Origin: an uncultured Clostridia bacterium
GTDB taxonomy: Bacteria; Bacillota; Clostridia; Christensenellales; Borkfalkiaceae
NCBI GenBank assembly: GCA_947631005.1
Contig: CANRJR010000011.1
Location: 1-58,329, forward strand
DNA: 58,329 nucleotides
Direction: 5' to 3'
The translations under genes were made by a program, and so were the position numbers. Numbering within the stretch: the stretch's first letter is position 1; the number at the start of each line of letters is the position of its first letter. Under the pieces are notes generated by a model. It searched no databases and was not told the DNA's origin. It was given only the letters and a program-made list of their open reading frames with translations. Below, one piece after another: positions 1 to 58,329 of this stretch.

Positions 1-101
1 GCAGAGAGGTCCCACCTGTTCCCATCCCGAACACAGAAGTTAAGCTCTCTTACGCCGAAAGTACTCGGTCTAACGACTCGGGAGGATAGGTAGTTGCCGA
101 C
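1..101 (+). rRNA. rrf: 5S ribosomal RNA, 3' part (5' end outside the window)
   Basis: The opening bases match the conserved 5S core (cccatcccgaacac, gaagttaagc, gtactcgg) and run to the 3' strand of the closing helix near 101. About the first 15 bases of the molecule are missing because the window starts inside the gene. It is probably the last gene of an rRNA operon lying upstream, and a strong terminator follows directly. Confidence 0.93.
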
Positions 102-113
102 TTTCAAACACAA

Positions 114-150
114 CGCCGCGCTTGTTTTTGAGAAGCGCGGCGCGTTTTTT
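114..150 (+). terminator. Rho-independent terminator of the 5S/rRNA unit
   Basis: A GC-rich stem (cgccgcgctt pairing with aagcgcggcg) with a short T/G-rich loop is followed by a run of T. It lies about 12 bases after the end of 5S. Confidence 0.9.
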
Positions 151-310
151 CACAAATTTTCTTTTCTGTGCCGTGCGCGTTGCGCTTACGCGCCGCGCGT
201 GGCGAAAAGAAAATTTCGTGATAGAAACCAGCTCTCCCTTTAATTAAGTTGGTCGTCTCGTTCGCTTTGTAAGACAATAAGCCGCAAGTGTGCGGCAAAT
301 TGTGTCGCGC
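151..310 (-). repeat. Dispersed structured repeat family R1, copy 1
   Basis: This copy is in inverse orientation to those at 29519, 29695 and 38539. It keeps the landmarks: an A/T-rich terminal hairpin, the 'gtaagacaataa' block and a GC hairpin (gccgcaagtgtgcggc). The terminal hairpin arms read ttttcttttc / gaaaagaaaa, where other copies have ttttgttttg / caaaacaaaa. Both strands of the stem have therefore changed together. Confidence 0.8.
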
Positions 311-440
311 TACTTCGCCTACGGCTCGTGCCGCCCTTGGTCTACAAATAGAAGCCGCGGGCGGGGCGGCAGAAGTGAATTCTGCCTAACGCCGTAAATT
401 GGAAGCCTGAAAAGGCATTACAATAGTGTCATGTTGAGCC

Positions 441-471
441 GAGCCCCTGTACCTATTCGGTACAGGGGCTC
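441..471 (+). terminator. Isolated 13-bp hairpin, possible terminator
   Basis: Perfect inverted repeat gagcccctgtacc / ggtacaggggctc around a 5-base loop. No T-run follows, so termination is uncertain. A sibling with the same gagcccctg / caggggctc character sits at about 34317-34350 after the cyclophilin-like gene. Confidence 0.4.
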
Positions 472-534
472 GTGTCGTGCTTCCACAGTTTTATATTTGT
501 TTATTCTCCGCTGTCATTTTGCCCCACCTTTTTT

Positions 535-643
535 GTCATTTCGAGTGAAGTGAGCGTAAGCGAACGGAATCGAGAAATCCCCTTGGTCGTTGATTAGGCT
601 TATATTAAGAATAAGGGAGATTCTTCGCTTCGCTCTGAATGAC
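535..643 (+). repeat. Dispersed repeat family R2 (gtcatttcgag...gaatgac), copy a
   Basis: Bounded by 'gtcatttcgag' on the left and an inverted 'gaatgac' on the right, with 'gagaaatccccttggtcgtt' inside. Elements of this type recur at about 5325-5635, 24617, 29388, 34432, 34566, 38095 and 38310, always between genes. Confidence 0.75.
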
Positions 644-860
644 AATTTGGAATGCCCTTTCGTTTCTAATACGCCATTCCGCATTCCCTCGCGAAAAAAG
701 ACGAAGTATTTTTTCGCGAAGGGGTGGAGCGGCGGGCACTACCGCCGCACCAAAGAGGGAAGAGTTTTTCGCAAGGAAGGCTTACAAAACGCGTCGTGTC
801 GCGGCGAAAGGGAGATTTCTCGACGCGCTCGTTTCACTCGCTTGCTCGAAATGACAAATT
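638..860 (+). repeat. R2-type composite repeat, first of two direct copies
   Basis: About 180 bases (638-815) are repeated almost exactly at 904-1080. They include a 10-bp hairpin (cgcgaaaaaa / ttttttcgcg), a purine-rich 'ggtggagcggcggg' block and 'aaggcttacaaaacg'. The copy closes with 'gagatttctcgacgc...cgaaatgac', the inverted R2 end. Open reading frames crossing here follow the repeat and have no RBS, so I do not call a gene. Confidence 0.8.
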
Positions 861-903
861 GGAAGCACGTGGGACGAAATAATAGAATAGGGACACGGGG
901 CAA

Positions 904-1080
904 AATGACAATTTGGAATGCCCGATCGTTTCTAATACGCTATTCCGCATTCCCTCGCGAAAAAAGACGAAGTATTTTTTCGCGAGGGGGTGGAGCGGCG
1001 GGCACTACCGCCGCACCAGAGAGGGAAGAGCTTTTCGCAAGAAAGGCTTACAAAACGTGTCGCATCGCGACGAGCGGTGA
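904..1080 (+). repeat. R2-type composite repeat, second direct copy
   Basis: Near-identical to 638-815 with a handful of substitutions. It lacks the inverted R2 end that closes the first copy. An inverse-orientation relative lies at about 38150-38290. Confidence 0.8.
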
Positions 1081-1095
1081 GCGTTGCATAAAAAG

Positions 1096-1117
1096 CAAAA
1101 TGCCCCGAACGGGGCGG
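1096..1117 (-). terminator. Terminator of the orphan minus-strand transcript
   Basis: On the minus strand gccccg-tt-cggggc is followed by attttgcttttt. A second GC hairpin lies just upstream at about 1130-1152. Confidence 0.65.
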
Positions 1118-1267
1118 CGAAAATCAACAACCCCCGCGCAGCTGCACGGGGGGAATCTATCTCTTCATTCAGTTGTATCAGGGGTCAGGGCATAATCGAC
1201 TTTCCTGATATTTCGGATGACTTCCTTGCGCGCATTTCCTGCATTCGCGCCGTGTACGGAAAGCCGA

Positions 1268-1300
1268 TTATTTTTCCGCCCCTATCATATCATGGTACAT
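1268..1300 (-). CDS. Micro-ORF, 10 residues (MYHDMIGAEK)
   Basis: The start is preceded by aaggagg with ideal spacing, 15 bases after the stop of the neighbouring micro-ORF. Ribosome binding looks convincing, but the peptide is very short and its 3' end overlaps one arm of the predicted 12-bp helix. It may be a leader peptide or only a ribosome-entry site within a regulatory RNA. No family recognised. Confidence 0.3.
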   Translation of the reverse strand: MYHDMIGAEK

Positions 1301-1315
1301 TGGCGTATCCTCCTT

Positions 1316-1348
1316 CTACTTGATCTTCAAGCCTTGAAAGATTCTCAT
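1316..1348 (-). CDS. Micro-ORF, 10 residues (MRIFQGLKIK)
   Basis: The start is preceded by gggaggt. It is the first of two consecutive 10-codon ORFs on the orphan transcript. The peptide is basic and has no recognised homolog; coding status is uncertain. Confidence 0.3.
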   Translation of the reverse strand: MRIFQGLKIK

Positions 1349-1535
1349 ATCGTAGTACCTCCCGATATGAATTTTTCGCGGGAACCTGTTTGCCGTTTTC
1401 CCTTCGGCTCCCCTGTGACCCCGAACTTTTCCGTCCGTTTTCACTTGCTACCCGTTGTCAGTTACCTGTCCATCGGACTTGCCCCCGCTGTTCGAAAGTG
1501 ACTTTTTTTGTTTGTCATTTTCTTTTTCTGGCTTC

Positions 1536-1563
1536 ATTATAGCACAGATTTCTAATCTGTCAA
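1536..1563 (-). promoter_or_regulatory. Sigma-A-type promoter with palindromic operator
   Basis: On the minus strand: TTGACA (1558-1563), 16-bp spacer, TATAAT (1536-1541). A perfect palindrome, acagatt-aga-aatctgt (1544-1560), fills the spacer and overlaps the -35 box. This is the classic place for a repressor operator. Confidence 0.8.
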
Positions 1564-1598
1564 TAGTTTTCGGAAAAAAATTTTTGAATTTTTTCGGA

Positions 1599-2771
1599 TC
1601 AACTTTTTGAGGTGACCGAGACCTTGATCTCGGCGCGGAGCGAGGCGGGGATGGCGTCTTTTTGTTCGGCGTACTGTTTGAGCGAGGCACGGTAGAGATC
1701 CCGTTTGAGCATCAAGAGGTCGCACCCGCTCTTTTGGCAGGCGTCGAAAAGTTCGGCGACATAGCCGCGCAGCGTCTCTTCCGCCGCCGACAGGATCTCG
1801 CCGGAAACGTCGTCCGAGGAGAGACCCTCGACGGGCGCGCTTACGCCGCGGCAGCACAGGCGCACGGTGAGCGCGAGGGAGAGCTTTGCCGTCCCGTCTT
1901 TGAGCCCGACCTTTCCCTTGTTTTGCAGAACGGTGAGGGTGACGGGAGAGCCGTCGCCGTCCGACACGGCGAACGTGCCCGTGAACACCTTGCCCTGCAA
2001 CAGGCTGAACGCCAGCGTCTCTTCGGGGGAGAGGAGGGCGACCTGTTTTCCCTCGGAAAAGAGGGCGGTCTGTTCTGCGCTGTAAATTTTGCTGTCCTGC
2101 GCGCCGCCCCCGCCGGAATTGTTCTGTCCCCCCTCGGCGGTCTGGTCGCCGTCCTGTTTTACGGCGCGGACGTAGGGCAGATATCCGCTTTTGGACACGC
2201 CGTAATAGCCGATGGCGAAGTCTTTGAGGGTATTCGGCATGACGCGTCCCGACTTGACGGCGGCGTCCGAGAAGAGTTTTTCGATGGCGAGGGAGGACGC
2301 GTCGTCGATGGCACTCTGCGAGGAGATGAGCTCTTTCGCCGAACCCTCGCAGACGGCGAGCAGGCAGGAATCGGGCATATATTCGTTGCGGTAGAAGTAA
2401 TTGAGATAGGTAAACACGTCCTCTTTCACCGCGCTTTCGCCGAGCAGCAGCAGGTCGCAGAACACGAGCTTGGGCACCCAACCCGTCTTGGCGTAGATGG
2501 CGGAGATGCAGTCGGAGACCGTCTTGCCCTCCGCGTCGATCTCCACGCTCGACGTGCCGCCCGTCGTGCGGTCGCTTCCCTTGGGGACGGCGATCTGCGC
2601 CGTCACGGTGTAGCCGTTTTGGGTCTTGTCGATGCCTGCGGCGAGGATGATCGCCGTCTTTTGGATGTCCACCAGCCCGAAGTCGTTGGAGAAGAACGAA
2701 AAGAGCACGATGGCGGCGAGGAGAATGTACAGCTTCATGGGAAGCGTCTTAAAGAATTTACGCGCGTTCAC
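1599..2771 (-). CDS. gerC: Ger(x)C-family spore germination protein
   Basis: Third subunit of a germinant receptor of the spore inner membrane, acting with the GerA and GerB subunits encoded just upstream. The 390-residue length is close to the family norm (about 370-400). An N-terminal hydrophobic stretch (about residues 12-28) is followed by the family-like 'DIQKTAIILAAGID' segment, and the rest is soluble mixed alpha/beta. GerC proteins are usually lipoproteins with a lipobox cysteine, but I see no cysteine after this hydrophobic segment (ends LFSFFSNDFG), so the protein may stay anchored by an uncleaved helix. The start overlaps the end of gerB by 14 bases, indicating translational coupling. 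Confidence 0.85.
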   Translation of the reverse strand: MNARKFFKTLPMKLYILLAAIVLFSFFSNDFGLVDIQKTAIILAAGIDKTQNGYTVTAQIAVPKGSDRTTGGTSSVEIDAEGKTVSDCISAIYAKTGWVPKLVFCDLLLLGESAVKEDVFTYLNYFYRNEYMPDSCLLAVCEGSAKELISSQSAIDDASSLAIEKLFSDAAVKSGRVMPNTLKDFAIGYYGVSKSGYLPYVRAVKQDGDQTAEGGQNNSGGGGAQDSKIYSAEQTALFSEGKQVALLSPEETLAFSLLQGKVFTGTFAVSDGDGSPVTLTVLQNKGKVGLKDGTAKLSLALTVRLCCRGVSAPVEGLSSDDVSGEILSAAEETLRGYVAELFDACQKSGCDLLMLKRDLYRASLKQYAEQKDAIPASLRAEIKVSVTSKS

Positions 2772-3834
2772 GGCGATCCCTCCGAAGCGGCAGACAGAGC
2801 GCGGGCACGGCGAGCGCGAACGCGGGGAAGAGGAAGAAGAGCGTTTTGGTGACCGTGTCGCCCACTTCCCCCGCGCGGTAGTCGATGAGCAGAAGCAGTA
2901 AGAGGAACAGACCGTTGAGGACGACGGAGAGCACGGGCGCGAGGACGCGGCGGTTGCCGTACGCCTGCACGGCGAGTTCGACGCACGCTTGCAGGGGCAT
3001 GGCGACGTAGAACGCCATCACGAGGGCGAGCGCGTAGATGAACAGGTAGTCGATGCGTCCGAGGACGGTGATGCCCGAAAAATATTTGCTCGTCTTGGAG
3101 AAGGCGAACAGCTGTCCCGCCGCCGTCTCCTGAAAGATGCCGAAGAACACGGCGAGGAAGAAGAGCACGGCGCACCCGCCGAGCGCGTAGAAGAGCGTCC
3201 CTTTCCAGATCATGCCCCTTTCGGGTTGGATGTTGCCGATGAGGGGTAGGAGCAGGGCGGCGTCGAAGAACCACGCGCAGATCTGCGAGAGCCCAGCCCA
3301 AAATCCCTTTGCGCCGTGCGCGCCGAGGGGGAGCAGGGCGGCGTAGTCGGCTTCGCCCGCCGAGAGCAGGATGACGCCGAAAAAGCCCGCGATCGCGATC
3401 GGACCGAGGATGTCCCACGCCCGTCCGAACGAGGAGAGCGGCTTGGCGCAGAGGTACGCCGAGAACAGGAAGAAAGGCGCAAAGCCCGCGAGCGAGGGAA
3501 GCGTGTCGTAGAACGCGCTCTGCACGAACAGCTTTTGTTCGAGCAGGGGAAAGAGGGCGGCGAACAGAAAGAATCCCGAAAGAAGAGTGAGCAAGATCTT
3601 CGAGACGACCTTTCCGAACGTGTTTTCGAGCAGTTCCCCGAGCGTGCGTTCTTTGGTCGCGAGCCACAGCACGGCGCAAACGGCGAGCGATTGCAAAACG
3701 TATTGGCAGAACGCGGGGAAGAGCAGGTCGTTCCCCGCGGCGGCGGCGAGCTGGGAGGGCATGGCGACGAGCTTCCCCACGGGCGCAACGCAGGCGAGGA
3801 AGAAGTACAGTTGACGCGCCGAAATTTTTTTCAT
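2758..3834 (-). CDS. gerB: GerB-family germinant receptor permease subunit
   Basis: Integral membrane subunit of the spore germinant receptor, related to amino-acid permeases (APC superfamily, GRKAB type). It has 358 residues and about ten hydrophobic helices, beginning MKKISARQLYFFLACVAPVG, which is the usual GerB opening ('ISxxQ'). Its ATG overlaps the stop of gerA as ATGA, and gerC follows with a 14-base overlap, so the three genes form one operon. In this family the B subunit recognises the germinant; which germinant cannot be read from the sequence. Confidence 0.88.
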   Translation of the reverse strand: MKKISARQLYFFLACVAPVGKLVAMPSQLAAAAGNDLLFPAFCQYVLQSLAVCAVLWLATKERTLGELLENTFGKVVSKILLTLLSGFFLFAALFPLLEQKLFVQSAFYDTLPSLAGFAPFFLFSAYLCAKPLSSFGRAWDILGPIAIAGFFGVILLSAGEADYAALLPLGAHGAKGFWAGLSQICAWFFDAALLLPLIGNIQPERGMIWKGTLFYALGGCAVLFFLAVFFGIFQETAAGQLFAFSKTSKYFSGITVLGRIDYLFIYALALVMAFYVAMPLQACVELAVQAYGNRRVLAPVLSVVLNGLFLLLLLLIDYRAGEVGDTVTKTLFFLFPAFALAVPALCLPLRRDRRERA

Positions 3835-5261
3835 TTCAATCTCCTTTTGTTGGGGCTGCCCACCGAGCGCGGACGCGTTTCGAGCGAGCCCAAATCGTAT
3901 TTGAACACCGAGTCGCGCAAGTCCCGCCCGATGAGCGGGGAGAACGGGGCGACGAGGGGCGACCCGAAGTTTTCGGTCGTCACAAGGTAAAAGATCATGA
4001 AGGCGGTGACGAGGACGATGCCGTACGTCCCCACGCTCCCCGCCACGAGGAGCATGGCGAGGCGCAGGACGCTCGTCTGTTCGATGAGGTTTGGCACGGC
4101 GTACAGTCCGATCCCGCTGAACGCGATAATGATGATGGCGGGCGTGGAGACGAATCCCGCGCTCACCGCCGTCTCCCCGAGCACCAGCGCGCCCACGACG
4201 GACAACGCCATGCCGACGTATTTGGGCATGCGGATGGAGGCTTCGTTGAGCACTTCGAGCACGAGCAGTACGAGCAGCATTTCGAGGGAGGGCGAAAAGG
4301 GGATGTCGCGGATGCTTCCCGCAATGGTGAGCAGGAGTTTGATAGGGAAGAGTTGCAGTTTGAACAGCTGCGCCGCCACATAGAAGGCGGGCAGATAGAT
4401 GGCGACAAAGAGGGCGAACAGCCGCAAAAGTCGGGTGAACGTCGCGCGGTAAGCGGGGACGAAGTAGTCCTCGCTCGACTGAAAGTCCTCCACGATCAGA
4501 TAGGGGACGGTGAGGGCGATGGGCGAGCCGTCCACGAGCAGTCCCACCCGTCCCTCGGCGATCTTCGCGCAGAAGATGTCGGGCTTTTCGGTCGTCCCCA
4601 CCTGCTTGACGAGCGAGTAGGGACGGGAGGCGAGAAAGTGGGTGAGATAGGAGGAGTCGGGAACGACGTCGATGTCGATCTCTTGCAGTTTGCGTTTGAC
4701 CGCCTCGGCGACGGCGACCGACGTCCCGTCGAGATAGCACACGGCGACGACGGTGTGCGAACGTCTCCCCACCTCCACGGTCTCGATTTTGAGCTCGCCC
4801 GTTTTGAGGCGGCGGCGGACGAGGGCGGTGTTGGTTTTCACGTCCTCGATGAAGCCTTCGCGCGGCCCTTTGACGACGACGTCCGTCGAGGGCTCGGAGA
4901 TGGCGCGCACGGGAACTTTTTTCGTCCCCACGATGACGGCTTCGTCCATGCCCTCGAAGAGGAGGACGGGATTGCCCGCGAGGGTCTCCTCTGCGAGCGT
5001 CTGCAAACTTTTTTCGGTCTTGGTCTCGGGCGAGGAGAGCTTGGCGGCGACGTTCTTTGCCTTGGGTTCGCCGTCGAAGCCGCGCAGGGCGCGCACGACC
5101 TGTTCGCCGAGCAATTCCTTATCGGTGATGGCGTCCGCAAAGACGCAGGTGAATTGTTGACCCTTGTCCGCGGTGAACGAAAAGGTGAGGATGTCCTCCG
5201 CGGGGAGCAGTTTTTTCAGGGCGTCTACGCTCTTTTTGAGATCGCCCGTTACGGTTTTCAT
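3831..5261 (-). CDS. gerA: GerA-family spore germination protein
   Basis: First gene of the germinant receptor operon. It has 476 residues, near the usual ~480. A soluble N-terminal region (about 1-270) includes 'GPREGFIEDVKTNTALVRRRLK', a hallmark of GerAA/SpoVAF proteins, and is followed by about five transmembrane helices with 'LFPIKLLLTIAGSIRDIPFSP' and 'GIGLYAVPNLIEQ'. GerA subunits are thought to form an oligomeric ion channel in the spore inner membrane. No Shine-Dalgarno site precedes the ATG; instead a sigma-G-like -10 box lies 6 bases upstream, predicting a leaderless forespore transcript. Confidence 0.93.
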   Translation of the reverse strand: MKTVTGDLKKSVDALKKLLPAEDILTFSFTADKGQQFTCVFADAITDKELLGEQVVRALRGFDGEPKAKNVAAKLSSPETKTEKSLQTLAEETLAGNPVLLFEGMDEAVIVGTKKVPVRAISEPSTDVVVKGPREGFIEDVKTNTALVRRRLKTGELKIETVEVGRRSHTVVAVCYLDGTSVAVAEAVKRKLQEIDIDVVPDSSYLTHFLASRPYSLVKQVGTTEKPDIFCAKIAEGRVGLLVDGSPIALTVPYLIVEDFQSSEDYFVPAYRATFTRLLRLFALFVAIYLPAFYVAAQLFKLQLFPIKLLLTIAGSIRDIPFSPSLEMLLVLLVLEVLNEASIRMPKYVGMALSVVGALVLGETAVSAGFVSTPAIIIIAFSGIGLYAVPNLIEQTSVLRLAMLLVAGSVGTYGIVLVTAFMIFYLVTTENFGSPLVAPFSPLIGRDLRDSVFKYDLGSLETRPRSVGSPNKRRLK

Positions 5262-5267
5262 ATCACA

Positions 5268-5296
5268 AGTATGGCATTCGCCGCGCTTTTTATGTG
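5268..5296 (-). promoter_or_regulatory. Putative sigma-G promoter of gerA-gerB-gerC
   Basis: On the minus strand CACATA (5291-5296), 17 bases, then CATACTt (5268-5273). This resembles the forespore sigma-G consensus (gcATA / CATAcTA), the expected control of germinant receptors. The ATG lies 6 bases after the -10 box. Confidence 0.55.
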
Positions 5297-5324
5297 AAAA
5301 AGAGGGAACGCCCGTTCGCTTTCG

Positions 5325-5635
5325 ATTGTGTCATTCAGAACGAAGCGAAGCGAAGTGAAGAATCTCCCGCAGTCTTATTTGTTTGTTTTGCACTGTCCTT
5401 TCGTCCCGCCCCGCCCGCTTCTATCCTTTCGTCCCGCCCGCCCGCTCTTCTTGTCATTTCGACACGCCTCTTCTATCCTTTCGTCCCGCCCGCAGTTTTA
5501 CGTTGTCATTTCGAGTGAAGCGGGCGAAGCCCGCGGAATCGAGAAATCCCCTTGGTCGTTGATGAGGCTCGGAATAAAAATAAGGGAGATTTCTCCACGC
5601 GCTCACTGCGTTCGCTTGGTCGAAATGACAGAATT
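5325..5635. repeat. Cluster of R2 repeats and C-rich short tandem repeats
   Basis: Holds a partial R2 end (gtgtcattcagaacgaagcg), then three iterations of a short unit close to 'tctatcctttcgtcccgccc', then a complete R2 element at about 5503-5632 (gtcatttcgagtgaag ... ggtcgaaatgac). No gene is visible. Confidence 0.7.
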
Positions 5636-5684
5636 AGGAACGTCTGTTTGCTTCTAATATGCTATTCCGCATTTCCGCACGAAA

Positions 5685-5712
5685 AAGACCGCCCCGCGGA
5701 GGCGGGGCGGCG
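5685..5712 (-). terminator. Terminator of the 5717-6238 gene
   Basis: On the minus strand ccgccccgcctccgcggggcgg is immediately followed by tcttttt, a few bases after the stop codon. Confidence 0.8.
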
Positions 5713-5716
5713 ACGG

Positions 5717-6238
5717 TTACAGTTGCAATTCGGAAAGGAACTGTGCAAGGAGCGCGGCAAGCGCGCGGCGTTCGGGTTCGTCGAGGTCGGGTGCGGCGGA
5801 GGAAAGCGCGTCGAAGAAGTAGGCTTCGCGCGCGTCCGCGGGGAGGTCTTTGCCTTCGCGCAGGAGCGTTTCGGCGACCTCTTTCCGCGTCTCTTCGGGT
5901 ACGGCGTCGAGCAGGGGATAGAGAACGGGTAAACGTTCGCCGCAGAACTGTTTATAGATGTTGTGATACAAAACGGCGGCGCAACCGCAGGAGAAGCCCC
6001 CCTCGAGCGTACGGAGAATGTCGCAGGTAAAGGGGTCTGCGGAGCAGGTCGCCGCGGCGCGGTACACCGCGTACAAGATGAGCCCGACCGCAAAGGGGAG
6101 GACGACGAAGATCTTCCCGTTGCAATGTTTGAGAACCGTCTTTTTGAGGAGCGACACAACAAAGGTCGTTCCGAGTGCGAGGAGAAGCACATCCGCCCCG
6201 TAGGGACGGAGCGCGCTCACGATCTGAATGAACGACAT
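5717..6238 (-). CDS. Hypothetical membrane protein, 173 residues
   Basis: I do not recognise the family. The N-terminus has two predicted membrane helices (about residues 15-31 and 43-61). A cysteine-containing stretch follows (TCSADPFTC, FSCGC; about 64-84), then an acidic, helical, probably cytoplasmic C-terminal half. The start is supported by a gaggtg Shine-Dalgarno site 8 bases upstream. It is a single-gene unit closed by its own terminator. The paired cysteines could bind metal or form disulfides, but that is speculative. Confidence 0.7.
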   Translation of the reverse strand: MSFIQIVSALRPYGADVLLLALGTTFVVSLLKKTVLKHCNGKIFVVLPFAVGLILYAVYRAAATCSADPFTCDILRTLEGGFSCGCAAVLYHNIYKQFCGERLPVLYPLLDAVPEETRKEVAETLLREGKDLPADAREAYFFDALSSAAPDLDEPERRALAALLAQFLSELQL

Positions 6239-6412
6239 GAATTTTCACCTCATTCACCCGCCGCAATTCTATTGTATCACGCCGCGCGCCGCATTTCGGG
6301 CGCATATGACGAAAATATCGCACAAGAAGAAAAATTTTTCAAACGAGCGCAGACGCGCGGGAAAACAAAAAAACGCGCCTTCCGAAAAGGGAAACTATTT
6401 TTGTTTTTTCCC

Positions 6413-6441
6413 TTGACAACACATCGCGCGCGTATTATAAT
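6413..6441 (+). promoter_or_regulatory. Sigma-A promoter of the zinc-ribbon/glycine-rich lipoprotein
   Basis: TTGACA (6413-6418), 17-bp spacer, TATAAT (6436-6441), about 30 bases before the ATG. This is a full-consensus promoter. Confidence 0.9.
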
Positions 6442-6471
6442 ATAGATGAATTGAAAACCGAGGAGTGTACC

Positions 6472-9036
6472 ATGAGAAAACGGATTGCTCTGTTGATAGC
6501 CATACTATGTTTGATCGTCGGGGGGGCTCTTGCGGCGTGCGATAAGCCGTGTAACCATGCGAACGCAAAGGTGACCGTCACGGCGACGTGCACGCAGGCG
6601 GGCGTCCGCCGCACCGAATGTCCCGACTGCGGCTACGTGAACGAAGAGCCCGTGGCGGCTCTGGGTCACGACAACGTTGTGCAGACGGTCGATCCCTCCT
6701 GCGCGCAAGCGGGATCGCGCACGACGACCTGTCGCGTCTGCGGCGAGTCGCATACGGAGATCTTACCCGCGACGGGGCACGACTATGAAGTGACCACGCG
6801 CGAGCCCACCTGCACCGTAAACGGGATGCGGACGTCGCGTTGCAAAGTCTGTGGCGACGTGAAAGAGGAAGTCTTGCAGGCGGGGCACAAATACAAGATC
6901 ACCGACGTCCCCGCCACCTGTACGACGGGGGGCTACACGCTCTACGAGTGCACGGTCTGCGGCGACTCCTCCCGCGCGAACGGCGACCCCGCGTTCGGGC
7001 ACAGCTATACCGAAACGGTCGTCCCGCCCACCTGCACGACGCAGGGCTACACGCGGCACACCTGCAAGACCTGCGGCGATTTTTACGACGACAACACAAA
7101 GGCAGTCATCGCGCACGATTACGCATTGAAGGAGACCGTCGCGCCCACCTGTACGGCGGGAGGATACGACTTATACGAGTGCAGATCTTGCCAACTGACG
7201 GAAAAGAGGAACGTGAAAGATCCGATCCCGCACGAATTTACCTTTCAGGAGAGAGTGGAGGCGACCTGCGAGGCGGGAGGGTACGACTTATACAAGTGCA
7301 GGTATTGTGAAACGACCGACAAGCAAAACACGACGTCCCCGCTCGCCCATACCTATACGGAGCAGGTGATCCCGCCCAGCTGTGCGGAACAGGGCTACAC
7401 GAAATATACCTGCAAGGTATGCGGACATACCTATAACGACCATTTTGTGGAAACGATCCCGCACACGTTCTCCGAGGTCACAAAGGTCGTCCCGCCCACC
7501 TGTATGGAGCAGGGCTATACCCAATACGAGTGTACGGTATGCCATTATACGGAACAGCGCGAGATTGTACGGGCGCGCGGATATCACGATTTTTCGGGCG
7601 CGTCAATCCAATGCAGGGGATATAACGGAAGCCCTTGCGACGCGCTGATCGGCACAAAAGCCGAGCAGGACGAACGCTATAAAGCGGCGCAGGTGATCGC
7701 CCCCGAAAATCTCAACGACCTTGCGTACAATCACGGCAGCATCGCGGGCGACGCCGTGATCCTGGATCTTTCCAAGATCCCCGAATCGGATTTCCTCAAT
7801 AGGACGATCATGGTCGACGCGAACAGCCTCCTCATTCGCGGCGTAGCGGGAAAGACATACAAAAATGTCACGTTCCAGATAAGCGACCGCCCGAACAAGC
7901 AGACGGTCGGCGGACAATCCGTCGACATCGGGCGTTGCATTTCGCTCGAAAATGTGAGCGTCGAGAACGAAAGCCAGCCCTTCCTGAAAGGGACGACGGG
8001 AAACACCGTCGCCATGTATCTGTGTTTCGTCGGCGCGGACAACACGCTCGCCGTGCAAAAGGGCGGCGTCATCTCCGTCGACGGCTGGGATATCAAGCTG
8101 TGCGGATATGCGGGCGCGACCATCAAGACGACCAACGTGCAGGTAGGATCGAGCGGAGAAAGCTCGCCCACGATCGCGGCGGGTACGATCGAGATCTTCA
8201 TCGACAAAGCCGCGACACTCACGGTCTTGGGCGGCAACGGCGCAAACGGCTCGGACGGGGAATCGTATAAACGCGACGAATACGCCAAAGAGACCGTTTT
8301 CGGCGATGACGGGACGAACGGCGAGCATGGCGGCGACGCGCTGCGCGCAACGACGGTCACTATTCACATATCGGGCTCGATCGTCCTGACGGGCGGCAAC
8401 GGCGGTCATGGCGGCAAAGGCGGCGACGGAAAGGGCGCGTATATGGATGGGAACGGTCTGGCAGGCAGCGGCGGTCGTGGCGGCGACGGCGGCAACGGCG
8501 GCTGCGCGATCAATAGCGCGGGCGGTTGCACCATGATAGACCCCAACGCCGCGGGTGCTACAATAACGCTCACCGCGGGCAACGGCGGCAGCGGCGGCAA
8601 CGGCGGCGGCGGACATGTCAAAAAGGAAGGCAACATCGACGACGCGGGCGACGGCGGCGACGGCGGCAACGGCGGCAGAGCGGGCTTCTGCATCGCCATC
8701 GGATCGTCGAGTTTCCTGCAACCGTCGGGAGGACCGATGGTCACCCTTACGGGCGGCAAAGGCGGCAAAGGAGGCAACGGCGGCGACGGCGGCAACGGTT
8801 GGAACGTCATGTTGGATGATTCCAAAGACGGCAACGGCGGCAACGGCGGCAAAGGCGGAACTTCTTACATCACGCAAAATTGCCCCTCTTGTGCAAACGG
8901 GAACTGCGTCAGAGGCGAGGGCGGCAAAGGCGGCTACGGCGGTGCTGCGGGCGAGGGCGGCAATAAGGGCTCGGGAAAGTCCGGAGCCTCCTATGCCAAT
9001 ATAGTCGCCGAGTCCGGGGACAACATCAAAACGTAA
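6472..9036 (+). CDS. Lipoprotein with nine Cys/His repeats and a glycine-rich C-terminal half
   Basis: A protein of 854 residues with a lipoprotein signal (hydrophobic residues 5-22, then LAAC). Residues about 28-380 contain nine ~40-residue repeats of the pattern C-x(4)-G-x(4-6)-C-x2-C-x(10-20)-H, which look like rubredoxin- or zinc-ribbon-type knuckles. A middle segment of about 200 residues has beta-sheet character (AVILDLSKIPESDF, GNTVAMYLCFVGADNTLAVQ), followed by a long GGxGGxGG-rich region (about 585-830). The ATG at 6472 is chosen because gaggag precedes it and it gives an intact signal peptide; an upstream in-frame TTG does not. Probably displayed on the cell surface; function unknown. 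It sits alone between a consensus promoter and a terminator. Confidence 0.85.
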   Translation: MRKRIALLIAILCLIVGGALAACDKPCNHANAKVTVTATCTQAGVRRTECPDCGYVNEEPVAALGHDNVVQTVDPSCAQAGSRTTTCRVCGESHTEILPATGHDYEVTTREPTCTVNGMRTSRCKVCGDVKEEVLQAGHKYKITDVPATCTTGGYTLYECTVCGDSSRANGDPAFGHSYTETVVPPTCTTQGYTRHTCKTCGDFYDDNTKAVIAHDYALKETVAPTCTAGGYDLYECRSCQLTEKRNVKDPIPHEFTFQERVEATCEAGGYDLYKCRYCETTDKQNTTSPLAHTYTEQVIPPSCAEQGYTKYTCKVCGHTYNDHFVETIPHTFSEVTKVVPPTCMEQGYTQYECTVCHYTEQREIVRARGYHDFSGASIQCRGYNGSPCDALIGTKAEQDERYKAAQVIAPENLNDLAYNHGSIAGDAVILDLSKIPESDFLNRTIMVDANSLLIRGVAGKTYKNVTFQISDRPNKQTVGGQSVDIGRCISLENVSVENESQPFLKGTTGNTVAMYLCFVGADNTLAVQKGGVISVDGWDIKLCGYAGATIKTTNVQVGSSGESSPTIAAGTIEIFIDKAATLTVLGGNGANGSDGESYKRDEYAKETVFGDDGTNGEHGGDALRATTVTIHISGSIVLTGGNGGHGGKGGDGKGAYMDGNGLAGSGGRGGDGGNGGCAINSAGGCTMIDPNAAGATITLTAGNGGSGGNGGGGHVKKEGNIDDAGDGGDGGNGGRAGFCIAIGSSSFLQPSGGPMVTLTGGKGGKGGNGGDGGNGWNVMLDDSKDGNGGNGGKGGTSYITQNCPSCANGNCVRGEGGKGGYGGAAGEGGNKGSGKSGASYANIVAESGDNIKT

Positions 9037-9053
9037 AAAATTTCGGCGCAAAC

Positions 9054-9088
9054 AAAAAACTCCTGTGGATGAACACAGGAGTTTTTTT
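9054..9088. terminator. Bidirectional terminator between convergent genes
   Basis: aactcctgtg-gatgaa-cacaggagtt flanked by an A-run on the left and a T-run on the right. It serves the lipoprotein gene (+) and the phosphoribosyltransferase gene (-). Confidence 0.9.
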
Positions 9089-9097
9089 GAACGAACG

Positions 9098-9730
9098 TTA
9101 AATTTTGCTGTACCCGTACGAATTGATGAGCGCGTCGATCTTCACGCCGTCGCGGCAGAGCGGGCATTCGCCGGGGCGGTAGGAGTTGTAGTCGGGGAGA
9201 TCCTCCGCGCCGATGAGGTGCATCACGGTCACGCCCGGGATCTCGAAGTCGCCCCCGAACACCGTCGCCACGCCCACGGGGTCGCCGTCGTAGTAGCGGA
9301 TGCCGCGGATGGCGTTCATGGCGGTGAGCCCCGTCGTCGCCGTCGCGCCGAGGATGAGCACGCGGCGGTGCTTCACATAGGGCACGAGGTTGTCGCGCAG
9401 AATGAGCTTGTCGTCCGCCGTAAATTCGGGCGAAATGACGGCGATGTCCTGATTCATATTGATGCCCGAGGAATGGGCGAACTCTTCGGCGAGGAACGCG
9501 CCCACCATCTTCATGCGTTCGAGGGTGATGATCGTGTCGACGGCGACGCCCGAAAAGCTCTCCGCAAACAGCTTGGAGCAGGCGCGCGCAATGCCAGCCT
9601 CCGACTTCACCCGCGTCATGTCGACGCAGTAGTTTACGTGCGAGTGCTGGGTCACGAAATGCCCCGGCATCACGCGGACGCGGACTTTGTTGTTCCTCCG
9701 TGCGAATAATTCGAATGCTTTGGATTCCAT
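9098..9730 (-). CDS. Phosphoribosyltransferase-like protein (orotate PRTase fold)
   Basis: A 210-residue protein starting MESKAFELFARRNNK. The ATG at 9730 has an aggggg-rich ribosome-binding region; the upstream in-frame extension is unsupported. Features of a type I PRTase are visible: a hydrophobic strand ending in 'VDTIITLERMKMVGAFLAEEF', and 'RRVLILGATATTGLTAMNAI' at the position of the PRPP-binding loop (normally vvDDvittGgt). The usual paired aspartates are replaced by GATAT, so the substrate or activity is uncertain. Two C-terminal cysteines lie in CPLC. A phosphoribosyltransferase-like assignment is reasonable, but orotate specificity is not shown. Confidence 0.65.
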   Translation of the reverse strand: MESKAFELFARRNNKVRVRVMPGHFVTQHSHVNYCVDMTRVKSEAGIARACSKLFAESFSGVAVDTIITLERMKMVGAFLAEEFAHSSGINMNQDIAVISPEFTADDKLILRDNLVPYVKHRRVLILGATATTGLTAMNAIRGIRYYDGDPVGVATVFGGDFEIPGVTVMHLIGAEDLPDYNSYRPGECPLCRDGVKIDALINSYGYSKI

Positions 9731-9749
9731 ACTGTCCCCCTTTTCCCCT

Positions 9750-9778
9750 ATTTTAATATATCTTTGCCCGATTGTAAA
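9750..9778 (-). promoter_or_regulatory. Sigma-A promoter of the PRTase-like gene
   Basis: On the minus strand TTTACA (9773-9778), 17-bp spacer, TAAAAT (9750-9755), about 20 bases before the start. Confidence 0.7.
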
Positions 9779-9879
9779 GACCGCTTGGGAAAATTTTTCG
9801 GATTTTTTTGCAAAAAACCGTTTAGACCGCCGCACATTCCGTTATATTAAAGATGTAAAAAAGCGGTAAGGATACGACT

Positions 9880-10482
9880 GTGGAAAACGAGCAAAAAAAA
9901 TCCAAGCGGCAAGCGGCTGCTCCCGCCGACGCGGAATCCCAAGAAACCAAAGAAGCGAAAGAGCCCATAGAGCCCGAAGCGGAAAAGAAAGCGGAACAAG
10001 CCCCGAAAGCCGAAACCCAAACGCCCGACCCCGCGGCGCAAGCCGACGAACTGAAAGAGGCGCGCGCACAGGCGGAGGAGTTCAAAAAGAAGTGGTATCT
10101 CGTCGCGGCGGAGTATGAAAATTACCGCCGCCGCACCACGGGGCAGAGCGCGCAACGCTACCTCGAGGGGCGGGCAGACGTCGTTTCCAAGCTCTTTCCC
10201 GTCGGCGACGCGCTTGAACTTGCGATCGCGTCGTGCGCCGAGGAGGCGACCCGCCGCGGCATCGAGCTCGTGCAGAAAGCCTTCTTCAAGATCCTCGAAG
10301 AAGAGAAGATCACCGTGATCGACCCCGTCGGACAGCCGTTCGACGCCGAGGAGTGCGAGGCGATCATGGCGGTCGACCCCGCGGGGGACGAGGAGAGCGG
10401 CACGGTGAAGAGCGTCTACCGCAAAGGGTATGCGCAGAACGGAAAGATCTTGCGCTTTGCGCAGGTCGTCGTCGTAAAATGA
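9880..10482 (+). CDS. grpE: Nucleotide exchange factor GrpE
   Basis: GrpE releases ADP from DnaK in the Hsp70 cycle in the cytoplasm. The 200-residue protein has a charged, low-complexity N-terminus (about 1-55), a long coiled-coil helix containing 'KKKWYLVAAEYENYRRRT', and the C-terminal beta-wing with 'VYRKGYAQNGKILRFAQVVV', close to the GrpE signature. The start is GTG, supported by taagga upstream. dnaK follows after 38 bases. No hrcA gene and no CIRCE inverted repeat are visible upstream, unlike the common Firmicutes arrangement. Confidence 0.93.
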   Translation: MENEQKKSKRQAAAPADAESQETKEAKEPIEPEAEKKAEQAPKAETQTPDPAAQADELKEARAQAEEFKKKWYLVAAEYENYRRRTTGQSAQRYLEGRADVVSKLFPVGDALELAIASCAEEATRRGIELVQKAFFKILEEEKITVIDPVGQPFDAEECEAIMAVDPAGDEESGTVKSVYRKGYAQNGKILRFAQVVVVK

Positions 10483-10520
10483 CGGCATAAAACAGGGAAA
10501 ATTTCAAGGAGAGAAAAGAT

Positions 10521-12311
10521 ATGGCAAAGGTAATCGGTATTGATTTGGGTACAACCAATTCGTGCGTCGCGGTCATGGAGGGCGGCGAGCCCGTCGTCAT
10601 CGCGAACGCGGAGGGCTCGCGCACGACCCCCTCGGTCGTCGCGTTCCAAAAGGACGGATCGCGCGTCGTCGGGCAGGTCGCGAAGCGTCAGGCGGTCGCC
10701 AATCCCGACAAGACGGTCATTTCCATCAAACGCAGGATGGGTTCGGACTACAAGGTGAAGATCGACGAGAAGAGCTATTCGCCGCAGGAGATCTCGGCGA
10801 TGATCCTCTCCAAACTCAAAGCGGACGCCGAAGCCTATCTCGGCGGCAAGGTGACGGACGCCGTTATCACCTGCCCCGCCTATTTCACCGACGCGCAGCG
10901 TCAGGCGACCAAGGACGCGGGCAAGATCGCGGGGCTCAACGTGCTTCGTATCATCAACGAGCCCACGGCAGCCGCGCTCTCCTACGGGCTCGACAAGGAA
11001 AAAGAGAACAGCAAGGTCATGATCTACGACCTCGGCGGCGGCACGTTCGACGTCTCCATTCTCGAAATTTCGGACGGCGTGTTCGAAGTGCTCGCAACCA
11101 ACGGCAACAACATGCTCGGCGGCGACGACTTCGATAAGCGCATCATGGACTACATGGTCGGCGAATTCAAGAAGAGCCACGGGGTCGACCTCTCCAAAGA
11201 TAAAATGGCGATGCAACGCCTCAAAGAGGCGGCGGAAAAGGCGAAGATCGAGCTCTCGGGCATGAACAGCACCTCCATCTCCCTGCCCTTCATCTCCATG
11301 ACGGACGCGGGTCCCGCCCACCTCGAACTCGAACTCACTCGCCAAAAATTCGAAGCCCTCATCGCCGATCTCGTCGAAAAGACGGCGGAGCCCATGCGGC
11401 TCGCGATGAAGGACGCGGGGCTCTCCTATAACGACATCGACAAGGTGATCCTCGTCGGCGGCTCGACGCGCGTTCCCTGCGTGGTCGCCAAGGTCAAGGA
11501 GATCACGGGCAAAGAGCCGTTCAAAGGCATCAACCCCGACGAATGCGTCGCGGTCGGCGCGGCGATCCAGGGCGGCGTGCTCACGGGCGAAGTGAAAGAC
11601 GTCCTTTTGCTCGACGTCATGCCGCTCTCGCTCGGCATCGAAACGCTCGGCGGCGTGTTCACCCGTCTCATCGACAGAAACACCACCATCCCCGTCAAGA
11701 AGAGCCAGGTGTTCTCCACGGCGGCGGACAACCAAACGAGCGTCGAGATCCACATCTTGCAGGGCGAGCGCGAATTCTGCCGCGACAACAAGACGATGGG
11801 CAGATTCATGCTGACGGGCATCGCGCCCGCGCCCCGCGGCATTCCCCAGATCGAAGTTACGTTCGACGTCGACGCGAACGGCATCGTGCACGTCGAGGCG
11901 AAAGACCTCGGCACGGGCAAGAGCACGGACATCACCATCACCTCCTCGACCAATCTCTCGGAGGACGAGATCAACAAGGCGGTCAAAGACGCCGAGCAGT
12001 ACGCCGAAGAGGACAAGAAGCGCAAGGCGAAAGTGGATGCGCGCAACAAGCTCGACGGGCTCATCTTCTCGGTCGAGCAGACCGTAAAAGACAGCGAGGG
12101 GAAACTCTCCGACGACGACAAAGCGGCTTTGCAGGCGGCGGCGGACGAGGCGAGAAAGGACCTCGACTGCGACGACGAGGAAAAGTACAACGCGGCGTTC
12201 GAGGAACTTTCCAAGAAGATCCAGCCCATCATCGCCAAGCTCTACCAAGGCGCGCAGGGCGGCGGCGACGAAGGCGGCGCGGCGGGCGACGGCACGGAGT
12301 TCCATCAGTAA
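10521..12311 (+). CDS. dnaK: Chaperone DnaK (Hsp70)
   Basis: ATP-dependent chaperone of 596 residues, a normal length for Firmicutes DnaK. The nucleotide-binding domain starts [20 protein letters not shown] and contains [12 protein letters not shown] and the LVGGSTRVP signature. The substrate-binding domain (about 365-490) includes [16 protein letters not shown], and the helical lid ends in a Gly/Asp-rich tail. The RBS is aaggag. It lies in an operon with grpE upstream and dnaJ downstream. Confidence 0.98.
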
Positions 12312-12312
12312 G

Positions 12313-12428
12313 TTCACAAATTTTGTTTTGAGGGGCAAAACAAAATTTCGTGAGGAAACGCGCTCTCGCTTAAATCAAAATAGCTGTCAAAGTCGCTATT
12401 TACACAATGAGCGCGGAGTGCGTCGCGG
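12313..12428 (-). repeat. R1 dispersed repeat, divergent copy inside the dnaK-dnaJ spacer
   Basis: Begins two bases after the dnaK stop with the R1 terminal hairpin (cacaaattttgttttg ... caaaacaaaatttcgtg). It continues with 'ctcgcttaaat' and a degenerate 'tacacaatgagcgcg' block. It is the only R1 copy within a probable operon and may act there as a stabilising or processing hairpin. Confidence 0.65.
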
Positions 12429-12492
12429 AAGAAGCAAACGATCGGAATGAAGTGGGGAAGCCGCAGCGGCTTCCCCATCGTGGGAAAAAGGT

Positions 12493-13635
12493 ATGGCGGA
12501 AAAAAAGAATTATTACGAAGTTCTCGGCGTCTCCAAAGACGCGTCGGAAGAGGAGATCAAGGCGGCGTATAAAAAGCTCGTCAAGCAATATCACCCCGAT
12601 CTCCACCCCGGCGACAAGCTCGCCGCCGAGAAATTCAAAGAGATCAACGAAGCCAACGAGGTGCTTTCCGACAAGCAGAAACGCGCCGCGTACGACTACG
12701 AACAGGCGCACCCCGGTATGGGCGGCATGGGCGGCGGCTTCGGCGGCAGCGGCTTCGGCGGGGGAGGCTTCGGCTTCGGAGACATCTTCGATTCCATCTT
12801 TCAGGGATTCGGCGGCGGCGCGTCCGTCCAGCGCGACACCTCGGGCGAAGATATCCAGCTCACCATGAACCTCTCCTTTATGGACGCGGCAAAGGGCTGC
12901 CGCAAGGAGGTTTCCTATTCGAGGAACGAGCCCTGCCCCTCCTGCAAAGGGACGGGCGCAAAGGGCGGCACGGCGTTCCGTTCGTGCGCCAAGTGCGGCG
13001 GAAAAGGGCAGGTGCGCTTTACGCAGGAGACCATGTTCGGCAGAACGGTCCGCGTCGGCGCGTGCCCCGACTGCGGCGGCAGGGGGAAGATCATCACCGA
13101 CAAGTGCCCCGACTGCAAGGGCAAGGGCTATCTTCGCCGCGAGACCAAGGTCACCCTCGACATCCCCGCGGGCGCGGACACCAATTCGTACATGCGCAAG
13201 CGCGGCTACGGTCAGGCGAGCACGGAGGGCGGCGAAGCGGGCGACCTCATCGTGGTATTCCGCGTCGAGCCGCACCGCCTGTTCGAGCGCAAAAACATGG
13301 ACCTGTATGTCGATCTTCCCATTCCGTTCCGCACGGCGGCACTCGGGGGGACGGTCAAAGTTCCCGACCTCGACGACGCGTTCGACTACACCATTCCCGA
13401 GGGAACGCAGTCGGGCACGACGTTCACCGTCCGCGGCAAGGGCATCAAGACGCGCACGGGGACGGGGAATTTGTATCTCCGCGTGTTCGTCGAAATGCCG
13501 ACGAGGCTCACCAAGGAACAAAAGCGCGCGCTCGAAGCGGCGACCGCCGACTTCGACGTGAAGCAGTACGAGAAGTCCAAACAGTATTCCGACCGCCTTT
13601 CCGCGCTCTACGGAAAAGACGCGTATCGGAAGTAA
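12493..13635 (+). CDS. dnaJ: Chaperone DnaJ (Hsp40)
   Basis: Co-chaperone that stimulates the DnaK ATPase. It has 380 residues: J domain 1-70 with the HPD motif (YHPDLHPGD), a Gly/Phe-rich linker (about 77-105), and a zinc domain with four CxxCxGxG-type repeats (CPSCKGTG, CAKCGGKG, CPDCGGRG, CPDCKGKG). The C-terminal peptide-binding domains follow. The ATG follows gggaaaaagg. The 181-base gap after dnaK holds an R1 repeat and a GC hairpin at about 12459-12479. Confidence 0.97.
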   Translation: MAEKKNYYEVLGVSKDASEEEIKAAYKKLVKQYHPDLHPGDKLAAEKFKEINEANEVLSDKQKRAAYDYEQAHPGMGGMGGGFGGSGFGGGGFGFGDIFDSIFQGFGGGASVQRDTSGEDIQLTMNLSFMDAAKGCRKEVSYSRNEPCPSCKGTGAKGGTAFRSCAKCGGKGQVRFTQETMFGRTVRVGACPDCGGRGKIITDKCPDCKGKGYLRRETKVTLDIPAGADTNSYMRKRGYGQASTEGGEAGDLIVVFRVEPHRLFERKNMDLYVDLPIPFRTAALGGTVKVPDLDDAFDYTIPEGTQSGTTFTVRGKGIKTRTGTGNLYLRVFVEMPTRLTKEQKRALEAATADFDVKQYEKSKQYSDRLSALYGKDAYRK

Positions 13636-13649
13636 CTTCCCGAAAGAAA

Positions 13650-13673
13650 CAACGGCGCATCGCCGTTTTTTCT
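13650..13673 (+). terminator. Terminator after dnaJ
   Basis: aacggcg-cat-cgccgtt followed by a T-run, 15 bases after the stop codon. Confidence 0.85.
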
Positions 13674-13711
13674 TATTTTACGCAAAAAACGCCGAAAAAG
13701 CGGCAAAAAGC

Positions 13712-13742
13712 GGGCTCTCTACTCACAGTAGAGAGCCCTTTT
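13712..13742 (+). terminator. Second terminator after dnaJ
   Basis: gggctctct-actcacagt-agagagccc followed by tttt; a back-up to the first terminator. Confidence 0.75.
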
Positions 13743-13862
13743 CGGACGGTAGAACCGCCGCAAAAAACAGGAGACAGCCCGCGGGAAAGGATAGGGTGCA
13801 TTTTTGCGCATGCTGTGTTATGATGAAAACAGGCTTGCGGAGAACGGCAAGCGGAGGTCGGT

Positions 13863-14516
13863 ATGGAAAACACATTGCAAGCGAAGCGGTTCGTTTCCTT
13901 TTATACGCGCGGCGAGGAGATCTTCAACGCCGTCTCGCACATCGTGGGCGGCGGGCTCGGGGTGGTGTTCTGGGCGGTCTTGCTCGCCCTCGCCTATCCG
14001 TCGGCGGCGGCAATGGCGGCGGTCTCGGTGTTCTGCGCGAGCGTCGTCACGCTGTACACCATGAGCGCGCTCTACCATTTTTTGCCCGACGGCAGGGCGA
14101 AAGGCGTGTTCCGCGTCTTTGACCACTGCACCATCTTTTTGCTCATCGCGGGCACATATACGCCCTTTTGCCTGCTCGCGGTCGGGGGACGGGCGTCCGT
14201 ACTTTTGCTCGCCTTCGAGTGGACGTGCGCCGTGGCGGGGATCGCGCTCAACGCCGCCGCCATGCGGAAAATGACGGTGAAAGTGCTCTCGATGATCTTA
14301 TATTTCTCCATGGGCTGGGCGGCGGTCGCCGTCGTGCCCTTTGTGAGCGTCCCGCCCGCGTCCTTTGCGCTCGTGCTCGCAGGGGGGATCGCCTATACCG
14401 TCGGGATCGTCTTTTTCGCGCTCGGAAAAAAGGTGCGCTACTTCCACTCCGTTTGGCATCTGTTTGACCTCCTCGGCACGACCCTGCAATTTTTCAGCGT
14501 CCTGCTGTTGCTGTAA
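13863..14516 (+). CDS. Hemolysin III family (YqfA/PAQR-like) membrane protein
   Basis: A 217-residue protein with seven hydrophobic helices. It carries the metal-site motifs of the hemolysin III / PAQR / ceramidase-like superfamily: 'EEIFNAVSHIVG' near the N-terminus, 'LYHF' then 'FDHCTIFLLIAGTYTPF' in the middle, and 'HSVWHLFDLLG' at the C-terminus. The clustered Ser/His, Asp and His residues probably bind zinc at a membrane-embedded site. The true cellular role is poorly known, and the family name does not prove haemolysis. A weak hairpin with ttttcc follows at about 14521-14547. Confidence 0.88.
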   Translation: MENTLQAKRFVSFYTRGEEIFNAVSHIVGGGLGVVFWAVLLALAYPSAAAMAAVSVFCASVVTLYTMSALYHFLPDGRAKGVFRVFDHCTIFLLIAGTYTPFCLLAVGGRASVLLLAFEWTCAVAGIALNAAAMRKMTVKVLSMILYFSMGWAAVAVVPFVSVPPASFALVLAGGIAYTVGIVFFALGKKVRYFHSVWHLFDLLGTTLQFFSVLLLL

Positions 14517-14615
14517 TCTTACGGCAAAAAAAGGAACGCCGTTTTCCGCGCCGCCGTTGCGGCATGCGGATCTTCCGACGTTCCCCGCGATCCCAAACGA
14601 TTTCGCTTCGGCGGT

Positions 14616-14813
14616 CTATTCGATGCCGAAGAGCAAATTCGGCTCTACGCCGAATTTTTCATAGAGTGCCAAAATGCTGTCGTACCCCGGTTTCTTTTTC
14701 CCGCGCAGCCACTGCCCGACGGTCGTTTGATGAACGCCGAGAGCTTCCGCGAGTTTTCCTTGGGAAAGACCTTGGATATCCATGATTTCCCGAATGATAT
14801 CTTGATACGGCAT
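14616..14813 (-). CDS. XRE-family helix-turn-helix regulator, 65 residues
   Basis: A minimal HTH_3 protein. Residues about 5-58 form the five-helix lambda-repressor fold with 'LSQGKLAEALGVHQTTVGQWLRG' as the recognition unit. There is no effector domain, so it is probably a stand-alone DNA-binding repressor or antitoxin-like protein. It is transcribed divergently from a Phd-like gene, and an inverted repeat with a promoter lies between them, so it may regulate both itself and its neighbour. No Shine-Dalgarno is visible upstream; a CATAAT box sits 6 bases before the ATG. Confidence 0.85.
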   Translation of the reverse strand: MPYQDIIREIMDIQGLSQGKLAEALGVHQTTVGQWLRGKKKPGYDSILALYEKFGVEPNLLFGIE

Positions 14814-14841
14814 GGAATTATTATGCGACTTTATAGGTCAA

Positions 14842-14875
14842 AAGACTTGACATAAGCCATAAGTCTTGATAAGAT
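14842..14875 (+). promoter_or_regulatory. Promoter of the Phd-like gene with overlapping inverted repeat
   Basis: TTGACA (14847-14852), 17-bp spacer, TAAGAT (14870-14875). An inverted repeat aagactt (14842-14848) / aagtctt (14861-14867) overlaps the -35 box and spacer. It is a likely operator for the XRE protein, the Phd-like protein, or both. Confidence 0.7.
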
Positions 14876-14961
14876 AAAGAAAAATGTCGAAAAATAGTTT
14901 TGGACAGCCATTTCGGCGCAGAAGCGATGTTCCGAAGCAAAGACGGCATGAGAGGCGGACG

Positions 14962-15201
14962 ATGATCGTAACGGTCGCGGATTTCAGAAACAATATGGCG
15001 GAGTATTTGCGGAGCATCGCCGAACCCATCTATCTCACGCGGCACGGAAAGGTGATCGGCGTCGTGAGCGCGCCGAACGGCAACGGGCAAGAGCCCGCCC
15101 CCGGGGAGATCGCGGTCTGCCTGCACGATCTCAAAGAGCAAGTAAAGCGGCTCGACGGTCTGTTGCGCGAGCATTCGGAAACAAAAAAAAGCGACCGATG
15201 A
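14962..15201 (+). CDS. Phd/YefM-type antitoxin-like protein, 79 residues
   Basis: The N-terminal half (MIVTVADFRNNMAEYLRSIA...IYLTRHGKVIGVV) follows the Phd/YefM fold: a short strand, helices, and a beta-hairpin that dimerises and binds DNA. The C-terminal half (HDLKEQVKRLDGLLREH) is a helix of the kind that normally wraps a toxin. No toxin gene follows; the next gene is fba on the opposite strand. I chose the ATG at 14962, preceded by agaggcgga; longer upstream frames are not supported. It is either an orphan antitoxin or a transcription regulator. Confidence 0.7.
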   Translation: MIVTVADFRNNMAEYLRSIAEPIYLTRHGKVIGVVSAPNGNGQEPAPGEIAVCLHDLKEQVKRLDGLLREHSETKKSDR

Positions 15202-15214
15202 CGGCCGCTTTTTT
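15184..15214. terminator. Bidirectional terminator between the Phd-like gene and fba
   Basis: aaaaaagcg-a-ccg / cgg-c-cgctttttt, a stem with one mismatch flanked by A- and T-runs. It overlaps the last codons of the Phd-like gene. Confidence 0.7.
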
Positions 15215-15239
15215 ATAGCGTTTTGCCTGTTTTGAATTG

Positions 15240-16175
15240 TTACGCCTTGTTTGCCGAGCCGAGCACGTCGACGATCTTATGCTTGACCATCTCTTTCATG
15301 TTGGCGCGGGCGTCGCCGAGGTACTGTCTCGGGTCGAAGTGCGAGGGGTTCTCGGCGAGGTGCTTTCTCACCGCCGCCGTGAAGGCGACGCGGAGGTCGG
15401 AATCGATGTTGATCTTGCAGACGGCGAGCTTCGCCGCCTTTCTCAATTCGCTCTCGGGAATGCCGATGGCGTTGGGCATCGACCCGCCGTAGGCGTTGAC
15501 GACGGCGACCTGTTCCTGCGGAACGCTCGACGCGCCGTGCAGCACGATGGGGAAGCCGGGGAGGCGGCGGCCGATCTCTTCGAGAATGTCGATGCGGAGC
15601 TTGGGATCTTGACCGGGCTTGAACTTATATGCGCCGTGCGACGTGCCGATGGCGATGGCGAGGGAGTCGATCCCCGTGCGGGAGGTGAACTCTTCCACTT
15701 CGTCGGGCGAGGTGAACATGGCGTCGTGCGATTCGACTTTCACGTCGTCCTCGATGCCCGCGAGCTTGCCGAGCTCGGCTTCCACGACCACGCCGTTCGC
15801 GTGCGCGTATTCGACGACCTTTTTGGTGAGGGCGATGTTTTCTTCCCAAGGCTTGGAGGACGCGTCGATCATGACGGAGGTGAATCCGACGTCGATGCAG
15901 TCTTTGCAGATCTCGAAATCCGCGCCGTGGTCGAGGTGCATTGCAATGGGAATGTTGCTCGTTTCGGCGGCGGCGGCGACGAGGTGGCGCAGATATACGG
16001 GGTTGGCGTACTTTCTCGCGCCCGCGGAAACTTGCAGAATGACGGGAGAGCGGCATTCGTCGGCGGCTTCCACGATCGCCTGGATCATTTCCATATTGTT
16101 CACGTTGAACGCGCCGACCGCATATCCGCCGTCGTACGCTTTTTTGAACATTTCCTTGGTGGTTGTTAAAGGCAT
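15240..16175 (-). CDS. fba: Class II fructose-1,6-bisphosphate aldolase
   Basis: Glycolytic and gluconeogenic aldolase cleaving fructose-1,6-bisphosphate to DHAP and glyceraldehyde-3-phosphate, zinc-dependent. It has 311 residues. Visible signatures are AMHLDHGADFEICK (zinc-binding His and catalytic Asp), SVMIDASSKPWEENI, VEAELGKLAGIEDD, AIAIGTSHGAYKF (zinc His), VLHGASSVP and CKINIDSDLR (phosphate binding). The ATG at 16175 has ggaggg upstream; a longer in-frame extension is rejected because the promoter lies within it. It is divergent from gapA. Confidence 0.96.
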   Translation of the reverse strand: MPLTTTKEMFKKAYDGGYAVGAFNVNNMEMIQAIVEAADECRSPVILQVSAGARKYANPVYLRHLVAAAAETSNIPIAMHLDHGADFEICKDCIDVGFTSVMIDASSKPWEENIALTKKVVEYAHANGVVVEAELGKLAGIEDDVKVESHDAMFTSPDEVEEFTSRTGIDSLAIAIGTSHGAYKFKPGQDPKLRIDILEEIGRRLPGFPIVLHGASSVPQEQVAVVNAYGGSMPNAIGIPESELRKAAKLAVCKINIDSDLRVAFTAAVRKHLAENPSHFDPRQYLGDARANMKEMVKHKIVDVLGSANKA

Positions 16176-16203
16176 AAATTCCCTCCGATTGAACGTTTTC
16201 TCA

Positions 16204-16232
16204 ATTATACCGCGTTTGAAAGCAAATTGCAA
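16204..16232 (-). promoter_or_regulatory. Promoter of fba
   Basis: On the minus strand TTGCAA (16227-16232), 17-bp spacer, TATAAT (16204-16209), about 28 bases before the ATG. Confidence 0.85.
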
Positions 16233-16357
16233 GGGGTTTGCGAAAATTTTTCTTCGCCATACGCCGAGGAAACCGCCTTGGAGCGCGGGCGGTTTTTTGG
16301 GCATACTGCCGAAAAATGCCGAATAAGTTTGTGCAATGGAAATTTGCGGAAAAAGCA

Positions 16358-16386
16358 TTGACGGCGGCACAAAAGCGTGGTATAAT
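16358..16386 (+). promoter_or_regulatory. Promoter of gapA
   Basis: TTGACG (16358-16363), 17-bp spacer, TATAAT (16381-16386). The -35 boxes of the divergent fba and gapA promoters are about 125 bases apart. Confidence 0.88.
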
Positions 16387-16438
16387 AAGACTTGGTAAAC
16401 AGGCGTTCAAACGCCAAAAATTCGGAGGAAAGTAAGAA

Positions 16439-17464
16439 ATGGCAAACGTAAAAGTTGCAATCAACGGATTCGGCCGCATCGGACGCCTCGCGTTCCGTCA
16501 AATGTTCGGCGCAAAGGGCTACGAGATCGTTGCGATCAACGACCTTACCAGCCCCACGATGCTCGCGCACCTGCTCAAATACGACAGCGCGCAGGGCAGA
16601 TACGCGCTCGCGGACAAGGTTTCGGCAAACGACGAAGAGAGAACGCTCACCGTCGACGGCAAAACCATCAAGATCTACGAGGAGAAGGACGCGAAGAACC
16701 TGCCTTGGAAAGATCTCGACGTCGACGTCGTGCTCGAATGCACGGGCTTCTACACCTCGAAGGCGAAGTCGCAGGCGCACATCGACGCAGGTGCGAAGAA
16801 AGTCGTTATCTCCGCTCCCGCGGGCAACGATCTTCCCACCATCGTTTTCGGCGTCAACGAGGGCACGTTGAAAAAGACGGACACCATCATTTCCGCGGCG
16901 TCCTGCACCACCAACTGCCTCGCGCCCATGGCGGATACCCTCAATAAGGCGTATCCCGTCGTCTCGGGCATCATGACAACCGTCCACGCCTTCACGGGCG
17001 ACCAGATGGTCCTCGACGGGCCGCACCGCAAGGGCGATCTTCGCCGCGCGCGCGCCGCTGCCGTCAACATCGTTCCCAACTCGACGGGCGCAGCCAAAGC
17101 GATCGGGCTCGTCATTCCCTCGCTCAACGGCAAACTCATCGGTTCGGCGCAACGCGTTCCCGTTCCCACCGGCTCGACGACCATCCTCGTCGCCGTCGTC
17201 AAGGGGAAGGATGTCACCAAGGATTCCATCAACGCCGCGATGAAAGCCGCCGCTTCCGCCTCCTTCGGCTACACCGAAGAGCCCCTCGTTTCCTCCGATA
17301 TCATCGGCATCACCTATGGCTCGCTCTTCGACGCAACGCAGACCATGGTCACCAAGATCGACGACGAAACCTATCAGGTGCAGGTCGTGTCGTGGTACGA
17401 CAACGAGAACAGCTACACCTCGCAGATGGTCCGTACGATCAAATACTTCGCGGAACTTCAATAA
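16439..17464 (+). CDS. gapA: Glyceraldehyde-3-phosphate dehydrogenase, type I
   Basis: NAD-dependent oxidation and phosphorylation of glyceraldehyde-3-phosphate in glycolysis. The 341-residue length is typical. The Rossmann start is [17 protein letters not shown], the catalytic cysteine lies in [12 protein letters not shown] (about residue 156), the catalytic His in [10 protein letters not shown], and the C-terminal block is [13 protein letters not shown]. Residue preference 'AINDLTSP' after the second strand suits NAD rather than NADP. RBS ggagga. It is monocistronic, with a consensus promoter and a terminator, and paired divergently with fba. Confidence 0.98.
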
Positions 17465-17473
17465 ACGCGCAAC

Positions 17474-17503
17474 CCAAAAAGCCGCCCCTCGGGGCGGTTT
17501 TTT
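17474..17503 (+). terminator. Terminator of gapA
   Basis: ccgcccc-tc-ggggcgg followed by ttttttgc, 17 bases after the stop. Confidence 0.92.
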
Positions 17504-17505
17504 GC

Positions 17506-17534
17506 TTGACAATTTTGTAAAGACACTGTATAAT
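17506..17534 (+). promoter_or_regulatory. Promoter of the LRR lipoprotein
   Basis: TTGACA (17506-17511), 17-bp spacer, TATAAT (17529-17534). It starts directly after the gapA terminator. Confidence 0.9.
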
Positions 17535-17600
17535 GAGGGAAAACGGTCGTAAATTTTTGCCGAATCCCGCGGGCGCGGGAGACGGCTTTGGGAGGAAGAG

Positions 17601-18167
17601 ATGAAAAAGTGGTTGATCGCCGCCGTTTGCCTGTTCCTTGCGTGCGGGCTTGCCGCATGCGCGCGGTGCGGCGGGGAACATGCGTTCACCGCCGAAAACA
17701 AATGCGGCGTGTGCGGCACGGAATGGGATTACACCGAGGGGCTGTCGTATGCCGAAAACGCCGACGATACCTATACGGTCTCGGGCATCAGCTTCGAGCG
17801 GCAGGAGAGCCGCGTCGTTCTCCCCTATGGGCACGACGGAAAGGCGGTGACCGCGGTCGGGGAGGAGGCGTTTACGGGGCGCGTCGAAATGACAGCCGCC
17901 GTCCTGCCGCAGAGCGTCGTGAGGATCGGTACGAACGCGTTTTCGAACTGCGTCAACCTCGCGGAGATCGAGATCCCGACGAGCGTGGCGAGGATCGGCG
18001 CGTATGCGTTTTATCGCTGCGGCGCGCTCACGGTGCGGTATGCGGGGACGGTCGAGCAGTGGAACGCGATCAAAAAGGGAGAGAATTGGAATGCGTCGGC
18101 GGACGGGCTGCGCGTCGAATGCACGGACGGAAGCATCGCGCAGGACGGCACGGTGACAAAGAACTGA
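17601..18167 (+). CDS. Leucine-rich-repeat (BspA/LRR_5-type) lipoprotein
   Basis: A 188-residue protein with a lipoprotein signal peptide (hydrophobic residues 5-18, GLAAC). A cysteine-knuckle segment CGGEHAFTAENKCGVCG follows, then two to three LRR_5 repeats of BspA type ('VGEEAFTGRVEMTAAVLPQSVVRIGTNAFSNCVNLAEIEIP', split here by the usual repeat boundaries). The C-terminal 'VRYAGTVEQWNAIKKGENW' is a frequent ending in gut Clostridia LRR proteins. Probably surface-exposed and involved in adhesion or protein-protein contact, but no partner can be inferred. RBS gggaggaag. Confidence 0.85.
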   Translation: MKKWLIAAVCLFLACGLAACARCGGEHAFTAENKCGVCGTEWDYTEGLSYAENADDTYTVSGISFERQESRVVLPYGHDGKAVTAVGEEAFTGRVEMTAAVLPQSVVRIGTNAFSNCVNLAEIEIPTSVARIGAYAFYRCGALTVRYAGTVEQWNAIKKGENWNASADGLRVECTDGSIAQDGTVTKN

Positions 18168-18189
18168 CTTTACGCCGCGGCGCGCGCAC

Positions 18190-18262
18190 CCATCCCGCGG
18201 TTGCGGACATGGGTGGGGCGTAAATACCCCTGCCCGCGGACATGGGTCGGGCGCAGAACAAC
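18190..18262 (+). repeat. Short direct repeat (gcggacatgggt-gggcg)
   Basis: Two imperfect copies, 'gcggacatgggtggggcg' near 18201 and 'gcggacatgggtcgggcg' near 18236, in the spacer before yqfC. A related acatggt motif recurs before hemZ (56785-56868). Function unknown. Confidence 0.5.
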
Positions 18263-18271
18263 ATATTTTCG

Positions 18272-18316
18272 GGCGCACGGGCTCGCTTTCTCGAAGCGAG
18301 CCCGTGCGTTTTCCTT
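18272..18316 (+). terminator. Terminator after the LRR lipoprotein
   Basis: gcacgggctcgctt / aagcgagcccgtgc around tctcg, followed by gttttcctt. It lies about 105 bases downstream of the stop. Confidence 0.8.
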
Positions 18317-18345
18317 GATCGGTGGCGCGGATCGCGGGCAAGCGG

Positions 18346-18374
18346 GAATGACCCGACGGGGGAACGCATACAAT
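18346..18374 (+). promoter_or_regulatory. Putative sigma-E promoter of the yqfC operon
   Basis: GAATGA (18346-18351), 15-bp spacer, CATACAAT (18367-18374). The -10 box matches the mother-cell sigma-E consensus, and yqfC/yqfD belong to the sigma-E regulon in Bacillus. The ATG is only 8 bases downstream. Confidence 0.55.
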
Positions 18375-18382
18375 AAGGAACG

Positions 18383-18652
18383 ATGAGATTTTCGCAGGAG
18401 ATCTATAATCTGCTCGGCGGCGCGGACGCCGCGCGGGTGCAATACTCGGTCGTCGACGGCAGGGGAGGATATTTCCAGAACGTGCGGCGGATCTTGTCCT
18501 TTTCGGACGAGGTGATCGTCTTTTGCGGCAAGCGGGGGACGGTGCGGGTGGAGGGGCGCGGGCTCACGCTCGGCAAATACGGCGCGGGCGACGCCGAGGT
18601 CCGCGGCGACATTCTGCGCGTCCTGCGCGGGGAGGACGGCAATGCAACTTGA
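18383..18652 (+). CDS. yqfC: Sporulation protein YqfC (YabP/YqfC family)
   Basis: A small 89-residue protein with the YabP/YqfC pattern: 'ILSFSDEVIVFCGKRGTVRVEGRGLTLGKYGAGDAEVRGDI' contains the characteristic strand pattern and the late 'v.G.i..v'. In Bacillus it is made in the mother cell and is needed for efficient sporulation, with an unknown biochemical role. The gene overlaps yqfD by 11 bases, so the two are translationally coupled. The aaggaa RBS overlaps the end of the putative sigma-E -10 box. Confidence 0.85.
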   Translation: MRFSQEIYNLLGGADAARVQYSVVDGRGGYFQNVRRILSFSDEVIVFCGKRGTVRVEGRGLTLGKYGAGDAEVRGDILRVLRGEDGNAT

Positions 18653-19496
18653 AATCACCGTCGAAAGTCTTTCCGCCGATCGCGCCGTCGACCGCCTCGC
18701 GCGCGAGGGGATACGGGTGTACGCCGCCCGCCGTCCGAGAAAAAACGCCGTAGTTTTGCGGATCGACGCCAAAGACCGTGAAAAAGTTTTTGCAATTTTC
18801 AAAGGAACGTGTTATAATGTATGCGAGGTCGCTTCGGTCGGCGTAAAACGCCGTCTCGACGGGCTCGTGCGCTCGATCGGTTTGGCGGTCGGATTCGTGC
18901 TCTTTTTCGCGGGCATTCTGTTCGCGGAGGGGCGGGTGCTCGGGCTGGAAGTCGTGGGCAGCGGGGCGTACTACGAACGGGAGGTGCGCGAAATCCTCGC
19001 GCGCGGGGGCGTGCGGAAGTTCTCGCCGCAACCGCGGGACATCGCGCCGCTGACCGCCGAAATTTTGTCGCTTCCCCGCGTAGAGTTCTGCGCCTTTCAC
19101 CGCCGCGGCGGGACGCTCACCGTCGAGGTGAACGTGAGCGACGACAGCGCGCCGCTTGCGCGCGTCCCGCTTCTGTCGCCCGCGACGGGCGTCGTCGACG
19201 AACTCGTCGTCGTCCGCGGTACGCCCCGCGTCGCCGAGGGGGAGGAAGTGACGGAGGGGCAGGAGCTGGTGTCCTGCGAGAGTGCGGCGGGGGAGAACGT
19301 TTTGCCCGTGCTCGTCATCGCCCGCGTCACGGTCGCCTATCCCGTCTCGCGCGAATACGAGGGGGAGGAGGCGGCGGCGCGCGCACAGGCGACGCTCGAC
19401 TTCGGCGTTTTCCGCGAAATACATATGAGCAAGACGGAGCGGGGTTGGCTCGTCGAGGGGATCGCCCTCAAAACGGCGTCCGTCAACCTTGCGTAG
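18642..19496 (+). CDS. yqfD: Sporulation protein YqfD
   Basis: A 284-residue YqfD-family membrane protein. The N-terminal ~75 residues form a small alpha/beta domain, followed by one clear transmembrane helix (about 81-97, 'GLAVGFVLFFAGILF') and an outer domain with 'VVGSGAYYEREVREIL...GVRKF' (FtsQ/POTRA-like) and 'ATGVVDELVVVRGTPRVAEGEEVTEGQELVS' (hammerhead/biotinyl-like). It is shorter than Bacillus YqfD (about 400). Expected in the mother cell or spore membrane during sporulation, working with YqfC. Confidence 0.85.
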   Translation: MQLEITVESLSADRAVDRLAREGIRVYAARRPRKNAVVLRIDAKDREKVFAIFKGTCYNVCEVASVGVKRRLDGLVRSIGLAVGFVLFFAGILFAEGRVLGLEVVGSGAYYEREVREILARGGVRKFSPQPRDIAPLTAEILSLPRVEFCAFHRRGGTLTVEVNVSDDSAPLARVPLLSPATGVVDELVVVRGTPRVAEGEEVTEGQELVSCESAAGENVLPVLVIARVTVAYPVSREYEGEEAAARAQATLDFGVFREIHMSKTERGWLVEGIALKTASVNLA

Positions 19497-19504
19497 GAGG
19501 AAAT

Positions 19505-20491
19505 TTGCAAGTCACGGTGGATACGGGCGCGCTCGAACGGTTACAGCGCGTGCTCGGCGTATTCGATGAAAATCTCGACACGATCGCGCGGGAGCTCAAA
19601 CTTTCCACACGGGTCGAGGGGACGGAAATCGTCCTCGAAGGAGAGGAAGAGGCGGCGGCGATCGGCGCGGAGGTCGTAAAGAGCTTGCTCGCCGTTGCCG
19701 AGGCGGGAGAGGAGATCGACAAGACGCGGCTTCTCTATTGCATCGAGCTCGCCCGCGAGGGACACGCCGCGGACATCGGCGGCATCATGAAAGACGTCGT
19801 GGCAGTCACCGCCCGCGGCAAGCCCGTAAAGTGCAAGACGGTCGGGCAAAAGACGTATGTCGACGCGGTGAAAGGGAACACCGTCACGTTCGGCGTCGGA
19901 CCTGCGGGCACGGGCAAGACCTATCTTGCCGTCTGCCTCGCCGTCGCCGCATATAAGGGCAAGCAGGTCGAGAAAATCATCCTGACCCGTCCCGCCGTGG
20001 AGGCGGGGGAGAAGCTCGGCTTCCTGCCCGGGGATCTGCAAACCAAGGTCGACCCCTATCTCCGCCCGCTGTACGACGCGTTGCAGGAGATGTTCGGTCC
20101 CGAAACCTATTCCAAACTCATGGAAAAGGGAACGATCGAGGTCGCGCCGCTCGCCTATATGCGCGGCAGGACGCTCTCGGACGCCTTCGTCATTCTCGAC
20201 GAGGCGCAGAACGCCACCCGCGAACAAATGAAAATGTTTTTGACCCGTCTCGGCGAGGGAAGCAAGATGGTCGTCACGGGCGATCTGACGCAGACCGATC
20301 TTCCCGACGGCAAGTCGAGCGGACTGCGGCAGGCGGTCTCTCTGCTTAAAGGGATCGACGACATCGCGGTGTGCTATCTGACCGAGCGGGACGTGGTGCG
20401 GCATCCGCTCGTTTCGCGCATCGTGCGCGCCTATGAGGCGCACGACGGGAAAAAAGAAGAAAGCAAGCGAAAAAAGGGAGAGAAACGATGA
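19505..20491 (+). CDS. phoH: PhoH-family ATPase (PhoH-like)
   Basis: Cytoplasmic P-loop ATPase of 328 residues, tied to RNA metabolism and conserved next to ybeY. A KH-like N-terminal part is followed by Walker A GPAGTGKTYLA (about residue 131), ILTRPAVEAGEKLGFLPGDL and Walker B FVILDEAQNAT with 'VVTGDLTQTDLP'. The start is TTG at 19505, chosen because an exact aggagg lies 5-6 bases upstream. The frame stays open much further upstream, but that part overlaps yqfD. The stop overlaps the yqfF-like start (ATGA). Confidence 0.93.
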   Translation: MQVTVDTGALERLQRVLGVFDENLDTIARELKLSTRVEGTEIVLEGEEEAAAIGAEVVKSLLAVAEAGEEIDKTRLLYCIELAREGHAADIGGIMKDVVAVTARGKPVKCKTVGQKTYVDAVKGNTVTFGVGPAGTGKTYLAVCLAVAAYKGKQVEKIILTRPAVEAGEKLGFLPGDLQTKVDPYLRPLYDALQEMFGPETYSKLMEKGTIEVAPLAYMRGRTLSDAFVILDEAQNATREQMKMFLTRLGEGSKMVVTGDLTQTDLPDGKSSGLRQAVSLLKGIDDIAVCYLTERDVVRHPLVSRIVRAYEAHDGKKEESKRKKGEKR

Positions 20492-21978
20492 ACAAAAACG
20501 CTCTTCTCGGAAAACAACACCAAAGACGGCTCGTCGGGAGCGGGTTTTTATTCCTGCTGTTTTACGTCGCGATTTTGCTCGTCATTTTTCTGATGACGCT
20601 CATCAACGACCCCCTGCATTGGATGCAATACTTCAAAGATAACGTCTGGAATGTGGTCGCCCTGCTCGCAAGCGTGTTTTTCCTGTGCGCGATCGTCTAT
20701 TTCTATTACTATTTCGAGGAGACCGAATTTCTCGCCAAGGCGGGGAACGTCGTGCTCGTGTTCTCCCTGCTCATCGTCTCCACCGTCGTGTGCTATGCGC
20801 TCGGGAGATACGTCCACCTCTATTTCCGTCCCTACGCGCTCTTCGCGCTCTTGGTGCTGTTTTTGTGCAACCGCAGGCAGGCGTTGTTTTTGAACTTCAT
20901 TTTCAGCGTCCTCATCTTCGTGATCGACCTCTTCACCAACGCCGCCCCGCTCGCCATCGTCGACGTCTATTCCTCGTTCATGATCTGCTTTGCGAGCGGG
21001 ACGTTCGCCGTCTTTTTGGCGGGCGACGTAAAGACGCGCTTCCGTCTCGTCCTCGTGGGCGCGGCTCTCTCCGTCCCCACCGCGGTCCTCGTGCTGCTCT
21101 TCAAGATCCCCGCGATCCGCGAAGATTGGATCGACTATGTCTCCGCCGTGGGTTTCCGCATTCTCGGGTCGTTCACCTCGGCGGTGCTCGCCCTCGCCCT
21201 CCTGCCCGTATTCGAAACGGTATTCAACCGCCTCACGGTGTTCCGTCTGCGCGAGCTCACGAGCACCAACGCCGCGCTTCTCGTGCGGCTGCAAAAGGAA
21301 GCCCCGGGCACGTTCAACCATTCCCTCATCGTCGCCTACCTTGCCGAGACCTGCGCGGTCGCCATCGGCGAGAACGCCGAACTTGCCCGCGCCGCCGCCT
21401 ACTATCACGACGTGGGCAAACTCAAACAGCCCGATTGCTTCACCGAGAATCAAACGGGATACAACCTGCACAACGAGATCACGCCCGAGCTCTCGGCGGA
21501 CATCATCCGCTCGCACGCGCGCGACGGGTACGAACTGCTCATCTCCAACCATCTGCCCAAGATCATCGCCGACGTGGCGCGCGAGCACCACGGGACGTTG
21601 CCCATCAAATATTTCTATAACAAGGCGATCAGTTTTTCGGGGGACGCCGACATCAAGGATTTCTCCTATCTCGGACCCAAGCCGCGAACCAAGATTGCCG
21701 CGATCGTGATGATCGCCGACGCCGCGGAGGCGGCGACGCGCGCCTCTGCCGACCGTTCGCCCGCGAGTGTGGAAAAGTGTTGCCGTTCCATCATCGCCGA
21801 GCGCATGGACCTCGACCAATTCGACGAATGCGACGTTACGATGCGCGACCTCACGACCATCAAGCAGACCCTCGTCGAGGCACTCTCGGGGGTGCATCAT
21901 CACCGCGTGAAATATCCGCCCATCAAGTTCAACCGCAACAAAGAGGCGGTCCGCATGGAGGACGTGCAGGATGACTGA
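20488..21978 (+). CDS. HD-domain membrane phosphohydrolase (YqfF/PgpH-like), short form
   Basis: A 496-residue protein with seven to eight hydrophobic helices (about 15-230) followed by a cytoplasmic HD domain: 'TFNHSLIVAYLAETC', 'AAAYYHDVGKLKQP' (about residue 305) and 'SHARDGYELLISNHLPKIIADVAREHHGT'. In Firmicutes, PgpH/YqfF hydrolyses cyclic di-AMP and occupies this position before ybeY. The usual protein has about 700 residues because of a large extracellular 7TMR-HDED domain after the first helix; here that domain is absent and helix 1 leads directly to the membrane bundle. The catalytic HD residues are intact. Confidence 0.85.
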   Translation: MNKNALLGKQHQRRLVGSGFLFLLFYVAILLVIFLMTLINDPLHWMQYFKDNVWNVVALLASVFFLCAIVYFYYYFEETEFLAKAGNVVLVFSLLIVSTVVCYALGRYVHLYFRPYALFALLVLFLCNRRQALFLNFIFSVLIFVIDLFTNAAPLAIVDVYSSFMICFASGTFAVFLAGDVKTRFRLVLVGAALSVPTAVLVLLFKIPAIREDWIDYVSAVGFRILGSFTSAVLALALLPVFETVFNRLTVFRLRELTSTNAALLVRLQKEAPGTFNHSLIVAYLAETCAVAIGENAELARAAAYYHDVGKLKQPDCFTENQTGYNLHNEITPELSADIIRSHARDGYELLISNHLPKIIADVAREHHGTLPIKYFYNKAISFSGDADIKDFSYLGPKPRTKIAAIVMIADAAEAATRASADRSPASVEKCCRSIIAERMDLDQFDECDVTMRDLTTIKQTLVEALSGVHHHRVKYPPIKFNRNKEAVRMEDVQDD

Positions 21979-22450
21979 ATTTGTTCTCGACAGCGAAGAG
22001 GAGCTCGGCGGGCTGACCGATGCGCTGCAAGGGCTTGCCGCGTGCGATCTGCCCCTCGTCGCCGAGGTGCTGTTCGTCGGCGAAGAGGAGATCCGCCGTC
22101 TCAACCGCGAGACGCGCGCGACCGACCGCGTGACCGACGTATTGAGCTTCCCCGCCATGGAGCTCACGCCGCAGGAGGAGATCCTGTCGGAGGAGCACGG
22201 CGAGTGCGTCGACGTGCTCGACGACGGGCGGGAGGCTCTGTTTTTGGGGAGCGTGGCGGTGTGCACGGCGCGGGCGCGGGAGCAGGCGTCGGAGTACGGG
22301 CATTCGTACGCGCGCGAGCTCAACTATCTCATCGTCCACGGGATCTTGCACTGTCTCGGGTACGACCATGAGACGGAGGACGGGCGGCGCGTCATGCGCG
22401 AAAAGGAAGAGGAAGTGATGCAAAGATTGCATCTGGGGAGGGAAGAATGA
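21971..22450 (+). CDS. ybeY: Endoribonuclease YbeY (16S rRNA maturation)
   Basis: Zinc-dependent endoribonuclease for 16S rRNA 3'-end processing and ribosome quality control. It has 159 residues with the diagnostic HGILHCLGYDHE zinc motif near residue 124, preceded by 'RATDRVTDVLSFP'. It overlaps the upstream gene by 8 bases and era by 4 (ATGA), which implies tight coupling. Confidence 0.96.
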   Translation: MTEFVLDSEEELGGLTDALQGLAACDLPLVAEVLFVGEEEIRRLNRETRATDRVTDVLSFPAMELTPQEEILSEEHGECVDVLDDGREALFLGSVAVCTARAREQASEYGHSYARELNYLIVHGILHCLGYDHETEDGRRVMREKEEEVMQRLHLGREE

Positions 22451-23337
22451 GGAGCGGGACGGTAGCGGTGATCGGCAAGGCGAACGCGGGCAAGAGCACG
22501 CTCGTGAACGCCATGGTGGGGGAGAAAGTCGCGATCGTGTCGCCCAAGCCGCAGACCACGCGGGACAGGATCATGGGCATTCTCAACCGTAGCGACCGCC
22601 AGATCGTCTTTGTCGACACCCCGGGCATCTACCGCAGCCGCAACGCGCTCGGCGATCTCATGCTCCGCACGACGGAGACGACCTCGCGGGACGTCGACGC
22701 GCTGTTGTTCGTGCACGACGGGCACGCGGGGGTGCGGGAGGACGATATCGCGCTCATGCTGAAATATCAGTCGCTCGGTGTACCCATGCTTGTCGCGTAC
22801 AACAAGACGGACATCATGCCCGCGGAGCGCGTTCCCGAGGACGCCAAGCGTCTGTACGAGGGTGGCGTAGAGGCGGCGGTGTACGCGGTATCGGCGCGCC
22901 GCCGTCGCAATTTGGGGAAGTTGGAGGACGCGCTTGCGGCGATGTTGCCCGAGGGCGAGCCGCTCTTTCCCGAGGACGTGATCTCCGACCGCAGCGAGCG
23001 GTTCATGATCGCGGAGCTCATGCGGGAGAAAATCCTGCTCGGGTACGACGAGGAGATCCCGCACGGGGTGGCGATCGTCGTGAACACCTTTGAGAAGCGG
23101 GAGAACGGGACGTACGCCGTCGATCTCGACGTGATCTGCGAGAAGAAGAACCACAAGGCGATCCTCATCGGGAAGCAGGGGAGCGCGATCAAGGAGACGG
23201 CGACCCACGCGCGCGTCGCCATGGAAAAGTTTCTCGGCGCAAAGGTATATTTAACGGTCTACGTCAAGGTCCGCGCCGATTGGCGGGACAAGGCGTCCCT
23301 CATCAAGGAATTCGGCTACCGTCCCGACGACCCGTAA
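22447..23337 (+). CDS. era: GTPase Era
   Basis: Ras-like GTPase that binds 16S rRNA during 30S assembly. It has 296 residues: G1 GKANAGKST (most Era proteins have GxPNvGKST), G2 'SPKPQTTRDRIMGI', G3 DTPGIY, G4 NKTD and G5 SAR. The C-terminal KH domain contains 'IVVNTFEKRENGTYAVDLDVICEKKNHKAILIGKQG' (interrupted at the GxxG loop). The Asn-Ala change in the P-loop is conservative. It is an operon member between ybeY and yqzL. Confidence 0.96.
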   Translation: MRSGTVAVIGKANAGKSTLVNAMVGEKVAIVSPKPQTTRDRIMGILNRSDRQIVFVDTPGIYRSRNALGDLMLRTTETTSRDVDALLFVHDGHAGVREDDIALMLKYQSLGVPMLVAYNKTDIMPAERVPEDAKRLYEGGVEAAVYAVSARRRRNLGKLEDALAAMLPEGEPLFPEDVISDRSERFMIAELMREKILLGYDEEIPHGVAIVVNTFEKRENGTYAVDLDVICEKKNHKAILIGKQGSAIKETATHARVAMEKFLGAKVYLTVYVKVRADWRDKASLIKEFGYRPDDP

Positions 23338-23453
23338 GCCGACCCATAACGCCGACCCATAACGACGATCCGTCACAAGCTCCGCCGTTTTCCGCCTGCT
23401 TTTCGGCGCATAATCGCGGGAAAGCCGCGCATAATGGGGACGAGGGGGGCGAC

Positions 23454-23561
23454 ATGGAAGAAGGCGGGAAGCGCGGGAAGAAAGGTGCGAAGGAGCTCGC
23501 TTGGGAGCTGTTCGAAGAGACGGGCAATTTCAGTTATTACATGTTATACAAGCGGTTATAG
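23454..23561 (+). CDS. yqzL: YqzL-like small protein, 35 residues
   Basis: The C-terminal 'AKELAWELFEETGNFSYYMLYKRL' matches the YqzL pattern (d.sWklFeeTGni.aYLlYKe) seen between era and recO in many Firmicutes. Its basic Gly/Lys-rich N-terminus is specific to this genome. The ATG follows gagggggg. Function unknown. Its position confirms the identification, and recO follows after 8 bases. Confidence 0.8.
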   Translation: MEEGGKRGKKGAKELAWELFEETGNFSYYMLYKRL

Positions 23562-23569
23562 GGGAAGAG

Positions 23570-24277
23570 ATGGACTTCAAAGCGGACGCGCTTGCGCTCA
23601 AAGCGGTGGATTACGGGGAAAACGACAGGATGGTGACCCTGCTCACGGCGGAGCGCGGGAAGATCGGCGCGGGGATGAAAGGGGTCAAGAAGGCGGGCGC
23701 GCGGTTGCGGTTTGCGGCGCAGCCTTTTTGTTTTGCCGAATACGTGTTTGCGGTGAAAGGGGGGCGGTACACCGTGACGCAGGCGACCTTGCACGACGGA
23801 TTCTACGCGTTGCGGGAGCGGGTGGAGCGGTACTATGCGGCGGCGGGGGTCGCCGAGGTCTGCGACGCGCTGTCGTACGAGGGAATGGAGAGCGGCGGTT
23901 TGCTCGTGGCGGCGGTGGAGGCGTTGGGGCGGCTGACCGACACGGACGACGTCCGCACGCCGATGGTGACCTTTTTACTGCGGGCGTGCGCGGCGGCGGG
24001 CTATCCCGTTACGGCGGGGGACTGCCCGATCTGCGGCAAGGCGATCCGCGGGCGGCGGTATTTCGATTTGGACGGCGGGGCGTTCGGATGCGCGGCTTGC
24101 GGGGTCGGCGTGCCCGCGAGCGAGTCGACGTACGACGCGGTGCGCGCGGCATACGGACGGGGGGAAGCGACTGCGGACGGAGAGCGGCGCGCGTTGCGGC
24201 TTTTAACGGCGTACCTCACGCGCAAGACGGAGACGGAATTTCCCGCGCTTTCTGGCTTTTTGACCGTCGTAAATTGA
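23570..24277 (+). CDS. recO: DNA repair protein RecO
   Basis: Recombination mediator that loads RecA on SSB-coated DNA together with RecR. It has 235 residues: an N-terminal OB fold ('ALALKAVDYGENDRMVTLLTAERGKIGAGMKGVKK', typical of RecO), a helical middle, and a zinc finger CPICGKAI...GCAACGVG near residues 146-170. The ATG at 23570 has ggggaaga upstream. It is the last gene of the yqfC-recO operon; no clear terminator follows. Confidence 0.93.
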   Translation: MDFKADALALKAVDYGENDRMVTLLTAERGKIGAGMKGVKKAGARLRFAAQPFCFAEYVFAVKGGRYTVTQATLHDGFYALRERVERYYAAAGVAEVCDALSYEGMESGGLLVAAVEALGRLTDTDDVRTPMVTFLLRACAAAGYPVTAGDCPICGKAIRGRRYFDLDGGAFGCAACGVGVPASESTYDAVRAAYGRGEATADGERRALRLLTAYLTRKTETEFPALSGFLTVVN

Positions 24278-24477
24278 ACGGTTTCCGACAAATTTAACCA
24301 TTTTATTGAGTGTTTTCCAACCATGCGCGACAGTCTCCCGCATGTTTCACTTTCGATTTGAATACCTTGTAACCAACCGTGCTACTATATTGAGCGTTTT
24401 CAGACCAATCATGATTTAATATAATTTATCGAGTATTTTTTGCGTATTTGCGGCGAAAGCCGTATTTTTATTTATTG

Positions 24478-24519
24478 TACGCGCACGCGCGTACGTGCAC
24501 CCATACGCGCGTGCGCGTA
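24478..24519. repeat. Perfect 16-bp inverted repeat of alternating purine/pyrimidine
   Basis: tacgcgcacgcgcgta (24478-24493) and its exact reverse complement (24504-24519) around 10 bases. The left arm and loop alternate pyrimidine and purine for over 20 bases, the pattern that favours Z-DNA or cruciform extrusion. No T-run follows. Confidence 0.85.
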
Positions 24520-24616
24520 ATGTCCTTTCCTCCCGTCATTTCGTCCCGCCCCCCAAGCCTTTTGTCCCCTCGCCTATTCGTTTCTAAATGTCATGTCCCC
24601 TCACCCGTTCGCTTCT

Positions 24617-24675
24617 AAAATGTCATGTTGAGCGGAGGCGTAAGCCGTAGCCGAAACATCTCCCGCAGTCTTATT
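24617..24675 (+). repeat. R2 repeat, partial
   Basis: 'atgtcatgttgagcggaggcg' followed by 'cgaaacatctcccgcagtctt'. This is the gtcatgttgagc variant of the R2 end, also seen near 29390 and 34566. Confidence 0.65.
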
Positions 24676-24889
24676 GCGCTTTTCCCATATTGCTCTGTCC
24701 CGCCGACCAATCCCAATCCTGCCCCAATCCCCGTGCCCCCCTCAATCCCAATCCTCCCGCGCACCCTAAATCTCCCCCCCGCGCCGAATCCTCATCTTTC
24801 CGCTCGCGCCTGAAATTCCCCGACTGTTGTCGTCTGTCCATGCGAAAAAAAGAAAGGGCGGGGGGATGAAAAAATTTTTACAAAAGGTA

Positions 24890-24918
24890 TTGACATCTCA
24901 TTTGATTTGATGTAAAAT
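24890..24918 (+). promoter_or_regulatory. Promoter of the large lipoprotein gene
   Basis: TTGACA (24890-24895), 17-bp spacer, TAAAAT (24913-24918), about 60 bases before the ATG. Confidence 0.85.
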
Positions 24919-24978
24919 GAGAATACCATTGTATAAATGGCAAATTCTATCATTTTCAAAAGGGGAGGACAAAGCAAC

Positions 24979-27900
24979 ATGAGAAAGCTGAAGGTTGTGT
25001 TGACCGTACTGCTTGCGCTCACCGTGTCGCTTGCTCTTTTCGCCTGTGGCGGCGGGAAGGACAAAGGCAAGGGTAAGGGGCAGATCGCAGGCGTTACGAT
25101 CGGCAATCAGCTTGCGCTGACGGAGAAGGATACGGCTTCTACGTTGAGCACAAAGAAGGCGACTCTCAAAGTTTCCGTCACGTACACCGACGGGACGACT
25201 GCGGAACTTACCGCGGACGATTGGGAGTTTACCGAGGACAGTCTTAAAAACCTTCAAACGACGGGTGAGGGTGCGAACGCGACGTATGTGATCGGCAATT
25301 ATACGCTCGACGTGCAGCCCACCGCAAACAACGATAAACATCTTGTCGGAACGGCGACGGCTGTGGTCGATCACGATTGGGGCGCGGCGGACGCGAACGG
25401 CGTTCAGACCTGCTCTGTCGAAGGCGCGACCAAGACGGCGACCAAGACGGACGTTACCGTTGAGTTTGCAGGTTATCACGACACGCCGATCGCCGACATC
25501 GTGAAGTATGCGGATACGACGCTCGACGAAAATGCACAGCGCATCAAGGCGTTCGGGCTTACGGGGAGCGGGGCAGATCCGCACACCGCAACGGTCGGCC
25601 GTTTGGAAAAGGGGATGACCATTTCCGTCCGCGGCAAGATGATCGCGACGAGCGATGCGAACACTTACTATTTCCCGATTATCGGTCTTGCGAACCGTCA
25701 GACGGACGCGGGCTTTGTTGTCCGTAACGACGGTTGGGGCATTTACGGCGGTATCGGCGGCGGCGGCGTTCTTGCCAAGAGCGGTCTTTCCGACCATACG
25801 ATCACCGCGGGCACGCCCGCGGCTGACACGCAGGATTGGGAAGCGTACTTCGAAGGCGCAGGTTCTTCGACGACCGATTTCTTGACCGAACAAGACGTTG
25901 AACTCACCTGGCGTTTTGTGGAAAAGACCGACGGCACGACGACGTACAACGTAGTCGAGCTCGGCTTCTTCGATTACACGATCAACCGCAGCTATACGGT
26001 CCGTGTAAAAGTTCCTACCCGTCAGTTCTACGACACCGTTTTGCACGGCGAAATGATCAAGATGAACATCACCGACATCACCGTCATTCAGATGCTCAAC
26101 CTTGAAGACATCGTTTCGGCGAAGCTCAAGACGGGCGCGAAGAGCACCTATCTCGAAAACGAGATGTTCGACTATTCGACGATCGACTTGCAGGCGAAGT
26201 TCCAGCAGGACGCCGCGGGCACGACGAGACCGTTCGAAGTGTTCGACATGTATGCGACGGCAGACGAAACCGTTACGGCGGACACCGTGTGGGATAACCT
26301 CGAGGGCAGAAAGCTCGTCGATACGTACAAGACCTACAAGGCAGTTCTCACCGTCGGCGAAGTCGTCAAAGAGCACGTCTTTACGGCGACCGAACTTCCC
26401 GTTCAGATCAAGAAGAACGCGGTCGACAACGCGAACGCGAACGACGTTGAAGTCGGGAATGTCACGTTCCTTGCCAACCAGCTCGACGTGATCCCCTTCA
26501 CGCAGGGCACGGGCAACACCGCACAGCTCACCCTTACGGGCGCGGCGGCTTCCTTGACGGCGGCACAGAAAGGAGTGCTCAATAACACCGCGAAGAACCA
26601 CTATGCGGCGTTCACGATCTATCAGAACGGTCCTACCAAGTTCAGCACGACGGGTAAGCCCGTTTTCGTGGGGACGGAAGGCTATGCGAAAGTCAATGCC
26701 GACGGTACGGCGGTCGACGTGGTTGTCGCGCTCGATAAGACCGTGATCGGCACGACCAAGACGGTGAAACTCACGGGCGTCAACGATCAGGATATCGTCA
26801 TCGACGTTTCGGGCATCACCGCTTACACCTACTACTCGGCTGTGAACACGGTCGCTCCCGTCTACCTCAACAAGGCAGGTACGGTTGAGATCACGTACAG
26901 CGTTGCCACCAATCCCGCATTGACTGCCACGGCAAACGGAGTGTTTGCTCCCAAAGACGTCCGCCTTACCATCGGCGGTTCGCGCTTCGCACTTTCGAGC
27001 GCGGTCACGGGCAGCGGAGCGACAGCGGCATGGAAGACCGAGCCGACCGCAATCGGCAGAACGGGCGTCTCCGTCGTCGTTGCCAATGAGGGCGGCAAGA
27101 CCAAGATCACCTATACCATCGAAGAAGATATCACCAGCCCGACCGAGTACAGCATTCAGCTCGCCACCAACGAATCCACGGGTTGGACCGTACAGGTTGC
27201 GGATATCGTCTATCCCGAGTTCGCACGCTTTGCAGAAAACGGTGCGGACACGAAAGGCTATGTAACGGACAGCTGGCTTACGTACGTAGAGGGCACCAAG
27301 CTCTATCTCGCGCTTGTGGGTCCCATGGACGATATTCAGACCGAACAAATGAAAGCGGCGTTCTCGCTTACCCTTAACGCGGGCGCAGATACCCCTGCCG
27401 CCAAGCAGACCTATGAGTATTTGCAGGCGCACGATCTTTCCATCGCGGTCCAGCCCGACGGAACGGTTGCGCTCACCAATTCCGCTCTTCTCAATGGTCT
27501 TGCGACCGCCGAGTTGGTTGCATTCGGTACGCTCAACAACAGCAAAGATACCGACCGCGGTATGGTTGTGCTCTTCACGATCGACGTCACCGCGCTCGGC
27601 TACGACAAGACGAGCAACTATGCGTTCAAGCTTCTCGACGACGACACCATCTACACCGTCACCGCTCCTACGGGAGATGCAAAAGAGTATGCGATCGCAC
27701 CGCTCGAAGGCGCGACCGCAGGTGCGGATGAGAACCTCGGCACGGCGACCTGCACCGTACAGGCGATCGTGTACAGCAAAATGACCAAGGGCGAAGACGT
27801 TGTGTATTGGGATATCAAGGGGCTCACCCCGACCGAAGAGCACACGTTCAACTCGGACGGCATTTGCACCAAGTGCCAGTCGCAGAGATTGCAAGTCACC

Positions 27901-29085
27901 ACGACCGACGCCAAGTACGACGTCGTCATGATCCCCGCCGCAACGGCTGTTCCGAACGGCGACCTCTCCGACGTATGGTGGAATAACGGCGAAGGCGGCA
28001 CTGCAACGGGTGCGAAGACGTTCAACGGCGACTTCGCGGTGCAGTACACGTTCAAGAACGAGCGCGATCCCGCTTGGCATCAAGACGTCGTTATCGAGCT
28101 CATCAACAACGGTCGTTACCTCGACCTCAACTATGCGGCGAACAATCCTTGGGGCGCGAACTGGGCAGACGGCAACTTCGGCGAAGGCACGTTGGGTTCG
28201 AACACCATGACCGCCACCAAGAACGGCACGGCGATCGCCGCCGCAGATTTCGCGGCAGAGTTCAACCAGGGCGACGCTGCTCCTGCCGCCGATTGCTGGA
28301 AAGGCGACTACACCCTCAACATCTATCGTCTCGGCGATACCTACACGATTATTCAGAAGATCAAGAATGCCGCGGGCGTTGAGTACGTCGTTACCAACGA
28401 GATCACCATTAAGGCGACCGACGAGCAAGAAGTCAGCGCGGAAACGACCGTGCAGTTTGTCGGGAATCCTTATTGGGTCGACGACATCAAGGTCAGCGTC
28501 GGTACGATTACCAAGACCGTTGCACTTCCCGGAGAATGGGATGCGACCGCCACGGGCGACAAAAAGATTTGGACAGACCGCGTGCAACTTGGCGAAGTCA
28601 TCGGGAATCTGACCTATGGTCATACCATGACAATCGTCGGTGCGATGACGGGGGCTGCGGGAAGATCGGTTTTTCACACCTTTATCTTGGAGTTCAACGA
28701 CGGTGCTGATATCCGTGTAGACAACTGGTGGTGGAGCTTCATCCCTGAAGGCGCAACCACGAACTGCTTTGGCAACTCCGAGTATGGGGCTGTTAATGCT
28801 GGCGTTGCACCTGCTAAACCCAACCAGATCGCTATCCTCACGGCGACCAACCAAGATAATGTTTGGGAGACGTATAACGAACTCATTGTTGACTGCGACT
28901 GGTCTATCAAGGTTTCCTGGACGAAGAGCTCGATCGTCGACGTGACCATCAACCTTACGAAAGGCGAGAAGTTCTTCACGGCGGCTTATAAGTTCACCAT
29001 CGTGAATATGCCTGAAAACGGCTTTGCGATGAACTTGACGGCTGAACTGTGCAAGATCGACTTCCAGAGCGTTACGCTTTCGTAA
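24979..29085 (+). CDS. Very large surface lipoprotein, 1368 residues
   Basis: The lipoprotein signal is MRKLKVVLTVLLALTVSLAL then FAC at about residue 23, followed by a Gly/Lys-rich spacer (GGGKDKGKGKG). The rest looks like a chain of beta-rich extracellular modules. An Ig-like piece (about 35-125) is followed by 'DHDWGAADANGVQTC', a lectin-like region with 'DVTVEFAGYHDTP' and 'GLEKGM..VRGKM'-type strands, then further Thr/Val/Ala-rich beta repeats. A second His/Cys knuckle, HTFNSDGICTKC, lies near residue 955. Two C-terminal modules are rich in Trp and Asn (WWNNGEGG, VDNWWWSF). Carbohydrate binding is a plausible guess, but no family is recognised. The ATG at 24979 follows aggggagga and gives the intact signal peptide. 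It is monocistronic. Confidence 0.85.
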   Translation: MRKLKVVLTVLLALTVSLALFACGGGKDKGKGKGQIAGVTIGNQLALTEKDTASTLSTKKATLKVSVTYTDGTTAELTADDWEFTEDSLKNLQTTGEGANATYVIGNYTLDVQPTANNDKHLVGTATAVVDHDWGAADANGVQTCSVEGATKTATKTDVTVEFAGYHDTPIADIVKYADTTLDENAQRIKAFGLTGSGADPHTATVGRLEKGMTISVRGKMIATSDANTYYFPIIGLANRQTDAGFVVRNDGWGIYGGIGGGGVLAKSGLSDHTITAGTPAADTQDWEAYFEGAGSSTTDFLTEQDVELTWRFVEKTDGTTTYNVVELGFFDYTINRSYTVRVKVPTRQFYDTVLHGEMIKMNITDITVIQMLNLEDIVSAKLKTGAKSTYLENEMFDYSTIDLQAKFQQDAAGTTRPFEVFDMYATADETVTADTVWDNLEGRKLVDTYKTYKAVLTVGEVVKEHVFTATELPVQIKKNAVDNANANDVEVGNVTFLANQLDVIPFTQGTGNTAQLTLTGAAASLTAAQKGVLNNTAKNHYAAFTIYQNGPTKFSTTGKPVFVGTEGYAKVNADGTAVDVVVALDKTVIGTTKTVKLTGVNDQDIVIDVSGITAYTYYSAVNTVAPVYLNKAGTVEITYSVATNPALTATANGVFAPKDVRLTIGGSRFALSSAVTGSGATAAWKTEPTAIGRTGVSVVVANEGGKTKITYTIEEDITSPTEYSIQLATNESTGWTVQVADIVYPEFARFAENGADTKGYVTDSWLTYVEGTKLYLALVGPMDDIQTEQMKAAFSLTLNAGADTPAAKQTYEYLQAHDLSIAVQPDGTVALTNSALLNGLATAELVAFGTLNNSKDTDRGMVVLFTIDVTALGYDKTSNYAFKLLDDDTIYTVTAPTGDAKEYAIAPLEGATAGADENLGTATCTVQAIVYSKMTKGEDVVYWDIKGLTPTEEHTFNSDGICTKCQSQRLQVTTTDAKYDVVMIPAATAVPNGDLSDVWWNNGEGGTATGAKTFNGDFAVQYTFKNERDPAWHQDVVIELINNGRYLDLNYAANNPWGANWADGNFGEGTLGSNTMTATKNGTAIAAADFAAEFNQGDAAPAADCWKGDYTLNIYRLGDTYTIIQKIKNAAGVEYVVTNEITIKATDEQEVSAETTVQFVGNPYWVDDIKVSVGTITKTVALPGEWDATATGDKKIWTDRVQLGEVIGNLTYGHTMTIVGAMTGAAGRSVFHTFILEFNDGADIRVDNWWWSFIPEGATTNCFGNSEYGAVNAGVAPAKPNQIAILTATNQDNVWETYNELIVDCDWSIKVSWTKSSIVDVTINLTKGEKFFTAAYKFTIVNMPENGFAMNLTAELCKIDFQSVTLS

Positions 29086-29133
29086 CTCCCAACAAATTCT
29101 TGAAAAGCGTTCCGACGCTTGACGAGTGAAGCA

Positions 29134-29166
29134 AAAAATCCCACGGTCTCCGTGGGATTTTTTTCG
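29134..29166 (+). terminator. Terminator of the large lipoprotein gene
   Basis: aaatcccacgg-tct-ccgtgggattt followed by ttttcg. Confidence 0.92.
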
Positions 29167-29191
29167 CTTTCAAAATGTCATGCCGCCCCCG

Positions 29192-29337
29192 CCCTTTTGC
29201 CTTTCTGTCCTGCCCACCCGCCCCAAGCTTTTCTGTCCCGCCCGCCCACCCCCAACCGTGTGCACCCTTTTGCCTTTATGTCCCGCCCGCCCCAAGCTTT
29301 TCTGTCCCGCCCGCCCACCCCAAACTTTTATGCCCGC
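29192..29337. repeat. C-rich tandem duplication, period about 73
   Basis: Two near-copies of a unit starting cccttttgcctttmtgtcc and containing 'ccccaagcttttctgtcccg'. Similar C-rich tracts occur at 5395-5500 and 24540-24800, each next to R2 elements. Open frames here are low-complexity and have no RBS. Confidence 0.75.
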
Positions 29338-29387
29338 ACCCACGCGCTTCCAATTATGTCATGTTACCCCGCCCGTCGTTTCTAAAA

Positions 29388-29494
29388 AATGTCATGTTGA
29401 GCGGAGGCGAGTAAAACGAGCCGAAGTCGAAACATCTCCCTTATTATAAAACTGCGGGAGATTCCTCGACTACGCTCGGAATGACATTATTGGA
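29388..29494 (+). repeat. R2 repeat, complete
   Basis: 'aatgtcatgttgagcggaggcg' to 'cgaaacatctcccttattat', joined to 'gggagattcctcgactacgc' and 'ggaatgacattattgg'. It combines the two end types of the family. Confidence 0.75.
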
Positions 29495-29518
29495 ACGCCC
29501 TTTTGTTTCCAATCATGT

Positions 29519-29679
29519 TGCGCGAGGAAAATCACACTTTTCCGCTGCGCGACACAATTTGCCGCACACTTGCGGCTTATTGTCATACAAAGCGAACGAG
29601 ACGACTAACTTAATTTAAGCGAGAGCTCATTTCCGTCACGAAATTTTGTTTTGGCGAAGCACAAAACAAAATTTGTGAA
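29519..29679 (+). repeat. R1 dispersed structured repeat, copy 3
   Basis: Starts gcgcgaggaaaatcacac and ends aaaatttgtgaa. It contains stem gccgca/tgcggc, the block 'ttattgtcatacaaagcgaa', and the terminal hairpin cacgaaattttgttttg / caaaacaaaatttgtg. Confidence 0.85.
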
Positions 29680-29694
29680 CTGTTTCAAATAATG

Positions 29695-29854
29695 GCGCGA
29701 GGAAAATCACGCTTTTCCGCTGCGCGACACAATTTGCGCGAAACCTCGCGCTTATTGTCTTACATAGCGAACGAGAGGACTAACTGAATTTAAGCGAGAG
29801 CTCATTTCCGTCACGAAATTTTGTTTTGGCGAAGCACAAAACAAAATTTGTGAA
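29695..29854 (+). repeat. R1 dispersed structured repeat, copy 4 (tandem with copy 3)
   Basis: 176 bases downstream of copy 3 and nearly identical, except that the internal stem is gcgcga/tcgcgc rather than gccgca/tgcggc. Both sides changed and pairing is kept. Confidence 0.85.
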
Positions 29855-29873
29855 TTTTCCCCCCCAAAATTTA

Positions 29874-29902
29874 TTGACATTGTCCCCGTTCTATGCTAAA
29901 CT
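29874..29902 (+). promoter_or_regulatory. Promoter of rpmG-secE-nusG
   Basis: TTGACA (29874-29879), 17-bp spacer, TAAACT (29897-29902). The same 'atgctaaact' -10 context recurs in the rplJ promoter. Confidence 0.85.
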
Positions 29903-29906
29903 TGTC

Positions 29907-29933
29907 TTACACTCCTGCGGGGTGTAATTTTTT
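29907..29933 (+). terminator. Hairpin plus T-run at the 5' end of the rpmG transcript
   Basis: ttacactcc-tgc-ggggtgtaa (one G-T pair) followed by tttttt. It begins about where transcription should start, so it could be an attenuator or a protective 5' hairpin. Confidence 0.5.
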
Positions 29934-29950
29934 CATGGAGTTTTCACGAA

Positions 29951-30115
29951 ATGGCTGTCAAATCGACGAGAATGAAAGTGACTTTCGAGTGCACCGTCTG
30001 CAAAAACAGAAACTACGATAGTTTCAAGAATAAGCGCAACGATCCCGACCGTCTCGAACTCAACAAGTATTGCCCTGTGTGCAAAAAACACACCCCTCAC
30101 AAGGAATCCAAGTAA
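29951..30115 (+). CDS. rpmG: 50S ribosomal protein L33
   Basis: A 54-residue zinc-ribbon form of L33: [22 protein letters not shown], then [16 protein letters not shown]. The two CxxC pairs (C+ type) are intact, so zinc is expected. It sits in the usual place before secE and nusG, with secE following after 14 bases. Confidence 0.96.
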
Positions 30116-30129
30116 TTTAGAGGTCCATT

Positions 30130-30402
30130 ATGGCTAAGACCGACAACGAGCTCGATAAAAAAGTCGAGAAGAAGAAAAACAAAGATAAAAAACCCAATAT
30201 CTTTGTCCGCATGGGAAGGCGCATCAAAGAGACCTTTTCCGAATTGAAGCGCGTCACTTGGCCCACCTTCGGCAAGGCGGTCAAGGCTACGGGCGTCGTT
30301 TTGGTGATCGTGCTCATCTTCACGGTCATCGTCACCGCCGTCAACTTCGGCTTCGCCGAGCTCTTGGAACTTCTCACCTCGCTCGGCGGCACGGGGGCAT
30401 AA
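30130..30402 (+). CDS. secE: Preprotein translocase subunit SecE
   Basis: A 90-residue protein. The lysine-rich N-terminus is followed by the SecE amphipathic segment 'RIKETFSELKRVTWPTFGKAVKATGVV' and one membrane helix (about 57-78). It clamps SecY in the SecYEG channel. RBS gaggt. nusG follows after 3 bases. Confidence 0.95.
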   Translation: MAKTDNELDKKVEKKKNKDKKPNIFVRMGRRIKETFSELKRVTWPTFGKAVKATGVVLVIVLIFTVIVTAVNFGFAELLELLTSLGGTGA

Positions 30403-30405
30403 CGT

Positions 30406-30984
30406 ATGGCGGCGATCACTCCTCTCGATTCCGAGCCGCGCTGGTACATTCTCCACACCTATTCGGGCTATGAGTCCATGGTGCGCGAGAGCCTCTTTCG
30501 GCTCATCGAAAACAACAATTTAAGCGATCAGATCGTCGACGTAAAGATCCCCACCGAACAGACCATCGAAGAAAAGGCGAACGGCAAGAAAAAGGTCGTC
30601 GAGCGCAAGCTCCTCCCCTGCTACGTCTTTATCAAAATGATCTATTCCAACCAGCTTTGGTATCTTGTCACGAATACCCGCGGCGTTACGGGCTTCGTCG
30701 GTCCGCAGGGCAGACCCATTCCCATGAAAGACGACGAGATCCGCAAAATGCGCCTCGAAGAGTTCGTCGTCGACGCCGACTTCCAAACGGGCGACCGCGT
30801 GTCCATCGACAACGGCCCGCTCGAGGGATTCATCGGCACGATCAAGGAAGTCAACAACGACACCCAGCGCGCCCGCGTGCTCATCACCATGTTCGGCAGA
30901 GAGCAAGACGTGGAAGTGGAATATATCCAAATGAAAAAGATCTCGTCCGATGCGGTGGAGATCCCCGCCTCCGACGACGAATAA
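30406..30984 (+). CDS. nusG: Transcription termination/antitermination factor NusG
   Basis: A 192-residue protein with an NGN domain (PRWYILHTYSGYESMVRESL, LLPCYVFIKM, VTNTRGVTGFVG) and a C-terminal KOW domain (DFQTGDRVSIDNGPLEGFIGTIKEVNND). It binds RNA polymerase and couples transcription to ribosomes or Rho. No clear Shine-Dalgarno lies in the 3-base gap after secE, so translation probably depends on coupling. Confidence 0.97.
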   Translation: MAAITPLDSEPRWYILHTYSGYESMVRESLFRLIENNNLSDQIVDVKIPTEQTIEEKANGKKKVVERKLLPCYVFIKMIYSNQLWYLVTNTRGVTGFVGPQGRPIPMKDDEIRKMRLEEFVVDADFQTGDRVSIDNGPLEGFIGTIKEVNNDTQRARVLITMFGREQDVEVEYIQMKKISSDAVEIPASDDE

Positions 30985-30986
30985 GG

Positions 30987-31053
30987 CAAAAACGCTCGCG
31001 CGTTTTTGATAGATGTGGAAGGCGGTAAATCTTTCTGCCGCCGCAAGTACCAC
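30987..31053 (+). promoter_or_regulatory. nusG-rplK spacer: hairpin and candidate L1 operator
   Basis: A 9-bp stem (caaaaacgc-tcgc-gcgtttttg, 30987-31008) resembles a leaky terminator. A nested inverted repeat follows: gtgg (31015-31018) pairs with ccac (31050-31053), enclosing ggcgg/ccgcc. L11-L1 operons are usually autoregulated by L1 binding the leader, so this is the likely site, although I did not match it to a defined consensus. Confidence 0.5.
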
Positions 31054-31069
31054 GCAAGGAGACTTTGAT

Positions 31070-31495
31070 ATGGCTAAAAAAGTGACCGCAGTCGTCAAAC
31101 TGCAACTTCCCGCCGGCAAAGCGACCCCCGGTCCTCCCGTCGGGTCTACGCTCGGTCCGCACGGCGTCAACATTCCAGGTTTCACCAAGGAATTCAACGC
31201 CAAAACCGCGGGACAAGAGGGGCTCATCATCCCCGTCGTCATGACGATCTACCAAGACCGTTCGTTTACGTTCGTCCTCAAAACGCCCCCCGCGCCCGTC
31301 CTCATCAAAAAGGCGTTGGGGCTCGAAACCGCTTCCGCCACCCCCAACAAGGTCAAGGTCGGCAAGCTCACCAAGGCGCAGGTCGAAGAGATCGCCAAAA
31401 TCAAGCTGCCCGATCTCAACTGCTCTACGCTCGAAAGCGCGATGAGCATGATCAAGGGGACTGCCCGCAGCATGGGCGTCACCGTCGAGGAGTAA
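31070..31495 (+). CDS. rplK: 50S ribosomal protein L11
   Basis: A 141-residue protein. The N-terminal segment '[27 protein letters not shown]' and the C-terminal rRNA-binding domain ending '[12 protein letters not shown]' are typical. It forms the GTPase-associated centre with 23S rRNA and L10. RBS aagga. rplA follows after 10 bases. Confidence 0.98.
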
Positions 31496-31505
31496 GGAGG
31501 GCGCA

Positions 31506-32195
31506 ATGAAATACGGCAAAAAATATTCCGACAGCATCAAGTCTTACGAAAAGAGTCGCGCTTACGAGGCGTCCGAGGCAGTCAACCTCGTCCTCTCCAA
31601 CGCAAAGGCGAAATTCGATGAAACCGTAGAGCTTCACGTCCGTCTCGGCATCGACCCCCGCCAAGCCGACCAACAGGTCCGCGGCGTGCTCGTCCTGCCC
31701 CACGGCACAGGGAAAACCAAAAAGGTCCTCGTCATCGCCAAGGGCGAACGCGCAGACGCGGCGCAAGCCGCAGGCGCGGATTTCGTCGGCGCGGAGGAGA
31801 TGATCCAAAAGATCCAAACCGAAAATTGGTTCGACTTCGACGTCGTGATCACCACGCCCGATATGATGGGCGTCGTCGGGCGCATCGGCCGTATCCTCGG
31901 CCCGAAAGGTCTCATGCCCAACCCCAAGTCGGGCACGGTCACCATGGACGTCGCCCGCGCGGTGCAGGAAGTGAAAGCAGGTAAAGTCGAGTACCGTCTC
32001 GACAAAACCGCCATCATCCACTGCCCTATCGGCAAGAAGAGCTTCGGCGGCGACAAGATCCTCGAAAACTTCAACGCGCTGATGGACGCCATCGTCCGCG
32101 CCAAACCCGCGGCGGCAAAAGGACAGTACATCAAGAGCGTCGTGCTCGCGAGCACCATGGGTCCCGGCGTAAAAGTCGCCTACACCCGCGGTTGA
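31506..32195 (+). CDS. rplA: 50S ribosomal protein L1
   Basis: A 229-residue protein. Signatures are '[30 protein letters not shown]', '[26 protein letters not shown]' and '[14 protein letters not shown]'. It binds 23S rRNA at the L1 stalk and is a likely repressor of its own operon. RBS aaggagg. Confidence 0.98.
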
Positions 32196-32209
32196 TCCCC
32201 GAAAAACGC

Positions 32210-32238
32210 TTGACAATCCGCGTTTTTCATGCTAAACT
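32210..32238 (+). promoter_or_regulatory. Promoter of rplJ-rplL
   Basis: TTGACA (32210-32215), 17-bp spacer, TAAACT (32233-32238). Confidence 0.85.
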
Positions 32239-32242
32239 GAAT

Positions 32243-32342
32243 CCAAAGCCGTAGACAACGGGTGCATTTGCTCAATATCCCGTCGAGGTGTGGAATGTAG
32301 CGAAAGTGTTGCTCCGCGCCGTCTGTGGCGCGGAGCTTTTAT
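32243..32342 (+). promoter_or_regulatory. Ribosomal protein L10 leader
   Basis: Shows the conserved elements of the L10(L12)4-binding leader: 'ccgtagacaacgggtgc', 'cccgtcgaggtgtgga' and a terminal GC hairpin (gctccgcgcc-gtctgt-ggcgcggagc) followed by tttt, ahead of rplJ. Excess L10-L12 complex is expected to bind and reduce expression. Confidence 0.88.
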
Positions 32343-32372
32343 TCGGCGCAGAATGCGCTTACGGAGGTAACT

Positions 32373-32867
32373 ATGTCGGCAAATTTCGAAGCAAAAAAGG
32401 TCATCGTCGAAGATATCAAAGAGAAGATCAACGCCTCGAAGTCGGTCGTGCTCGCACATTACGACCGTCTCACCGTGGCGGAAGTCACCGACCTGCGCAA
32501 CAAATGCAGAGCCGCGTCCTGCGAATACAAGGTCTATAAAAATACCCTCGTCCGCAAGGCGTTCGACGAACTCGGCGTTACGCAGTTCGACGCAGACCTG
32601 AACGGCGCGACGGCGTTCGTGTTCTGCCCCGACGAGACGAGCGGTTGCGCGATCATCGCCAAGGCGGTCAAGGAAAATCCCGCGCTGGCGGATAAGATCG
32701 TCCCCAAGAGCGCGTACGTCGGCGGCGCGTATGTGGACGCGGAAGGCGTGAAAAAACTCGCGGCGATCCCTTCGAGAGAGGTGTTGCTCGCAAAGATGCT
32801 CGGCTGCTTGCAGTCGCCCATCGCCAATTTTGCGTACGTCTTAAAGGCGATCGCAGACAAAAAATAA
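32373..32867 (+). CDS. rplJ: 50S ribosomal protein L10
   Basis: A 164-residue protein. 'KKVIVEDIKEKINASKSVVLAHYDRLTVAEVTDLRN' (with the usual breaks) and 'VYKNTLVRKAF' mark the N-terminal rRNA-binding domain, and the C-terminal helix anchors L7/L12 dimers. RBS acggaggt. It lies downstream of its own leader, and rplL follows after 17 bases. Confidence 0.97.
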   Translation: MSANFEAKKVIVEDIKEKINASKSVVLAHYDRLTVAEVTDLRNKCRAASCEYKVYKNTLVRKAFDELGVTQFDADLNGATAFVFCPDETSGCAIIAKAVKENPALADKIVPKSAYVGGAYVDAEGVKKLAAIPSREVLLAKMLGCLQSPIANFAYVLKAIADKK

Positions 32868-32884
32868 TTTAAGAGGTGAATAAA

Positions 32885-33256
32885 ATGGATGTTCAGAAGT
32901 TGATCGAAGAAGTCAAGGCTATGACCGTTGTCGAGCTCAACGAGCTCGTAAAAGCACTCGAAGAGGAGTTCGGCGTCTCCGCCGCCGCTCCCGTCGCCGT
33001 AGCGGGCGCGGGCACGGTTGCCGAAGCCGCTCCCCAGGAAGAGGAAAAAACCGAGTTCGACATCGTTCTCAAAGAGATCGGCGCGAACAAGATCGCCGTC
33101 ATCAAGGCGGTCCGCGAATTCACGGGTCTCGGGCTTGCCGAGGCGAAGAAAGCCGTCGAGGGCTTGGGCGTGCTCAAAGAAGCCGTTCCCAAGGCGGACG
33201 CCGAAGCCGCGCTTGCCAAACTCAAAGAGGCGGGCGCAGTCGCCGAACTCAAATAA
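32885..33256 (+). CDS. rplL: 50S ribosomal protein L7/L12
   Basis: A 123-residue protein: N-terminal dimerisation domain, Ala/Pro hinge (about 40-55) and C-terminal factor-binding domain with '[40 protein letters not shown]' (split by normal family variation). It recruits translation GTPases. RBS agaggtg; the ATG at 32885 is preferred to a GTG three codons upstream because of spacing. Confidence 0.97.
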
Positions 33257-33272
33257 GGCGCAGTAAGAAAAC

Positions 33273-33299
33273 GGGGGAGCGTTCGCTCCCTCTTTTTTT
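33273..33299 (+). terminator. Terminator of rplJ-rplL
   Basis: gggagc-gttc-gctccc followed by tcttttttt. Confidence 0.9.
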
Positions 33300-33332
33300 G
33301 CGGCGATTTTTGCAGGGAAACTTTGAAAACGC

Positions 33333-33361
33333 TTGACGTATCGGGGCGAAACGGGTACAAT
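33333..33361 (+). promoter_or_regulatory. Promoter directly abutting the cyclophilin-like gene (leaderless)
   Basis: TTGACG (33333-33338), 17-bp spacer, TACAAT (33356-33361), then 6 bases and the ATG. Transcription should start at or next to the A of the ATG. Confidence 0.8.
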
Positions 33362-33367
33362 AGAGGT

Positions 33368-34267
33368 ATGAAAAAGTTTTTACGGTTTTTTGCAGTGATC
33401 GGCGCGGCGGTCATCACCGCGGGCGCGCTCTTCATGTTTGCGGGTTGCACCACCAAGCACCCCGAGATCACCATCACCTATACCTTTCACGACAAGGACT
33501 ATAAGGTAGATTATACGCTCTCGCGGAACGATGCGCCGAACACCGTACAGCACTTCATCGAGCTTGCCGACGCAGGCTTCTACGACGGGCTGTGCGTGCA
33601 TAACTACGATTCCAACTTCCTCTATACGGGTGGCTACAAGCTCAATGCGGACAAGGAACTCGAAGAGGTCGACTACTTCACCGTCGTCAAACAGCTCGAA
33701 GAGGAGAAAGGGATCGTGTTTACGCAGTCGGTGTGGACGGCGGACGACGCCCGTACCCCCCTCTACACGGTGTACGGCGAATTTACGGACAACGGCGTCG
33801 CCACGCAGTACAGCCGCGAGAATGCCCACTCGACGGGCGCGCTCGTGATGTATTATACCGATAAGGGCGCGTCGTTCAACGCCGACGTTACCGTCTCCCG
33901 CGCCGACAAGGGCAAGGAGAACGAAAAACAGCCCTATCAAACGGTGAAATATTCCACCAACAGCGCGACCTCGCTGTTCTATACCTACACCTCGCCCGAC
34001 ACCAACTACCTCCGCGGCAATTCCTATTGCGTGTTCGGCATGGCGAAAAACTATGCCGACCAGCTCGAAAACGGACTTCTGAAAGCCATTGAGGACTACT
34101 GCGAGGAATATGTGAAAGACGGCGAGTCGTTCACCGTCGAACGCGTGGAGAAAACCAACCGTTACGAGCCGTTCGAAGAGCTCGCCAAGGGCGACCTCGA
34201 AGAGACGTTCCAAACCCCCGTCGACCAGCCCATCATCATCAAATCCGTCAAAGTGAACAAGTATTGA
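33368..34267 (+). CDS. Cyclophilin-type peptidyl-prolyl isomerase-like lipoprotein
   Basis: A 299-residue lipoprotein (signal helix about 6-24, then FAGC). The mature part carries a cyclophilin-like core: 'RNDAPNTVQHFIELADAGFYDGLCVHNYDSNFLYTGGYK' aligns with the family segment aP.tv.nF..l...gfYdg..fHRv...Fm.qGG (quoted in pieces). The catalytic arginine of the FHR motif is replaced (VHN), so isomerase activity is doubtful. Large insertions and an acidic C-terminal extension account for the extra length. It is probably extracytoplasmic, perhaps a folding factor or scaffold. The mRNA is predicted to be leaderless. Confidence 0.75.
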   Translation: MKKFLRFFAVIGAAVITAGALFMFAGCTTKHPEITITYTFHDKDYKVDYTLSRNDAPNTVQHFIELADAGFYDGLCVHNYDSNFLYTGGYKLNADKELEEVDYFTVVKQLEEEKGIVFTQSVWTADDARTPLYTVYGEFTDNGVATQYSRENAHSTGALVMYYTDKGASFNADVTVSRADKGKENEKQPYQTVKYSTNSATSLFYTYTSPDTNYLRGNSYCVFGMAKNYADQLENGLLKAIEDYCEEYVKDGESFTVERVEKTNRYEPFEELAKGDLEETFQTPVDQPIIIKSVKVNKY

Positions 34268-34316
34268 TCAAGACCGAAGTTGAGATTGAATTTGAGACTG
34301 AATTTGAGAAAAACCG

Positions 34317-34350
34317 CCGAGCCCCTGCACCGAGAAAGTGTAGGGGCTCG
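34317..34350 (+). terminator. Hairpin after the cyclophilin-like gene
   Basis: gagcccctgcac / gtgtaggggctc around cgagaaa, 50 bases after the stop. No T-run. Sister of the hairpin at 441-471. Confidence 0.45.
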
Positions 34351-34431
34351 TGCTGTTCTCATGCAGTTTTATCATTGTTTCCATTCCGCTGTCATTTGAC
34401 TTACTTTTTTTGCCATTCGACCTACTTTTTT

Positions 34432-34545
34432 TGTCATTTCGACCGAAGCGAGTAAACGAGCGAAGCGGAGAAATCCCCTTGGTCGTTGATGAGGCTTGGA
34501 ATATAATAAGGGAGATTTCTCGACTACGCTCGAAATGACATATTG
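34432..34545 (+). repeat. R2 repeat, complete
   Basis: 'gtcatttcgaccgaagcgag' ... 'gagaaatccccttggtcgtt' ... 'gggagatttctcgactacgc' ... 'gaaatgac', the same layout as 535-643 and 5503-5632. Confidence 0.8.
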
Positions 34546-34565
34546 GGAACACCGCTTCGCTTCTA

Positions 34566-34700
34566 AAATGTCATGTTGAGCGGAGGCGTAGCCGTAGTCG
34601 AAACATCTCCCGCTCGTCGCGACGCGACGGGTTTTGTAAGCCGTCCCCACACGGGAACGGCTTACTTTTTCCGTCGGTCGCTCCTTTTCACGAAGAGGGG
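34566..34700 (+). repeat. R2 repeat, gtcatgttgagc variant with hairpin
   Basis: Starts 'aatgtcatgttgagcggag', then 'cgaaacatctcccgctcgtc', a hairpin (aagccgt..ccccacac..acggctt) and 'gtcggtcgctccttttcacg'. The last part also occurs at about 38225. Confidence 0.7.
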
Positions 34701-34703
34701 CGG

Positions 34704-35582
34704 TTATTCCACGGGGGTGATGTTCGAGATCTTCCCGTCCGTCGTTTCGACGACAAAATAGCGCACCTCGTAGACCCGTTCGCGTTCGCGGTACACGAGC
34801 CCGACGACGGCAGGGTCGGGCGTGACGACGACGGAGAGGAAATCGCCGAGAAATTCTTTGAGCGCGCCCGCCTTTTCTTGCAGCGCGGGGGAGAGAAAGG
34901 GGGCGCAGTCCGCGCCGATGAGCGCGCTCTCAAACAGGGCGACGGCAAACGTCGCCTCGGTGGGTTCGCCCGCGGCGCGCAGGGTACACGCTTTCAGCAC
35001 GCCGCCCTCCCACGTGCAGAGCGCGGTATGGCGGCGGCAGTCTTTGAGGGGGACTTCGGCGACGAGGCGCGCCCCCCGTTCCATCACATGCCCGTCCGAC
35101 TGCAACACGATGCGCCCCTCCCCGTCGGCGAGGCAAAAGCAGTCGTCGCCCTCGATCAGCAAAAACTCTCCCGCCTCGTGCAGGGCGGCGTTCTCGAATG
35201 CGTCGGGGAGAATTTCTTCACGCGACGTTGAACCGTTTTCGGAGATCAGCCGCACGCGTCCCTGTACGCAGAGGGTGTACGTCGTTCCGCCGACGTTGCG
35301 CCGCGCGACGACGCGGAGAGACTGGTCGATTCTCTGAAATCCCGAGAGGTACACGGCGACGCCCGTACGGGTGAAGTAGAGTTTCGCTTCGGGCGGCGGG
35401 GCAAAGAGGAAAGTTTCGTCGAAGCGAAACCGCAGGGTATGAAAGCGTTCGGGCTTGCATTCGCAGAGAACGCCGTCCGCGGGGTCGAGTTCGACTGAGC
35501 GTTCGAAACCGTCGATGTTGCCGAGGAGAAGTCCGTTCACGAAGAGCGCGCAGGGCTTTTCGGATAAAAAAAATACTCGCAT
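34704..35582 (-). CDS. Hypothetical protein, 292 residues, probable sporulation-time expression
   Basis: Family not recognised. The protein is soluble, with no signal peptide or membrane helix. The N-terminal half (about 1-130) looks beta-rich ('ALFVNGLLLGNIDGFERSVEL', 'YLSGFQRIDQSLRVVARR'), the middle repeats short strands ('LLIEGDDCFCLADGEGRIVLQSDG'), and the C-terminal ~70 residues form a helix followed by strands ('VVGLVYRERERVYEVRYFVV'). No Shine-Dalgarno precedes the ATG; a CATACAAT box lies 6 bases upstream with an ATAA element at sigma-E spacing. That hints at mother-cell expression, but this is inference from one promoter. It is divergent from the Myb-like gene. Confidence 0.7.
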   Translation of the reverse strand: MRVFFLSEKPCALFVNGLLLGNIDGFERSVELDPADGVLCECKPERFHTLRFRFDETFLFAPPPEAKLYFTRTGVAVYLSGFQRIDQSLRVVARRNVGGTTYTLCVQGRVRLISENGSTSREEILPDAFENAALHEAGEFLLIEGDDCFCLADGEGRIVLQSDGHVMERGARLVAEVPLKDCRRHTALCTWEGGVLKACTLRAAGEPTEATFAVALFESALIGADCAPFLSPALQEKAGALKEFLGDFLSVVVTPDPAVVGLVYRERERVYEVRYFVVETTDGKISNITPVE

Positions 35583-35588
35583 CGTGCT

Positions 35589-35610
35589 ATTGTATGTATA
35601 TCTTCCAAGA
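35589..35610 (-). promoter_or_regulatory. Putative sigma-E -10 box for the 292-residue protein
   Basis: On the minus strand CATACAAT (35589-35596), preceded 15 bases upstream by acataa. A TTGACA also occurs but at 20 bases from the -10, too far for a good sigma-A promoter. The start codon is 6 bases downstream. Confidence 0.45.
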
Positions 35611-35641
35611 GTTATGTCAACAATGGGTGCGAGGTGGTATC

Positions 35642-36202
35642 ATGAATAAAATCAACGGCTACACAGAAGAGGAAGCGATCGGGTTGATCGAGTACATTTA
35701 CAGCGGCAGAAACGAGGGAAAGACGCTCTCCTATCTCTTCGAAACGTACGGGAAAGAGCATTCGCGCGCCAAGGGAAGCGTACGCAACTACTACTACGCC
35801 TTCCTCAAAAAGCGGGACGATTCGCGCGTGCAAGCCATTCTCGACGGCAAGGATCTCCGCGCGGGCGAGATCAAGCCGTTCACCGAAGAGGAGACCGAAG
35901 AACTCATCGACAAGGTGTTCGAAGGCAAAAAGCGCGGGCTTTCCGTCCGCCGCGCCATCCTCGAAGCGTCGGAGGGGGACGAAAAGCGCATGCTCCGCAT
36001 GCAGAATAAGTACCGCAACCTGCTCAAAAAGCAGCCCGAACGCATGGAAAAGGCGGCGCAGGAGGCGGGCGTCGGCAACCTCTTCCTCCAAAAGCGGCTG
36101 GAAAAGGAGATCGACGCGCTCTACCGCCGCATCGCGGAAGATCTCAAACAGGAGAACGAGGCACTCAAACGGGAAATCGAGGCGTTGAAAAAGGGAGAAT
36201 GA
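35642..36202 (+). CDS. Protein with two Myb/SANT-like repeats and a coiled coil
   Basis: A 186-residue protein. Two ~50-residue segments share the plan '(Y/F)TEEE...LI(E/D).(I/V)..G+..G......(Y/L)....K': residues about 7-58 and 79-130, each ending in 'NYYYAFLKK' or 'NKYRNLLKK'. This resembles tandem Myb/SANT-like DNA-binding helices such as those of RsfA-type regulators in spore formers. The C-terminus (about 150-186) is a coiled coil (KRLEKEIDALYRRIAEDLKQ...) likely to dimerise. Probably a transcription or nucleoid regulator; identification is moderate. The ATG follows gcgaggtgg. Confidence 0.65.
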   Translation: MNKINGYTEEEAIGLIEYIYSGRNEGKTLSYLFETYGKEHSRAKGSVRNYYYAFLKKRDDSRVQAILDGKDLRAGEIKPFTEEETEELIDKVFEGKKRGLSVRRAILEASEGDEKRMLRMQNKYRNLLKKQPERMEKAAQEAGVGNLFLQKRLEKEIDALYRRIAEDLKQENEALKREIEALKKGE

Positions 36203-36279
36203 TCTCCCAATTTTCCCCTCAAAGGAAGAGGAATAGTCGGCGCATATCTTCACAAACTGTGAAAGGACAGGAGGAAGAT

Positions 36280-36468
36280 ATGGAAAAGATGTTTTGTCTC
36301 GGCGTGTTGCTCGGCGCAGTCGGCGGCGCGCTCCTCGTCGCCAACAGCTACAAGGCGAGATCGCTCGTCAAAAAAAGCCAGGCGGAAGTCATGCAGAAAG
36401 TAGACGAAATGATGGACGAACGCCTGAAAACGGACGGCGAAGAGAAGTCCGAGAAAAAGAAGAAGTAA
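36280..36468 (+). CDS. Small YtxH-like membrane protein, 62 residues
   Basis: One N-terminal helix with small residues (CLGVLLGAVGGALLVANSY), followed by a charged, lysine-rich helical tail ending in KKKK. This is the layout of YtxH-like stress or envelope proteins, too short for a firm family call. RBS aggagga. A terminator overlaps the stop codon. Confidence 0.6.
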   Translation: MEKMFCLGVLLGAVGGALLVANSYKARSLVKKSQAEVMQKVDEMMDERLKTDGEEKSEKKKK

Positions 36469-36497
36469 AAAAACGCGGGGCGACCCGCGTTTTTTTG
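36467..36497 (+). terminator. Terminator after the small membrane protein
   Basis: aaacgcggg-gcga-cccgcgttt followed by tttt. Confidence 0.9.
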
Positions 36498-36515
36498 CGG
36501 CAGTTGCGCGAACGC

Positions 36516-36544
36516 TTTACTTTTCCCGCGCAATGTGCTATACT
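36516..36544 (+). promoter_or_regulatory. Promoter directly abutting ruvX (leaderless)
   Basis: TTTACT (36516-36521), 17-bp spacer, TATACT (36539-36544), then tttttc and the ATG. There is no Shine-Dalgarno site. Confidence 0.75.
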
Positions 36545-36550
36545 TTTTTC

Positions 36551-37303
36551 ATGATCGTGGCGTTCGACATCGGAGACAAACGCATCGGCGTGGCATACAG
36601 CGACCCCGCCGAGAGCTATGCCATTCCGTCCGAAACCTATTTCCGTACGGGTAAATTTTCGGACGACGTGGCGGCGGTCGCGAAGATCGCGCGGGAGGCG
36701 GGTGCGCAGAGCATCGTCTGCGGTCTGCCCCTCTATGAGGACGGCGGCGAAAGTCCGCAGTCGGAAAAGACGCGCGCGTTTGCCGCCACGCTCGAACGGG
36801 CGGCGGGGATCCCCGTCACACTCTCCGACGAGCGGAACACCACCCGCGCGGCGCGCGGCGATCTCATCGCCATGGGGAAGAGCGTCCGCGGCGACAAAAA
36901 GAAAAAACGCGTCGATTCGCTCGCCGCGGCTTATATTTTGGAAGGCTATCTCGAAGAAAGGAGGCAACACATGAAGGAAGTCGGCAACCAATACGACGAC
37001 GACAACGTCGTCGAGCTCATCGACGAGGAGGGCAAGACCTACCGCTATGAGCACATCCTCACCTTTGCGTACAAGGGCGAGTGGTATTGCGCGCTCGCGC
37101 CCGAGGGCGCGGAGGAGGGCGACGAGGACGAGGGGGACGAAGTTGCGATCTATCACCTCGTCGGCGGGGAGGACGACGAACAGCTCGAAACCATCGAGGA
37201 CGAGACGCTTCTCGACGAGGTTTTCGCCGAGTTCTGCAATCAATATGAGGATTTCGAGGACGCCGACGAGGCGGAACGTCTCGATTCCGACGACGAAGAG
37301 TAG
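36551..37303 (+). CDS. ruvX: RuvX/YqgF nuclease fused to a DUF1292 domain
   Basis: A 250-residue protein. Residues 1-140 are a complete YqgF/RuvX domain: MIVAFDIGDKRIGVAYSD (catalytic Asp), 'SIVCGLPLYEDGGES', 'VTLSDERNTT' and 'KKKKRVDSLAAAYILEGYL'. RuvX is implicated in 16S rRNA 5' maturation and Holliday-junction-like cleavage. Residues 141-250 form a DUF1292 (YrzB-like) acidic domain ('VELIDEEGKTYRYEHILTFAYKGEWYCAL', 'AIYHLVGGEDDEQLETIEDE'), normally a separate downstream gene. A perfect aaaggagg (36957-36964) sits 6 bases before the in-frame ATG at 36971, so a free 110-residue DUF1292 protein may also be made. Confidence 0.9.
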   Translation: MIVAFDIGDKRIGVAYSDPAESYAIPSETYFRTGKFSDDVAAVAKIAREAGAQSIVCGLPLYEDGGESPQSEKTRAFAATLERAAGIPVTLSDERNTTRAARGDLIAMGKSVRGDKKKKRVDSLAAAYILEGYLEERRQHMKEVGNQYDDDNVVELIDEEGKTYRYEHILTFAYKGEWYCALAPEGAEEGDEDEGDEVAIYHLVGGEDDEQLETIEDETLLDEVFAEFCNQYEDFEDADEAERLDSDDEE

Positions 37304-37307
37304 AGCG

Positions 37308-37898
37308 GTGATCAATTACGACGCGCGTTTGCAGGAGATCATGGCGCAGGAGGCGGGCAAACGCGTCCTGTTGCACAGTTGCTGCGCCCCCTGTTCGAGC
37401 TATTGTCTCGAAACGCTCGCACGGGCGTTTTCCGTCACCGTGTTCTATTATAATCCCAATCTCGACAGCGAGGAAGAGTATCTTCACCGCAAGCGCGAAC
37501 AGCTTCGCTTTCTCGCGGAAACGGGGCTCGCCGACGCGCTCGACTGCGACTACTCGCACGAAGATTTCGAGGGGGTCGCAAGGGGATTCGAGAACGAGAG
37601 AGAGGGCGGGGCGCGCTGTGCGCGCTGTTTTCGCCTGCGGCTGAACGCCACGGCGCGGGCGGCGAAAGAGCATGGGTACGACTTTTTCGCCACGACGCTC
37701 ACCGTCTCCCCGCTCAAAAACGCCGCGCTCATCAACGAGATCGGCTTCGAGGTCGCAAAGGAGGAGGGGATCGCCTACCTGCCCGCGGACTTCAAAAAGC
37801 GGGGCGGGTATCAAAGGAGCATCGAGCTTTCGCGGGAGCACGGACTGTACCGCCAGAATTATTGCGGCTGCGTCTATTCCAAAAGGGAATCCCGTTGA
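37308..37898 (+). CDS. queH: Epoxyqueuosine reductase QueH
   Basis: Last enzyme of queuosine synthesis, reducing epoxyqueuosine in tRNA. This is the QueH (DUF208) type, which uses an iron-sulfur cluster and differs from QueG. The 196-residue protein shows LLHSCCAPCSSYCLETLA, VFYYNPNL, 'CARCFRLRL' and 'YRQNYCGCVYS', all with the expected cysteines. The start is GTG at 37308, four bases after the ruvX stop. The queuosine partners queA and tgt are also in this window. Confidence 0.93.
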   Translation: MINYDARLQEIMAQEAGKRVLLHSCCAPCSSYCLETLARAFSVTVFYYNPNLDSEEEYLHRKREQLRFLAETGLADALDCDYSHEDFEGVARGFENEREGGARCARCFRLRLNATARAAKEHGYDFFATTLTVSPLKNAALINEIGFEVAKEEGIAYLPADFKKRGGYQRSIELSREHGLYRQNYCGCVYSKRESR

Positions 37899-37987
37899 GC
37901 GATGCGGTTTGAAAGAGAATGCCGCGAAACGGGAATATCAAATACGGTAAAACGGAACGTTAAATTTTCGGAACGGGAAATTTTGAA

Positions 37988-38030
37988 CAAGCCGTCCGTC
38001 GGAAAAACCGACGGACGGCTTGTCGGTTTT
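37988..38030 (+). terminator. Terminator after queH
   Basis: Perfect 15-bp stem caagccgtccgtcgg / ccgacggacggcttg around aaaaa, followed by tcggtttt. About 90 bases after the stop. Confidence 0.75.
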
Positions 38031-38094
38031 ATTCCTTGCTTACCCGCAAGGATTTTTCGCAAAAGACCTTGCTTCGCAATCTTTTTTGCGATGG

Positions 38095-38290
38095 AATAAG
38101 GAATGGCATTATTGGAAGCGAAGTGGCGTTCTAAATTGTCATTTCGAGCGTAGTCGAGAAATCTCCCTTTCGTCGCGACGCGACGCGTTTTGTAAGCCTC
38201 CCCTAATGGGAAGGCTTACCTTGTACGTCGGTCGCTCCTCTTCGCGAAAAAATACTTCGTCTTTTTTCGCGATGGAATAAGGAATGGCAT
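38095..38290 (+). repeat. R2-type composite repeat (inverse of the 638-1080 copies)
   Basis: 'ggaatggcattattggaagcg' and 'gtcatttcgagcgtagtcgag', then 'cgacgcgttttgtaagcc', a small hairpin, 'gtcggtcgctcctcttcgcg' and the hairpin cgcgaaaaaa ... ttttttcgcg. It matches the 638-860 element in reverse orientation. Confidence 0.75.
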
Positions 38291-38510
38291 ATTGGAAGCA
38301 AAGCGGCGTTCTAAATTGTCATTTCGAGCGTAGTCGAGAAATCTCCCTTATTCTTAATTATAAGCCTATTCAACGACCAAAGGGATTTCTCGATTCCGCT
38401 TCGCTACACTCGAAATGACAACGGAGCATAAACAATAAGAATAAGGGAGATGTTTCGACACGAGAGCCCGCGTCTTTTCGACGCGGGCTCTCGGCTCAAC
38501 ATGACACTTT
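38291..38510 (+). repeat. Further R2 repeats in tandem
   Basis: A second 'gtcatttcgagcgtagtcgag' near 38318, the inverted end 'ggatttctcgattccgcttc...cgaaatgac' to about 38420, and a gtcatgttgagc-variant end with an internal hairpin (gagagcccgcgtc / gacgcgggctctc) at about 38460-38493. Confidence 0.7.
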
Positions 38511-38538
38511 TGTAACGCCCTTATGCTTCCCAAATCAC

Positions 38539-38700
38539 GGCGCGAGGGAAACCACGCTTTTCCGCTGCGCGCCCCAATTTGCCGCACACTTGCGGCTTAT
38601 TGTCAGAGATAGCGATTTTGAGGACGGGCTCTAATTTAAGAGAAAGTTTGTTTCTATCACGAAATTTTGTTTTGGCGAAGCACAAAACAAAATTTGTGAA
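38539..38700 (+). repeat. R1 dispersed structured repeat, copy 5
   Basis: Starts ggcgcgagggaaaccacgc and ends aaaatttgtgaa, 7 bases before the phospholipase-like stop codon on the other strand. The body is more diverged (ttgtcagagatagcgatttt) but both hairpins are kept. Confidence 0.85.
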
Positions 38701-38707
38701 TCCCCTC

Positions 38708-39565
38708 TTATATCTCTTTTCCCGTCAGCATATGCCGCGAGAAAGGGGAGCGGGGGAGGGGGTCGCCGCCGAGGACGCAGGCGTAAAAGATCTCGATGCG
38801 TTCCGCGCTTTCGCGGGCGGCGAGGCGGAAGAGCGCGTCGGCGTCCTCGCCGCGGTTTTCCGACAGTTCGGCGAAGCGGTCGCCGCCGAGCACGCCGTCG
38901 AGGGGGGTCTCATGGGGGAAGAACGACGAAAGTCCGTAGATGCGGAACAGCCGATCGAAGCGTTGCCAGCCCTTTCCCTTGCCGCGGTGGAAGTAGTTCA
39001 AATAGAGGCGGAAGTTGCGCATCATGGCGTGGAAGGCGCGTTTGGTGATGGGGCGGCGGTGCAGAGCCTCGGCGGCGTCGCGCAGGTAGGCAAAGAGAAT
39101 GCCGTCGCGGTCGATCTTTTTGAGGTCGAACGGGAAGGCGTACTTCCACACCGAACCGTTTTTGAGCTTGCGCAGAAAGTAGACGTCCCAATCGTTCTCC
39201 ATGATTTGGTGGACGCGGCGGGGAGAATTATTCTCGCGGAGATAGTTATAGACGAACGGGTGAAACGCCACGTCCGCGGAGAGGTGCGAGCAAAATCCGA
39301 GCGCGTAGGCGAGGCACTTGTCCCGCGCGTCGCCCGTGCGCGTTTTGAGGGCGTCTTTGAGCGCGGAAAACCATTCGTACACGCTTCCGCGGTGCAAGGT
39401 CTTTCCGAGGTTATATTCCTTTTTATTGAGGGGGCGCAAAAAGAAAAAGAGGTCGGGTCCCTGCGCGCCGAGGTAGTAGTAGTCGGGGGCGGCGTCGACC
39501 GCCGCGCGCGCATCCCCGAGCGGGGCTTCCCGTGCAATGAGTTCGTGCGTGATGCTGGAAGGCAT
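38708..39565 (-). CDS. Zinc-dependent phospholipase C-like protein
   Basis: A 285-residue protein resembling the PF00882 (zinc-dependent phospholipase C) family. It has 'MPSSITHELIARE', where the early His sits just after the start, 'DYYYLGAQGPDLFFFLRP', and 'YALGFCSHLSADVAFHPFVYNYL' with the His/Asp/His zinc ligands. It lacks a signal peptide, so it is probably intracellular, and the substrate is unknown. Members of this subgroup are common in Clostridia. The ATG follows ggagga. Confidence 0.8.
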   Translation of the reverse strand: MPSSITHELIAREAPLGDARAAVDAAPDYYYLGAQGPDLFFFLRPLNKKEYNLGKTLHRGSVYEWFSALKDALKTRTGDARDKCLAYALGFCSHLSADVAFHPFVYNYLRENNSPRRVHQIMENDWDVYFLRKLKNGSVWKYAFPFDLKKIDRDGILFAYLRDAAEALHRRPITKRAFHAMMRNFRLYLNYFHRGKGKGWQRFDRLFRIYGLSSFFPHETPLDGVLGGDRFAELSENRGEDADALFRLAARESAERIEIFYACVLGGDPLPRSPFSRHMLTGKEI

Positions 39566-39620
39566 AGTTCCTCCGATGTCCGTTGGTCATAGTATGCGGA
39601 GATCCGCAAAAAAGTTTCCG

Positions 39621-40274
39621 TCAGCGCGCGCCGAACAGCGACGTTCCGAGGCGGACCATGTTCGACCCGCAACGCACGCACAGCCGCCAATCGCCGCTCA
39701 TGCCCATGGAGAGATAGCGGATGGCGGGGTCGCTCTTTTTGGCTTGGTCGTACAGCGCGCGCATCTCCTTGGCGAGGGGGATGAGTTCGGACTCTTCCCC
39801 GATGGGGAGCATCGCCATAAACCCGCGCGGGCGCAGCTTTGTCCCTTTGAGGGCGGCGAGCGCGTCGAGCCCCTTTTCGAGGGGATATCCCCCCTTGGAG
39901 AGCTCGCACCCGATGTTGATCTGGATGAGGACGTCCTGCGGCGCGGTCAGCTTGGCGTCGAGCGCGTCGATGAGTTCGTCGCGGTCGACGGAGTGGATGA
40001 GGTCGCACTTGCCCAAGAGATATTTGATCTTGTTCGTCTGCAAATGTCCGATGAAATGTTTCTCCGCGCCGTGGATCAGACCGTATTTGTCGCGAAATTC
40101 CTGCACCTTGTTCTCGCCGACCGCGGTGACGCCCGCCGCGATCGCGCGGGAGATCTCCTCGGGCGTGCGGGTCTTGGTCGCGGCGACGAGCAGAACGGGC
40201 TCGCCGAAGCAGTTGCCCGCGGAAAGTTCGCGAAGCGTCGCCTTCACCGCGCTTTCAATGTCGAAATTGTCCAT
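39621..40274 (-). CDS. yggS: YggS/PLPBP-family pyridoxal-phosphate homeostasis protein
   Basis: A 217-residue PLP-binding TIM-barrel protein. The PLP lysine lies in VLLVAATKTRTPEEI, followed by 'AVGENKVQEFRDKY', 'HFIGHLQTNKIKYLL', 'IHSVDRDEL', 'QINIG', and 'YLSMGMSGDW' near the phosphate site. 'VRLGTSLFGAR' is the usual C-terminus. It has no catalytic role of its own and buffers the cell's PLP supply. Often found near cell-division genes (sepF/ylmE); here it follows an unrecognised membrane protein gene with an 8-base gap. Confidence 0.93.
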   Translation of the reverse strand: MDNFDIESAVKATLRELSAGNCFGEPVLLVAATKTRTPEEISRAIAAGVTAVGENKVQEFRDKYGLIHGAEKHFIGHLQTNKIKYLLGKCDLIHSVDRDELIDALDAKLTAPQDVLIQINIGCELSKGGYPLEKGLDALAALKGTKLRPRGFMAMLPIGEESELIPLAKEMRALYDQAKKSDPAIRYLSMGMSGDWRLCVRCGSNMVRLGTSLFGAR

Positions 40275-40282
40275 ATTCCACC

Positions 40283-40801
40283 TCAATAGAAGAGAAAGGT
40301 GTTTTTGACGAGGAATTCTTTGAGCGCGCGGTTCGACCCGAGCGCGGCGTGGATGACCGCCGACGTCGCGACCGTCTTTCCCCGCAGCGCGCCGAGCTGT
40401 TCGGCGGTGAGGGAGAGCTGTCCGAGGCAGGCGTCGCCGAGCTCTTCCATAGCGTCGCCGTCCTCCCGTTCCGCCGCTTTGAGCAGTTCGTAATACTTTT
40501 CGGGTTCGCCAGCGGGATACACGTCGACGGTGTACCGCTTTTTGCCGTGCCGCAGAATGTAGAGGTCGCAAAACAGCGGCTCGCGGGCGATGCGGAAAGC
40601 AAGCGTCTTTTCGCCCCGCCAACCCGTCTTGCGGTTGACGATCAGCATGTAGAGGAACATGAACGAAAACACCGCGAAAAAGCCGATGGCGACGAAGAGG
40701 AAGATCTTTTCGTCGAACACGTTCCACAGCGTCATACAGACCGCGATGGCGACGGTGACGGCGGCGAAGAGGATATAGAGGATCTTTTTGCCCGTTGTCA
40801 T
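40283..40801 (-). CDS. Hypothetical membrane protein, 172 residues
   Basis: Two N-terminal helices (about residues 6-26 and 33-56) are followed by a soluble domain of about 110 residues with 'TLAFRIAREPLFCDLYILRHGKKRYTVDVYPAGEP' and a helical C-terminus. I do not recognise the family. It lies between argH (13-base gap, RBS gggagg) and yggS, probably in one transcription unit argH-this-yggS. Nothing in the sequence indicates a role. Confidence 0.75.
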   Translation of the reverse strand: MTTGKKILYILFAAVTVAIAVCMTLWNVFDEKIFLFVAIGFFAVFSFMFLYMLIVNRKTGWRGEKTLAFRIAREPLFCDLYILRHGKKRYTVDVYPAGEPEKYYELLKAAEREDGDAMEELGDACLGQLSLTAEQLGALRGKTVATSAVIHAALGSNRALKEFLVKNTFLFY

Positions 40802-40814
40802 AAACAGCCTCCCG

Positions 40815-42185
40815 TTATTGTTTGAGCCGCGCGCGTATGGACGCGATCCCGTCTTGCGCCGCCTTGCGCGACGACCCGCCCACCGAATTCCGCGCCTCGG
40901 CAGAGGCGCGCGGCTTCACCGCTTCGAGCACGTCCTTTCCGAACGCGGGGTGCACGGCGAGAAATTCGTCGAGCGTGAGCGCGGGGAGCGTCTTTCCCGT
41001 CTCGATGCAGTAGCGGACGAGCTTGCCCGTCGCGGCGTGGGCGTCGCGGAACGGAACGCCGCGCTTTGCGAGATAGTCCGCAACGTCGGTCGCCGTCGAA
41101 AATCCCTCGCCCGCAGCGCGTTCCATGGCGTCGGGGCGGAGTTTGAGCTTCTGCAACAGCTTGTTGTAGATGGAGAGGCAGGAAAAGAGGGTCGCCTCCG
41201 CGTCGAAGAAAGGCTCTTTGTCCTCCTGTAAATCTTTGTTGTAGGCGAGGGGAAGCCCTTTGAGGGTGGTGAGAATGCCCATGAGATGCCCGTACACCCG
41301 CCCCGTCTTGCCGCGGACGAGCTCGGGAAGGTCGGGATTTTTCTTTTGCGGCATGATCGACGAGCCCGTGGAGTATTCGTCGGGGATCTCGAAATAGCCG
41401 AATTCGTCGGAGGTATAGAGGATGGTGTCCTCGCACAGCCGCGAGAGATGGGTCATCGCGAGGGAGGCACAGAAGAGATATTCGGCGACGAAATCCCGAT
41501 CGGAGACCGCGTCGAGCGCGTTTTGCGAAACGGCTTCGAAGCCGAGCAGGGCGGCGGTGCGCGCACGGTCGATGGGATAGGACGTGCCCGCGAGAGCCGC
41601 GCTTCCGAGCGGACATACGTTCATGCGGACGCGCAGATCGCGGAAGCGGGCGATATCGCGCAGGAACATCTCCGAATAGGCGTTGAAATATTGGGCGCAG
41701 TTGATGGGTTGCGCCTTGCGCAGGTGGGTGAACCCGGGCAGGATGTACCCGAGTCCCTCTTCGGCGCGGTCGCAGAGCGTGCCGATGAGCGCGCAGAGGA
41801 GCGCGTCGGCTTTGTTGACGCTTTGGCGCACATACAGCCGCATGTCGGTGGCGACCTGATCGTTGCGGGAGCGGGCGGTGTGAAGCCGCTTGCCCGCGTC
41901 GCCGATCCGCCGCGTGAGCTCGCCCTCCACAAAGGAATGCACGTCCTCCGCCCCCCCGATGGGGAGTTTGCCCGTATTGACGTCGTCCAGAATTTCGCCG
42001 AGCCCGCCGAGGATGGCGTCGACGTCCTTTTGTTGCAGCACGCCGCATTCGCCGAGCATGGCGGCGTGCGCGCACGAAGCCTGAATGTCGACGGCGATGA
42101 GTTTTTGATCGAACGATAGCGATTCGTTGAAGGCGTCGGCGTCGCCGTCGAGCGCGCGGTCGAATCTTCCCTGCCAAAGTTTCAT
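40815..42185 (-). CDS. argH: Argininosuccinate lyase
   Basis: Splits argininosuccinate into arginine and fumarate, the last step of arginine synthesis. It has 456 residues, normal for the family. Features are 'LWQGRFDRALDGDADAFNESLSFDQKL' at the start, 'HTARSRNDQVATDMRLY', 'THLRKAQPI', and the fumarate-lyase signature GSSIMPQKKNPD with its catalytic Ser. No argG is in the window, so the arginine pathway is dispersed. The RBS is gaggtcg; a TATGAT box lies about 35 bases upstream. Confidence 0.97.
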   Translation of the reverse strand: MKLWQGRFDRALDGDADAFNESLSFDQKLIAVDIQASCAHAAMLGECGVLQQKDVDAILGGLGEILDDVNTGKLPIGGAEDVHSFVEGELTRRIGDAGKRLHTARSRNDQVATDMRLYVRQSVNKADALLCALIGTLCDRAEEGLGYILPGFTHLRKAQPINCAQYFNAYSEMFLRDIARFRDLRVRMNVCPLGSAALAGTSYPIDRARTAALLGFEAVSQNALDAVSDRDFVAEYLFCASLAMTHLSRLCEDTILYTSDEFGYFEIPDEYSTGSSIMPQKKNPDLPELVRGKTGRVYGHLMGILTTLKGLPLAYNKDLQEDKEPFFDAEATLFSCLSIYNKLLQKLKLRPDAMERAAGEGFSTATDVADYLAKRGVPFRDAHAATGKLVRYCIETGKTLPALTLDEFLAVHPAFGKDVLEAVKPRASAEARNSVGGSSRKAAQDGIASIRARLKQ

Positions 42186-42292
42186 GGCGACCTCACAGAA
42201 TGGTTTCCTATATCATACACCGTTTTCGCGAAAATAGCAAGCGGACGGGGGGCGGCTTTTCCCGAAAAATTCGCAAACGCGAACACATTTGT

Positions 42293-42321
42293 TTGACATT
42301 TTCGGCGGATTCCGTTACAAT
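42293..42321 (+). promoter_or_regulatory. Promoter directly abutting ruvC (leaderless)
   Basis: TTGACA (42293-42298), 17-bp spacer, TACAAT (42316-42321), six bases (aaccgt), then ATG. No Shine-Dalgarno site. Confidence 0.85.
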
Positions 42322-42327
42322 AACCGT

Positions 42328-42825
42328 ATGGTCATTTTGGGGCTCGACCCCGGCTACGGCACGATGGGATACGGGGTCGTCGAGAAGGACGCGCGGGGGA
42401 ACTGCGCCGCCGTCGACTACGGCGTCGTAAAAACGCCCGCGAGCGAAAATTTCGCCGTGCGGCTGTGCATGCTCGAAGAAGGGGTCAACGCGCTCTTCGA
42501 CAAGTTTCATCCCGAAGAGGCGGCGATGGAGGAGCTCTTCTTCTCCAAAAACATCACGACGGGCATCGCCGTGGCGCATGCGCGCGGCGTGATGCTCCTC
42601 ACCTGCAACAAGCGTTGCGGGCGCATCTTCGAATACACGCCCAACGAGATCAAGCAGGCTCTCACGGGGTACGGCAAGGCGGACAAGGGACAGATGCAAC
42701 GGGTGGTCGCGTCCCATTTGCGCCTCAACGCGCCGCCCCGTCCCGACGACGCCGCCGACGCGCTCGCCGTCGCGCTCTGCCATGCCTTTACCAACAGATT
42801 CGCGGGGCTGTTCTCCCTGCGGTAA
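42328..42825 (+). CDS. ruvC: Holliday junction resolvase RuvC
   Basis: A 165-residue endonuclease of the RNase H fold that cuts Holliday junctions after RuvAB branch migration. Acidic catalytic residues are visible in 'ILGLDPGYGTMGYG', 'AAMEELFFSKN' and 'PDDAADALAVALCHA'. It is the first gene of ruvC-ruvA-ruvB-queA, with a predicted leaderless mRNA. Confidence 0.95.
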   Translation: MVILGLDPGYGTMGYGVVEKDARGNCAAVDYGVVKTPASENFAVRLCMLEEGVNALFDKFHPEEAAMEELFFSKNITTGIAVAHARGVMLLTCNKRCGRIFEYTPNEIKQALTGYGKADKGQMQRVVASHLRLNAPPRPDDAADALAVALCHAFTNRFAGLFSLR

Positions 42826-42834
42826 GGAGGAAGT

Positions 42835-43416
42835 ATGATCGGATATCTCAAAGGAAACGTCAAGTCGTTCACGGCGGAGAGCGTGCTCTTGGAAGTGGGC
42901 GGCGTGGGATATGAAGTCGTCTGCTCGGGCGCGGCTTTTTCGCGGCTTTCGGGCGGCGGCACGGGGGAAGTGTACACCTATTTGCAGGTCAAAGAGGACG
43001 GCATTACGCTGTTCGGATTCGCCGATCCCGCCGAAAAGGAGCTCTTTTTGCGGCTCACTTCGGTACAGGGCGTGGGCGCGAAGCTCGCCATCGGGATCCT
43101 CTCCGCCATGCGTCCGTCCGACATCACCGAGGCGATTGCCCTCGCCGATTCCAAGCGTCTTTCCGCGGTGAAAGGCGTGGGGAAAAAGACGGCGGAGCGC
43201 ATCATTTTGGAATTGCACGGAAAGATCTCCGCCGACGAGCTGATCGGCGAAAGCGGGCGCGCCGTGCCCGCGGGGGCGGCTGACGACGACGCCGTGACCG
43301 CGCTCATGGGGCTCGGGTTCACCAAACAGGAGAGCGCGCGCGCCGTCGAACGGGCGCGCGCCGCGGGAGCGTCCACCGTCGAGGAGATCCTCGCCGCCGC
43401 GCTTCGCGGCATGTAA
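42835..43416 (+). CDS. ruvA: Holliday junction DNA helicase subunit RuvA
   Basis: A 193-residue protein. The N-terminal OB domain (MIGYLKGNVKSF...LLEVGGVGYEV) is followed by helix-hairpin-helix motifs ('VQGVGAKLAIGIL', 'VKGVGKKTAERIILEL') and a C-terminal RuvB-contacting domain ('AVTALMGLGFTKQESARAV'). RBS aaggagg, 9 bases after ruvC. Confidence 0.96.
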   Translation: MIGYLKGNVKSFTAESVLLEVGGVGYEVVCSGAAFSRLSGGGTGEVYTYLQVKEDGITLFGFADPAEKELFLRLTSVQGVGAKLAIGILSAMRPSDITEAIALADSKRLSAVKGVGKKTAERIILELHGKISADELIGESGRAVPAGAADDDAVTALMGLGFTKQESARAVERARAAGASTVEEILAAALRGM

Positions 43417-43425
43417 GGGGGTAGT

Positions 43426-44478
43426 ATGGAATTTGCGGACGGCGAAGATCGCCTCCTTTCGAGCACGAAGAGCGAGAGCGACATCGAAGAAAACATCCTC
43501 CGTCCCAAGACGATGGAGGAATACGTCGGGCAGGATAAGGTCAAAGAAAATCTTGCCGTATATATGGCGGCGGCGAAGGCGCGGGGAGAGGCACTCGACC
43601 ATGTTTTGCTCTACGGCCCGCCCGGGCTCGGCAAAACGACGCTCGCCCACATCATCGCGGGCACGATGGGCACGCAGATCAAGGTGACGAGCGGACCCGC
43701 CATCGAACGCGCGGGCGACCTCGCCGCCATTCTGACCAACCTCAACGAGGGGGACGTGCTCTTCATCGACGAGATCCACCGCCTCAACCACACCGTCGAG
43801 GAGATCCTCTATTCGGCGATGGAGGACTACGCGCTCGACATCATCGTGGGCAAAGGCCCGTCGGCGCGCAACATCCGCTTCTCGCTCAAACGGTTCACCC
43901 TCATCGGGGCGACGACGCGCGCGGGCATGCTCTCCTCGCCCTTGCGCGACCGTTTCGGCATTTTGTGCCGCCTCGACATGTATTCGCCCTCCGAACTTCT
44001 GCGCATCGTGGAACGTTCGGCGCGGACGCTCGGGATCGCCATCGAGCGCGACGGCGGCTACGAGATCGCCCGCCGCAGCCGCGGCACGCCGCGGATCGCC
44101 AACCGCCTCTTGAAGCGGGTGCGCGATTTTTCGCTCGTGCTCGGCAGTTCTACGGTCTCCCTTGCCGACGCCCAAAAGGCACTCGCGCGCATGGAGATCG
44201 ACGAGCTCGGCTTGGACGAGACCGACCGCAATCTTCTCCGCGCGCTCATCGAAAAATTCAACGGCGGACCTGCGGGGCTGGACACGCTCGCCGCCACCGT
44301 CAACGAGGACGTGAACACCATCGAGGACGTGTACGAGCCCTATTTGTTGCAGCTCGGCTTTATCGCGCGCACGCCGCGGGGGCGGGTCTGCCTCAAAGGC
44401 GGCTACGAGCACATGGGCGTGAAGATGCCCGAGAGCGTCCGCAAGCAGTTGAGCGTGTTCGACGCCGACGACCGTTGA
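43426..44478 (+). CDS. ruvB: Holliday junction DNA helicase motor RuvB
   Basis: A 350-residue AAA+ ATPase: '[19 protein letters not shown]', Walker [14 protein letters not shown], Walker B '[11 protein letters not shown]', sensor 1 '[20 protein letters not shown]' and a C-terminal winged helix. It drives branch migration with RuvA. Ten bases separate it from ruvA. Confidence 0.98.
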
Positions 44479-44509
44479 CCTGCAACGCTTGGTGCGGAGA
44501 CGATATCAG

Positions 44510-45526
44510 ATGAAAACTTCCGATTTTTTTTACGAGCTCCCCGAAGAGCTCATCGCACAGACGCCCGCCGAGCCGCGCGATTCCTCCCGTCTCTTGGTCT
44601 ATCATAGGGAGAACGGCAGTATCGAGCACCGCGTGTTCTCGGACGTTGCCGACTATCTTCACGCGGGCGACGTGCTCGTCGTGAACCGCACGCGCGTGCT
44701 TCCCGCAAGGCTCTACGCCACGACCGCGGGCGGGGGACGCGTGGAACTTCTCCTCCTCAAACGGCGCGCCCTCGACGAGTGGGAGACCCTCGTCCGCCCC
44801 GGGAAAAAATGCAAAACGGGGACGAGACTTGTCGTCAACGATGAGCTCTCCTGCACCGTGACGGGCATGACCGAAACGGGCGAGCGGTATGTGAAATTCG
44901 AGTACAGCGGCGCGTTCGAGGACGTGCTCTCCCGCGCGGGGACGATGCCGCTCCCGCCCTATATCCACCAAAAACTCGGCGATCCCGAACGCTATCAAAC
45001 GGTGTATGCGCGCGAGACGGGCTCTGCCGCCGCGCCCACGGCGGGGTTGCACTTCACGCCCGCCCTCCTCGAAACCATCCGCAAAAAGGGGGTGGAGATC
45101 GTCGAGATCCTCCTGCACGTCGGGCTTGGCACGTTCCGCCCCGTCAAGGAGGAGGACGTCGAAAAGCACGTCATGCACACCGAACAGTACGAGGTCTCCG
45201 AAGAGGCGGCGGAGGCGATCACGCGGGCGAAACGGGAGGGACGGCGCATCGTATGCGTGGGAACGACCTCCGTCCGCACCCTCGAAACGGCGTTCCGCGA
45301 CGGCGCGCTCCGCGCGGGCAAGGGCGAAACAAGCATCTTCATCTATCCGCCCTACCGCTTCCGTTGCGTCGACGCGCTCATCACCAACTTCCACCTGCCC
45401 GGCTCTACCCTGCTCATGCTCGTCTCCGCGTTTTGCTCTCGCGAAGAAGTGTTGCGCGTCTACAATGAGGCTGTAAGGGAGGGGTATCGATTTTTTTCTT
45501 TCGGCGATGCGTGCCTCTTTTTATAA
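44510..45526 (+). CDS. queA: S-adenosylmethionine:tRNA ribosyltransferase-isomerase QueA
   Basis: Transfers and isomerises the ribosyl part of SAM onto preQ1 in tRNA to form epoxyqueuosine. It has 338 residues: 'DFFYELPEELIAQTPAEPRDSSRLLVY', 'GDVLVVNRTRVLPARL', 'TMPLPPYI', 'AAPTAGLHFTPALLE' and 'INTFHLPGSTLLML'-like 'ITNFHLPGSTLLML'. The ATG at 44510 is 31 bases after ruvB. Operon member with ruvCAB, a common Gram-positive arrangement. Confidence 0.97.
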   Translation: MKTSDFFYELPEELIAQTPAEPRDSSRLLVYHRENGSIEHRVFSDVADYLHAGDVLVVNRTRVLPARLYATTAGGGRVELLLLKRRALDEWETLVRPGKKCKTGTRLVVNDELSCTVTGMTETGERYVKFEYSGAFEDVLSRAGTMPLPPYIHQKLGDPERYQTVYARETGSAAAPTAGLHFTPALLETIRKKGVEIVEILLHVGLGTFRPVKEEDVEKHVMHTEQYEVSEEAAEAITRAKREGRRIVCVGTTSVRTLETAFRDGALRAGKGETSIFIYPPYRFRCVDALITNFHLPGSTLLMLVSAFCSREEVLRVYNEAVREGYRFFSFGDACLFL

Positions 45527-45636
45527 GCGGCGCATCTCTTTGTCGCGCTCCGCTTGACTGCGGGTCATTTACGTCATAGTAAACTCCCCTTGTCAATGCT
45601 CGCGCTCCTCGACCTGCTTGCTTCTAAAAAGAGGCG

Positions 45637-45684
45637 TTAAGCCTTTTCGAAGCCCGACGCGCACTCCTCGGTCGCGTACGGCAT
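45637..45684 (-). CDS. Repeat-borne micro-ORF, 15 residues (MPYATEECASGFEKA)
   Basis: ATG preceded by gggagtttcct. It differs from its neighbour at four residues (P/T, E/A, C/R and none elsewhere beyond these), with the same stop. Coding status is unproven. Confidence 0.3.
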   Translation of the reverse strand: MPYATEECASGFEKA

Positions 45685-45744
45685 AGGAAACTCCCTTTCG
45701 AAAATGCTCGTTCTCCTTGTCTTGCTCGTTCATAGAAAGAGGCG

Positions 45745-45792
45745 TTAAGCCTTTTCGAAGCCCGACGCGCGTGCCTCGGTCGCGTACGTCAT
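45745..45792 (-). CDS. Repeat-borne micro-ORF, 15 residues (MTYATEARASGFEKA)
   Basis: ATG preceded by gggagcgtact, one repeat unit upstream of the sister ORF on the minus strand. The third unit's ATG (45577) meets a stop after two codons. Confidence 0.3.
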   Translation of the reverse strand: MTYATEARASGFEKA

Positions 45793-45794
45793 AG

Positions 45795-47006
<1,212 letters not shown>

Positions 47007-47047
47007 GGGTATTTCTTGCCGAAAGGGAAATTTGTATCGGAAATTGC

Positions 47048-47076
47048 TTGCCAAAATTTTCAAAACGCGGTATGAT
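47048..47076 (+). promoter_or_regulatory. Promoter of yajC
   Basis: TTGCCA (47048-47053), 17-bp spacer, TATGAT (47071-47076), 27 bases before the ATG, which has ataagga upstream. Confidence 0.8.
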
Positions 47077-47102
47077 ATAGAATATAAGGAGATAGCGAAG
47101 CT

Positions 47103-47639
47103 ATGAATGGAATTCTTGCAGAATCAAGTCCGAACAACGTCGTCCTTCTCGTGATCGTGGCTGTTTTGATCGTTCTTCTCATCGTATGGTTTGTCTTTTC
47201 GAGCCGTAAGAACAAGCAACGCCAGAAAGAATATGTGGAACAGCTCGACGCCATCCGTCCCGGCAACAAGGTAAAGACCGCGGGCGGCATTTGCGGCATC
47301 GTCGTCGAGGTCTGCGACGACAACACCGTCATCATCGAAACGGGCAGCGAAACGTCGGGCAAGTCCTATATCAAGATGGACAAGGAACTCATCGCCCAGA
47401 CGGACGCCAAAGGTCCTACCCAGATCGCCCGCGAGGAAGCCGAGGCGAAGCGCGCCGCCGAAAAGGAAGCCAAGGCGGCGGCAAAGACCGAAAAGACTGC
47501 CGAAAAACCCGCCGAAACGCCTGCGGAACAGCCCGCGGAGACGGCGGCAGAAACCCCCGCGGAAGCCCCCGCGGAAGTTCCTGCGGAAACGCCCGCCGAG
47601 ACGCCCGCGCCCGACAAGAAGTCCGACAAAAAGAAATAA
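47103..47639 (+). CDS. yajC: Preprotein translocase subunit YajC with long acidic Ala/Pro/Glu tail
   Basis: The first ~95 residues are YajC: a membrane helix (about 13-33, VVLLVIVAVLIVLLIVWFVF), 'RKNKQRQKEYVEQLDAIRPGNKVKTAGGICGIVVEV' in family style, and an SH3-like domain. The remaining ~80 residues are a low-complexity tail of AETPAE-type repeats ending in a lysine cluster, absent from standard ~110-residue YajC. YajC associates with SecDF. The tgt-yajC order is conventional. Confidence 0.93.
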   Translation: MNGILAESSPNNVVLLVIVAVLIVLLIVWFVFSSRKNKQRQKEYVEQLDAIRPGNKVKTAGGICGIVVEVCDDNTVIIETGSETSGKSYIKMDKELIAQTDAKGPTQIAREEAEAKRAAEKEAKAAAKTEKTAEKPAETPAEQPAETAAETPAEAPAEVPAETPAETPAPDKKSDKKK

Positions 47640-47655
47640 GGCATAAGCGAGCCAT

Positions 47656-47692
47656 CCTCCGCATACGGTATAGCGTATGCGGAGGTTTTTTA
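47656..47692 (+). terminator. Terminator after yajC that contains the next gene's ribosome-binding site
   Basis: cctccgcatacg-gtatag-cgtatgcggagg followed by tttttt and then the ATG at 47692. The ggagg of the descending arm is the only Shine-Dalgarno for that ATG, so the hairpin both terminates transcription and hides the start site. Confidence 0.88.
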
Positions 47693-48075
47693 TGGATCGG
47701 TCATTTTTGCGCAGGGCGGCAAAGGAGATCTCGCTTGCGGCGGTCGCCGCGTCGGCGTTCTATTTGTTTGCGGCGGCGTTGTTCGCGCTCATCGTAAAGG
47801 CGTACGCGCCGGGCGGGGGCGTGGTGACGGCGGTGAATTGGTGTTTGAAGGCACTTGGGTCGTTCGCGTTCGGGCTCTTATTCATACGGCGGGAACGCGC
47901 GCTCATCAAGGGGGCGTTGGCGGGAGTTCTCTCCGCGGTCCTCTCGATGTTCTTGTTTGCGGCGATCGGCGGCGGGTTTCACGTCACCGCGCTCTTCCCC
48001 GTCGAACTGCTTCTTTGCGCCGTGTGCGGGGGCGTCGGCGCGCTTGCGGGCGTAAAATTGCGGAAAGAGTTGTGA
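47692..48075 (+). CDS. TIGR04086-type small membrane protein
   Basis: A 127-residue protein with four hydrophobic helices (about 12-35, 45-63, 70-93, 97-120) and short loops, matching the TIGR04086/YrzE-like family often found beside yajC and the SCIFF locus in Clostridia. Function unknown. Its start codon follows directly on the yajC terminator, so it needs read-through, or a promoter inside yajC that I cannot see. Confidence 0.75.
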   Translation: MDRSFLRRAAKEISLAAVAASAFYLFAAALFALIVKAYAPGGGVVTAVNWCLKALGSFAFGLLFIRRERALIKGALAGVLSAVLSMFLFAAIGGGFHVTALFPVELLLCAVCGGVGALAGVKLRKEL

Positions 48076-48091
48076 ATTTACGCAAAACCGC

Positions 48092-48120
48092 TTGCCAAAT
48101 GCGGCGGCAAGATGTATAAT
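48092..48120 (+). promoter_or_regulatory. Promoter of scfA (SCIFF)
   Basis: TTGCCA (48092-48097), 17-bp spacer, TATAAT (48115-48120), 26 bases before the ATG. Confidence 0.88.
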
Positions 48121-48146
48121 AGGGAAAAACGACAGGAGACAATGAT

Positions 48147-48302
48147 ATGATCAAGACCGTAGCGAAACCCATGGAAAAGAAAGTAACGGGATGCGGCGAG
48201 TGCAGAAGCACCTGCCAATCCGCTTGCAAAACGAGTTGCACGGTGGGAAACCAATCCTGCGAGCGCGTGACGAGAGAACAGAAGATCGACGATCGGAAAT
48301 AA
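48147..48302 (+). CDS. scfA: SCIFF (six-cysteine) ranthipeptide precursor
   Basis: A 51-residue peptide with six cysteines in the SCIFF pattern: CGECRSTCQSACKTSCT, then GNQSCE. The 'CQSACKTSCTV.NQSC' core is almost invariant in Clostridia. It is processed by the adjacent radical SAM enzyme, which forms thioether (sulfur to beta/gamma carbon) cross-links between Cys and nearby Thr/Asn-type residues. The product's role is thought to involve cell-cell communication or metabolism control but is unsettled. RBS aggaga. A terminator separates it from the maturase. Confidence 0.96.
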   Translation: MIKTVAKPMEKKVTGCGECRSTCQSACKTSCTVGNQSCERVTREQKIDDRK

Positions 48303-48316
48303 TCATAGGCAAAGCT

Positions 48317-48344
48317 CGGGAGCGGCGAGAACGCCGCTCCTTTT
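48317..48344 (+). terminator. Attenuating terminator between SCIFF and its maturase
   Basis: ggagcggcg-agaa-cgccgctcc followed by tttt. It allows more precursor transcript than maturase transcript from the scfA promoter. Confidence 0.85.
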
Positions 48345-48362
48345 GACGTTTACAATATCGTT

Positions 48363-49658
48363 ATGGTTCACGTTTTTACATATCACGACAACTACTACGC
48401 ATACGACACGGGAAGCGGCGCGCTGCATGTGTGCGACGAAAAGACGGCGCGCGCCCTATCGGGCGAACCCGTCGAGATGACCGACGAAGAGCTTGCCGAG
48501 ATCGCCGATCTTCGCGCGGCGGGGCTCTTGGACGCGCCCGAAGAGACGGTCGCCCCCCTCAAATCGCGCGAGATGAAGGCACTCTGCCTGCACATCAGCC
48601 ACGACTGCAACCTGCGTTGCCGCTACTGTTTTGCCGACGAGGGTGCATACCATGCCGCGCGCGAGGTGATGAGCCTGAAAACGGCGAAGGCGGCGATCGA
48701 CCTCTTGCTTCGGGAGAGCGGAAACCGCAAGGTGCTCGAAGTGGACTTTTTCGGCGGCGAGCCGCTCATGAATTTCGGCGTGCTCAAAGAGACCGTCCGC
48801 TATGCAAAGGAGGAGGGGGCAAAGCGCGGCAAGCGTTTCCTCTTCACGACGACGACCAACGGGCTGCTGCTCGACGACGAGGTCATCGACTTTTTCAACG
48901 CCGAGATGGAGAACGTGGTGCTCTCGCTCGACGGGCGCAAGGAGGTGCACGACGCCGTGCGCAAGACGGTGAACGGCAAGGGGAGTTTCGACGCGGTCAT
49001 CTCCAAGATCAAGAAGTTCGTCCACTCGCGGGGAAACAAGAGCTACTACGTCCGCGGCACGTTCACTGCCAAAAATCTCGATTTTTCCAAAGACGTGCTC
49101 TTTCTCGCCGACAACGGGTTCGACAGCATCTCCATGGAACCCGTCGTGACGGACATCCCCGACCTTCAAATCAGGGAGGAACATCTTCCCGTCATCGAAA
49201 AAGAATACGAAACGCTGTGCGACGAATACATCCGCCGCGAAAAAGAGGGGCGGGGTTTTTCCTTTTTCCACTTCCACATCGACCTCGAAGGCGGGCCCTG
49301 CCTCAACAAGAAAGTTTCGGCGTGCGGCGCGGGCAACGAGTATTTTTCCGTCGTCCCGAGCGGCGACATCTATCCCTGCCACCAATTCGCGGGGGACAAA
49401 GATTTTTGCATGGGGAACGTGTTCGAGGGGAAGATCGACGCCGCCCTGCGCGAAAAATTTGCAACGAGCTGTCTGTTCACCCGCAAAAAGTGCGGCGACT
49501 GTTTCGCGAAGTTCCTCTGCTCGGGCGGGTGCAACGCCAACAACTACCACTATTCGGGCGATATCGACGAGCCCTATCCCATGACCTGCGCGATGATGAA
49601 AAAGCGGATCGAGTGCGCGATGCACGTGCTTGCGGAGAGGAAATTCGCCGAAAAATAA
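48363..49658 (+). CDS. scfB: SCIFF radical SAM maturase
   Basis: A 431-residue radical SAM peptide-modifying enzyme. The N-terminal ~75 residues are a precursor-recognition (RRE-like) region. The SAM cluster motif is CNLRCRYC (about residues 82-89). 'VDFFGGEPLMNF' is the GGEP SAM-binding motif, and the C-terminal SPASM domain has cysteines in 'GPCLNKKVSACGAGNEYFSV', 'IYPCHQF', 'CLFTRKKCGDCFAKFLCSGGCNANNY' and 'MTCAMMKKRIECAM' (auxiliary iron-sulfur clusters). It works on the adjacent SCIFF peptide. The ATG has no Shine-Dalgarno; TACAAT lies 6 bases upstream but without a good -35. Confidence 0.96.
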   Translation: MVHVFTYHDNYYAYDTGSGALHVCDEKTARALSGEPVEMTDEELAEIADLRAAGLLDAPEETVAPLKSREMKALCLHISHDCNLRCRYCFADEGAYHAAREVMSLKTAKAAIDLLLRESGNRKVLEVDFFGGEPLMNFGVLKETVRYAKEEGAKRGKRFLFTTTTNGLLLDDEVIDFFNAEMENVVLSLDGRKEVHDAVRKTVNGKGSFDAVISKIKKFVHSRGNKSYYVRGTFTAKNLDFSKDVLFLADNGFDSISMEPVVTDIPDLQIREEHLPVIEKEYETLCDEYIRREKEGRGFSFFHFHIDLEGGPCLNKKVSACGAGNEYFSVVPSGDIYPCHQFAGDKDFCMGNVFEGKIDAALREKFATSCLFTRKKCGDCFAKFLCSGGCNANNYHYSGDIDEPYPMTCAMMKKRIECAMHVLAERKFAEK

Positions 49659-49698
49659 GAAAATTCCGAGAAAAATTCAATCGGCGGCGCGTTTCGGC

Positions 49699-49727
49699 TT
49701 GACGGACGCCCGCGATTCCTATATAAT
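49699..49727 (+). promoter_or_regulatory. Promoter of the SecD/SecF-like pair
   Basis: TTGACG (49699-49704), 17-bp spacer, TATAAT (49722-49727), about 63 bases before the ATG. Confidence 0.85.
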
Positions 49728-49790
49728 GAAGAAAGTGAGTTCCACGCGCTTGTATGCGGGAGTTTCCCGCTCGCGATACGGGAGGAAGCA

Positions 49791-51323
49791 ATGGGCAAGA
49801 AAAAATCAATTGCATTTCTCATCTTGACCACGATACTATTGATCGGGCTTTGCTTTGTGTGCACGGTCTCGTTCCACTACGGGACGGATAACATGTACAC
49901 GTTCAATTCCATCGTGTCCATGATGGGCAAAGACGCCGTGCTCGGCGGCACGCTCGCCGACGGCGAAACATATGTCGGCGGCGGCTATTCGGCGGTGTAC
50001 TATCCTGACGGCGTGCTCACCGTCGACGCGTATGAGGAAAATCTCGCCGCGCTCGACGGCGACGAAAAAACCGCCTACGCCGCGGATCATGTGCGCTATC
50101 CCGATGAAAACGGTCCGCTCTATCTCGCCAAGGAGAACATCGGCGAGGACGGCAAGCCCACCCCCGAATTTACCGAGGGCTTCCAAGCGGGCGTCCGCGT
50201 CCTTGTCTCCCGTCTGAAAGGGCTGAAAGCGGAGGGCGTCCGTCTCGACGTGTGCGACGACTATACCGTCCGCGTGTTCCTGCCCGACGGCGTCGGTTCG
50301 CAGGCGGTCATCTTCACCTACTTCGCCTACACGGGCGACTTCTCGATGCGCTACGGCACAGACGCCGACAGCGCGTCCCCGCTTTCCATGAAGTCGACGG
50401 AGACCGTCCGCGATTACGTCAAGAGCGTAAAGGCGGTCACGCGGCAGGGGACGAGCTATGTCGCCGTTGCATTCACCGCCAAGGGGAGGAAGGCGGTCGC
50501 CGATTGGTCGGAGGGAGCGGCGGATTCCGCGGCGACCCTGTTCATGTTCGTCGGCGACAATCAAATGCTCGGGCTCTCGGTGAGCTCGCAGATCGACCAG
50601 TCCACCCTCTACATCAGCAATCCTTCCGCGCCGTTCTCGGCGGGGACGGCGAAAGCCATCGCCCTCACCATGAACACCGCGCTCAACGGCGAGAGCGTCC
50701 CGCTCACCTTTACGGCGGACGAGGCGGTAAAGACGCAGGCGCAGTTCGGCGACCTCGCGCTCATCTTGGCGTATGCGGCGTTCGGCGCGGCGTTCCTCGG
50801 CATGATGATCTTCTTCTTCGTGCGCTATAAACTGCTCGCCTTTGCCCATCTCTATTCGTTCCTGTTCTATCTCTTCGCGATGATCCTCTGCGTTTGGGCG
50901 ATCCCGTTCCTGCATTTCGGGCTCGAAAGCCTCATCGCAGTCGCGCTCGGCGGGGTGATCCTGTCGGTGTCCGACGCACTCGCCTATGAGTACGCGCGGC
51001 AGTATGTAGCCACCTCCAAGACGGTGGAAACGGCGGTCAAGATGAGCTACGGCAGGAGTTTCTGGCAGGTGTTCGACCTGCATGTGATCCTCGCGCTGTT
51101 CGGCTTTATCGCCTACTTCGCGGCGATGACCCAGCTCGCGGTATTTGCCTTTACGTTCGCGCTCGGCGTGGTGTTCTCCGCGCTCTGCACCATTGCGGTC
51201 AACCGCTTCCATTGGGCGATCATGATGGCACTTGCAAGCAACGACGCCGCGAAAGCGCGCTTCTGCAACTTCGAAACGGGAACGGTCGCAGCTCCCGCAG
51301 CGGAAGGGGGGGATGACAAATGA
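49791..51323 (+). CDS. secD: SecD-like membrane protein, divergent
   Basis: A 510-residue protein with the SecD plan: one N-terminal helix (about 7-27), a large extracytoplasmic region (about 30-320) with 'TAKGRKAVADWSEGAAD' matching the P1-head phrase, and a C-terminal bundle of five helices ('LALILAYAAFGAAFLGMMIFFFVRYK' onward). The usual 'GLDLqGG' loop after helix 1 is missing (GTDNMYTFN here) and the helical-bundle motifs are weak. The secF-like gene overlaps by 4 bases (ATGA). Together they should form the proton-driven export accessory SecDF, but the divergence makes activity uncertain. Confidence 0.75.
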   Translation: MGKKKSIAFLILTTILLIGLCFVCTVSFHYGTDNMYTFNSIVSMMGKDAVLGGTLADGETYVGGGYSAVYYPDGVLTVDAYEENLAALDGDEKTAYAADHVRYPDENGPLYLAKENIGEDGKPTPEFTEGFQAGVRVLVSRLKGLKAEGVRLDVCDDYTVRVFLPDGVGSQAVIFTYFAYTGDFSMRYGTDADSASPLSMKSTETVRDYVKSVKAVTRQGTSYVAVAFTAKGRKAVADWSEGAADSAATLFMFVGDNQMLGLSVSSQIDQSTLYISNPSAPFSAGTAKAIALTMNTALNGESVPLTFTADEAVKTQAQFGDLALILAYAAFGAAFLGMMIFFFVRYKLLAFAHLYSFLFYLFAMILCVWAIPFLHFGLESLIAVALGGVILSVSDALAYEYARQYVATSKTVETAVKMSYGRSFWQVFDLHVILALFGFIAYFAAMTQLAVFAFTFALGVVFSALCTIAVNRFHWAIMMALASNDAAKARFCNFETGTVAAPAAEGGDDK

Positions 51324-52300
51324 AACAGTTGAAATCGGGAAAACTTTTCCCCGTCTTTGTTGCGATCTCCGCCGCGATCGTCATCGCGGGGATCGTGCTC
51401 TTTGCCCTGCTCGGCTTCAATACCGCCATGGACAAACCGCAGTCGGCGGTATTCGAGGTGCGCTACGACGTCGTGCTTGAAATCGACGGCAAGGAGGGCG
51501 ATCTGCAAGCGGCGTGCGAAAAGGCGTTCGACGCGCAGGGGATCTCCTATCTCGAAAAGACCACGAATACCTCGGTCGACAGCGAAACGCTCTCCGAAAC
51601 GATGGACCACGTTCTTTCCTACACGTTCGCAAAGAGCGTCCCCGCGGAAAAACTCGCGGCGGCGCGCGACGCGGTGAACGCGGAAACGTTCGGCGACGCG
51701 AGCATCCACGCCCAATATCATCTCTTGAAGCAGGATCCGTTCGGCGACGAGGGCTGGCGGGGCGCGATCGCGATCGCGGTCGGCGTGATCGCCGCGCTCA
51801 TCTACCTCGGCGCGCGCTTCGGCGTGAGCTGTGCGGTCGCGGGCGGGGTCTGCACCGCGCACGACGCGCTCTTTACGGCGGCTCTCTTTGCCGTGTTGCG
51901 CATTCCCGTATTCGCGGGCGCGCCGCTTCTGTATGCGGCGATCGCGGCGGCGGTCTCTCTCCTCGTTTGGACGATCGCCTCCATCCGTCTGCGCGAAACG
52001 CTGAAATCTCCCGAATACGCCGCTCTGCCCGCATATGAAAGGGCGGGCAAGGGAGTATTTTCCGCCGCAAAGCCCGTGCTTTTCACCGCGCTTGCGATCG
52101 CGGCGACCTTTGTCCTCCTCGGCGGGATCGCCGCGGCGGGCGTGCGGGCGTTCGTATTGCCCATGCTCGTAAGCGTCGCCGTGCCGCTCTATTCCTGCTT
52201 CTTGATCGGACCTTGGGTCTACGCGCCCGTCAAGCGTTCTTTCGACCGCCGCAAGGAGAAGAAAAACGGCGGGTATGTCGGCAAGAAAAAGGCGGACTGA
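51320..52300 (+). CDS. secF: SecF-like membrane protein, divergent
   Basis: A 326-residue protein with helix 1 (about 9-32), then 'GFNTAMD', an extracytoplasmic domain (about 37-140) and five C-terminal helices. SecF normally has a conserved D-x-x-V-x-F-(D/E)-R-I-R-E block at the fourth helix; here the corresponding region reads 'VWTIASIRLRETLKSP', keeping RLRE but losing the acidic proton-relay residue. The C-terminus is highly basic. It pairs with the upstream SecD-like protein. Confidence 0.72.
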   Translation: MKQLKSGKLFPVFVAISAAIVIAGIVLFALLGFNTAMDKPQSAVFEVRYDVVLEIDGKEGDLQAACEKAFDAQGISYLEKTTNTSVDSETLSETMDHVLSYTFAKSVPAEKLAAARDAVNAETFGDASIHAQYHLLKQDPFGDEGWRGAIAIAVGVIAALIYLGARFGVSCAVAGGVCTAHDALFTAALFAVLRIPVFAGAPLLYAAIAAAVSLLVWTIASIRLRETLKSPEYAALPAYERAGKGVFSAAKPVLFTALAIAATFVLLGGIAAAGVRAFVLPMLVSVAVPLYSCFLIGPWVYAPVKRSFDRRKEKKNGGYVGKKKAD

Positions 52301-52317
52301 CCGCACTGAATCAAAGA

Positions 52318-52347
52318 TAAACGGCGGGCGAAAGACCCGCCGTTTTT
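52318..52347 (+). terminator. Terminator after the SecF-like gene
   Basis: aacggcggg-cgaaaga-cccgccgtt followed by ttt. Confidence 0.88.
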
Positions 52348-52357
52348 GGTAAATCCG

Positions 52358-54643
52358 ATGAAGAAACTCGTCCGCGAATTTCATGCTTCGCCCGAACAAC
52401 TTCAAACCGCAGAGGAACTCGCCGCCCGTCTCGGGCTCACCCAAACAACGGCGGGCATTCTCGTGGCGCGCGGCGTCGACACCGAGGAAAAGGCGCGCGT
52501 ATTTTTGCATCCGTCCGCAAGCAATTTCCTGTCTCCCTTTTTGATGAAAGGGATGAGGGAGGCGGCGGAGCTCATCCGCCGCGCCCGCGACGAGGGCTGG
52601 CGGGTGGCGGTGTTCGGCGACTACGACGCCGACGGGATCGGCGCGTGCGCCGTGCTCTCCCGCGCGCTCGCGCGTTTCGGGATCGAGCCCTATCTCTACG
52701 TCCCCGAGCGGACGGACGGCTACGGCATGTCGGTTGCCGCCGTCGACGCCATCTTCGACGAGTTTCTGCCCGACCTCATCATCACCGTCGACTGCGGCAT
52801 CTCCAACCGCAAAGAGGTGGAATACATTCAATCGTTGGGGGCGTACTGCATCGTCACCGACCATCACGAACTCCCCGACGAGCTTCCCGACTGCATCGTC
52901 GTCAATCCCAAACTCAAAGACGATTATCCCTACGACAATCTCTGCGGCGCGGGCGTCGCGCTCAAACTTGCGCAGGCACTCATCGGGGAAAGCGCGAACG
53001 CGCTCTGCGACTTTGTCGCACTCTCCACCGTGGCGGACAGCGTCCCGCTCACGGGCGAAAACCGCGACATCGTTGCCGAGGGTCTGCGCCTCTTCCGCTC
53101 TCCCCGTCCCGCCTTTGCCGCGCTTCTCGGAAAGACGTCGGAGGTGACCGCCCAGACGCTCGCTTTCACCATCGCGCCCCGCGTCAACGCGGCGGGCAGA
53201 ATGGGGGACGCGCGCGCCGCGCTCGACCTCTTCACGTCCGATGACCCCGAAGAGATCGCCGCGCTCGCCGCCCGTCTCAACGCCTACAACCTCGAACGGC
53301 AGAAGTGTTGCGACGAGCTGTACGCGCAGGCGTACGCCAAAACGATGGAGGAGGGGGCGTACGGCAACGTCGTCATGCTCGCCGACAAGGATTGGAACGC
53401 GGGCTTCGTCGGCATCGTCGCGGCGCGCATCGCCGAGGAATTTTCCCGCCCCGCCCTGCTCTTCGTCGAGCGCGGCGGCATGCTCAAAGGGAGCGCGCGG
53501 AGCATCGAAAACATCAACATTTTCGACGCGTTGAAGCACTGCGCCGAGCACATCGAGGAGTTCGGCGGGCACGCGCAGGCGGCGGGCGTAAACGTTTCCA
53601 AAGAGAAGTTCGGCGCGCTCAAAGACGCGCTCGACGCATACATCGGCGCGCGGTATAAGCGCGAAGATTTCGTCCGCGAGATCGCCGTCGCGGGGGAGGG
53701 GATCTCCGATCCGCAACGGGTCGCGCGGGAGCTCGAATTGCTCGAACCCTGCGGCATGGGCAACCGCCGCCCGCTCTTCGCGGTGCGCGCGGGCAAGCTC
53801 GACGCCTCGCCCATGAAGCCGTTCTCCCCCCACCTGTGCATGAGCACGGGCGGCATGGATCTCGTCTATTTCAACGGCGTAAAAGACGCGGAGATCCTGC
53901 AAAGCGACCTCGAAAAACAGATCGTATTCGAATACAATCTCTCCACGTTCCGCGGGAAAGAGACGGTAAAGGGCTTCGTCCGCTGCGTGCTCTACGACGG
54001 CGACAGCGGCACGGAGACGCGGCTCGACGGGTTCGCTCGCCTCGTACAGTCGCTCGGCGGCACGCCCGCGGCGCGCCCGCTCTCGGAGGAAGAGGCGGAC
54101 GCATTGCTTCGCGAAACGCTGCAAAAATGCCCCTACGGGCTGTGTGCGGTCGCCTACGACAGGGAGACGGTCGCGCGCTTCCCCGCGCTCAAAGGCATGC
54201 CTATCGACGTCTACCGCCCCTCCTGCGGGGGGACGGCGAACACCCTGCTGTTCGCGCCCGATCTCGGGTGCGATCTCGGGGCGTACCGCGACGTCGTATT
54301 GCTCGACGGCGCGGGGGCGGTGCGCACGCGGGGGAACGTATATGCGTGCGGCACGCGCAAGGAGATCTTCGCGCGGGTCGACACGGCGCGGGAGAGCCTT
54401 TTGGGCGTGTTCGCCGCGCTGAAAGCAAGAGACGGCGCGGCAGTCGGCGGGGGGTATGCCGCGGCGGCGCGTTCGCTCGGGCTTGCGTTCCCGCCCGAAC
54501 AGACGGTGTTTGCCCTCGCGGTGTTCGAGGAACTCGGGCTCATCGCGCTCGGGGAACGGCTTCGCGTGATCCGCGGGAAGAAGAGCGATCTCGCGCAGTC
54601 GAGGATCTACGGCGCGGTGCGCCGTTTGAAGGAGGAAGGTTGA
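52358..54643 (+). CDS. recJ: Single-stranded-DNA exonuclease RecJ
   Basis: A 761-residue DHH-family 5'-3' exonuclease. Motif I is 'VAVFGDYDADGIGACAVL', motif II 'IITVDCGISN', motif III 'IVTDHHELPDELPD', and the DHHA1 part contains 'GFVGIVAARIAEEFSRPALLF' and 'SIENINIFDAL...GGHAQAAG'. OB and C-terminal extension domains follow, making it longer than E. coli RecJ (577), as in many Firmicutes. The start ATG at 52358 lacks a clear Shine-Dalgarno; a TTG four codons earlier overlaps the terminator T-run. The stop overlaps the relA start by one base. Confidence 0.95.
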   Translation: MKKLVREFHASPEQLQTAEELAARLGLTQTTAGILVARGVDTEEKARVFLHPSASNFLSPFLMKGMREAAELIRRARDEGWRVAVFGDYDADGIGACAVLSRALARFGIEPYLYVPERTDGYGMSVAAVDAIFDEFLPDLIITVDCGISNRKEVEYIQSLGAYCIVTDHHELPDELPDCIVVNPKLKDDYPYDNLCGAGVALKLAQALIGESANALCDFVALSTVADSVPLTGENRDIVAEGLRLFRSPRPAFAALLGKTSEVTAQTLAFTIAPRVNAAGRMGDARAALDLFTSDDPEEIAALAARLNAYNLERQKCCDELYAQAYAKTMEEGAYGNVVMLADKDWNAGFVGIVAARIAEEFSRPALLFVERGGMLKGSARSIENINIFDALKHCAEHIEEFGGHAQAAGVNVSKEKFGALKDALDAYIGARYKREDFVREIAVAGEGISDPQRVARELELLEPCGMGNRRPLFAVRAGKLDASPMKPFSPHLCMSTGGMDLVYFNGVKDAEILQSDLEKQIVFEYNLSTFRGKETVKGFVRCVLYDGDSGTETRLDGFARLVQSLGGTPAARPLSEEEADALLRETLQKCPYGLCAVAYDRETVARFPALKGMPIDVYRPSCGGTANTLLFAPDLGCDLGAYRDVVLLDGAGAVRTRGNVYACGTRKEIFARVDTARESLLGVFAALKARDGAAVGGGYAAAARSLGLAFPPEQTVFALAVFEELGLIALGERLRVIRGKKSDLAQSRIYGAVRRLKEEG

Positions 54644-56772
54644 TGGAAGCCATTCTCATGAAGATCTACGAATATTACGTCGGCGAGGACAGAGACATGC
54701 TTCTCCGCGCGTACGACTTCGCCAAAAACGCGCACAGCAACCAAAAGCGCGCGTCGGGCGAGCCGTATTTCATCCACCCGTGCGCGGTCGCGGAGATCCT
54801 CGTCGATCTCGGGCTAGACGCCGAGACCATCGCGGGCGCGCTTCTGCACGACGTCATCGAGGATACGAGCGCGACGGAGGACGACATCCGCACGGAATTC
54901 GGGGAGGGCGTACTTACCCTCGTTTCGGGGGTCACCAAGCTCGACAAATTCGTCTTTAAGTCGCAGGAAGAGGAGGAAGCCGAGAACTTCCGCAAGATCT
55001 TCATCGCGATGGCGAAGGATATCCGCGTCATCATCATCAAGCTCGCCGACCGTCTGCACAACATGCGCTCGCTCAACTATCTCTCCCCCGAGCGGCAAAA
55101 GAAGATGGCAAAGGAGACGCTCGACATCTACGCGCCCATCGCGGGGCGGCTCGGTATCAGCCAGATCAAATGCGAGCTCGAAGATCTCTGCCTCAAATAT
55201 CTCGATCCCGCCGCGTTCGAATTTCTCGTCGAGAACATCCACCAAAAACTCGAAGAGCGCAACCGTTTCGTCGATTTCGTCGTCGAGGAGATCAACGCCA
55301 TCCTCACCGAGAGCAACATCCACGGCGAAGTGTTCGGCAGACCCAAGCACTTCTATTCCATCTATAAAAAGATGAAGGACAAGGAAAAGACGCTCGAACA
55401 GATCTACGACCTCACCGCCGTGCGCGTCATTGTGGGCACGGTCGACGAATGCTACGAGGTGCTCGGCAAGATCCACAAGCGTTGGAAGCCCGTCCCGGGG
55501 CGGATCAAAGACTATATCGCCACCCCCAAACCCAACCTGTACCAATCGCTGCATACCACCGTCGTCACCAATTTCGGACAGCCGTTCGAGATCCAGATCC
55601 GCACCGAAGAGATGCACCGCACCGCGGAATACGGCATCGCGGCGCATTGGAAGTATAAGGAACAGCGCACCGAGGAGACCACGCTCGATCAGCGCATCGC
55701 GTGGATCCGCGAGATGATGGAACTGCAAGGCGGGTTCAAAGATTCCAAAGAATTTATGAACACCGTCAAGGAGGAGCTGTACAGCTCGGAACTGCTCGTG
55801 TTCACCCCGCAGAGCAAGGTCATCTCCCTGCCCGCGGGCGCGACCCCCGTCGACTTCGCCTACGCCATCCACTCCGAAGTCGGCAACCATTGCACGGGGG
55901 CGAAAGTCAACGGCAAGATCGTCCCGCTCAATTCCGAGCTCTCCCTCGGCGACGTCGTGGAGATCATCACCTCGCCGCAGAGCAAAGGTCCGTCTCGCGA
56001 TTGGCTCAAATTCATCAAGTCGCCTTCGGCGCGCGCCAAGATCAAATCGTTCTATAAAAAGCAGACCAAAGAGGAGAACATCAAGCTCGGGCGCGCCATG
56101 CTCGAAGACACCGCCAAACGCAAGGGGTACGCGCTCAACGAGATCCTCACGGCGGAGAGCTTCTCCAAGATCTCCGAAAAACTCGCCTTCGATTCGCAGG
56201 ACGAAATGTTCGCCGCCATCGGCTACGGGGCGATCTCCTCGACGCAGGTCTTTTTCAAACTCGTCGACTACTTCCGCAAGGAAGTCCCCCGCCCCGTCGA
56301 ACTTCGCCCGTTCAAGGAACACAACGCAAAGGGCGCGGTCACCATCAAGGGCATGGCGGGGCTGCTCGTCTCCTTTGCGGGGTGCTGTTCGCCCGTCCCC
56401 GGCGACGACATCGTGGGCTTCGTGACGCGGGGAAGAGGGGTCGTCGTGCACCGCAGGGATTGCCCCAACATGAAGAACGTCGAGCCCGAGCGGTTACAGC
56501 CCGCCGAATGGACGGCGCAGGAGAGCACGTCCCGCTTCAAGGCGGCGTTCGTCGTCCACTCGGAGGACCAGTCGGCGGCACTCGCGGCGATCTCGCAGAG
56601 CATCGCGGACATGAAGCTCTCGCTCGCCTCCATCAACGGGCGGTACGACAAGCACAACGACGCGATCGTGGAATTCACCGTGAGCCTCAACAGCGTGCAA
56701 GACGTGGAGGTCCTCATCGGGAAGATCAAGGCGGGAGAAAAGGTGATCGACGCCCGCCGTTTGAGCAGTTAA
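54643..56772 (+). CDS. relA: Bifunctional (p)ppGpp synthetase/hydrolase RelA/SpoT
   Basis: A 709-residue stringent-response enzyme. The HD hydrolase domain (about 20-150) keeps 'HPCAVAEIL', 'LLHDVIEDT' and 'KLADRLHNMRSL'. The synthetase domain (about 225-340) has 'YDLTAVRVIV' and 'GRIKDYIATPKPNLYQSLHTTV'. The TGS domain starts 'LVFTPQSKVISLPAGATPVDFAYAIH', then a helical and zinc-finger-like part ('CCSPVPGDDIVGFVTRGRGVVVHRRDC') and a C-terminal ACT domain. Both active sites look complete. RBS aaggaggaagg; translationally coupled to recJ. Confidence 0.97.
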   Translation: MEAILMKIYEYYVGEDRDMLLRAYDFAKNAHSNQKRASGEPYFIHPCAVAEILVDLGLDAETIAGALLHDVIEDTSATEDDIRTEFGEGVLTLVSGVTKLDKFVFKSQEEEEAENFRKIFIAMAKDIRVIIIKLADRLHNMRSLNYLSPERQKKMAKETLDIYAPIAGRLGISQIKCELEDLCLKYLDPAAFEFLVENIHQKLEERNRFVDFVVEEINAILTESNIHGEVFGRPKHFYSIYKKMKDKEKTLEQIYDLTAVRVIVGTVDECYEVLGKIHKRWKPVPGRIKDYIATPKPNLYQSLHTTVVTNFGQPFEIQIRTEEMHRTAEYGIAAHWKYKEQRTEETTLDQRIAWIREMMELQGGFKDSKEFMNTVKEELYSSELLVFTPQSKVISLPAGATPVDFAYAIHSEVGNHCTGAKVNGKIVPLNSELSLGDVVEIITSPQSKGPSRDWLKFIKSPSARAKIKSFYKKQTKEENIKLGRAMLEDTAKRKGYALNEILTAESFSKISEKLAFDSQDEMFAAIGYGAISSTQVFFKLVDYFRKEVPRPVELRPFKEHNAKGAVTIKGMAGLLVSFAGCCSPVPGDDIVGFVTRGRGVVVHRRDCPNMKNVEPERLQPAEWTAQESTSRFKAAFVVHSEDQSAALAAISQSIADMKLSLASINGRYDKHNDAIVEFTVSLNSVQDVEVLIGKIKAGEKVIDARRLSS

Positions 56773-56784
56773 AGGGCAACCATG

Positions 56785-56868
56785 TACGGGGTGCGCGACA
56801 TGGTAGCTTGCGCGCTCATATTCAGACATGGTATGCCACAAAGCGGACATGGTGTGCCCGCAACGCAC
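56785..56868 (+). repeat. Three degenerate 'gacatggt' direct repeats before hemZ
   Basis: 'gcgcgacatggtagc', 'cagacatggtatgcc' and 'gcggacatggtgtgcc' follow one another at about 27-32-base spacing in the relA-hemZ gap, forming a possible operator array or a duplicated protein-binding site. Confidence 0.45.
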
Positions 56869-56884
56869 GGTAAGGAGGAGAGGA

Positions 56885-58264
56885 ATGCTTTCTTCGACGC
56901 GGGAGAAGCTCGTCCCCGAGCTTATGGACGTCGTCCGTCTTTTCGAGGGCGCGGAGGAGTTGGAGATCGCCCACGACATGAAGCGGGAGAACGGCTTCGA
57001 AAACGTATTCACGCTCGGCGGGCGGGAATATCGCTATGTCGACAAAGACGAAGCGAAAACGCCGTTGGAAGAGAAGAGTTTGGAAAAGCGGTACGCGAAG
57101 CTTTCGCTGTACCGCCTTTTGTCGGAATATTACGGAAAGCGGTTGCCGTGGGGATCGCTCACGGGCATCCGTCCCACGCGGCTCGCCTATCGGGAACGGG
57201 AGCGGACGGGCGATTTCCGTCCCATGTTTTCCAAGCTCGGCGTCTCGGAGGAGAACACCGAACTCGTCGCCCGCGTGCTCGCGGCACAGGAGGGCATCTT
57301 GGGCGGGGAGGGGATCGACCTGTATGTCTCCATTCCCTTTTGCCCCTCCAAATGCGTCTACTGTTCGTTCATCACCGCGCCCATCGAAAAAACGCGCGCC
57401 TATCTTCCCGCCTATCTCGACGCTCTCGAACGGGAGCTCGAAGCCTCCCGCTTCGCCATGGGCAACATCCGCTCGGTGTACGTCGGCGGGGGGACGCCTT
57501 TCGTGCTCGACCCGCCCGATTTGGAACGCGTTCTGCGCGCCGCCGCGCCCTTTGCGCGGGGCGCGGAGTTCACCGTCGAGGCGGGCAGACCCGACGTCTT
57601 TTCCCGCGAAAAGCTCGACCTGTGCAAGGCGTACGGGGTCACCCGCATTTGCGTCAACGCGCAGAGCTTTTCCGATCGGACGCTCCAAGCCATCGGGCGG
57701 CGGCACACCGCCGCGGACGTGTATGAAGCCTTCGAAATGACGCGGGACTATCCGTTCGACGTCAACTGCGACCTCATCGCGGGGCTCACGGGGGAGACGC
57801 TCGAAGAATTTTGCGGCAGCGTCGACGCGGCGGTCGCCCTCTCGCCCGAGAACGTAACCGTCCACACGCTCTGCCTCAAACGCGGGGCGCGGCTCAAAGA
57901 GGAACGGCTCGAAAAGGGCGGGGCGGTGCGTCCCCTCGACGGCGGCGTCCTCGCGGATATGATCGCCTATTCCCGCCGAACGTTGACCGCGGCGGGGTAC
58001 GAGCCGTACTACCTCTACCGCCAAAAATATATGGCGGGGGCGCACGAGAACGTTGGATGGAGCAAACGCGGGCACGCCTGCGTGTACAATATCGACGTGA
58101 TGGAGGAGACCTGCGACAACCTCGCCGTCGGCGCGAACGCCGTCACCAAACGGGTGTTCCTCGGAGAGGGACGCATCGAGCGGTACGGAAGCCCCAAAGA
58201 CATCCCGACGTACATTCAAAAGCTCGACGTCATCGTCGGCGAAAAAAACAAACTCTTCCGCTGA
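56885..58264 (+). CDS. hemZ: Oxygen-independent coproporphyrinogen III oxidase-like protein HemZ
   Basis: A 459-residue radical SAM protein of the HemN/HemZ type. The N-terminal ~155 residues are the HemZ-specific domain ('GSLTGIRPTRLAY' at its end). The radical SAM core has 'LYVSIPFCPSKCVYCSF' (cluster Cys x3), 'YVGGGTP', 'EAGRPD', and 'RICVNAQSFSDRTLQAIGRRH'. It may decarboxylate coproporphyrinogen III in anaerobic heme synthesis, but no other heme genes are nearby. HemZ-type proteins in heme-free Clostridia may do something else. The ATG at 56885 follows aaggaggagagg; relA upstream is a common neighbour. Confidence 0.92.
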   Translation: MLSSTREKLVPELMDVVRLFEGAEELEIAHDMKRENGFENVFTLGGREYRYVDKDEAKTPLEEKSLEKRYAKLSLYRLLSEYYGKRLPWGSLTGIRPTRLAYRERERTGDFRPMFSKLGVSEENTELVARVLAAQEGILGGEGIDLYVSIPFCPSKCVYCSFITAPIEKTRAYLPAYLDALERELEASRFAMGNIRSVYVGGGTPFVLDPPDLERVLRAAAPFARGAEFTVEAGRPDVFSREKLDLCKAYGVTRICVNAQSFSDRTLQAIGRRHTAADVYEAFEMTRDYPFDVNCDLIAGLTGETLEEFCGSVDAAVALSPENVTVHTLCLKRGARLKEERLEKGGAVRPLDGGVLADMIAYSRRTLTAAGYEPYYLYRQKYMAGAHENVGWSKRGHACVYNIDVMEETCDNLAVGANAVTKRVFLGEGRIERYGSPKDIPTYIQKLDVIVGEKNKLFR

Positions 58265-58283
58265 CGGCGTTTTTTATGGGAGC

Positions 58284-58322
58284 AAGCGGCGGGGCGCGCC
58301 AAATCGGCGCGCCCCGCCGCTT
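58284..58322 (+). terminator. Strong hairpin after hemZ, probable terminator cut by the window end
   Basis: Perfect 17-bp stem aagcggcggggcgcgcc / ggcgcgccccgccgctt around aaatc, 20 bases after the stop. The following bases (actaatt) run off the window, so the T-run cannot be assessed. Confidence 0.7.
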
Positions 58323-58329
58323 ACTAATT

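Follow-up and report, generated by a model that had tools for sequence, protein, structure and literature searches.

Three genes in the window, a stretch of 58,329 nt from an uncultured member of the Clostridia (order Christensenellales), carry complete core promoters in which 6 nt separate the -10 box from the start codon, and the same spacing forms a sharp peak over the portion of the genome scanned. Such promoters very probably drive leaderless mRNAs, a minority mode that would operate beside initiation led by Shine-Dalgarno (SD) sites and be heritable within one group of families. Leaderless mRNAs are familiar from certain other groups of bacteria and are, to our knowledge, rare in Clostridia. 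The three promoters and their genes are as follows.

33333..33361, + strand: promoter of the cyclophilin-like gene, TTGACG (33333-33338), 17 nt, TACAAT (33356-33361)
33368..34267, + strand: cyclophilin-like gene (Pfam PF00160), 6 nt between -10 box and ATG, base -1 T
36516..36544, + strand: promoter of ruvX, TTTACT (36516-36521), 17 nt, TATACT (36539-36544)
36551..37303, + strand: ruvX (RuvX + DUF1292), 6 nt between -10 box and ATG, base -1 C
42293..42321, + strand: promoter of ruvC, TTGACA (42293-42298), 17 nt, TACAAT (42316-42321)
42328..42825, + strand: ruvC (Pfam PF02075), 6 nt between -10 box and ATG, base -1 T

At all three the sequence reads as had been claimed in an earlier, sequence-only reading: a full promoter with a 17-nt spacer, 6 nt from -10 box to ATG, and no SD site. 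The longest match to the anti-SD complement within the SD region is 4, 3 and 3 nt for the cyclophilin-like gene, ruvX and ruvC, respectively, and none of these matches lies in the GGAGG core. That most other genes of the window have good SD sites also holds, with a match of at least 5 nt in 37 of the 51 called genes. The promoter-ATG arrangement of ruvX recurs in two same-genus loci, L100 and L101, whilst the cyclophilin-like gene has no relative among the loci fetched. An Rfam scan of the window returned only a 5S rRNA and an L10 leader.

The in silico scan for -10 boxes at gene starts that had been proposed as a check proved strongly positive over the 38.8 % of the genome covered (604 called genes), with start candidates picked without use of upstream signals. 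Where d is the number of nucleotides between the end of the -10 box and the start codon, 28 boxes lie at d=6 and seven at d=7, over a background of 1.91 per distance among the 604 genes (Poisson P = 4 × 10-23 for d=6). Boxes accompanied by a -35 element number 23 and four at these distances, with a background of 0.82 in the same genes. In a hold-out of 245 genes the count at d=6 is ten and every other distance from 0 to 14 yields 0-2, and a scan by pattern only, independent of gene calls, gives 25 at d=6 against 1-8 over distances of 0-20. Searches with TTGACA-17-TATAAT-Nd-ATG reveal 67 sites at d=6 against 29-56 elsewhere when two mismatches are allowed, and no d=6 excess with three (130 versus 96-132). 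A reversed-pattern control (164 versus 12) was discarded as evidence, because mismatches may fall in the ATG and it thus mostly shows that promoters exist.

That chance, or AT-rich composition ahead of the ATG, produced these boxes is vanishingly unlikely. Loose TANNNT alone barely peaks (112 at d=6, 60-104 at other distances), and four weaker examples of that kind, listed below, occur in the window, but the peak is only one to two bases wide and recurs in the hold-out. Furthermore, when the same scan was run on G049 and Ruminiclostridium papyrosolvens (400 kb from each), no box fell at d=6 or d=7, and 158 genomes of the phylum from outside the order are flat, with 623 observed against 650 expected; for the class as a whole, this explanation is already refuted.

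The 35 genes with boxes at d=6 or d=7 share several further properties. All stand at possible unit heads, defined by a gap of at least 40 nt or a divergent gap (35 of 337), and such boxes precede none of 222 close genes and none of 45 edge genes. An SD match of at least 5 nt is present in only two of the 35, against 392 of 569 others, and a pyrimidine occupies position -1 in 33; for genes with a -35 element the latter proportion is 26 of 27 versus 143 of 217 (P = 6 × 10-4). Start codons at d=6 comprise 28 ATG, one GTG and no TTG, whilst GTG or TTG makes up 35 of 217 SD-led starts. GTG leaderless starts are common in mycobacteria; here GTG is nearly absent, though the ruvC of three relatives (L112, L115 and L119) does start with it. 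An intact 16S rRNA tail was not found in the assembly, which contains three one-mismatch matches only. Taken together, the scan, the -1 pyrimidine, the near-exclusivity of ATG, the lack of SD sites and the unit-head position support the proposal of the sequence-only reading that these mRNAs are probably leaderless, which is unusual for Clostridia. The predicted leaderless mode extends to 10 % of possible unit heads but to only about 6 % of all genes, so that SD-led initiation is still dominant.

Misplaced start codons, with true starts lying downstream behind SD sites, have next to no likelihood as an explanation. An in-frame start within 60 nt downstream with an SD match of at least 5 nt does exist in four of the 35 genes, but none is present in the other 31; in addition, the alignment of RuvC to its relatives begins at residue 1, and the starts had been chosen independently of upstream signals.

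Of 24 distinct ruvC sequences from the genus, 21 retain the 6 nt between box and start codon. The spacer between -35 and -10 elements is 17 nt in 13 of these 21 and 18 nt in eight, yet the 6 nt remain constant. The three same-genus ruvC genes that lack the distance all have a GGAGG-type SD site. This bears on the alternative that the promoters are real and produce some leaderless transcripts, whilst the mainly translated mRNA comes from an upstream promoter and carries a leader, as has been reported for candidates in Clostridium phytofermentans. Such an arrangement is improbable here, given that 33 of the 35 genes lack an SD match of at least 5 nt and that an SD site replaces the ruvC box in every case (three of three) in which the genus has lost it. 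Beyond the genus, in 23 fetched loci with RuvC identities of 60-72 %, the distance from ruvC box to start codon is 6 nt in five and 5 or 7 nt in two, whilst 15 have neither a box nor a 5-nt SD match. Pooled DNA of the loci at this identity (380 kb) displays no peak, with three boxes each at d=6, 7, 8 and 9. Family-wide retention of the ruvC spacing, which had been considered, finds no support in the five of 23.

With regard to mechanism, polymerase with the housekeeping sigma factor would bind an ordinary -35/-10 promoter ending 6 nt, or less often 7 nt, before the ATG, and the first transcribed base would be the A of this ATG, a start site that we infer. An mRNA with AUG at its very 5' end would result; by analogy with known leaderless initiation, ribosomes carrying initiator tRNA may recognise this terminal AUG and translate from it. 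This mode would run beside the dominant SD-led initiation and be inherited within one family group of the order. A variant in which transcription starts a few bases away from the A, leaving leaders of 1-5 nt or an AUG that is partly lost, is highly improbable. The seven of 35 genes at d=7 are in its favour, as are boxes at 8-9 nt in some relatives (Anaerocaecibacter muris, and the loci L117, L118, L121 and L122); against it, the commonest distance is 6 nt, at which bacterial transcription usually starts after a -10 box, and a pyrimidine precedes nearly all of the start codons.

The spacing excess is found in 15 of the 33 families sampled in the order, amongst them that of the cultured A. muris, and in a RelA/SpoT tree one branch nearly splits genomes with the signal from those without. 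A. muris itself (strain CLA-AA-M11) has 32 candidate sites against 6.0 expected. Its count by gene caller is weak (five at d=6, but also four each at d=8 and d=9); a -1 pyrimidine occurs in five of seven, no bias relative to SD-led starts, and three of 12 pattern matches have an SD match of at least 5 nt. Six other cultured Clostridia scanned show no clear excess. As judged from these genomes, the putative trait is that of a set of families in one order, not of Clostridia at large.

Tentatively, one branch of the order may have gained, once, a leaderless programme constituting a separate housekeeping expression class alongside SD-led initiation, through a change in the initiation machinery. 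The housekeeping functions concerned would be DNA repair, tRNA/rRNA and ribosome upkeep, and biosynthesis. Absence of bS21 is linked with leaderless use elsewhere; its loss as the enabling change was rejected, since PF01165 passes its score threshold in 32 of 33 genomes, drawn from those with and those without the signal, and is absent only in G038. If the leaderless mode was gained inside SD-using Clostridia, comparison of families with and without it could show what leaderless translation needs of ribosomes and initiation factors, a question made testable by the cultured A. muris. Gene finders that expect SD sites may also misplace the starts of leaderless genes.

Both the box placement and its reading agree with the genes with TA-like signals of Zheng et al. 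(2011; PMC3160421), who interpret a TAtaaT-type box with its first T about 12 bp before the start codon as a leaderless promoter. There, leaderless genes are reported for 56 of 209 Firmicutes genomes (mean 4.2 %), mostly Lactobacillales and Mycoplasma, whereas the present case is a Clostridia lineage; no word starting 'clostridi' appears in their text. They give means of 19.2 % for Actinobacteria and 39.4 % for Deinococcus-Thermus, groups in which leaderless genes with the start inferred here likewise coexist with SD-led ones, at a higher share than the approximately 6 % predicted here. Within Clostridia, published studies, all on species outside those scanned here, put leaderless candidates at 2-3 % of transcripts in solventogenic clostridia (PMC9045289) and 4 % of intergenic sense start sites in C. 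phytofermentans (PMC5171806), with 15 such genes in C. difficile (PMC7438776). The C. phytofermentans candidates are described as retaining ribosome-binding sites (PMC5171806), in contrast to the near-absence of SD matches amongst the 35 genes. The present clade is unnamed in the available sections of PMC10783764 and PMC5397173, and its relatives may already figure as leaderless in the species lists of GeneMarkS-2.

Four further genes had been put forward on the basis of the same 6-nt distance, which is indeed present at each, but all are too weak to count.

35589..35594, - strand: TACAAT, -10 box of the gene for a 292-residue protein (ATG 35582), weak, with TTGACA 20 nt from the box and base -1 G
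48351..48356, + strand: TACAAT, -10 box of the SCIFF maturase gene (ATG 48363), not accepted, no -35 element and not conserved
5268..5273, - strand: CATACT, -10 box of gerA (ATG 5261), not accepted, no -35 element at spacers of 16-18 nt
14820..14825, - strand: CATAAT, -10 box of the XRE gene (ATG 14813), not accepted, no -35 element at spacers of 16-18 nt

For the SCIFF maturase, gerA and XRE genes the best -35 element at spacers of 16-18 nt has at least four mismatches. The SCIFF maturase was rejected as a leaderless case, with TANNNT at 5-8 nt absent in all eight of its same-genus relatives, and the 292-residue gene has no relative among the fetched loci. Weak boxes as a class show no excess at d=6 (two TANNNT boxes beyond one mismatch and two CATAAT-like), and for this reason neither gerA nor the XRE gene was counted as a case. 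The SCIFF maturase and the 292-residue gene are both counted among the 35 genes with boxes at d=6 or d=7.

The cyclophilin-like gene, ruvX and ruvC of the window, names that Pfam backs, each carry a −35 element, a 17 nt spacer and a −10 box ending 6 nt before the ATG, just as the sequence-only reading had described. The four further cases it listed (the 292-residue protein gene, the SCIFF maturase gene, gerA and an XRE gene) do have the 6 nt distance, but their promoters are poor, and the sampled genome holds no surplus of weak −10 boxes at 6 nt. Its main claim, a leaderless-type architecture in which the mRNA is predicted to begin at the ATG, is borne out by the genome scan of −10-to-ATG distances (d) that it had proposed: across 604 genes a peak at d = 6 stands far above background, and by this sequence signal the trait would extend far beyond the window.

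The scan covered the window and 36 stretches, together 776,768 bases or 38.8 % of the 2.0 Mb assembly, with the 604 genes called by a home-made caller that uses codon usage only and ignores upstream signals. Boxes with at most one mismatch from TATAAT were sought upstream of candidate ATG starts, with d of 0–4 and 9–14 serving as background; 28 were found at d = 6 and 7 at d = 7, against 1.91 per background distance (Poisson P = 4 × 10−23). Requiring a −35 element as well (≤2 mismatches) left 23 and 4, respectively, against 0.82. A second sample, fetched after analysis of the first, gave 10 at d = 6 and 0–2 at each other d from 0 to 14. The gene-call-free pattern TTG-N20-TANNAT-Nd-ATG occurs 25 times at d = 6 versus 1–8 at other d from 0 to 20, and with a 60-codon open frame added, 23 times versus 0–5 elsewhere.

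All 35 genes with d of 6 or 7 lie among the 337 behind divergent neighbours or gaps of at least 40 nt, with none among 222 close genes or 45 at stretch edges. An anti-Shine–Dalgarno (SD) complement match of at least 5 nt precedes 2/35, as against 392/569 other genes, the latter scored by the best of several candidate starts and with matches outside the GGAGG core counted too. Starts at d = 6 are ATG in 28 cases, GTG in one and TTG in none, compared with GTG or TTG at 35/217 SD-led starts. Transcription usually initiates at a purine preceded by a pyrimidine, and a pyrimidine occupies position −1 of the ATG in 33/35 genes; with the −35 required, the figure is 26/27 versus 143/217 SD-led starts (P = 6 × 10−4). 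Counting against the set are four of the 35 genes with an in-frame start within 60 nt downstream that has an SD match of at least 5 nt, and the inclusion of two weak cases, the SCIFF maturase and the 292-residue protein. For the 30 members outside the window, the products that Pfam identifies include a UvrD/PcrA helicase, UvrC, a HhH-GPD glycosylase, a PIF1/RecD-like helicase, Obg, TsaE, GidB, PrmA, a PP-loop ATPase, shikimate kinase, EPSP synthase, a GHMP kinase, an aminotransferase and a MarR-like regulator, while four match no Pfam family. The abundance of SD matches implies that the anti-SD is in use in this genome. Loss of bS21 was considered as a cause and rejected, as 32 of the 33 genomes, signal and null kinds alike, encode the protein.

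Within the genus, 25 ruvC rows (15 including our own, plus 10) comprise 24 distinct sequences, and in 21 of these the box ends exactly 6 nt before the start codon. All 21 carry TTGACA with at most one mismatch and a spacer of 17 (13 sequences) or 18 nt (8 sequences); thus the spacer varies whilst the distance from −10 to ATG is constant. The remaining three relatives (L076, L098 and L099) have lost the box and possess a GGAGG-type SD; by sequence, a single gene would here have switched its initiation mode. Outside the genus the ruvC architecture is less regular. Among 23 loci of 60–72 % RuvC identity, the box lies at 6 nt in five and at 5 or 7 nt in two, box and 5 nt SD match are both lacking in 15, and pooling yields no spacing peak (three each at d = 6 to 9). 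Three of the five place it before GTG. In L112, L115 and L119 the ruvC box lies 6 nt before a GTG, with a consensus −35, making leaderless GUG starts possible in these relatives. Amongst 47 loci below 60 % identity, the ruvC box sits at 6 nt in five, and an SD match of at least 5 nt is present in 25; pooled, they show a small peak, with 8 matches at d = 6 and no more than 7 at any other distance. The full ruvX architecture is kept in L100 and L101; by reading, the other five relatives found show weaker boxes at 6 nt (L126 and L135), a seemingly SD-led start (L125 and L146) or an ambiguous one (L094).

For whole genomes, the count S of TTGA-N19-TANNAT-N6-ATG was compared with C/6, where C is the count with N8–13 (six distances). 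In GTDB Christensenellales, which we take to be the window's order, 200 genomes from 33 families were counted; S was above C/6 (P < 0.01) in 15 families, nine of them with ratios of 2.8–7, and no excess was seen in families f4, f13, f21, f23, f31 and others. Our own genome gave 22 versus 6.7. Across 158 genomes of the phylum outside the order (three of the same class), S was 623 versus 650 expected, with two genomes showing an excess of 7 or more. In two families of this survey, f49 and f75, similar TTGAC...TA(A/G)CATtataaaATG matches recur in several genomes and may reflect one conserved promoter-start arrangement.

Named records (n = 26), S/(C/6)
Anaerocaecibacter muris: 32/6.0
Ca. Ornithoclostridium excrementipullorum: 15/2.5
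Clostridia MAGs with excess, by locus: L093 17/3.2, L095 15/4, L104 9/3.2, L107 20/3.7, L114 10/1.8, L126 21/6.8, L132 12/3.2, L133 20/4.3, L135 20/7.5, L140 23/4.8, L141 13/5.7, L155 13/5.5, L165 6/2, L168 16/2.5
Clostridia MAGs without excess, by locus: L131 5/4.3, L134 4/3.8, L139 1/4, L145 0/5
Other cultured Clostridia: Peptostreptococcus anaerobius 11/7.8, Romboutsia weinsteinii 12/13.8, Anaerosolibacter carboniphilus 16/19.5, Lutispora thermophila 7/13.2, Ruminiclostridium papyrosolvens 14/11.5, Anaeromonas frigoriresistens 10/11.2

The A. muris record (G376) and surveyed genome G217 (family f32) have identical counts and an identical bS21 position, and are taken as one genome, which places this cultured organism within the order; NCBI assigns it to Pumilibacteraceae. 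An open-frame scan of 400 kb on a regular grid found 10 boxes at d = 6, with no other distance exceeding 4; among 12 matches at d of 6 or 7, 11 have a pyrimidine at −1 and three an SD match of at least 5 nt. The same scan returned none at d of 6 or 7 in 400 kb each of G049 (null family f31) and R. papyrosolvens. The caller-based signal in A. muris is weaker: with a −35, 5 at d = 6 versus 0.82, but also 2, 4 and 4 at d = 7, 8 and 9, and a pyrimidine at −1 in 5/7, which does not set these apart from SD-led starts.

A maximum-likelihood RelA/SpoT tree (29 rows from 30 chosen genomes, G061 lacking a match; 26/33 families), with numerous unresolved forks, a long branch for f28 and a bootstrap that had yet to settle, sets f2, f4, f5, f11, f13, f17, f21, f23, f31, f33 and two same-class outgroups apart, across a branch of 100/99 support, from the strong-signal families. 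Exceptions are f11, with a weak excess on the null side, and f9 and f20, one genome each, without excess on the signal side. Four state changes are needed with all rows, and two without four single-genome families. This count is by itself silent on gain versus loss; gain is more likely, since the phylum background is flat.

Leaderless genes marked by such −10-type boxes have been described (PMC3160421), 21.6 % of bacterial species are predicted by GeneMarkS-2 to use leaderless transcription, according to the StartLink paper (PMC9581028), and clostridial start-site maps report few leaderless transcripts (PMC9045289, PMC5171806, PMC7438776). The mechanism is therefore known; new, as far as literature searches show (GeneMarkS-2 species lists lying outside them), are the lineage, the near-clean boundary and the cultured member.

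Other features of the window
1–102: 5S rRNA, 5′ end missing
24937–29085: open frame of 1382 codons, with the called gene starting at 24997; without a Pfam match at E 0.001
32231–32351: ribosomal protein L10 leader
36551–37303: RuvX, with a C-terminal DUF1292 domain (PF06949)
48147–48365: SCIFF-like cysteine-rich peptide gene (ATG 48147, AGGAG upstream), then a terminator-like hairpin, then the SCIFF maturase ATG without SD

By reading, several relatives (L116, L097 and L095 among them) have a comparable hairpin ahead of the maturase, which suggests attenuation between the SCIFF-like peptide and the maturase.
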